Source of the DNA: a virus
Strand: one strand, 5' to 3'
IMG/VR virus record: IMGVR_UViG_3300042295_000140
Coordinates: 1 to 27,058 of that record
DNA length: 27,058 nt
This document shows positions 1 to 27,058 of the stretch, one piece after another. A model generated the notes under the pieces. That model saw only the letters and a list, made by a program, of their open reading frames with translations, ran no database searches and was not told where the DNA came from. The translations under genes were made by a program, and so were the position numbers. How positions within the stretch are numbered: position 1 is the stretch's first letter; each line of letters opens with the position of its first letter.

Positions 1-231
1 TAAACGAAATGAAGGTGACCGGCCCTTGTAGTTCTTAGGTTCATCAATGATGCGGTAATAATCGTGGCGACCACACCAATCTCCCTTAGCCATCTCGGAG
101 GGGTGCATGATGTCGGAGCGTCGGTCTGAAGGCTCTTTAGCCTTCTTAAGGACATGACGTTCAATAGAGGGGAGTAAAACATCAGATCTCTTGTAAGTGC
201 TTTTCAAAGTCTTCAAAGTGTTATCAGTCAT
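1..231 (-). CDS. Cas4/RecB-like PD-(D/E)XK nuclease, N-terminal fragment
   Basis: The frame opens at ATG 229-231 and stays open to the window's left edge, giving 77 residues of a partial protein. The segment HPSEMAKGDWCGRHDYYRI (about residues 43-61) resembles the S..C.R..YY start of Cas4/RecB-like exonucleases, where the first cysteine often binds an Fe-S cluster. The catalytic D...E.K residues would lie beyond the window, so the assignment rests on this motif and on context. It follows a resolvase-like gene with an 8-bp overlap and ends a replication and recombination operon, where a DNA-processing exonuclease fits well. It could instead be another nuclease of the same superfamily. The family is moderately likely; the exact role is unknown. 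Confidence 0.5.
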   Translation of the reverse strand, partial: MTDNTLKTLKSTYKRSDVLLPSIERHVLKKAKEPSDRRSDIMHPSEMAKGDWCGRHDYYRIIDEPKNYKGRSPSFRL

Positions 232-541
232 TGTCATCAATCATTTCCATGAAGTCAGGTTCTTCCAGCATTACATACCGGCGACCTGCAAGTTCGATGT
301 GGAATACGGGAGTACGCCCTTCCTGCCAAGCAATCTTTCTAACGGAATCTAAATCAGAAGCCTTGATAGTTATCTGTTTCTTGTCCGTTCGTTTCATTTC
401 CCACAGGAAACCCTCGTGGCCCCCCGAACGTACGTCGTGTTTCCTCTGCCACCCGTTTCCAGAACCAGCGTTCCGACTGCCCCCAGTAGCCTTCGCTATT
501 CGTTTCTCTTGGGCTTGGGAACGCTTCATTTGTTCGCTCAT
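224..541 (-). CDS. Putative Holliday junction resolvase (PD-(D/E)XK fold)
   Basis: This 105-residue protein has the layout of small Hjc/VRR-type resolvases and endonucleases. It has a basic N-terminus with Glu12, a loop RNAGSGNGWQRKHDVR, an aspartate at residue 36 (HDV), and the E48-x-K50 pair in LWEMK, together forming a plausible E..D..ExK metal-binding site. It is followed by helix and strand segments ending in RRYVML. Such enzymes cut four-way junctions or branched DNA during phage recombination and before packaging. The start ATG at 541 overlaps the preceding gene's TGA (ATGA), suggesting translational coupling; the Shine-Dalgarno sequence is weak. RecA lies three genes upstream, which fits a recombination role. 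A non-specific nuclease of the same fold is the main alternative. Confidence 0.62.
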   Translation of the reverse strand: MSEQMKRSQAQEKRIAKATGGSRNAGSGNGWQRKHDVRSGGHEGFLWEMKRTDKKQITIKASDLDSVRKIAWQEGRTPVFHIELAGRRYVMLEEPDFMEMIDDND

Positions 542-894
542 GGTTCACTGGGTGTCCAGTCTTTTAGATCGTTCCAACCGGTGTTTTCAAAGTGCATGAT
601 GCCCATGATGTTCCAAAGTGCTTGTGCCCAATGGTCCTCGCTTATGTCACCATCTCGTGCAGCCTCAATATGGCGCATGGCTGAGGCAAGGAACCTAGAA
701 CACGGAATACCTTGAGTCCAGTTGTGGTCGCCGTAGAGAAGCCCACCACGGTAGTACACGTCAGCAAGACGACGTAGCGGCTCCGGTGGGATCAAGTCAT
801 AGCGAGGTTTAGCCTCGTTGGTGTCACGAATAGCGCCCGATGAAAACTGCTCCGGCTCTCCAGTTCGAAATGTCTGATAACTAAGTTCACTCAT
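538..894 (-). CDS. DUF5664 / dATP-dGTP diphosphohydrolase-family protein
   Basis: The 118-residue product shows the hallmark pattern of the phage DUF5664 family: FSSGAIRDTNEAKPRYDLIP (residues 17-36), YGDHNWTQGIPCSRFL (54-69) and RHIEAARDGDISEDHWAQAL (74-93). The family is named in databases as a dATP/dGTP diphosphohydrolase N-terminal domain, related to MazG-like all-alpha nucleotide pyrophosphatases. The acidic residues of GDISEDH probably hold the metal. The likely role is shaping the dNTP pool during phage replication, but activity cannot be read from sequence. The ATG at 894 is preferred over a GTG at 903 because AGGTGA sits 5 nt upstream of the ATG and the GTG is part of that sequence. 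It overlaps the upstream small gene by 8 bp. Confidence 0.72.
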   Translation of the reverse strand: MSELSYQTFRTGEPEQFSSGAIRDTNEAKPRYDLIPPEPLRRLADVYYRGGLLYGDHNWTQGIPCSRFLASAMRHIEAARDGDISEDHWAQALWNIMGIMHFENTGWNDLKDWTPSEP

Positions 895-1057
895 CTTCTT
901 CACCTAATGCATATTCGCATGCTTCTCTAGCCTTGAATACGGTGTCCCATATCGTTTTAAGTTCGTCTGTATCAACGCTGAATAGATGCGGCGCTAAGAA
1001 TTTCTGAACGTCATCTAAGGCTTTATCAGCGATAACAACTATCGACTTATAATCCAC
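887..1057 (-). CDS. Small hypothetical protein, 56 aa
   Basis: I do not recognise this protein. Starting from GTG 1055-1057 it reads VDYKSIVVIADKALDDVQKF and ends in the acidic tail CEYALGEEDE. It is probably helical and acidic. The frame is open further upstream, but that part would lie wholly inside the recA gene and does not look like protein, so I place the start at the GTG that overlaps the recA stop (TAA at 1047-1049) by 11 bp. No strong ribosome-binding site is visible, so translation is probably coupled to recA. The TGA overlaps the ATG of the next gene by 8 bp. The tight packing supports a real gene. Confidence 0.55.
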   Translation of the reverse strand: MDYKSIVVIADKALDDVQKFLAPHLFSVDTDELKTIWDTVFKAREACEYALGEEDE

Positions 1058-2063
1058 GAGTAAGGGTTTCCATAACCTCGTCGTGCATGGCCTTAGCAAG
1101 TTCGGGTTCCTCTCGCAGAGATGCAAGTACCGAGTCCTTGCCCTGCCAGCGATTCCCTTGGTACTCGTAATACGCCCCCCGGCGTGTGACGAGGTCACTT
1201 GCTACTGCCAAACTGAATACCTCTTTGACTGAATCGTATTCGCCTTTATGGAAAGGTGAGCAGTCATCGAAGTAGAAATCTACAACCCCCATCCGTTGCG
1301 GAGGGGCGGTCTTGTTCTTAAGGGTTCTCGCTTTGATGGCAAGCCCGACCTTCTTTTTGTCGTTCTCCAGCCACTCATCTCTCGCCACTTCGACACGGGT
1401 GAAGTAGTGGAAGTTTTTGGCTTTTCCTCCGGGAGTGGTTCGGGGGTCTCCATATACAATTCCGATCTTCTCACGCCACTGATTGATGATGAGTCCGAGA
1501 CAGTCACGCTCCTTGTTGACTAGCGAACGCTTCTGCGCCTTAGACGACTTACGCATAAATTTACCCGTGAGGCGAGCACCGAGACCGACAGCAAACTGCT
1601 CCATCGTCTTTTCGTCTTCTTCTCCGGGTACAAGGGCAGGAAGCGAGTCGATAACAACAGCATCAACTGCACGGGCATCCAAAGTATCGATAACAATTTG
1701 ATATGCCTCTTCCATCACGTTTGTCGTTGCAAGAGTGACTCTACTGAGATCAACTCCGAGAGTTGTAGCCCAATCGGGTACAAACTCCTCCGAAGCAATC
1801 CAAAGAGTGTGGTGATCAGGGTTGAGAGCCTGATTGGCAGCAATCGTCTTAAGAACCATAACGGTCTTACCGTTAGATTCATTACCAATGATCTCGTTCC
1901 ACTGGTTAAGAGGCCATCCACCACCAAGCATTACGTCGAATGCTAGAGAACCGGTAGTGCAGCGAGGCACCTCTGTATTGTTGATCTGATCGCCTCGGAC
2001 CAGTGTGTCACTTCCGTACTTCTTATTAACTCGTGCGATGATCTCTTCAAGTGTTGCGCTCAT
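1047..2063 (-). CDS. recA: RecA-like recombinase
   Basis: The product has 338 residues, close to bacterial RecA (about 350) though with a shorter C-terminus. Walker A is GNESNGKT (residues 60-67; canonical GPESSGKT), Walker B is AVVID (135-139), and the L2 DNA-binding region INQWREKIGIVYGDPRTTPG (193-212) matches the NQIRMKIG...PETTTGG signature of RecA. The N-terminus carries the usual RCTTGSLAFDVMLGGG stretch. It should form ATP-dependent filaments on single-stranded DNA and drive strand exchange, supporting recombination-dependent replication and repair of phage DNA. AAGGA lies 5 nt before the ATG. It sits between the Q-rich zinc-ribbon gene and resolvase/nuclease genes, which fits a recombination module. 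The N in place of S in Walker A is a small departure from canonical. Confidence 0.93.
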   Translation of the reverse strand: MSATLEEIIARVNKKYGSDTLVRGDQINNTEVPRCTTGSLAFDVMLGGGWPLNQWNEIIGNESNGKTVMVLKTIAANQALNPDHHTLWIASEEFVPDWATTLGVDLSRVTLATTNVMEEAYQIVIDTLDARAVDAVVIDSLPALVPGEEDEKTMEQFAVGLGARLTGKFMRKSSKAQKRSLVNKERDCLGLIINQWREKIGIVYGDPRTTPGGKAKNFHYFTRVEVARDEWLENDKKKVGLAIKARTLKNKTAPPQRMGVVDFYFDDCSPFHKGEYDSVKEVFSLAVASDLVTRRGAYYEYQGNRWQGKDSVLASLREEPELAKAMHDEVMETLTRGL

Positions 2064-2071
2064 TGTTTTCC

Positions 2072-2455
2072 TTACGCTGATTGCCAGTTACCGGGATCGC
2101 CCTGAATGAACATTCCGTTGTAGCCACAGTCATAGCACATTGGAGCAGGTGCGGGTCCTCTAGACGGACCATTTGTACGAGAAAAATAGTGACCGCCTCC
2201 GCATTGTGGGCAAGACTGAGTCTCTGTACGAGCGGCGGGGCCTCCTTGCCATGTCATACAAGCATCAAACAGATTTGCGGGAGTTACCTTCATCTGCTGT
2301 TGCGGTTGCGCTTGAGGGGCCTGAGGATGCACAGGAGCCTGCTGAGGCTGCTGCTGATATTGAGGGTACTGCTGCTGTGGGTAGATGGGTGTCCGCTGCT
2401 GCTGTTGTTGAGAAGTACCCAACTGACGTGACCACCAGCCTGAATCACTAGACAT
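2072..2455 (-). CDS. Q-rich zinc-ribbon protein
   Basis: This 127-residue protein has two parts. Residues 16-54 are a low-complexity run in which about half the residues are glutamine and many of the rest proline (for example TSQQQQQRTPIYPQQQYPQY). Residues 80-112 hold two CxxC pairs, CPQC (82-85) and CYDC (107-110), typical of a zinc ribbon that could bind nucleic acid or protein. I know no specific function. The ATG at 2455 overlaps the polymerase stop (TGATG), and GGAGG lies 7 nt upstream; an in-frame GTG three bases earlier is less well spaced. Its place between family A polymerase and RecA suggests a replication or recombination accessory factor, perhaps an adaptor whose disordered arm contacts partners. 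That is inference. Confidence 0.72.
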   Translation of the reverse strand: MSSDSGWWSRQLGTSQQQQQRTPIYPQQQYPQYQQQPQQAPVHPQAPQAQPQQQMKVTPANLFDACMTWQGGPAARTETQSCPQCGGGHYFSRTNGPSRGPAPAPMCYDCGYNGMFIQGDPGNWQSA

Positions 2456-4461
2456 CACTTAGCCTCCGACCAAGATTTACCAATCCCGGCATCGGCAGTA
2501 AGGGGTACTGGTCCGAGAACGGGATCGCCATTATAGGTGACTGCCCCCATAGTGGTCACTACGAGAGTCTTTGCTTCTTCTATCATATTCTCGGGAGCCT
2601 GAACAACGACCTCGTCATGGACATTGAGAAGGATGTCGATGGGAAGTCCCGACTCAATGATGTTCTCCCGAATATCAATTAGAGCGCATTTCATAACGCT
2701 GGCGGCAAATCCCTGAACAATACTGTTGATCACCTGACGTTCTGCCCGCGAACGATCACGCATTTCTTCCGCATATAGATCAGGAAGGCGACGACGGCGA
2801 CCGAACGGGGGGATGTCTGCATAAGGGATCATCTTGCCATCGTTCCTTCGACCGGTCTTACGGGCCTTCAGGATCATGGAATCCTTCCATGCTGATAGAC
2901 CTGCAAACTGTTCGAAGTACCTAGCAATGAACTCCTGAGCCTGCTCCATGGAGCAATCGGCAACAGTGGCAATCTTCTGAGGACCTGCTCCGTATAGCGT
3001 TCCGAAGTTTTGAGTCTTACCAACCTGACGCTGGTCCTTAGTTACTTCTTCCAAAGGCACGTCCAACATGGCTGCTGCGGCCTGAGCATGGATGTCTAGG
3101 TCCTCCCTAAACACTCGCACCATTTCTGCGTCGTTAGACAAGAAGGCTGCACAACGGAGTTCGACCTGATCGTAATCAGCCACTACCAACAGCATGCCAT
3201 CGTCAGCAATAAAGGCATCACGGATAACGTCGCCACGAGGGATCTGCTGAAGATTCGGGTTCATACTGGACAAGCGGCCAGTAACCGTACGGTGCTGGTT
3301 GAAAGATGTGTGAAGGCGACCCTTAACAAGTTTCTCGGTCAGACCTTCGATGAAGGTACCAATGATCTTGTCCTTGTCGGCCCATTCCAACATTAGTGCT
3401 GCTAGTTCATTCTCTTGGGCGTAATGCTCAAGAGTCGCCTGATTCAACTGAGGCGTGTTGGTCTTGGCGGTAAAGGTCATAGGTTTGAGACCTTGACCTC
3501 CGTCCTTCTTAGGGCCGAAGAGATACTTGCGCTTCATGGTCGGGTTGGAGATAGGGAACTGTTCCCCACAGATGCTCCAAATACGACCGGCAGTAGCAGC
3601 ACGTTCGTGTTCTAGTTCTTCTCCACGGCGTTTAAGAAGATCGACATCGATCTTGATACCGGTCAATTCCATATCCATGAGTACCGGATATAGACCCATC
3701 TCAATATCAAACGTATTACGCAACTCAGGAACCTTGTTCAGGAGCCGCATATTTTCCCGGTAGTACAAATGCGTATACCAAACATCCTTGGCTAAGTACT
3801 GAGCGACCTCATCAATGGGCTGCTCACTTACACCGATCTTTCCCAAGTTTGGATAAAACTTCTTCCTCACATCGGGGTTAGGAGGCACACGGAGCCAATC
3901 CATGATGAGGTCTTTGAGTCCATAACGATCCAAGTTCTCATCCAGTACATGGGTAAGGATGATGGTATCGACGTAAGGGCCGGGAGGCATCTCGTCGTAG
4001 TACTTAGAGATGGACTCAATATCGAACTTGACGTTGTGACCAATCTTTGTGCGGTCACTAAAGAAGAGAGGCTTAAGGAGTTCAAACACCTCATCCTGTC
4101 GCAACTGAGGCCCCGGATCAGCGAATGTAGCCGGGACTGTGTACGACTTCTTTACTTCACTCAACTTGCCGCTCTTAAGAACTTTGCGCTCCTCTTCGGG
4201 AGGGAGTCGCTTCTCAGAGTATGAGGGCGTTATCAATACCCCTTTGGGATGACCCATAGGAATAAGAACGACCCTATCAGGGACAGCAAACCCGATCCAT
4301 GAGATCTCATTAATCTTAGGATGGGCAAAGTTGGTCTCAACGTCCACCGTAAACTCGTCGTATTTAGAGAGATGCTCAATAGCCTTCTCTAATTGCTCAC
4401 GAGTACGGATGACGCTGGGAAGAGGCCGAAGCCCCTTCCCCGGCGTACGATCCTCAGACAT
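2455..4461 (-). CDS. polA: Family A DNA polymerase with 3'-5' exonuclease
   Basis: The 668-residue protein combines a proofreading exonuclease with a family A polymerase domain and lacks the 5'-3' nuclease of bacterial Pol I. Exonuclease motifs are VDVETN (D40, E42), GHNVKFDIES (141-150) and YLAKD (222-226). The polymerase has TGRLSSMNPNLQQIP (394-408), motif A VVADYDQVELR (426-436, with Asp where Pol I has Ser), motif B/O-helix KTQNFGTLYG (482-491) and motif C NVHDEVVV (613-620). All catalytic aspartates are present. It should be the main replicative polymerase, working with the helicase, primase and SSB encoded upstream. The stop codon of the upstream SSB gene overlaps its ATG (TGATG). The retained Phe in NFG is typical of polymerases that discriminate against dideoxynucleotides. 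Confidence 0.95.
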   Translation of the reverse strand: MSEDRTPGKGLRPLPSVIRTREQLEKAIEHLSKYDEFTVDVETNFAHPKINEISWIGFAVPDRVVLIPMGHPKGVLITPSYSEKRLPPEEERKVLKSGKLSEVKKSYTVPATFADPGPQLRQDEVFELLKPLFFSDRTKIGHNVKFDIESISKYYDEMPPGPYVDTIILTHVLDENLDRYGLKDLIMDWLRVPPNPDVRKKFYPNLGKIGVSEQPIDEVAQYLAKDVWYTHLYYRENMRLLNKVPELRNTFDIEMGLYPVLMDMELTGIKIDVDLLKRRGEELEHERAATAGRIWSICGEQFPISNPTMKRKYLFGPKKDGGQGLKPMTFTAKTNTPQLNQATLEHYAQENELAALMLEWADKDKIIGTFIEGLTEKLVKGRLHTSFNQHRTVTGRLSSMNPNLQQIPRGDVIRDAFIADDGMLLVVADYDQVELRCAAFLSNDAEMVRVFREDLDIHAQAAAAMLDVPLEEVTKDQRQVGKTQNFGTLYGAGPQKIATVADCSMEQAQEFIARYFEQFAGLSAWKDSMILKARKTGRRNDGKMIPYADIPPFGRRRRLPDLYAEEMRDRSRAERQVINSIVQGFAASVMKCALIDIRENIIESGLPIDILLNVHDEVVVQAPENMIEEAKTLVVTTMGAVTYNGDPVLGPVPLTADAGIGKSWSEAK

Positions 4462-5228
4462 CAGTCGTATTCGCTGATTTCCTGAGCGATCTCTTCCAAG
4501 TCAGTCTTCTTAGGGATCTGAATGATGGAAGCGTCATACCTACCTGCTGCCTTGAGTTCGGCGGGGGTAGGAGGAGTGATGTCGTAATCCTCTGACAGAG
4601 CGTTTTCACGCACCGGAATCACATTCATCTGAGTGTTCTGCTTCACTCCGGTCTTGCTGACGGCGAAGTATCCCTTTGAGAGGGGACCAATCTTCGGGTC
4701 GTTGGCATAAGCCTTGAGGACATTGAACAGGCGAGCGCCTACATCCCATGTCTTCAGCATGACCTGACCGTCGTCACCAACAAGCACGACATTGAAGGCT
4801 GACACAGCCTGCGGTCGATCACCGATGGCGCACAGCGGACAAGTCTTGCCCACAGTCTCCAAGCAGGTGTACGCACGCTTCTGCGGACCCTTGGCTGTCA
4901 TACGGTCAACCCAATGTCGCCGGTAGTTAGCGTAAGGTTGATCTTCGGTGAACTTGATGATCTGAATGTTGGTTTCCAACTTCAGAACCTGAGCGTAGTC
5001 GGACGAGGAGTCCATGACCTTCTGCCCAGCAGTCCAACCACTATGTATGGGGGCTTCGACCGCAAGGGCCTCATCCTCATCGTCTTCTTCTTCCGGCTCT
5101 GAGGCACGGGGAGCACGAGGCGCAGGAGCCTCATCCTCAACGTCGTCCTCTACTGGAGGACGCTTCATGGTACGGGGGCGAGGAGCAATCTCTTCCTCGT
5201 CGTCGTAGTCATATTCTTCGGTACTCAT
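4461..5228 (-). CDS. Putative ssDNA-binding protein, gp32-like zinc site
   Basis: The core of this 255-residue protein (about 65-250) contains RRHWVDRM, RAYTCLETVGKTCPLCAIGD and later beta-strand segments. His105, Cys122, Cys130 and Cys133 give an H-x16-C-x7-C-x2-C pattern like the zinc site of T4 gp32 (H-C-C-C), so I infer an OB-fold single-stranded DNA-binding protein. The first 60 residues are extremely acidic and proline-rich (DYDDEEE, EPEEEDDEDEA). Most SSBs carry their acidic partner-binding tail at the C-terminus, so the polarity is unusual. It is translationally coupled to the polymerase downstream and to the HTH gene upstream (4-bp overlap). It should coat template DNA and recruit replisome partners. 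The alternative is another zinc-containing replication accessory protein. Confidence 0.65.
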   Translation of the reverse strand: MSTEEYDYDDEEEIAPRPRTMKRPPVEDDVEDEAPAPRAPRASEPEEEDDEDEALAVEAPIHSGWTAGQKVMDSSSDYAQVLKLETNIQIIKFTEDQPYANYRRHWVDRMTAKGPQKRAYTCLETVGKTCPLCAIGDRPQAVSAFNVVLVGDDGQVMLKTWDVGARLFNVLKAYANDPKIGPLSKGYFAVSKTGVKQNTQMNVIPVRENALSEDYDITPPTPAELKAAGRYDASIIQIPKKTDLEEIAQEISEYD

Positions 5229-5674
5229 CGTGAATCGCTTTCTATCAATTGTGCGTAAAGGTCCAACACTCTTTGGCTGAACCTCTTTGTGGGCGGCTTC
5301 CCGTTAAGAATCACCTTTTCCTCAGTAGCAATCTGCATGATCCCGAGAATCTGATCTCGGGTCCATAGCCTCTTGCCCTTAGAAGCGGTGCCGGGAAGGT
5401 TTTCCCCTCGGGGGCGAGGAGAACTGTAGGGAGTACGAGGCATAAGGCCTTTGTTCTCCCAAGACCTGATTGTTACCACAGATCTGTTTAGAGCGCTAGC
5501 CAAGTGAGAGATTGTGAAGAACTCACGTTTCTCTCCCTTAACAAAGTAGTGGACCGGCTTCTCATCCCAAACCTCGGTCGTCTTCTCGGCAGGAGCAGAG
5601 GAAGGACGGTTAGTAGGCTTTCGCCTACCGGGGTAGTTCAGGTCAGCAAATCTATCAAGTAGAGGGTCGCTCAT
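5225..5674 (-). CDS. MerR-like winged helix DNA-binding protein
   Basis: The 149-residue product has a central segment FFTISHLASALNRSVVTIRS (52-71) followed by WENKGLMPRTPY, a helix-turn-helix plus wing start in the MerR/excisionase style, then WTRDQILGIMQIA (104-116), the usual third helix. The N-terminal 40 residues are basic and proline-rich and the last 30 are helical. It lacks an evident effector-binding domain, so it is probably a small regulator or a DNA-binding replication accessory protein. The ATG overlaps the stop of the preceding 53-residue gene (ATGA) and its stop overlaps the SSB start. A transcriptional switch for the operon is possible; no operator was identified. Confidence 0.7.
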   Translation of the reverse strand: MSDPLLDRFADLNYPGRRKPTNRPSSAPAEKTTEVWDEKPVHYFVKGEKREFFTISHLASALNRSVVTIRSWENKGLMPRTPYSSPRPRGENLPGTASKGKRLWTRDQILGIMQIATEEKVILNGKPPTKRFSQRVLDLYAQLIESDSR

Positions 5675-5832
5675 TGGTTTAGGTAGTCCGTGATCCTATC
5701 GTAAAGATCGATTGCAGAGTGTTGCAGGTTTGGAAGGATTGAGCAAGTTTTTAAAACCTGCTGCATTACCAGTAGATCGCTGCGGGTAAACATTATGGAA
5801 GGCTCAGGTGGTGCCTTCCTTACTGATTTCAT
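5671..5832 (-). CDS. Small hypothetical protein, 53 aa
   Basis: I do not recognise this gene. It starts at ATG 5830-5832 and reads MKSVRKAPPEPSIMFTRSDL, continuing through a helical region (LLVMQQVLKTCSILPN) to YDRITDYLNQ. AAGGAG lies 5 nt upstream, overlapping the end of the preceding gene, and the TGA overlaps the next gene's ATG (ATGA). This tight fit and a good ribosome-binding site make it convincing despite its length. It has a basic N-terminus, no membrane segment and no cysteine pair. It may be a small helical DNA- or protein-binding factor, but nothing specific can be said. Confidence 0.7.
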   Translation of the reverse strand: MKSVRKAPPEPSIMFTRSDLLVMQQVLKTCSILPNLQHSAIDLYDRITDYLNQ

Positions 5833-5834
5833 GT

Positions 5835-6242
5835 CTACTCCTTCATTAGAATAAAAGCAAATGTCTCTTTCTCTGAGTACAGACGCTTAACTTCGTCATC
5901 AGGGATAACCCCTGCAAAGTTGGCAGCGAGCAACCCATCCTCATTGAGAACTGTAATTGTTTCCAAACAAGAGTCTTCCAACTTGTATTTGGTAACTAAT
6001 TCCATAGCGACATCTTCATCAAGAATCTGAGAGACACGGCGCTCCCGTTTAACTCCCGTGACGTTGTCAATGGGTTCTTCCAGTTCAAAGTATGAAGACC
6101 CACGATCGTCTACCTCGCCTTGTTCTGCGAGGTAGGTCATCAGGTGCTTCTTGGCGGTGTCTTCGTTCTTTTGAAGACGCTCCCGGCCATGTCGGAACTG
6201 GAGATAGTGGTGAATGTAGTCCTCAATCTCAGGATCAATCAT
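5835..6242 (-). CDS. Hypothetical protein, 135 aa
   Basis: No family is recognised with confidence. The first 40 residues form a charged helix (HHYLQFRHGRERLQKNEDTA), followed by a beta-containing region, DRGSSYFELEEPI, then a conserved-looking core KRERRVSQILDEDVAMELVT and a C-terminal strand TFAFILMKE. The helical N-terminus followed by a small alpha/beta domain resembles accessory proteins found in phage replication modules. It sits downstream of the SNF2 ATPase across a 44-bp gap, the largest gap within the replication operon, and its stop lies 2 bp before the next start. AAGAGAG is placed about 5 nt before the ATG. Confidence 0.6.
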   Translation of the reverse strand: MIDPEIEDYIHHYLQFRHGRERLQKNEDTAKKHLMTYLAEQGEVDDRGSSYFELEEPIDNVTGVKRERRVSQILDEDVAMELVTKYKLEDSCLETITVLNEDGLLAANFAGVIPDDEVKRLYSEKETFAFILMKE

Positions 6243-6286
6243 CAGTGCTCTCTTAAATAGGGTGGATGGTCAAGGTACATTAATAA

Positions 6287-7843
6287 TCAATTATCGGCAA
6301 GGAACTGACGCAGGCTCGTTAGATCCAGCGGAAGTTGGCCCTTTGCGTCATATTGCCCGTCAATAAAGGCTTCGCTGATTTTCCTCTTCTGAATCAGCAT
6401 GTCGTATTGACGCTCTTCGATAGTCCCCTTACAAAACATTGAATCGATAACAATCGTTTCATGCTTAGAAGAAGTCCTATCGATACGGGCCACTCGCTGT
6501 GCGAAAGAACCCGCAGACCATGGAAGGTCATAACTAATCAAATGAGTACCGGAGTCTAGGTTTACACCATAGGCTCCTGCATCGCTTGATAAGAAAACCC
6601 GACAAGAATAGTCGGAATTAAACTTAACTATACGCTCGTCTCTAACACTGGAGGGAACGTCCCCCGAGATAAGAGTGTGTCCATACTTGGCTTTTTTCAA
6701 CTCTGCTGAAATGATTGCCAGCATCGCCTTGAAGCCCGAGAAGATCACGACCTTGTTCATAGGGTCCTCTGACAAGATGTCGTTAACTGTCTCCATTAAC
6801 GCAACTAATTTGGTTGACGTAGAAGGAGCCTTATCTAAGCGGCCCGACTCCTTCAACTCCGAAGCGTATTGAGAACCTCCTTTGGACTCCTCGTCATCAA
6901 AGTCAGAAGCACTTTTGAGAAGGAGAGCCGGATGGTCGCATAGGAGGCGCATCGCAGTGACCCGGGACATAATCATCCCCTTGAACTGGTTAGCAGCCTC
7001 ATCGTCACCACGACCATAATTAGCCAGCAGATCAAATCCACCCATACCCGCCGCCATAGCCATATCGATAAGATCAATAAGATCAAGTTTGATTTCATCG
7101 TAAAGTTTCTTGCTCCAGTCATCCAGCGGAGTCGGGGTCTCCAACGTAAGGACTTTGGGAAGAAATTCAGCGATATCAGATCGACTGCGTCGGAACATTG
7201 ACTCAGTCAAGGCTGACGCAAGAGTATCTAAGTTTTTATAAAACTTCGGTCGGCCCCAATTGTCCCGGGTAATGAATGTCCTGTCGAACTTATGGAAGGA
7301 CCCGAGAACGTCAGGGTCTACGAACTCCATAATGGAGAACAGTTCTTCAGGACGGTTCTCTACAGGCTGTCCCGACATACCAAACCGGTAGTCGGTATGT
7401 TTACCAAGAGCCTTCATGTGGCGAGACTTCTTGGCCTTGAAACTCTTAATGTTTGTGATTTCGTCAGCGATGATGAAGTCGATTGGAAGATACTCCTGAA
7501 TCAGATCCCAATCGTGGATAAGAGCCTCATAGTTAAGAATTGTGTATCGATACATATGGGCTTGCTTGTATTGAGCGGTCCTCTGCTTCTTGTTACCGTC
7601 AATGACCATGACACTAGGCTTTGCCCAATACTCAATTTCACGCTTCCACTGAAACTTGGTTGAGTTCTGAACAAACACAGCACCAGCGATGATCTTCCGC
7701 TCGGCGGCCAATTTCTCCACGGTTTCAATAGCCGTGCGAGTCTTTCCCGAACCCATAGTCATGGCTAGTAGCAGGCTCCCACGATGGAGAGCCTGCTCAA
7801 TTGCTTCCTCTTGATAAGGACGAAGAGGGGGAAGTTCAGTCAT
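6287..7843 (-). CDS. SNF2-family DEAD-like helicase/ATPase
   Basis: From ATG 7843 the protein has 518 residues with both RecA-like lobes. Lobe 1 has the Q-like LRPYQEEAIEQAL, Walker A MGSGKT (30-35), motif II ADEIT (126-130; DEIT instead of DEAH) and motif III RFGMSGQPVENRPEELFSIM (153-172), typical of SNF2 proteins. Lobe 2 has VVIFSGF, DAGAYGVNLDSGTHLISYDL and the arginine finger motif QRVARIDRTS (about 449-458). Phage SNF2 proteins translocate on double-stranded DNA, remodelling bound proteins or replication intermediates. The frame extends 50 residues upstream, but that part overlaps another convincing small gene, so I take the ATG overlapping its stop codon. A linker between the lobes (SDFDDEESKGGSQYA) is acidic. 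Confidence 0.88.
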   Translation of the reverse strand: MTELPPLRPYQEEAIEQALHRGSLLLAMTMGSGKTRTAIETVEKLAAERKIIAGAVFVQNSTKFQWKREIEYWAKPSVMVIDGNKKQRTAQYKQAHMYRYTILNYEALIHDWDLIQEYLPIDFIIADEITNIKSFKAKKSRHMKALGKHTDYRFGMSGQPVENRPEELFSIMEFVDPDVLGSFHKFDRTFITRDNWGRPKFYKNLDTLASALTESMFRRSRSDIAEFLPKVLTLETPTPLDDWSKKLYDEIKLDLIDLIDMAMAAGMGGFDLLANYGRGDDEAANQFKGMIMSRVTAMRLLCDHPALLLKSASDFDDEESKGGSQYASELKESGRLDKAPSTSTKLVALMETVNDILSEDPMNKVVIFSGFKAMLAIISAELKKAKYGHTLISGDVPSSVRDERIVKFNSDYSCRVFLSSDAGAYGVNLDSGTHLISYDLPWSAGSFAQRVARIDRTSSKHETIVIDSMFCKGTIEERQYDMLIQKRKISEAFIDGQYDAKGQLPLDLTSLRQFLADN

Positions 7844-8015
7844 TGATCCAAAGTCGAATACCGGGGACGCAAGGGTCCCACCCGTCTTCCCATGCCTGTT
7901 CTTCTTCCTTGGTATTAGGAAGCCCTTCATGGGTAACACACGTTGCGTCGGAACAGTAACCCTTATCAATTCCGTACTGAATCCATTCATCAATGGTCAT
8001 TTCAATTCCGCTCAT
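7836..8015 (-). CDS. Small conserved phage protein (EWI..GI.KGYC family)
   Basis: This 59-residue protein reads MSGIEMTIDEWIQYGIDKGY, then CSDATCVTHEGLPNTKEEEQ and WEDGWDPCVPGIRLWIND. I associate the pattern EWI..GI..GYC....C.THEG.P.T..E...WE.G.DPC with a small protein family of unknown function that recurs in actinobacteriophages. Cys21, Cys26, His29 and Cys49 could bind a metal or form disulphides. The start may be ATG 8015 (14-bp overlap with the upstream gene, GAGGAAG upstream) or ATG 8000, one base after the upstream TGA. The stop overlaps the start of the SNF2 ATPase. It has been hidden by the longer overlapping helicase frame. Confidence 0.72.
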   Translation of the reverse strand: MSGIEMTIDEWIQYGIDKGYCSDATCVTHEGLPNTKEEEQAWEDGWDPCVPGIRLWIND

Positions 8016-8235
8016 TTTTCCACTTCCTCATGTTATAAAAGTTCATAGACCACCACATGAATGACATAGCAATGAATCCGGGTTTCCCGTAAATAAGGCT
8101 GTACACAAACCACGGGACAGAGTGCGTTAATACAATGGCCCACCCCCACCACAACTTCTTACCGACAAACCACATTCCTGTGATGCCAATTAGTTCGAAG
8201 AAGAATAGGACCCAAGTCCAAGTGTTTTCAGCCAC
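8002..8235 (-). CDS. Small membrane protein, three helices
   Basis: The 77-residue protein is dominated by hydrophobic and aromatic residues: WTWVLFFFELIGITGMWFVG (6-25), WWGWAIVLTHSVPWFVYSLIYG (29-50) and FIAMSFMWWSMNFYNMRKW (54-72), with positively charged residues at the C-terminus. Three membrane-spanning segments are likely. The final segment, FxxMSxMWWxxNxYNxRKW, resembles the end of PnuC-type nicotinamide riboside transporters, and similar short proteins occur in many actinophages, but it is far too short to be a full transporter. The function is unknown. The start overlaps the stop of the upstream gene by 8 bp. Confidence 0.68.
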   Translation of the reverse strand: MAENTWTWVLFFFELIGITGMWFVGKKLWWGWAIVLTHSVPWFVYSLIYGKPGFIAMSFMWWSMNFYNMRKWKNERN

Positions 8236-8401
8236 GGTTTAGTGGGGGAAGGATAGTAATAACACCTTCAATGTGAATAGCAAGAAACTTAGCGAAGTCT
8301 TCCTTACCTTCGGGAGAGTGCATATCGTATGCACGTCCAACCAAGGTATCCCAGCGGCGTGAGTTTACATATTCGTGTACTGCTTCTTCAATAGTATTCA
8401 T
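8228..8401 (-). CDS. Small hypothetical protein, 57 aa
   Basis: The product begins MNTIEEAVHEYVNSRRWDTL and continues GRAYDMHSPEGKEDFAKFLA to a hydrophobic end. It is predicted to be helical; I do not recognise it. The ATG at 8401 is chosen over a start 36 bases upstream because GAGGA lies 5 nt before it and the upstream extension would overlap the preceding gene. The preceding gene's stop lies one base before this ATG. The C-terminal IEGVITILPPL could be a strand or membrane-proximal segment. Confidence 0.6.
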   Translation of the reverse strand: MNTIEEAVHEYVNSRRWDTLVGRAYDMHSPEGKEDFAKFLAIHIEGVITILPPLNRG

Positions 8402-8402
8402 A

Positions 8403-8633
8403 TCAGTCCTCAGGAATGATCGTAGGGAAGGGGACACTATCCGTGTCCCGCATTACATAGATACCAGCAATAGTGTGGTTACCACATTGGCAACACAGTT
8501 CAAGCGGGTATCCGGGCGCAGTAGCAGGTATTGAATAGGAGACTGGTACCCACTCTCCGTCATCAGTTTCAGCCCACTCGGCAGTTTCGTAAACCCAACA
8601 AGGGTCACAAATAGGTTGGCGTGCTCTGCTCAT
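8403..8633 (-). CDS. Small cysteine-pair protein, 76 aa
   Basis: The protein has an N-terminal pair CDPC (9-12), an acidic middle region (ETAEWAETDDGEWVPVSYS) and a second cluster ELCCQCGNHT (46-54). Cys9, Cys12, Cys47 or Cys48 and Cys50 are spaced like a zinc-binding pair of knuckles, followed by a strand AGIYVMRD. A small zinc-binding fold is therefore likely. I know no specific function, though cysteine-pair proteins of this size are common beside phage primases. AGGAG lies 4 nt before the ATG. The primase gene ends 7 bp upstream. Confidence 0.6.
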   Translation of the reverse strand: MSRARQPICDPCWVYETAEWAETDDGEWVPVSYSIPATAPGYPLELCCQCGNHTIAGIYVMRDTDSVPFPTIIPED

Positions 8634-8640
8634 CAGTCTC

Positions 8641-9543
8641 CTAGTGATTAGTCAGGTTAAGTGAAATACTGCGATGCCAAGCGGCGAGTAGGTCCTCATC
8701 GGACACTACGTCTCCGGGGTCTTTTACATCAAGCCCGTTGTAGTCAAAGTCGAATACAACGCAACCTTTCTTTGTAAGGCGCTTGTGTAGCAGATCCGTG
8801 GCTCGTTTACCAACGGAATCGTTGTCCATTGCAGAAATTACATAGCGGAAAGTTCGTGATAGAAGATTCATCTGTTCCGAACTAATGGCCGCTCCAAAAC
8901 TTGATACCGCCGGGATACCGACTCCATACAGACGAACGGCATCAAGAGGGGATTCAACGATTGTTATCTTGCTCTCATTCTTGAACAAATGGAATCCAAA
9001 CAGAGTTGTTGACTTCTCCATACCAGTTGGATGGTTTAGGACGATGCCCTTCTGACGGAACTGATATCCCATTAGTTTCCCGTTAGGTGTACGGACAGGT
9101 ATTACCCATGTCTTGTTTGTACCATCCCAGCGAATTTCAAAATGATCTGCGGCATCTCGGGAAAGGTGTCGGCGCTCAAGGAGCCGGTCAGGTAAATCCG
9201 TGTAGTTCTGCAAAGACCATTCATCTACGAGAGGTCCAGTTTCCTTCTCTACAGATTTGTCCCTGTTGAACGATGAAAGCACAGACTGCTTGGATAGTTC
9301 CCATTCCAAGTCGTCGGGAACTTCACCGACAATGTCTCGGTAGAGAGTTGATAGAGATCCGGCATATCCGCAAGAGAAGCAGTGATGTACATAGGTCTTG
9401 GCGTTGATCGACCAAGATGGGTGTCCGTCTTCCTTCCCTGTTCGTGCCAAGTGCATCGGGCACTTCGCCAATAGTTCATCACCGGTCTCCCTCAGGACAT
9501 GGATATCAAGTTCGTAAAGAATACTTTCGATATCAAGCAACAT
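8641..9543 (-). CDS. DNA primase (CHC2 zinc finger plus TOPRIM)
   Basis: This 300-residue protein is a compact DnaG-type primase. The zinc-binding motif is CPMH (28-31) with HHCFSCGYAG (53-62), giving the CHC2 pattern C-x2-H...C-x2-C. A linker leads to the RNA-synthesis core with WVIPVRTPNGKLMGYQFR, then TOPRIM motif IVESPLDAVRL (E197) and the metal-binding AMDNDSVGKRA (D240, D242). The length is about half that of bacterial DnaG, and no separate helicase-binding domain is evident. It makes RNA primers for the polymerase encoded downstream. The start overlaps the DnaB-like helicase stop by 11 bp, so primase and helicase are probably coupled in translation and work together at the fork. Confidence 0.9.
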   Translation of the reverse strand: MLLDIESILYELDIHVLRETGDELLAKCPMHLARTGKEDGHPSWSINAKTYVHHCFSCGYAGSLSTLYRDIVGEVPDDLEWELSKQSVLSSFNRDKSVEKETGPLVDEWSLQNYTDLPDRLLERRHLSRDAADHFEIRWDGTNKTWVIPVRTPNGKLMGYQFRQKGIVLNHPTGMEKSTTLFGFHLFKNESKITIVESPLDAVRLYGVGIPAVSSFGAAISSEQMNLLSRTFRYVISAMDNDSVGKRATDLLHKRLTKKGCVVFDFDYNGLDVKDPGDVVSDEDLLAAWHRSISLNLTNH

Positions 9544-10861
9544 CTTCGTCGTCGTCCCACTGGCTATGAAGCGATGAAGGCTTAGGAGCGCTATTGGAGT
9601 TAGCGATAGGCATTTGATTATTTATCATCTGCTCGTAAGTGTTGTGATCAACCTCTTCGATAAGACCCTTGCTCCAATCAAAATTGACATACGCTTCACC
9701 CTTAGGGCTTGATCGTGAAGCAAGAACCTTGAAGCGTGACATTCCTTGGATCTGCTCGTGTGGTTCAACACCAAACACAATGTCAGAGTCCTGAGCGAAT
9801 GAGGAGGAGTATCCGATGGATTCCATCTTCAAGCCGCCCTTAGAGCGATACAGCATGGCCTGAGTGGATATCACAATAGGTATGCGTGCTGTCTGAGCGA
9901 GACGCTTAAATCCTCGGGTAATGCTGGTGAGAGCCTGAGGCGTTCCCTTGTCGTTACCGTTCTCGTCATCCATGAGATAGACACCATCGACAATTACTAG
10001 AGCAGGTTGATACTGCTGGATCTTTGCCTGCACACCTGAGACGGTGATAGCGCTAGTTATGTCGCTGGTAATAGTGAACCCTTCCATCTCCTTACGGAGA
10101 CCCAGTACTTTCTTTATCTTCGATTCCTCAATCGGATCGAAAGTTCCTGTAAGGATCTTTGTAAGCCCTACTCCTGAGATTAGAGAAACAAGTCGGTCTT
10201 CCTGTTCTTCGGTACCCATTTCGAAAGTAACAAACAGAATACGATTCCCATTACGGTGAGCATTAAAAGCCAGTTTGAGAAGAATGCTTGACTTACCGGC
10301 TTTAGGAGTTCCGACCATGGTAATCAGTTGCTCAGGTTGTAATCCTCCAGTAAGTCGATCAATACCATCAAGTCCTGTAGTGATACCTCTGAGATAACCG
10401 GGATTATCACGACGATCAATAAGTCGATCCATGATGCGACTTTGGGACAAGAAGAAATCTGTGTCCCGACCTTGTGAGATCTCATGGGCAGCATCAGCCA
10501 ATCCTTGGCGAATGATCCCTTCTAGATCGTCACCAATTTCAGGCCCTTCTTCTTCGTTCAGTCGATTGACATATTCCTGCATCGCATTGGTAAGAATTAC
10601 CTTCTTGCGATCCTGCTTGAGTTGGTTCAGGTAATAATCAACAGGCTCTGAGTAATCAACAAACTCATATGTCGGATAAGCCTTGTGAACTACATCCTCG
10701 GACGGTGGCTTGCCGTACTTCTTGTAATGCCCAATAACCATGTCCCAAATCTGAGCATGTCGATCATCGGGAAAGAAGTCGTCAGAGATCTTAGATTCAA
10801 TAAACGGGAGTAATTCCCCTTCAAGAACAATCTTAGAAAGGCAAGCGTTCTGAGTGTCCAC
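9533..10861 (-). CDS. DnaB-like replicative helicase
   Basis: The 442-residue protein has a DnaB-type N-terminal helical domain (about 1-100) and a RecA-like ATPase core. Walker A is GTPKAGKS (184-191), the H1a motif is VTFEMG (211-216), Walker B is ALVIVDGVYLM (287-297), and a later Gln-containing motif is IVISTQAM (329-336). ASRSSPKGEAYVNFDW (381-396) corresponds to the arginine-finger region. It should form a hexamer that unwinds the fork, loaded by the DnaC-like protein encoded two genes upstream. The C-terminal 40 residues are disordered and acidic (SQWDDDEDVA), perhaps a contact site for primase or SSB. The stop overlaps the primase start. Confidence 0.92.
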   Translation of the reverse strand: MDTQNACLSKIVLEGELLPFIESKISDDFFPDDRHAQIWDMVIGHYKKYGKPPSEDVVHKAYPTYEFVDYSEPVDYYLNQLKQDRKKVILTNAMQEYVNRLNEEEGPEIGDDLEGIIRQGLADAAHEISQGRDTDFFLSQSRIMDRLIDRRDNPGYLRGITTGLDGIDRLTGGLQPEQLITMVGTPKAGKSSILLKLAFNAHRNGNRILFVTFEMGTEEQEDRLVSLISGVGLTKILTGTFDPIEESKIKKVLGLRKEMEGFTITSDITSAITVSGVQAKIQQYQPALVIVDGVYLMDDENGNDKGTPQALTSITRGFKRLAQTARIPIVISTQAMLYRSKGGLKMESIGYSSSFAQDSDIVFGVEPHEQIQGMSRFKVLASRSSPKGEAYVNFDWSKGLIEEVDHNTYEQMINNQMPIANSNSAPKPSSLHSQWDDDEDVA

Positions 10862-11296
10862 TTAGAACATGCCCCCGTACTGAGTCTCATACGCACGGAT
10901 GCCATATCGATCAAGACGTTCAGGTACAGAGTCAACGACGTGATGGACGTTAGGTCTCCAAGAGAGCGACTCGCAGAACATGTCGAATTCGCTGTAATCG
11001 CAAGCCGATACACGGACCTCGTACTTCTCTAACCAATCGGCAGCCATGTCACCGACCTCAGGAGCAAGGAATGTGACGACATCGACAGGGGTGTTCAGTC
11101 GGTAAGCCTTGTCGTTGATGACCTTGATGGCTTGCTTATTCCAACCCCAATTGTCAGCGGAGACCCATTCGGTTTCTTTGTGCTGTCGAACAATTCCCGA
11201 ACGATGAACTTCGGGGGGAGGAACCTGAGCGAGGATTCCCTCAAGAACAACAATGATTCTGTTGTCCATCCATGTTGCAATGTCGCCATTTTCCAT
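10862..11296 (-). CDS. HAD-like protein with degenerate active site
   Basis: This 144-residue protein has a layout reminiscent of small HAD phosphatases: an N-terminal strand RIIVVLEGIL (13-22) where an active enzyme has DxDG(V/I)L, a second strand VDVVTFLAP (71-79) where LT(A/S) is expected, and a third HHVVDSVPERLDRYGI resembling the distal D(D/S) loop. Both catalytic aspartates of motif I are replaced (Leu and Glu), so it may be a pseudoenzyme. A structure-based search is needed to confirm the fold, and an unrelated alpha/beta fold remains possible. It lies between the helicase loader and the replicative helicase, with a one-base overlap upstream (TAATG) and no gap downstream, which hints at a role in helicase loading or regulation. 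Confidence 0.42.
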   Translation of the reverse strand: MENGDIATWMDNRIIVVLEGILAQVPPPEVHRSGIVRQHKETEWVSADNWGWNKQAIKVINDKAYRLNTPVDVVTFLAPEVGDMAADWLEKYEVRVSACDYSEFDMFCESLSWRPNVHHVVDSVPERLDRYGIRAYETQYGGMF

Positions 11297-11865
11297 TAGA
11301 GGTTCCTCGCATCAAGCCGGATCGTCATGCTGTTGCGTTCTACCACAGATCGGAAGCCCAATGGCAAATTGTCCCAAAGACCGCTCTGACATGCGATTAC
11401 GTTAGGAAGTCGTTTGTTCTCTCGCAGTCGGAGAAGATTCTCAACTTCGTACGTCTGCATTGGTGTGTACCCACGACCAACGTCATCAAGAAATAGGAAA
11501 GGTGATTCTTTCATGTTCCAAAAGGATCGTTCCCACTCGGTGTACTCCTTCCAAAGAGCATCGTCCCGTGCGTATTTCTGAGTCATCTCTTCCATGCGCC
11601 ACAAGTTACGAAGATCAGCAAGGAAGTCATACTCGGTCCAGTAGAACATCTCTGTTCTGTTCACCTTGTGGATCTGCTTAAGAATCTCAATACCAGTAGT
11701 GGTCTTCCCACAACCGGCTGTCCCAAGCATGAGAATACCTACGCCGCTTTCCCATCCTGCCGAAAGAAGATATTCCTGAACTAGTTCGTTAGAGGTGATA
11801 TCGATACTTATCGTCTTAGGAATACTGGAGCCGGGAATGAACTGGTTCTCTCCTGAACGAATCAT
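11296..11865 (-). CDS. DnaC-like AAA+ helicase loader
   Basis: This 189-residue ATPase has Walker A LGTAGCGKTT (47-56), Walker B SPFLFLDDVGRG (121-132), a sensor-like strand NVIACQSG (155-162) and a C-terminal arginine-containing segment FRSVVERNSMTIRLDARN resembling the DnaC/IstB sensor 2 region. It lacks the long N-terminal helicase-binding domain of E. coli DnaC, so partner contact may be made by the small protein encoded just upstream. It should load the DnaB-like hexamer onto origin DNA opened by the initiator. Its ATG overlaps the stop of that small gene (ATGA). The gene order initiator, loader, helicase follows the functional order of assembly and recalls the O-P order of lambda. Confidence 0.82.
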   Translation of the reverse strand: MIRSGENQFIPGSSIPKTISIDITSNELVQEYLLSAGWESGVGILMLGTAGCGKTTTGIEILKQIHKVNRTEMFYWTEYDFLADLRNLWRMEEMTQKYARDDALWKEYTEWERSFWNMKESPFLFLDDVGRGYTPMQTYEVENLLRLRENKRLPNVIACQSGLWDNLPLGFRSVVERNSMTIRLDARNL

Positions 11866-12029
11866 CTAGCCCTCGCATTAAGAAATTGAATCTCTGCACG
11901 CATAGCGTTTATGTCTTCTCTCATTCGATCAATCTCATTAGCGGCTCGGCACCGCACGCAGAGGAATCCATCACGATGGGAGTTTCCATCGTGGTTACGG
12001 AGTTCCCAAACAATGTCTTCGCCGTTCAT
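11862..12029 (-). CDS. Small coiled-coil CxxC protein, 55 aa
   Basis: This 55-residue protein reads MNGEDIVWELRNHDGNSHRD, then GFLCVRCRAANEIDRMREDI and NAMRAEIQFLNARAR. It has one CxxC pair (24-27; His13 or His18 could complete a metal site) followed by a charged helix of about 28 residues with coiled-coil character. The gene shares ATGA overlaps with both neighbours, the initiator upstream and the DnaC-like loader downstream, and GAGAGGA is 7 nt before the ATG. No family is recognised. It could bridge initiator and loader or replace the N-terminal domain missing from the loader. That is inference from position only. Confidence 0.72.
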   Translation of the reverse strand: MNGEDIVWELRNHDGNSHRDGFLCVRCRAANEIDRMREDINAMRAEIQFLNARAR

Positions 12030-13075
12030 CGATTCATCCTCTCTCGGAATCGTTCTAGTTCGGACTTGTCATCATTTGCAACAGAGGGCTTTTCTGAAGT
12101 CTGAGTAGCGATCTTCTGCAAGCGTCCTCGGTTATACCAAAAGTCTTTCCACAGTTCGTCAGCCTTGAGAGGAACCTGACCTGAATCGATCAGCCGGAAG
12201 AAGATATCGATCATCTCTGAAATCTGCTCTTCAGAGTGAGTCTCCAGCAGAGATTTCATACGGGCCTGAAATATCTTCTGAACCGACCAATCGACTGCGA
12301 TGTTCAGGCGCTTCTCCCGAGCAACCATCCAACACTTGTGGAACTGCTGGGTCAAACGCATGTTCGGTCCATAAACCGGGGCAGGCTTCTCCTTCGCTTC
12401 CCTAGGTACTGAGAAGTCGTCAACCTCTACCTTCGACCGAGTCGGCTTTGATCGTGATTCTTTAGGAGCACTCCACTCATCTTCGTATCTCATTGAGTCC
12501 TCTGTCTGTGTAGGAGAGATCGAAGATCTCGATCTATCCGTAAGGAGTTGGGTTCCCTCTCGGGTATATACATGGGTATGTAGGGCATTTCCGCAGGTCA
12601 CAGCGTTGTCAATGTGACCACTCGTCACATGAATGTGACCACACGTCACATCAATGTGACCACTAGTCACATTTTCATCCAATTCTTCAATGGTATTTGG
12701 AACCTGTGTGTAGACCATATCTTGACGATCTTCGTACCACTGTTTGCACTCTTCCATGACGTGTACCGGTATTCCGTAACCCTTGATCATGGTGAACCGC
12801 TCGTCCGCAGAGCCGTTGATATTTACTATCAGGCCCTTCTTTCGGAGGCGGGAGAGTGTCTTTCTGAGTACGTTATGAGAGATCGACATGATGTCTGCCC
12901 ACCACTCTTGGCCGTACTTAGGGAACCACGCATAAGCGTTACCCGGCTCATTCGATTTTCCCCTGAGGGCGATGAACTGAAGCACCTGATACTCAGACTG
13001 ACTGAGATCGTGCTGCTGGGACCATCCGAACGAGGTGGCTCGGACTAGGTCCAGCGTTCTGTAGGTAGGTGACAT
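12026..13075 (-). CDS. Replication initiator, winged helix, lambda O-like arrangement
   Basis: The 349-residue protein has an N-terminal winged helix-turn-helix (about 25-100) with LSQSEYQVLQFIALRGK and WWADIMSISHNVLRKTLSRL, followed by KKGLIVNI. A linker contains heptapeptide repeats VTSGHID/VTCGHIH (residues 136-160), encoded by palindromic 21-bp DNA repeats, then a disordered charged region. The helical C-terminal domain (about 238-322) is likely to bind the loader or helicase. This layout matches phage origin-binding initiators such as lambda O, in which the origin lies within the gene. It should bind the repeats, open the duplex and recruit the DnaC-like loader encoded downstream. GGAG lies 6 nt before the ATG. 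It is the first gene of the replication operon, after an intergenic region. A DnaD-like helicase loader is the main alternative. Confidence 0.75.
   Translation of the reverse strand: MSPTYRTLDLVRATSFGWSQQHDLSQSEYQVLQFIALRGKSNEPGNAYAWFPKYGQEWWADIMSISHNVLRKTLSRLRKKGLIVNINGSADERFTMIKGYGIPVHVMEECKQWYEDRQDMVYTQVPNTIEELDENVTSGHIDVTCGHIHVTSGHIDNAVTCGNALHTHVYTREGTQLLTDRSRSSISPTQTEDSMRYEDEWSAPKESRSKPTRSKVEVDDFSVPREAKEKPAPVYGPNMRLTQQFHKCWMVAREKRLNIAVDWSVQKIFQARMKSLLETHSEEQISEMIDIFFRLIDSGQVPLKADELWKDFWYNRGRLQKIATQTSEKPSVANDDKSELERFRERMNR
12611..12673. repeat. Three tandem 21-bp palindromic iterons, predicted origin
   Basis: Three direct repeats of 21 bp start at 12611, 12632 and 12653. Each is itself a palindrome: arms AATGTGAC and GTCACAT(T/G/C) around a 5-bp spacer (CACTC, CACAC, CACTA). 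The third unit has perfect 8-bp arms. A degenerate fourth copy follows at about 12586-12610, after a 6-bp offset. The 21-bp period is two helical turns, placing all copies on one face of the helix. AT-rich stretches flank the array (about 12671-12710 and 12565-12590). The repeats lie in the linker region of the initiator gene, as in lambda O, so I infer this is the replication origin and the binding site of that protein's winged helix. Confidence 0.72.
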
Positions 13076-13321
13076 TTGTTACTCCGATAGTTACGAGGGT
13101 CGCGAGTTAAGCACACTATGCGGTGGTGTGTCATTCGATCTTTCTACGGTTTCTATGTGGTACAGTCTTGTCGCACAGTACGAGTTCCGACCGTCGTTCG
13201 CTTTCCGGGCTGGGTAGGCCCTTAGCGTCAGATACGAGTTGGCCGTAATCTGTGTCCCAAGCCTTCCACAGCCTTGTGGAGGGCTTGTGGATTTCTTAGG
13301 GTACCGACTAAATTACTACTC
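13076..13321. promoter_or_regulatory. Intergenic region upstream of the replication operon
   Basis: This stretch has no convincing gene and should hold the promoter for the leftward replication operon. I see no clear -35/-10 pair on either strand and do not assign one. It contains an inverted repeat CACAC(9)GTGTG at 13112-13130, about 40 bp upstream of the initiator ATG, a possible operator. It also contains a stem of ten bases with one G-U pair and a 4-nt loop at 13261-13284. GGAG ahead of the initiator start is at about 13082-13085. The right end contains several CCACA motifs listed separately. Confidence 0.45.
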
Positions 13322-13332
13322 GTGTATCCACA
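13262..13332. promoter_or_regulatory. Cluster of CCACA motifs resembling DnaA boxes
   Basis: Four CCACA cores occur in 71 bp: CCTTCCACA (13262-13270, plus), the reverse of TGTGGAGGG (13276-13284), the reverse of TGTGGATTT (13286-13294) and GTATCCACA (13324-13332, plus). The last differs from the consensus TTATCCACA at one base; the first two pair with each other in a hairpin. Bacterial DnaA boxes are TT(A/G)TCCACA-like, so host DnaA binding is possible. The cluster overlaps the 5' part of the possible plus-strand gene. Chance occurrence cannot be excluded. Confidence 0.3.
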
Positions 13333-13498
13333 CGTTCACTATCAAGCCGAAGAGGTGCCAGTCATCCTGTCCTACAGGAGTGACTTAGTCGTGAGCGTGG
13401 AAATCAATACCGAAGTAGGGGATGAACTCCACATCGTCCTAAATCGCCGTATGGCGGCTGATCTTAGGAATATGCTGGATATCTACCTAGATGGGTGA
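13322..13498 (+). CDS. Possible small plus-strand protein
   Basis: This is the only plausible plus-strand gene in the window. The C-terminal part reads as protein: VVSVEINTEVGDELHIVLNR then MAADLRNMLDIYLDG, a beta-beta-alpha pattern. The start is uncertain. GTG 13322 (58 residues) has no ribosome-binding site; GTG 13391 (36 residues) is preceded by AGGAGTGA 7 nt upstream and is the best-supported start, though the preceding codons (VPVILSYRSDL) also look strand-like. The stop codon TGA at 13496-13498 is the first base triplet of a strong hairpin, as expected for two convergent genes sharing a bidirectional terminator. I recognise no family. Confidence 0.42.
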   Translation: MYPHVHYQAEEVPVILSYRSDLVVSVEINTEVGDELHIVLNRRMAADLRNMLDIYLDG

Positions 13499-13531
13499 GA
13501 GGCCCCTCAGGGCGGACTGAGGGGCCTCTCA
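13496..13531. terminator. Bidirectional hairpin terminator, 15-bp stem
   Basis: The arms TGAGAGGCCCCTCAG (13496-13510) and CTGAGGGGCCTCTCA (13517-13531) are perfectly complementary around the 6-nt loop GGCGGA. No U-tract follows on either strand, as is often seen in actinobacterial terminators. It lies 33 bp downstream of the last gene of the leftward tail operon and overlaps the stop of the convergent small gene, so it probably ends transcription from both sides and insulates the replication operon. Confidence 0.75.
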
Positions 13532-13563
13532 GGACGCTGACAGTACGGGAAAGGGGAACCGTA

Positions 13564-14409
13564 CTAATAGACGAGTGCAGCCTGCTTGGCGGTAAGCAAG
13601 CGCATCTCAGCCTTTCCGTCAGCGTCGATCTTGACTAGGTAGAATCTTCCTACAGGAGTAGATGATTTAGTATCATACTCCTGTACAGGTTCTTGTACAA
13701 GTACTGACTCTGCGACCTCTTCCGGTGTGACCGGAACGGTCCCCATGAGTACATCGATCATGGAATCCTTTGAGCGCATATCCCTAGGAACTAGTCCACG
13801 GCTCTGAACCATGGTCTTAAGTTCGGTGAGATTCAACTCCATGAGATCTTCTCGGGTGAAATCAATCTCGTCCTCATTAGAGGATTCGATGTTGATATAG
13901 AAGTCCTCGGCAGTTGGAGTCTCCAGCGGCTCAGCAATTGTCTCTTCCTCAGGTACTTCTTCAAAGGTGATCTCCACCATCTGATTACCGAGGTCATAGA
14001 CAGGGATACCTAGATCGATGAACTTCTCAATAGCGCTGAGGACTTCTTCGTCACTATCAAGATCATCAGACAGGATAAGGACAGCACGTTCCTCATCAGG
14101 TTGAGGACGGACCCTAGTCAGTTTGACGGTAAAAGCCGTTGGACTCTTGACGAAATGACAATAGTCAGCCTTGTCAGTCCACTCAGGGATTGCTAAATCA
14201 CCCGAATCCGATGTGACGTATTCAAATGGAACTGAGTTCTTGATAGACCATTGGACGATGTCCTTGTAGGTATCAGACATATCCTGATCCCCATCAACAA
14301 AGATCATCCAAAAATCCTCATCCTCTTCAACCGCATCAGACAGGCTGGAAAGTGACGACAGGACTTCCTTCTTATTGGCATTACCGTTACCGATAAGTGT
14401 GTATAGCAT
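13564..14409 (-). CDS. Acidic protein with SAP-like domain, last gene of tail operon
   Basis: The 281-residue protein is strongly acidic. The N-terminal 150 residues look alpha/beta (MLYTLIGNGNANKKEVL, WMIFVDGDQDMSDTYKDIVQ, AVLILSDDLDSDEEVLSAIE), possibly two Rossmann-like repeats. Residues 185-222 (TREDLMELNLTELKTMVQSR then GLVPRDMRSKDSMIDVLMG) match the SAP/HeH helix-extended-loop-helix pattern, a nucleic-acid-binding motif. The C-terminus TPVGRFYLVKIDADGKAEMR is strand-rich. I do not recognise a family or function. GGAG lies 5 nt before the ATG, 12 bp after the membrane protein gene. The position after the tail genes suggests a late function, but SAP domains also occur in phage nucleases and regulators. 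Confidence 0.6.
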   Translation of the reverse strand: MLYTLIGNGNANKKEVLSSLSSLSDAVEEDEDFWMIFVDGDQDMSDTYKDIVQWSIKNSVPFEYVTSDSGDLAIPEWTDKADYCHFVKSPTAFTVKLTRVRPQPDEERAVLILSDDLDSDEEVLSAIEKFIDLGIPVYDLGNQMVEITFEEVPEEETIAEPLETPTAEDFYINIESSNEDEIDFTREDLMELNLTELKTMVQSRGLVPRDMRSKDSMIDVLMGTVPVTPEEVAESVLVQEPVQEYDTKSSTPVGRFYLVKIDADGKAEMRLLTAKQAALVY

Positions 14410-14421
14410 TTCTTCTCCCTT

Positions 14422-14673
14422 TTAGCGACGACGCATGATCGTGGACAAAGCCTCATCAGACTTGGCGATGAGAAGATTCTCAGCCATCTGAAGGAAGGCG
14501 ACAATACCCGCAACTCCAAGCGGAGCAAACCACTTGTAGTTATCCCACGGGAGCATAACGATCACAGAAAGAGCCAACTGGATGATGCCCCATAGCCATG
14601 CTGGTGCATCTACCCAAGTTTGTAGAAGACGTACTATCCAAAAGACCCCTAGGGCCATCAATACATAGTCCAT
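14422..14673 (-). CDS. Small membrane protein, possible holin
   Basis: The 83-residue product has three likely membrane segments: VLMALGVFWIVRLLQTWV (4-21), WLWGIIQLALSVIVMLPW (26-43) and WFAPLGVAGIVAFLQMAENL (48-67), then a charged, basic tail ending STIMRRR. Size, three helices and a positively charged C-terminus fit holins, and it follows the tail fibre gene in the late operon. No separate endolysin is found beside it; the only wall-degrading domains here belong to tail proteins, so the assignment is tentative. The ribosome-binding site (GGAA) is weak. The 69-bp gap upstream contains small AACCT/AGGTT inverted repeats. Confidence 0.5.
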   Translation of the reverse strand: MDYVLMALGVFWIVRLLQTWVDAPAWLWGIIQLALSVIVMLPWDNYKWFAPLGVAGIVAFLQMAENLLIAKSDEALSTIMRRR

Positions 14674-14742
14674 TGCGTTCCGTTCAATGTGTGGTCAGTT
14701 GTGCATTTCGAAACCTAGCAAGGTTCCGAGTTGTTTGCAACC

Positions 14743-16239
14743 TTAGATTGCACCAAGGTTGAAGTCAAGCGAACTATCAATTGTGCTGACCGGAGTACCA
14801 TTAACGTCAGAGATGGGGTAATAGGCATCTCCTACCCAGTTAAGTGGAGTCACGTTAGTAACTGCGTCCCAATGCGCTGTTATGTTAGATCCAGTGGGGG
14901 ACCACTCTTCCAACAATCCCGGCTTGTATAGGTTATCAAGAGTGTCGTAGTCACCTAGCAACCGAGCACGAGTGTTTTCATAGTTGTTGTACCACATAGA
15001 AAAGTGACTATTGGCGTAGGTAGACCCGCCCATCCAGCGGTAATCGCCGGGAAGACTCAGCGTTGAGTTCCCATCAAAATACTCATACTGACCCTCGTGT
15101 GGGTCGATAAGTACATCATCTACCCAAAGAGTAGAACCTGAGTATTCAATTCGGAGCATAAGATCAGATACGTCGTCCGGTATTTGGATGAGTGCCGTAA
15201 ACTTCTTAAACCCTGAAGTCGAAGTGCCCCCACCAAGCACTTCGGCTGCTCTGTTTCTGATGTAAATAGAACCGCTGGCATCTGCTGGACGAATAACAAT
15301 ACCGAAATACAACTCAGTTGTTTCTTCAGTAGAACCATTTCCGCTCGCATAGAAACTAATTGAGTACCAGTCGTTAACTACTGGGAATAGGTTAGATTCC
15401 AGCACCAACCGCTCTGACCCACCGGAAGAGAGGACCTTTCCACAGTACGGACGTTCAGTACCTCCAACACCTGCTGGAGTAGGTGTAGAACCTGCACGGC
15501 TAAGAGTCGCTGAACCGGAACCCGACTCACGACCTGCTCTCCAATATGGAACGGGAGCAGAAGATCGTTCAAAGGAAGGGTTTGCTACAAAGTTAATCCT
15601 CTGTGGCTGAACCCAAATGTGCTGAGCATGCGCCCCTTCCCAAACGGGTGTGGAAAGGCTCAAAAGGGTATATCCGACCGAGAATACTTCCGTTGAAGTG
15701 TCATATCCGATTATGTACTGTTCTCCGATTACAGCGCCTGTTTCAAACTGTCCATATACGGATTGATAGTGAGCGACTGTGTCGGGACCGATACCTTGAG
15801 TCGATGCGAACAGTACTGGATTAGTTACACCGCCGTGTGGACCTACTAGATAGAACACTGCGGAAGAGACTAGGGCCTGTGATGGGTCGTTATCGACGTA
15901 CCAACCAGCACCATCCTCCACTGATACAAATATTCCATCGCCATCAACAACCTGTAATCCTTCTAAATCTCCGCCAAGTGTGATCTTTGTAAGGTAAAAA
16001 CTTGATGGAGCACCATCGATAGAAGTCTGCTCAGTAAGCAATAACTGTGTCTTTACCCATTCCGGGTATGCGTCAAGGTCGCTAATACTTTCAATATCAG
16101 CGAATCTTGCTGCTTCATCTTCAGAGAATAAAGGGGATCGGCTATACAAAAACACTTTAACTTGTTGCGATCCATCCCAAGTGATTGTGTCGTAATTACT
16201 CTTAAACCAATCGGTAAGAATCATTGTGGAAGTAGTCAT
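14743..16239 (-). CDS. Tail fibre-like protein with carbohydrate-binding module
   Basis: The 498-residue protein is probably the receptor-binding or minor tail protein. Residues 1-210 are strand-rich and unrecognised. Residues about 214-383 read like a CBM4/9-type jelly roll: RINFVANPSFERSSAPVPYW (214-233), SISFYASGNGS and STLWVDDVLIDP. The motif NxxFExxxxxxW...G...W...VDDV is typical of that fold, which binds cell-surface polysaccharide. The C-terminal part (YEYFDGNSTLS, then a YANS-rich stretch) is probably a further beta domain. GGGTGA is 6 nt before the ATG, overlapping the stop of the gpI-like gene 6 bp upstream. It ends the baseplate gene series, where fibre genes are usual. Specificity cannot be predicted from sequence. 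Confidence 0.68.
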   Translation of the reverse strand: MTTSTMILTDWFKSNYDTITWDGSQQVKVFLYSRSPLFSEDEAARFADIESISDLDAYPEWVKTQLLLTEQTSIDGAPSSFYLTKITLGGDLEGLQVVDGDGIFVSVEDGAGWYVDNDPSQALVSSAVFYLVGPHGGVTNPVLFASTQGIGPDTVAHYQSVYGQFETGAVIGEQYIIGYDTSTEVFSVGYTLLSLSTPVWEGAHAQHIWVQPQRINFVANPSFERSSAPVPYWRAGRESGSGSATLSRAGSTPTPAGVGGTERPYCGKVLSSGGSERLVLESNLFPVVNDWYSISFYASGNGSTEETTELYFGIVIRPADASGSIYIRNRAAEVLGGGTSTSGFKKFTALIQIPDDVSDLMLRIEYSGSTLWVDDVLIDPHEGQYEYFDGNSTLSLPGDYRWMGGSTYANSHFSMWYNNYENTRARLLGDYDTLDNLYKPGLLEEWSPTGSNITAHWDAVTNVTPLNWVGDAYYPISDVNGTPVSTIDSSLDFNLGAI

Positions 16240-16245
16240 ACGTTT

Positions 16246-18153
16246 TCACCCCAGCAGGTAAGAAGATCCAAGGAGTTCATTAGGAACACCGAGAGTAAGT
16301 GTTGTATCAGGCTCTACTGCGAACTGGGAAGCAGAGTTCAATTGAGGGCTAAACATACATGCAGCGATATGTCGCTCATAGGAGTTATTAAAAGCGATAT
16401 ACGGAACAGCGTATACATATTCCTCACCACGAAGAGATAGTGGAGACTCAGACTGAACTGAATATCTGACTAGGTTAGTAGTATCGGCACCATTTGCGGT
16501 AGAAGTAATTTGCTTGCTGAATGAGATGAAATCGTCATTGATATCAAAAGTATGATTAGCCGGTAAATTGAACCACATAACGCCAGCCGTTACGTTTGCA
16601 GCAGTGCTACCGGGGTCAGTACCAAGGCGCTTAGCGTAGAACGAAAACGTATAGATATTGCCCGAGTCACAGCGGATACCATGAAACTGGGGGTAAAACG
16701 ATACGTCTTCCACTAGGTAGAATCGGTTAATAACTTCCCCTACGCCTAGACCGCACATAAGTAGAAGCCCTTTATCGGCAGAAGCAGCAGTACCATCTGA
16801 TGCGTTATCGTCAGGATTATAGGTAGCGTAAAGCGCACGTTTCCTAATAGAAGGAGAGTTAGCCTCATCGACCGTTGCGATATCGATTGGGTTCCAATCC
16901 GTCGCCGTAGCGCCCCATTCTTCTGAGTTAACGAACGTATCCTCGGTACCTACAAGGCTTCCCCAAGACCCAGTATTAAATACAAACTCAGCGTCATCCG
17001 TGAGATTCATCATATTGACTCCCTCAAGAATTTTGTTGTTGTACTTAGTGCTTGCTAGAGCCAACTTCTGAATTCCTCGGGTACTTCCACGCTCGTCATA
17101 CAACTTGTTGACGGTAGCCAACAGTGACCTATACCTAACGTCTCCGAGACCTTCCTCTGCGTCTACGCCCATGTTGGTTTCTCCAAGGGCATGGAGTAGG
17201 CCCTCGTGAACGTAATCCACGTTGTATACGTTCTCTACGCCTTCCGCAAGGGTACGGGTGTAGTCAGCCTCAAATCCTATTGCCCGAACAAGTCGCTCAA
17301 GAACTCCTGCCTGACCAGTACCGGCAACGAACTCCCGGTCTTTAATACGGTAGTAGGGAGGAATTAGATCGTAAAAAGTCTCAAAGTGCTTGTAGTTATT
17401 AGGAACAAGAGCCTCAGTGGAACCACCTGACACCCACCGAGCACTACTGTAACTACCCTTAATATAGAAGAACAGCGTGTAGTAATACCAGCGACCGGAG
17501 GGTAGATTACGGTCGTACAGACTTTGCGATGATGCTACTGGACGCTGGAATTCATTATCCGCAGCAGCAGGCTGGGTCTCCATAACCATAGGGACCTGAA
17601 GATTTCCGCTATAGGAAAATACGTCCGTATATTTACGCTCAAAGATTTTCTGACCATCAAGCGGTGTCATCGGGTAACCAAATGCAGATCTAGTAACCGC
17701 CACTAGTGGTGTGAGTCCGGCTTCTACATCATCAAGAACTTTCTTATTGACTACGTCATCTACGCCCCAAACGATTCGGGTAGTGTTGTAATCCCAAGGT
17801 TCAATATAGAAGGTAGTTCTAGTAGACAGTGAGTCAATGATTGTGTCGGAAGGCTGGTACCTGACATACGCAGGAGCCGGTACCGTTGCGATACCGGTAG
17901 GAGACACGGCTGTAGAACTAACGTCGGCGCTAACAAGAGTGTAGGTAAAAGTTGTATCGCTAAGTATCTCTTTGATGGTAAATGATCCATCAAATACATC
18001 ATCTACGCCTGAGATAAGTACAGTCCACCCGGCGGCAAAATTGTGATCGCTATCAGTTGTGATGAGGGCGACGTTGGTAGTTAGAGACTTAAAAGTGATA
18101 GATGCGGTCGCTGACCTAACAACATCAACATCGGTCTCAAAAATAGAACTCAT
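16246..18153 (-). CDS. P2 gpI-like baseplate/tail protein, fused to beta modules
   Basis: The 635-residue protein has three parts. Residues 14-92 form a beta module (WTVLISGVDDVFDGSFTIKE, then TTFTYTLVSADVSS) matching repeats in the gpJ-like protein encoded before it. Residues about 255-370 resemble P2 gpI: FYDLIPPYYRIKDRE, LERLVRAIGFEADYTRTLAE, YRSLLATVNKLYDERGSTRG. The C-terminal 240 residues include YTFSFYAKR and other strands like a carbohydrate-binding jelly roll. gpI homologues form part of the baseplate wedge and connect the fibres. The next gene is the fibre-like protein, in keeping with that role. The ATG overlaps the stop of the gpJ-like gene (ATGA). Its length, about three times that of P2 gpI, reflects the added modules. 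Confidence 0.75.
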   Translation of the reverse strand: MSSIFETDVDVVRSATASITFKSLTTNVALITTDSDHNFAAGWTVLISGVDDVFDGSFTIKEILSDTTFTYTLVSADVSSTAVSPTGIATVPAPAYVRYQPSDTIIDSLSTRTTFYIEPWDYNTTRIVWGVDDVVNKKVLDDVEAGLTPLVAVTRSAFGYPMTPLDGQKIFERKYTDVFSYSGNLQVPMVMETQPAAADNEFQRPVASSQSLYDRNLPSGRWYYYTLFFYIKGSYSSARWVSGGSTEALVPNNYKHFETFYDLIPPYYRIKDREFVAGTGQAGVLERLVRAIGFEADYTRTLAEGVENVYNVDYVHEGLLHALGETNMGVDAEEGLGDVRYRSLLATVNKLYDERGSTRGIQKLALASTKYNNKILEGVNMMNLTDDAEFVFNTGSWGSLVGTEDTFVNSEEWGATATDWNPIDIATVDEANSPSIRKRALYATYNPDDNASDGTAASADKGLLLMCGLGVGEVINRFYLVEDVSFYPQFHGIRCDSGNIYTFSFYAKRLGTDPGSTAANVTAGVMWFNLPANHTFDINDDFISFSKQITSTANGADTTNLVRYSVQSESPLSLRGEEYVYAVPYIAFNNSYERHIAACMFSPQLNSASQFAVEPDTTLTLGVPNELLGSSYLLG

Positions 18154-20462
18154 GTGTTCACCAAACCGCCGCTAGCGATTACCCAACCCGTCGTATGAAT
18201 AGTGTCAATATCAGGATCAATACGAGGCAGGTTATACGACGGAGTTTCAATATCCTCGATGGGACCAGTCTCCCCGGTGATCTTCAACGTATCAAGGGTG
18301 ATGTAGTCAACACCCTCTACGGCTAGAGCGGCCCTGTACACATCTCCAATAGAAATTCTCTTGCCAAAACTTACGTTGTCATATGCGAAGATGTTTTCAA
18401 TAGCAGCCTGTACTGCCGCTCTTACGCTTTCCCGGTTATACAGAGGACGAACCTGTACGTTCATCTTTACGTTTACGTTGGTCCACTCAACAGGCTCTCC
18501 GTAAACAACGGAACCAATCAACTTCTTGTCACTCAAGTATGACTCAAGAGAGTTGATAAGAAGTTGCATTTCAGCACTAGTAGTAGTGATCGTACCCGTG
18601 GTCGCCTGAGCCTCAAGAATATCGGAGGCTGTTGTGTCATACGAAATACCCGCAGCGCCCGTAACTGTTCCCGACGTAACAGCGGCGCTAGAAACATTTG
18701 CATTAGTTTTCTTATAGGAAATATCGTACCTAGCGTTGATGCTATCGTAAGTGATTTCACTAATAACATGGGTACCGTCAAATACAGCATCTGAGATAGA
18801 AACAGTGATTGGTTGCCCAATCACGAAACTTCCCACGGCAGCAACTGAGATACTGGCCTTATTGGAGGAGAGTACCTTGTTAACCACATTAACAGGGCTG
18901 CCTGTGTAAAAAACCTTAGTAGTCTTAACACTACCGTTTAGACCAGTGCCGATTGCCGTGGCATAAACCGTCTGACCCACACTTAGGTTTAAAGAATCTG
19001 AGATAACGACGGTGGCGACCCCCGAGTTGACGTACCTAATAGAGGCATCGCTAGTGACATACCCTACTGATTCTGAACTAGAAGCCACTCGGACATACAC
19101 AGCCGTGTAATTCTCACCATATGCAATTGCCTTGGTAATACCGGGAACCTGTAGGGCTAAATTGACATAATCATCAATAGTGACTGCTCGTTGCTTAAGT
19201 GATGCTGAGCGAGGGATCGAATAGCGCATAGATTCGATGGATTCAATATCAGCACCGCCTACAGGTGCGGCTGTATTAGTTACCGTCACACCGCTTTGGG
19301 TAGCGTAATCGTTATTAAGAACGGTAATTGTGTTAACGCCTAGGCTATTTGCACTTACACCTGACCCGTAGCGATAACTTACATAAATATCTACGTTCGT
19401 CGGAGGTACACGCCCTGAAGAGTTATCACCGAATAGAACATGCGTGTAGTTGTTATCGTCTACATATGTGACAAATGCGGACTGGGTAGGAGTTGCTAGA
19501 GATATCTTGTCCACACGAGACCACTGTACAACCTGTCCGCCTTCCCTTGTATATACCTGAACTGTCCGATCGATAACGCCCGGATTAGCCAATACAAACT
19601 CTGCGTTAGGGACACCCTTACTGACACCGGCCAGTGTAGGTGTGATAGATGCACCTTCAGACGCTGCGGTAAGTCGTGACACCGAATACACAGTCGAACC
19701 CGTGCTAACAGGCTTACCTGCCGTAGTATCTAGCGTAACGTCGAAGTTGAGTTCAAAAACGGTCACGCTGCCGCTTGAGTCGGGAGCCGTAGTCACATAG
19801 GTTCCTGCCGGAATAATTACTACGCTTCCGGTAGTCACCGTAGGGCTTCCACTAATAGTCGCTTCTCCGGTAGCGGTGGATACGACGCTATAAGTAATAT
19901 CAACAGCCGTGGTATTTGCTGGACTCTTGACAGAGTCAACCACAAAGATTCCATCGTAAGGAGTACCGACACCCGATACGGTAATCGTCTGACCGATCAC
20001 CATATTTACAGCGTAAGTATCATTGGAGATTTCCATACGAACAACGCCGTTTTCTACGGAAGCACTGTTTACGTCGTAGGTGTATACCGGAATAGATCCG
20101 CCCGGAAGACTGGCGGTGTCCCATTGCCAAGTAAATGACAAGGGTACGGTGGCTGCTCGCTGGCCTAATGGCGTGTATCCAAACATGTCAGCGATATACA
20201 TGACGCTCTGACGGCGAATAGCCGTCCCTAGGAAAGCCTCCGAAGCGACACGGTCAACGTAGTAGTTAGTAACGTCACCTGAGTACGCATACAGTTCCAG
20301 CAATAGGGTACCGAAGTCTCCAGTTTCCCCTACTGTCTGCCACTCAGGGAGGAGGCCCTTAGCAAGCCCGACCAGCATAGATCGGATAGACTTGTAATCA
20401 CGGCTCGTGTAATCAAGAACGATCCTGTTAGTGGATGAAGATGTTGTGGCGATGGTGCTCAC
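18150..20462 (-). CDS. Baseplate wedge protein, P2 gpJ-like
   Basis: The 770-residue protein has the N-terminal signature of gpJ/T4 gp6 proteins: LDYTSRDYKSIRSMLVGLAK (16-35), WQTVGETGDFGTLLLELYAY (41-60), DRVASEAFLGTAIRRQSVMY (70-89) and LGQRAATVPL. Core segments GVSKGVPNAEF, THVLFGDNSSGRVPP and VYTREGGQVVQW, and the C-terminal VNVKMNVQVRPLYNRESVRA, also fit. Three copies of a beta module (about 137-205, 477-530 and 533-602; G.T.(T/V)...G....DG...V..V) are inserted, making it longer than P2 gpJ (about 300). It should form the baseplate wedge with gp25 and gpI. Its start overlaps the gp25 stop by 4 bp. Confidence 0.88.
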   Translation of the reverse strand: MSTIATTSSSTNRIVLDYTSRDYKSIRSMLVGLAKGLLPEWQTVGETGDFGTLLLELYAYSGDVTNYYVDRVASEAFLGTAIRRQSVMYIADMFGYTPLGQRAATVPLSFTWQWDTASLPGGSIPVYTYDVNSASVENGVVRMEISNDTYAVNMVIGQTITVSGVGTPYDGIFVVDSVKSPANTTAVDITYSVVSTATGEATISGSPTVTTGSVVIIPAGTYVTTAPDSSGSVTVFELNFDVTLDTTAGKPVSTGSTVYSVSRLTAASEGASITPTLAGVSKGVPNAEFVLANPGVIDRTVQVYTREGGQVVQWSRVDKISLATPTQSAFVTYVDDNNYTHVLFGDNSSGRVPPTNVDIYVSYRYGSGVSANSLGVNTITVLNNDYATQSGVTVTNTAAPVGGADIESIESMRYSIPRSASLKQRAVTIDDYVNLALQVPGITKAIAYGENYTAVYVRVASSSESVGYVTSDASIRYVNSGVATVVISDSLNLSVGQTVYATAIGTGLNGSVKTTKVFYTGSPVNVVNKVLSSNKASISVAAVGSFVIGQPITVSISDAVFDGTHVISEITYDSINARYDISYKKTNANVSSAAVTSGTVTGAAGISYDTTASDILEAQATTGTITTTSAEMQLLINSLESYLSDKKLIGSVVYGEPVEWTNVNVKMNVQVRPLYNRESVRAAVQAAIENIFAYDNVSFGKRISIGDVYRAALAVEGVDYITLDTLKITGETGPIEDIETPSYNLPRIDPDIDTIHTTGWVIASGGLVNT

Positions 20463-20851
20463 TGGGCACTCCCTGTACTGTCTGCGGACATGTCAAGGCC
20501 GACGGTAACGCTGGACTCGGGCATGTAACTAGAGGATTTGTAATGAACGTCAATGAATACCACGTTGGGTTCTGCGTCAGATACGTCTACTTCGACGCTC
20601 TTGATGAACGAACGTGGTACGAATTGGACCAGTCTATCACGGACATATGCTGCCGTATCCTGACGCTCCAACATGTCTGATGGATCAAACAGGACTGACT
20701 GAATATCGCAACCCCAGTCGGGGTGCATTACCCGCTCGCCCTGATTAGTTGTCAGAGCGTCGATGACCTGATTCCTGACAATACGATCGTAGTTGTCAGT
20801 CATAGTCAGTGTTCCATTAGAAATGGAAAGTGGGATATCAAAGGCTTTCAT
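20459..20851 (-). CDS. GPW/gp25-like baseplate wedge protein
   Basis: This 130-residue protein matches the size and signature of the GPW/gp25 family: a short N-terminal strand, IVRNQVIDALTTNQGERVMH (24-43) followed by PDWGCDIQSVLFDP. The GERVM.P..G motif is the family hallmark. Next come YVRDRLVQFVPRSFIKSVEV and VVFIDVHYKSS, the usual strands. The family is historically named lysozyme-like but acts structurally: gp25 joins the baseplate wedge to the tail sheath start and helps trigger sheath contraction. That supports a contractile-tail phage. AGGA lies 7 nt before the ATG. The gpD-like hub precedes it and the gpJ-like wedge follows, the standard order. Confidence 0.9.
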   Translation of the reverse strand: MKAFDIPLSISNGTLTMTDNYDRIVRNQVIDALTTNQGERVMHPDWGCDIQSVLFDPSDMLERQDTAAYVRDRLVQFVPRSFIKSVEVDVSDAEPNVVFIDVHYKSSSYMPESSVTVGLDMSADSTGSAQ

Positions 20852-20855
20852 ATCA

Positions 20856-22112
20856 TTATCCTAACAAGCCGTTCTGAATTACAGGAGTAGCCATACCGGG
20901 AGGGACGATAAACGGGGGAACGGGATCAGAGACCCTAAGGGTATCTCTGATGAACTCAGGAGTTCTCCAAGTAGATTCCCAGTAAGTCTTAGGAGGAGTT
21001 CCACGGACTGTTTTTACTAGACGTGGACTCCCCTGATTAGTGCCCGACAGGGTTGTTCGATAATCAGTATTACTGAATCTCGTATTCAACGTATCACGGG
21101 CTAGATCTAGTGCTGTCTGAAAGGAGTTATTAGTGAACGAGTGTTCGACTCCTCTAACAAACCATACTCCGTCATATTCATTACGACCGGTAGGGTTACC
21201 ACTAACTTGTACAGATATGTTTACGCCGGGAACTATACTGGCGTTACCATTGATTCGTGCGGTGGCCTGCTGATTCCAAAAATCAATACGACGTTCCCAA
21301 GAGTCGCTGTAAATCTTCGCCATATCCCTGTCTTTGATAGGAGTATCAGTAGACATACGGTATGGGTAGGTACTTAGAGGTTGGGTGAGTCGTGCGGTAG
21401 TACCGTCAAAGTACCCGAATGAGGGCTTTACATTGTCTCTAATACGGAGAGATTGAGTAGTGGGATTGAAGTCAAGAAGTTGTCTTGACGGATCAAGTAC
21501 ATTGTCAGACTTTATGTATCTCTGACTAACTGCGCTCTCTGTTAGTACCCGTTTAGGATCTAACATCCGTACTATACCGTTATGGACATATAAGGCGTAC
21601 CCAAGTCGTGTAGCGAGGGTTTGGGCGAACTCCCAGTCGCTTTCCGTCGTCTGAGCCAGTGCAGGCCATACATATGTACTGTCTTCTACTTGACAGCCTA
21701 AATTGTGGTTGGAGACGATCTCCGCAAACACTGAGGATGCAGTTCGCTTAGGGAAAAATCTAGGCTGACCTGACTGCATAGGCCATGTAGTACCGAAGCA
21801 TGCGACATCAACAATAGTATCTTGTTGGTAATCCTGATTAGGATTAATAGTAATCACATAACCGTAGAACGTACCGCCTGAAAATCTAGGGCCGTATCGG
21901 AACGTAATTGGTTCCCCGACAAATCTATCTATCTGAGACTTGGTAAGTTGCGTCGTGATAATCGCAACCTCATGCTTATTTTCGGCATTAGACAACCGTA
22001 CCTGCTTCAATTCTGAAGAGGTAAGATTCAGCAGTTCTCCCTTAATTTCTACATCAGTGATGAGAATTTGCTGGAGAGAATTGAGTGCTGCGTTGTTTAA
22101 GGCTACGACCAT
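20856..22112 (-). CDS. Baseplate hub protein, gpD/gp27-like
   Basis: This 418-residue protein belongs to the late control gpD / VgrG / gp27 hub family. Key segments are ITFRYGPRFSGGTFYGYVIT, VACFGTTWPMQSGQPRFF, TASSVFAEIVSNHNL and especially ESDWEFAQTLATRLGYALYV followed by HNGIVRMLDPKR, the typical ...W.fa..lA...G...y...g.....dp motif. The later part (RINGNASIVPGVNISV, WFVRGVEHSFTNNSF) matches the final barrel. It forms the trimeric hub below the tail tube, to which the central spike attaches. The C-terminal 70 residues are proline-rich and may be flexible. It follows a LysM-like baseplate protein and precedes gp25. No dedicated spike gene (gpV) was found in the window. Confidence 0.85.
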   Translation of the reverse strand: MVVALNNAALNSLQQILITDVEIKGELLNLTSSELKQVRLSNAENKHEVAIITTQLTKSQIDRFVGEPITFRYGPRFSGGTFYGYVITINPNQDYQQDTIVDVACFGTTWPMQSGQPRFFPKRTASSVFAEIVSNHNLGCQVEDSTYVWPALAQTTESDWEFAQTLATRLGYALYVHNGIVRMLDPKRVLTESAVSQRYIKSDNVLDPSRQLLDFNPTTQSLRIRDNVKPSFGYFDGTTARLTQPLSTYPYRMSTDTPIKDRDMAKIYSDSWERRIDFWNQQATARINGNASIVPGVNISVQVSGNPTGRNEYDGVWFVRGVEHSFTNNSFQTALDLARDTLNTRFSNTDYRTTLSGTNQGSPRLVKTVRGTPPKTYWESTWRTPEFIRDTLRVSDPVPPFIVPPGMATPVIQNGLLG

Positions 22113-22116
22113 GGGA

Positions 22117-22443
22117 TCACTCAGGAAGATGAATCATGTCACCCATTGAAAAATCAAATGGATGTCGAATTTGAGGGTTAGCATTAGCGAGGACCCACCA
22201 TCTAGTAGGGTCCCTTTGACTGCGATAAGAAAGCAATTGGATGTTATCGGTTTCTTTTACCATGTACTGCTTAGGAGGCGGTGACGCAAACCCAGTAGTA
22301 AGTAGGTAAGTAGTATCCCGTGATACGTCATTAGTAACCAACGTATCGTCTGCGTTGTACTCAACTCGGCCTAGGTCGTCGTATGTATGGGCGGTGGCAG
22401 TTTCGTGGGCCGCATCTATGTATCTAGAGTCATTAGAAATCAT
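22117..22443 (-). CDS. LysM-like baseplate protein (gpX/gp53-type)
   Basis: This 108-residue protein ends with KQYMVKETDNIQLLSYRSQR then DPTRWWVLANANPQIRHPFD and FSMGDMIHLPE, a LysM-like pattern: a strand (Y.V...D.I..(L/I)), a helix ending R.W..LA.AN and G..I.IP. Such domains in P2 gpX and T4 gp53 sit in the baseplate and connect the tube initiator to the hub rather than bind free peptidoglycan. The first 50 residues are polar (ISNDSRYIDAAHETATAHTY) and may be flexible. It lies between the hub-associated hydrolases and the gpD-like hub, the normal place for such a gene. The stop of the upstream gene is 1 bp from its start. Confidence 0.78.
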   Translation of the reverse strand: MISNDSRYIDAAHETATAHTYDDLGRVEYNADDTLVTNDVSRDTTYLLTTGFASPPPKQYMVKETDNIQLLSYRSQRDPTRWWVLANANPQIRHPFDFSMGDMIHLPE

Positions 22444-22444
22444 G

Positions 22445-23965
22445 TCAAACCCTTAATCCTAGGTTTCCAATATTGAGATAAGTATCGTTAGCCGCTCCAG
22501 CAGGGCGGATAGCGTGAGTATGAAAATTAGGACTTCCGTAGATAGCACCAAAACTGAAGTCCAAATTCCGTGGTCCGCCTCTACCCGCTGTTCGCCAAGG
22601 GGGAGCCGATTCGTAAGTGTAGACTCTTCCGTTTTTTACTTCTTTTACAAATGCCACATGTGCGTTTCGACTAATAATTAAGTCTCCTCGCTGTAAGTAA
22701 TTTGCTAAGAAATTATCGTTAAACGGTACGAATGTATTTGGGCCTGCAATAACAGTACCCAGTTCAAACGCTTTGGCTAGCAGACTTCCTGTATATCCTG
22801 CCGTCGCTGATTGTCCGATAGCATCTAGTGCTCCAGCCTTACCGTATGCCCAAATAACCAATGCTGAGCAATCAAGATACCCGGGATTATCACTTGTATT
22901 AATTGGACGAACCTGATCATACTGAACCGTAGAGTTCCCCAAACTCATTGCTGCTTGAAGCGCTCTTTCTCTAGCGCTTCCGTTAAGCGGCCCAATATTG
23001 GCACGAACACTTGTTATAGCACCGTTAGCAGTGGTCACACCTGTAGACGCATTAGTGGTAGCAGGATCGTCGGCAATTAAAGCATCCTGTACGTCATTGT
23101 AAGTGACTTCATACTGAAGGTTTTCGTCGTAAGGAATAGTTGCTTCAAAAACACCTTCGCTATCGGTACTAGCGAACGTGAAGTCTTCCTTAACTGGACC
23201 AAAGTAGTAGACCATCATGGATAGTGTTACTACCATACGAGTAGGGGTCATTTTATGATCAAACTTCTGATACTGAACTGAGGCCCTAAATGCCCGACCT
23301 TGGACGGACAACTGAGGACTAAACACCACAGTAATGTTACGGGGATTAATCATCATAATCCCGTTGTCCTGAAGAGCATTAGTCTGTTCGCCGGGAACGA
23401 CCCCACGGACTACTAAATCAAAGTAATCATAATCCTCAAGAACTCCACGAGGCATAGATCCATTTGCGTTTTCAGTTTGGCGATCAAAAAATAGACTGAA
23501 TTGAAAATTCAAAATACCGGGAGGGGCAACAAGATTATTAGCCCCATAGATCGTATTGAAGGGATCTAGGGCTTGCTGCTCAACGTATGCAACGTAATCC
23601 CGCTGAATTTCCGCAGGATTGTACATGAAGTACAAGCGATACCCGTCGGTAGGATCTGTGGAGTTGAGGTTACTTCTGCGGATATACCCACGAGAAATCT
23701 GTGGAGTGTTTCCTGTCGTACTACTGGTTACTAGAGATGTAAGCCTTCCTGCGCTACCTGTCTCAAACGGAGGATTAGACCTAGCAAGTGGACTATCGTC
23801 AAGCCTTTCGTACGAATGGCGCTTAAGAAGACTGGAGAAGTTTCTCTCGTTTGCTAGAAATGTATCGAACGCTAGTTCGGGGTTAGAAGTAGAGCGCCCA
23901 TTAGGATCGCTGATAACTAGAGTCGGTACGAACTCGTTAGTAGTTACATAGTTATTAGTCGTCAT
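22445..23965 (-). CDS. Hub-associated tail protein with NlpC/P60 peptidase domain
   Basis: The 506-residue protein has an N-terminal tail domain and a C-terminal wall hydrolase. Residues about 90-297 (GYIRRSNLNSTDPTDGYRLY, FMYNPAEIQRDY, PPGILNFQFSLFFDRQ, NGIMMINPRNITVVF) match the preceding paralogue closely and resemble tube-initiator or CIS tube-type proteins with an F.(Y/F)NP motif. Residues about 330-487 contain YLDCSALVIWAYGKAG (Cys366), RGDLIISRNAHVAFV (His436) and VYTYESAP, the Cys-His pattern of NlpC/P60 endopeptidases, which cut the stem peptide of peptidoglycan. This should help the tail penetrate the wall. The start overlaps the transglycosylase paralogue's stop (ATGA). Confidence 0.8.
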   Translation of the reverse strand: MTTNNYVTTNEFVPTLVISDPNGRSTSNPELAFDTFLANERNFSSLLKRHSYERLDDSPLARSNPPFETGSAGRLTSLVTSSTTGNTPQISRGYIRRSNLNSTDPTDGYRLYFMYNPAEIQRDYVAYVEQQALDPFNTIYGANNLVAPPGILNFQFSLFFDRQTENANGSMPRGVLEDYDYFDLVVRGVVPGEQTNALQDNGIMMINPRNITVVFSPQLSVQGRAFRASVQYQKFDHKMTPTRMVVTLSMMVYYFGPVKEDFTFASTDSEGVFEATIPYDENLQYEVTYNDVQDALIADDPATTNASTGVTTANGAITSVRANIGPLNGSARERALQAAMSLGNSTVQYDQVRPINTSDNPGYLDCSALVIWAYGKAGALDAIGQSATAGYTGSLLAKAFELGTVIAGPNTFVPFNDNFLANYLQRGDLIISRNAHVAFVKEVKNGRVYTYESAPPWRTAGRGGPRNLDFSFGAIYGSPNFHTHAIRPAGAANDTYLNIGNLGLRV

Positions 23966-25389
23966 CCTACAAACCTCGGGACCTGAGGAGTGTTGGCCGC
24001 TACAAAAGCCCTAGCCTCATCCATATTTACTGATCGAAGGTGAGACCCATCCGGCGTTTTGTAATTACCCGATAATTGCCAAGGGACAAACCTAGTACCA
24101 TTATTGGACAATCTCATAGCAATACTCACATTAGTCCATGGATCAGTAATTTGTTCTGCTGACAGACCTCCCCAATTGACTTGGTTAATCTGCCAAATAC
24201 CTACGTCCATAGTTCCATTAGTATTGACACCCGCAACATTTGCTACAAAGCCACTTTCACGCTTAGCGAGTGCCCAAAGAAATGTTGCTCCCTCAATTGG
24301 GCATTCTTGAGCAAGAAGTAACCCTAGGATCTGCTGATCAGAAAGAGTTACTGGTGCGACGTTAGAAGTAATCATACTATTACCCTGTCTAACAACTCTT
24401 ACAGGAAACGGCCCCTGAGGAATGTCTGCGGGTCGTACACCCGGAGGACCGTTATACCCGTTACCGGACCCGCTACTAAACGGTCCTGAGAAATTAGCGT
24501 TTACGGTATTACCGTTGGACACGGTATCGGTAAGTTGTGCGTCAGTAACGTCTACAAAATTAGCCTGATACGACAAGTTCTCGTCAAATGGAATAGTCGC
24601 TTCGAAGATACTCTCTGATGTGAACTCGCTATAATTAGGCAGAGTTTGAACAGGTCCGATGTAGAAAGCCTTCATAGTTATTGAGATAGACATCCGAGTA
24701 GGAGTCATCTTGTTATTGAATTTCTCAAACCTTACTGAAGCGTTGTATGGGCGGCCATGAACCGTTAGTTCAGGGCCAAACACCACAGCGATATTTCTAG
24801 GATTAATCATCATAATCCCATTATCAGGAATAGCATTACCGCTGCTACTAGTGTCTCCCACAACCCCACGGACCACTAAATCGAAGTAGTCATAGTCTAC
24901 TTTTGTACCGGGATGGCTAGGGTCTGTTGCAACCTCTAGTTGCCTGTCGAACAGCAGTTCAAAAGAGAAATCAAGAATACCCGGAGGAGCGGTCATGTTG
25001 TTAGACCCAAACATTGTGTTATAGGGGTCTAAAGACTGCTGATCCAAGTAAGCCATATAGTTACGTTCGATAGTTTCAGGGTTGTACATGAAGTACAAGC
25101 GTTGATTACTAGTGGGGTCCGATGCATCAATGTCTGATCTACGGATATACCCACGAAGAATCTTGCTATTTCTCAAACCTAGACTGCTAGCAATATGGTT
25201 ATTGTTAGAAGTCAATTTAAACGGAGGGTTAGACAATCCCTGATTAGAAGATGCAAGTCTTTCTAACCCATACTGATACTCAGATATCACGTCAACCGTG
25301 TTGTTCAAAATAGACACACGGGAATCGGCGTTACTGTTTCTAGTTACTCCAATATTCCTATAGTTATTGTTTTCCACATAGGGAGGCAT
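23962..25389 (-). CDS. Hub-associated tail protein with lytic transglycosylase domain
   Basis: From ATG 25389 the protein has 475 residues; a GTG 15 bp upstream is less likely because the ATG overlaps the previous stop (TAATG) and GGAG precedes it. Residues about 75-285 (RGYIRRSDIDASDPTSNQRL, YFMYNPETIERNYMAYLDQQ, NGIMMINPRNIAVVF) are shared with the next gene. A Gly/Pro/Asn-rich linker (SGPFSSGSGNGYNGPPGVRP) leads to a lysozyme-like domain: FLWALAKRESGFVANVAGVN with Glu378, and MDVGIWQINQVNW, the G.WQIN motif of transglycosylases. It should cleave glycan strands while the tail penetrates the wall. Paralogy with the downstream gene suggests duplication and C-terminal swapping. Confidence 0.8.
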   Translation of the reverse strand: MPPYVENNNYRNIGVTRNSNADSRVSILNNTVDVISEYQYGLERLASSNQGLSNPPFKLTSNNNHIASSLGLRNSKILRGYIRRSDIDASDPTSNQRLYFMYNPETIERNYMAYLDQQSLDPYNTMFGSNNMTAPPGILDFSFELLFDRQLEVATDPSHPGTKVDYDYFDLVVRGVVGDTSSSGNAIPDNGIMMINPRNIAVVFGPELTVHGRPYNASVRFEKFNNKMTPTRMSISITMKAFYIGPVQTLPNYSEFTSESIFEATIPFDENLSYQANFVDVTDAQLTDTVSNGNTVNANFSGPFSSGSGNGYNGPPGVRPADIPQGPFPVRVVRQGNSMITSNVAPVTLSDQQILGLLLAQECPIEGATFLWALAKRESGFVANVAGVNTNGTMDVGIWQINQVNWGGLSAEQITDPWTNVSIAMRLSNNGTRFVPWQLSGNYKTPDGSHLRSVNMDEARAFVAANTPQVPRFVG

Positions 25390-27058
25390 TATGACTTTCT
25401 CCACTCCCTACGAGCGAATTCAGCCTCAAGGTGGTCGGCAATAGTAGAAGCGGCACGTTGAGCATCTACTGGATTACTTCCAACATTACCTCCTAGCGTA
25501 ATCTCCGTCTTAAAGATAATCGGGGAATCCATCTTGGCATGAATTGTCGGGGCAGTTTGAGACGCAAGTGAAATAGGATCTCCAAAAATAGGAGGTGCGT
25601 TCTTACCCGTAATCGCATCATTAGTCTTAGGTGTGAAGCCTGCGTATTTACTTACGTTGATTTTAATTGAAGACGGCTTATCGATAATGTCGTTAAGATC
25701 TTCCGTAGTAAAATTGGCCTTACCCAATACGTTGGCTAGACCACTAATAGGTGCAGTCATCAATTTAATAAACATGCTGATAGCGTTATCAATCATGCCT
25801 GAAAGGCTTCCACCCATAAGGAACTTAGTAAGAACTCCGGCTAGACCTCCGCCGCCACCATCAAGACCACCTGCTGTCAAAAGCGGGCCAATAATAGGTA
25901 TGCTTCCCATAGCAGTGCTCTTAAGCATGCCGAACAAGTCACCAATAGGTTCTGAATTACCACTAGATGACGGATCTCCAACATGCATTGTTCCAGCCGA
26001 CTGGACGTGCCAAGGTTCCCCAGCGTTGGCTGCCGTCTGAAGACCGAACTTGTGGGCGTTCTGTTGGACCCAGCCTAATTGATTAGTAGGACCAATATCA
26101 GCAGCCCATCCACGAGTATGCATACTCTTAGTAGCAGGACCTACTCGTCCAACTCCCTTAGAGTGCAGCCTGTTTTGCGTAACAGTGTCTCTATATCCTG
26201 ATGAGATCTTCAGTTTAGGGTTAGCCTTCATCATGGCATCGACCTTCTTAGAGAGGTCGGGACTTAGATGCCTAGTGCTAGTACTTCCCGTAGGGCCGTA
26301 ATCACCAACCGGGTCTCCTATAGGAGAATCACCAATCGGGTCACCTAACAGGTTCATCACGTTTCCTACAAGACTCAACCCTGTACCAACTGGAGATGAT
26401 GCCAGTTTGGTAAGAAGGGGCATAAGCATTTCCATAATAGGCGTGGGGAACATAGCCATGGCCGCACCTGCATTAGTGGTGCGTGCCATCTGACCGATAG
26501 TCAAATCCGCTGCTTGCATGCCTACATTGAAACGGCGATCCGCTGATTCACGAGCGTTATACAATCCATACATCTGAGTACCCATTAGATACTCACGACG
26601 AGTTCCCTGTGTAGTGCTACGAAGACGCTCGTAACCAAGATCTTTACCACGGACTCTGTCGATATTCGCTTGCAGTACTTCTGTTTGAGAGTCGTCTCCC
26701 TTAGACAGAAGTTGCTGAGTGATCGGGTTAGTTTGACCGGCATTGGCAAGAGCGTATTGCCACCAATAGTCAACCATGTCCGGTGGAACACCCATCATGC
26801 GGAACCATGCATTGATGTTCGATCCGGGGAAGTTCTGAGACATAAGTTCGTCTTTACCGAACGTCTGACCTTGACTCTTACCGGGTCGCTGCTGCGACAA
26901 AAACTTAAGAATCGCCTCAGCCCATTCAGCAAGGCTCTTGTAACTACCACCCTTGCCGATCATGGTAAATGCACCTTGACCGAGGTATTGACCCATTTGC
27001 TGAGACTGAGTATTGCCTATGTAGTTAGACAGAGAGGAAGCCATACTTCCGGCCCCTA
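25389..27058 (-). CDS. Tape measure-like tail protein with M15 peptidase domain, partial
   Basis: The frame is open to the right edge of the window (four codons, GAGS, precede the first ATG at 27044), and that ATG has only a weak ribosome-binding site, so this is probably the C-terminal part of a longer tape measure protein. Numbered from that Met, residues about 255-350 form an M15/VanY-type domain: KISSGYRDTVTQNRL (279-293), SMHTRGWAADIG (307-318; His309, Asp316) and EPWHVQ (343-348; Glu343, His346), the SxHxxGxAxD and ExxH zinc-site pattern. Hydrophobic helices (FMLMPLLTKLA-like, SIPIIGPLLTAGG, ISMFIKLMTAPISGLANVLG) flank it, as in tape measures. M15 peptidases cut peptidoglycan cross-bridges. 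A separate tail-associated hydrolase gene is the alternative. Confidence 0.72.
   Translation of the reverse strand, partial: GAGSMASSLSNYIGNTQSQQMGQYLGQGAFTMIGKGGSYKSLAEWAEAILKFLSQQRPGKSQGQTFGKDELMSQNFPGSNINAWFRMMGVPPDMVDYWWQYALANAGQTNPITQQLLSKGDDSQTEVLQANIDRVRGKDLGYERLRSTTQGTRREYLMGTQMYGLYNARESADRRFNVGMQAADLTIGQMARTTNAGAAMAMFPTPIMEMLMPLLTKLASSPVGTGLSLVGNVMNLLGDPIGDSPIGDPVGDYGPTGSTSTRHLSPDLSKKVDAMMKANPKLKISSGYRDTVTQNRLHSKGVGRVGPATKSMHTRGWAADIGPTNQLGWVQQNAHKFGLQTAANAGEPWHVQSAGTMHVGDPSSSGNSEPIGDLFGMLKSTAMGSIPIIGPLLTAGGLDGGGGGLAGVLTKFLMGGSLSGMIDNAISMFIKLMTAPISGLANVLGKANFTTEDLNDIIDKPSSIKINVSKYAGFTPKTNDAITGKNAPPIFGDPISLASQTAPTIHAKMDSPIIFKTEITLGGNVGSNPVDAQRAASTIADHLEAEFARREWRKS

Follow-up and report, generated by a model that had tools for sequence, protein, structure and literature searches.

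Three putative wall-cutting enzymes on the tape measure and two tube-initiator-like proteins of a contractile-tailed phage

It is well established that tail lysins can carry one or two catalytic domains (PMC9863714, PMC6116005, PMC10194240). The Gram-positive phage lysins phi29 gp13, the enterococcal TALs, and Deep-Blue Gp189 provide a tail glycosidase and/or endopeptidase for local wall cutting (PMC9863714, PMC10194240, PMC11406892), usually with one or two catalytic domains, which are located on the hub, the knob, or the tape measure. A contractile system acting against a Gram-positive wall is the diffocin of Clostridioides difficile, whose hub-hydrolase CD1368 joins a lytic transglycosylase to an NlpC/P60 endopeptidase near the tube-hub junction as a scissors-like pair (PMC10996793 / PMC11329794). 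It is a structural precedent for a transglycosylase and NlpC pair at this junction (PMC10996793), with the tandem domains placed on a trimeric hub, an MltA-like transglycosylase, and no M15 peptidase described. Among the nearest cultured relatives of the phage described here, by gpJ and DNA polymerase, is the Streptomyces phage BRock (Borockvirus), where gp134 at the tape-measure position carries an NlpC/P60 and an SLT domain and is followed by a single CIS_tube protein of 258 aa without an enzyme.

The window analyzed here is a stretch of 27,058 nt of viral DNA (positions 1 to 27,058 of the IMG/VR record IMGVR_UViG_3300042295_000140). Three consecutive overlapping ORFs on its minus strand (25389-27044, open on to 27056 at the window end; 23962-25404; and 22445-23965) encode predicted wall-degrading domains of three classes (Table 1). 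A previous sequence-only reading had proposed such a set in three adjacent tail genes, which is confirmed by the ORFs, the profile searches, the catalytic residues, and the tail context; it missed that the second and third genes encode duplicated tube-initiator-like (CIS_tube) proteins. The three genes likely encode a kit for wall penetration that is carried in the virion of a contractile-tailed phage, whose host is probably an actinobacterium.

The window phage and BRock share the same tail gene order, but in BRock the detectable enzymes belong to two classes and are confined to gp134, whereas the window phage has three, and an M15 domain was not detected in BRock. In contrast to the diffocin, no enzyme domain was detected on the hub of the window with Pfam and PHROG, and the domains are found on two paralogous CIS_tube proteins and the tape measure, so that, as far as the sequence indicates, this would not be a diffocin-type hub-hydrolase, in which the hub itself bears the enzymes. 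The tail-lysin literature that we searched has no example of enzymes on duplicated tube initiators, and a three-class set that is conserved and mounted on such duplicated, tube-initiator-like proteins appears to be a new arrangement within a known kind of system.

Table 1. Features of the tail module in the window (positions of the whole stretch)
Feature	Position	Strand	Remarks
Tape-measure protein, C-terminal part	25389..27056	-	555 codons in the window; ORF open at the window end
M15 (VanY/LdcB-like) zinc-peptidase domain	25995..26255	-	Pfam, PDB profile, Foldseek, residues
CIS_tube copy 1 with C-terminal lysozyme/SLT-like domain, 480 aa	23962..25404	-	16-base overlap with the tape-measure gene
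CIS_tube (tube-initiator-like) module, copy 1	24643..25233	-	Pfam PF19266 E=1.7e-4, below cut-off; own HMM
Lysozyme/SLT-like glycosidase domain	23992..24363	-	E383 (24256-24258), D400 (24205-24207), GIWQIN motif
CIS_tube copy 2 with C-terminal NlpC/P60-CHAP-type domain, 506 aa	22445..23965	-	4-base overlap with the preceding gene
CIS_tube module, copy 2	23186..23779	-	Paralogous to copy 1; Foldseek weak
NlpC/P60-CHAP-type cysteine-peptidase domain	22472..23041	-	C366 (22868-22870), H436 (22658-22660), E452 (22610-22612)
Small baseplate protein (LysM/gpX/gp53-like), 108 aa	22117..22443	-	PHROG baseplate wedge subunit 1.5e-4; LysM-like label from position and inspection only
Baseplate hub (YqbQ / gpD type)	20856..22112	-	Pfam; PHROG tail protein 5e-14
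gp25-type sheath initiator / wedge	20459..20851	-	Pfam GPW_gp25 1.5e-12
Baseplate wedge gpJ	18150..20462	-	Pfam Baseplate_J 2.2e-9

The window ends inside the tape-measure gene. A 40.8-kb contig (L003) with 99.99% identity to the window over 9,173 bases contains the full-length gene of 847 aa (L003:5473-8016), and the ATG at 27044 was therefore rejected as its true start. The protein was assigned as a tape measure from weak PHROG tape-measure matches and from its place in L003, where the genes upstream encode the tail sheath, a tube protein of the gp19 type, and a baseplate protein with PF12322. Downstream of the three genes, the window continues with the small baseplate protein, the hub, gp25, and gpJ, as identified with Pfam and PHROG. 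The locus is a contractile-tail module. With wall-cutting domains fused to tape-measure and CIS_tube modules within such a module, the encoded proteins can be classed as putative virion-associated lysins.

The M15 domain of the tape-measure protein retains all of H309, D316, E343, and H346 (numbering from the ATG at 27044), and with them the HxxxxxxD and ExxH pattern, leaving the zinc ligands and the catalytic Glu intact. The Pfam VanY match of the window protein (E=2.8e-4) scores 21.1 bits against a gathering score of 25 and is under the curated cut-off. By profile score, the domain appears to be a divergent M15 member, its assignment being based on motif and fold. A profile built from 12 homologues has M15 enzymes as its top PDB matches, and the AlphaFold model of the M15-bearing protein, which is modest with a pLDDT of 68, matches LdcB, VanY, and Ply500 in Foldseek at a probability of 1.00. 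Across the relatives, HxxGxAxD is present in 41/41 domains and ExWH in 39/41. The suggestion of an M15 peptidase in a tape measure-like protein thus stands by motif, PDB profile, and fold, but not by the Pfam score.

The C-terminal domain of CIS_tube copy 1 is the one with Pfam scores above the cut-offs (SLT_3 4.3e-8, 33.9 bits against 27; SLT 3.4e-7, 30.3 bits against 21.3). E383 is followed by GTMDVGIWQIN, which in alignment corresponds to the Asp52 block of c-type lysozyme and places D400 at the Asp52-like position, so that the two acidic residues of c-type lysozymes, Glu and Asp, are retained. The best PDB matches of the lysozyme-like profile are c-type lysozymes (1e-10), and EtgA and IagB match too; with all of these, the domain aligns including the GTxDxGIxQIN block and the Asp at the Asp52 position, although here it sits in a predicted phage tail fusion. 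The Glu of the ES motif is kept in 40/40 of the lysozyme-like domains listed. With the catalytic Glu, the Q-I-N block, and the profile match, the domain can be placed by sequence in the lysozyme superfamily (SLT / GH23 / c-type). Lytic transglycosylases yield an anhydro-MurNAc product and usually lack a second acidic residue where c-type lysozymes have Asp52. The earlier label of a lytic transglycosylase-like domain holds as far as lysozyme/SLT-like; with the Glu and Asp of c-type lysozymes kept and the profile scoring best against c-type lysozymes, the domain may act by hydrolysis or by transglycosylation.

For the C-terminal domain of CIS_tube copy 2, the Pfam search with the window protein alone gave only a weak CHAP match (E=0.021 at best). 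A profile of the window protein and its five closest homologues matched nine PDB chains, all of them NlpC/P60 or related cell-wall hydrolases, and 7/14 homologues have an NLPC_P60 Pfam match (best, 1.6e-6). C366, H436, and E452 are invariant in the subclade of the window protein and these five homologues, and C366 and H436 are also invariant among 12 homologues. The AlphaFold model of the protein has a mean pLDDT of 46 and is poor outside the C-terminal domain; for the N-terminal module, this is probably due to a shallow alignment. In Foldseek, the C-terminal part matches the CHAP-bearing endolysins Ly7917 and PlyGRCS with probabilities of 0.90-0.99 but E>0.01. The predicted papain-like fold and the catalytic Cys and His point to a member of the NlpC/P60-CHAP superfamily; the third residue of the set is probably E452, and the Cys-His-Glu set looks CHAP-like, NlpC/P60 enzymes proper (C40) having Cys-His-His or a similar triad. 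The NlpC/P60 domain named in the sequence-only reading is thereby retained at the level of the superfamily, with a CHAP-like flavor. The modeled enzyme domains of the M15 protein and copy 2 resemble hydrolases, and on alignment the catalytic residues are intact in all three domains.

The N-terminal parts of copy 1 and copy 2 are paralogous, with 52% identity over 253 aa. PF19266 is matched in 10/14 homologues, and the two modules of the window score 21.8 and 14 bits against a cut-off of 27. In a PDB sequence search with copy 1, Afp7 is the next chain after a lysozyme (E=0.089), and Foldseek with copy 2 finds an Algoriphagus CIS chain and Afp7/PVC chains weakly, the top match being 7aeb_M (E=0.0098) and all matches having E>0.009. 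Weak sequence and fold matches link the N-terminal part common to the two paralogues with Afp7 / PVC7-type CIS tube proteins (PF19266); the PDB chains of Afp7 and PVC are about 225 aa long, whereas the phage copies add a C-terminal enzyme domain of 120-190 aa. The tree indicates one CIS_tube duplication (SH-aLRT of 99 for the clade and of 99 and 95 for the two copy clades). By these sequence comparisons, genes 2 and 3 encode paralogous tube-initiator-like (CIS_tube) proteins with swappable C-terminal enzymes, which, by analogy, probably join the hub and the tube.

Relatives of the locus were collected from IMG/VR scans, and after removal of repeats and near-identical contigs, 46 non-redundant contigs remained. 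Their domains were surveyed with HMMs built from proteins of the same family, with which Pfam agrees on the subset where it was run. The three-activity set is nearly universal among these contigs, deep branches included, while its layout varies. Three classes are indeed more than the usual one or two, as had been remarked, and more than the two of BRock, but within the phage's own family three is the rule. The emphasis on an unusual single tail should rather give way to a trait conserved in the family, one domain of which switches between carriers.

The M15 domain is on the tape measure in every contig with a complete tape-measure gene. In the contigs with a single CIS_tube gene (n=34), the tape measure also contains the lysozyme-like domain in 27/28 complete genes, and the third enzyme is carried by the CIS_tube protein. 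The exception is L061, for which no lysozyme-like domain was found with the family HMMs or Pfam. In the contigs with two CIS_tube genes (n=12, including the window's), none of the nine complete tape-measure genes (0/9) has the lysozyme-like domain, which is found on copy 1 wherever that end is visible; one of these contigs (L024) ends inside the copy 1 gene and was placed here by its similarity to copy 1. The contrast of 27/28 versus 0/9 gives a Fisher's p of 8e-8, the counts being non-independent, as the duplication happened once. In place of SLT, an 'EGG..NP.N' module is found on the tape measures of L018 and L059 and on the CIS copy 1 of L029, its slot being the same in the two layouts. Judging by sequence and location, we guess that this module is lysozyme-like, and leaving out its three carriers gives a tape-measure count of 25/28. 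The third position is NlpC/CHAP in most contigs, M23 in L007 and L008 (7e-16, above the cut-off), a VanY-type M15 in L033 and L064 (VanY 1.5e-16; M15_4 2.5e-16; above the cut-offs), and NlpC plus M15 in L037. Conservation over dozens of contigs, together with the pattern of substitution, excludes a chance arrangement or an annotation artefact.

The survey also bears on ordinary tail-lysin mosaicism, in which domains are gained and lost by recombination and the number three is a coincidence of lineage without a selected kit. Across phages, tape-measure and tail-fibre classes are mosaic at the sequence level (PMC10684548), the SLT module of this family also occurs in a tectivirus and a Prochlorococcus phage, and the swapping of enzyme families at the third position is in keeping with this explanation. 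We nevertheless regard it as unlikely, given that the set is almost unbroken over the 46 contigs and that the duplicated-copy phages lacking the tape-measure glycosidase have it on copy 1 in every case where the end is visible. Selection seems to maintain one position for a glycosidase and two for peptidases, because nearly the whole family has the set and because in the duplicated lineage the glycosidase is on the extra copy and not on the tape measure.

Somewhat less probable still is that one or two of the domains are catalytically dead and serve wall binding or structure, the working set being one or two enzymes. All three domains are divergent, two of them below the Pfam cut-offs, and a structural role has reportedly been given to a virion lysin of Staphylococcus phage phi11 (reference cited in PMC6116005). 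Against such a loss, all three domains of the window have their catalytic residues, which hardly vary among the relatives, and the replacements at the third position are again enzyme families, M23 and VanY. A very improbable alternative is that the three proteins stay out of the virion and act inside the infected cell as endolysin-like or processing enzymes, for lysis or tail maturation. PHROG endolysin families match the M15 region weakly, but tape-measure or CIS_tube structural modules are the fusion partners of all three enzymes, whose genes lie in order between those of the tube and the hub.

In the wall-penetration kit that we favor, contraction of the sheath would drive the hub and the tube initiators into the wall, and the tape measure would exit through the tube, delivering the M15 peptidase. 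The two paralogous CIS_tube proteins would form rings joining the hub and the tube, where ring position and copy number are taken from the analogy with Afp7-like proteins, and on C-terminal linkers copy 1 would carry the glycosidase and copy 2 the peptidase. The glycosidase may cut glycan strands around the tip and the two peptidases stem peptides or cross-bridges, and together these cuts would open a local hole for the entry of the DNA. Computation shows the domains with their catalytic residues intact, the paralogy and duplication of the CIS_tube genes, and a layout that is conserved and complementary; from these we infer that the enzymes are incorporated into the virion, are active, and work with this timing. 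The tail tip may also be adapted to a thick wall, as the sequence-only reading supposed. A stronger version, which we offer tentatively, is that the three-cut kit is obligate, with positions that change enzyme family or carrier but are rarely empty, and that the clade of the window phage has two stacked initiator rings, which would bring multiple copies of a glycosidase and of a peptidase to the tail tip.

An actinobacterial host is likely, judging from the best matches of DNA polymerase I and, when ranked by bit score, of gpJ, which are to Streptomyces myophages of the Borockvirus kind. WhiB genes as a host marker occur in 2/19 related records and are absent from the window's own 40.8-kb contig. 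A scan of genome contigs with the CIS_tube alignment gave no bacterial or prophage relative and hence no direct host assignment, and none of 50,697 phage records matched in tblastn searches with copy 1, the complete tape measure, or the L012 CIS_tube protein.

These results suggest that some contractile-tailed phages may need a full three-cut set for host entry, which selection keeps while the carrier changes, and they make the reason for several wall enzymes in Gram-positive phages testable. They also point to tube-initiator-like proteins as enzyme carriers, a placement that we did not encounter in the literature consulted, and together the modules make up a limited natural collection of predicted wall-cutting domains in which peptidase families can be exchanged. 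In the tree of the lysozyme-like domains, the CIS-borne copies group together (90/86) among the tape-measure-borne ones, the source domain not being indicated. Between the window and the related contig L004, synonymous sites are near saturation and nonsynonymous differences are 0.06-0.23, a pattern indicating that the three genes are under purifying selection.

Two related loci (L007 and L008) carry an M23 peptidase (7e-16) in place of the third enzyme, the NlpC/P60-CHAP-type peptidase, on the same CIS_tube (tube-initiator-like) module. The lysozyme slot, on the tape measure or the first CIS_tube copy, is occupied exactly by an "EGG..NP.N....GV.NY" module in three relatives. Comparison of this module with Pfam, PHROG, and NCBIfam gave zero matches, and it is possibly a new lysozyme-like family.

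WheeHeim gp26 contains a lysozyme-like module closely related to that of locus L073 (52% identity), so its glycosyltransferase label is probably a misannotation.

A module of ~70 to 90 aa is common to gpJ and the gpI-like protein; observed in several relatives, it may be an Ig-like decoration with variable copy number. Outside the tail genes, the window holds a replication block encoding RecA, DNA polymerase I with exonuclease, an SNF2-type helicase, a primase, and a DnaB-like helicase.

Coordinates of the features discussed
Feature	Sequence	Positions	Annotation
CIS_tube protein with M23 peptidase	L007	6787-8217	
CIS_tube protein with M23 peptidase	L008	9480-10895	
EGG..NP.N....GV.NY module	L018	7138-7557	
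EGG..NP.N....GV.NY module	L059	3219-3600	
EGG..NP.N....GV.NY module	L029	7594-7998	
gp26, Streptomyces tectivirus WheeHeim	L075	1456-2124	glycosyltransferase
gpI-like protein	window	16246-18153	
gpJ protein (baseplate wedge)	window	18150-20462	
Replication genes	window	1047-10861
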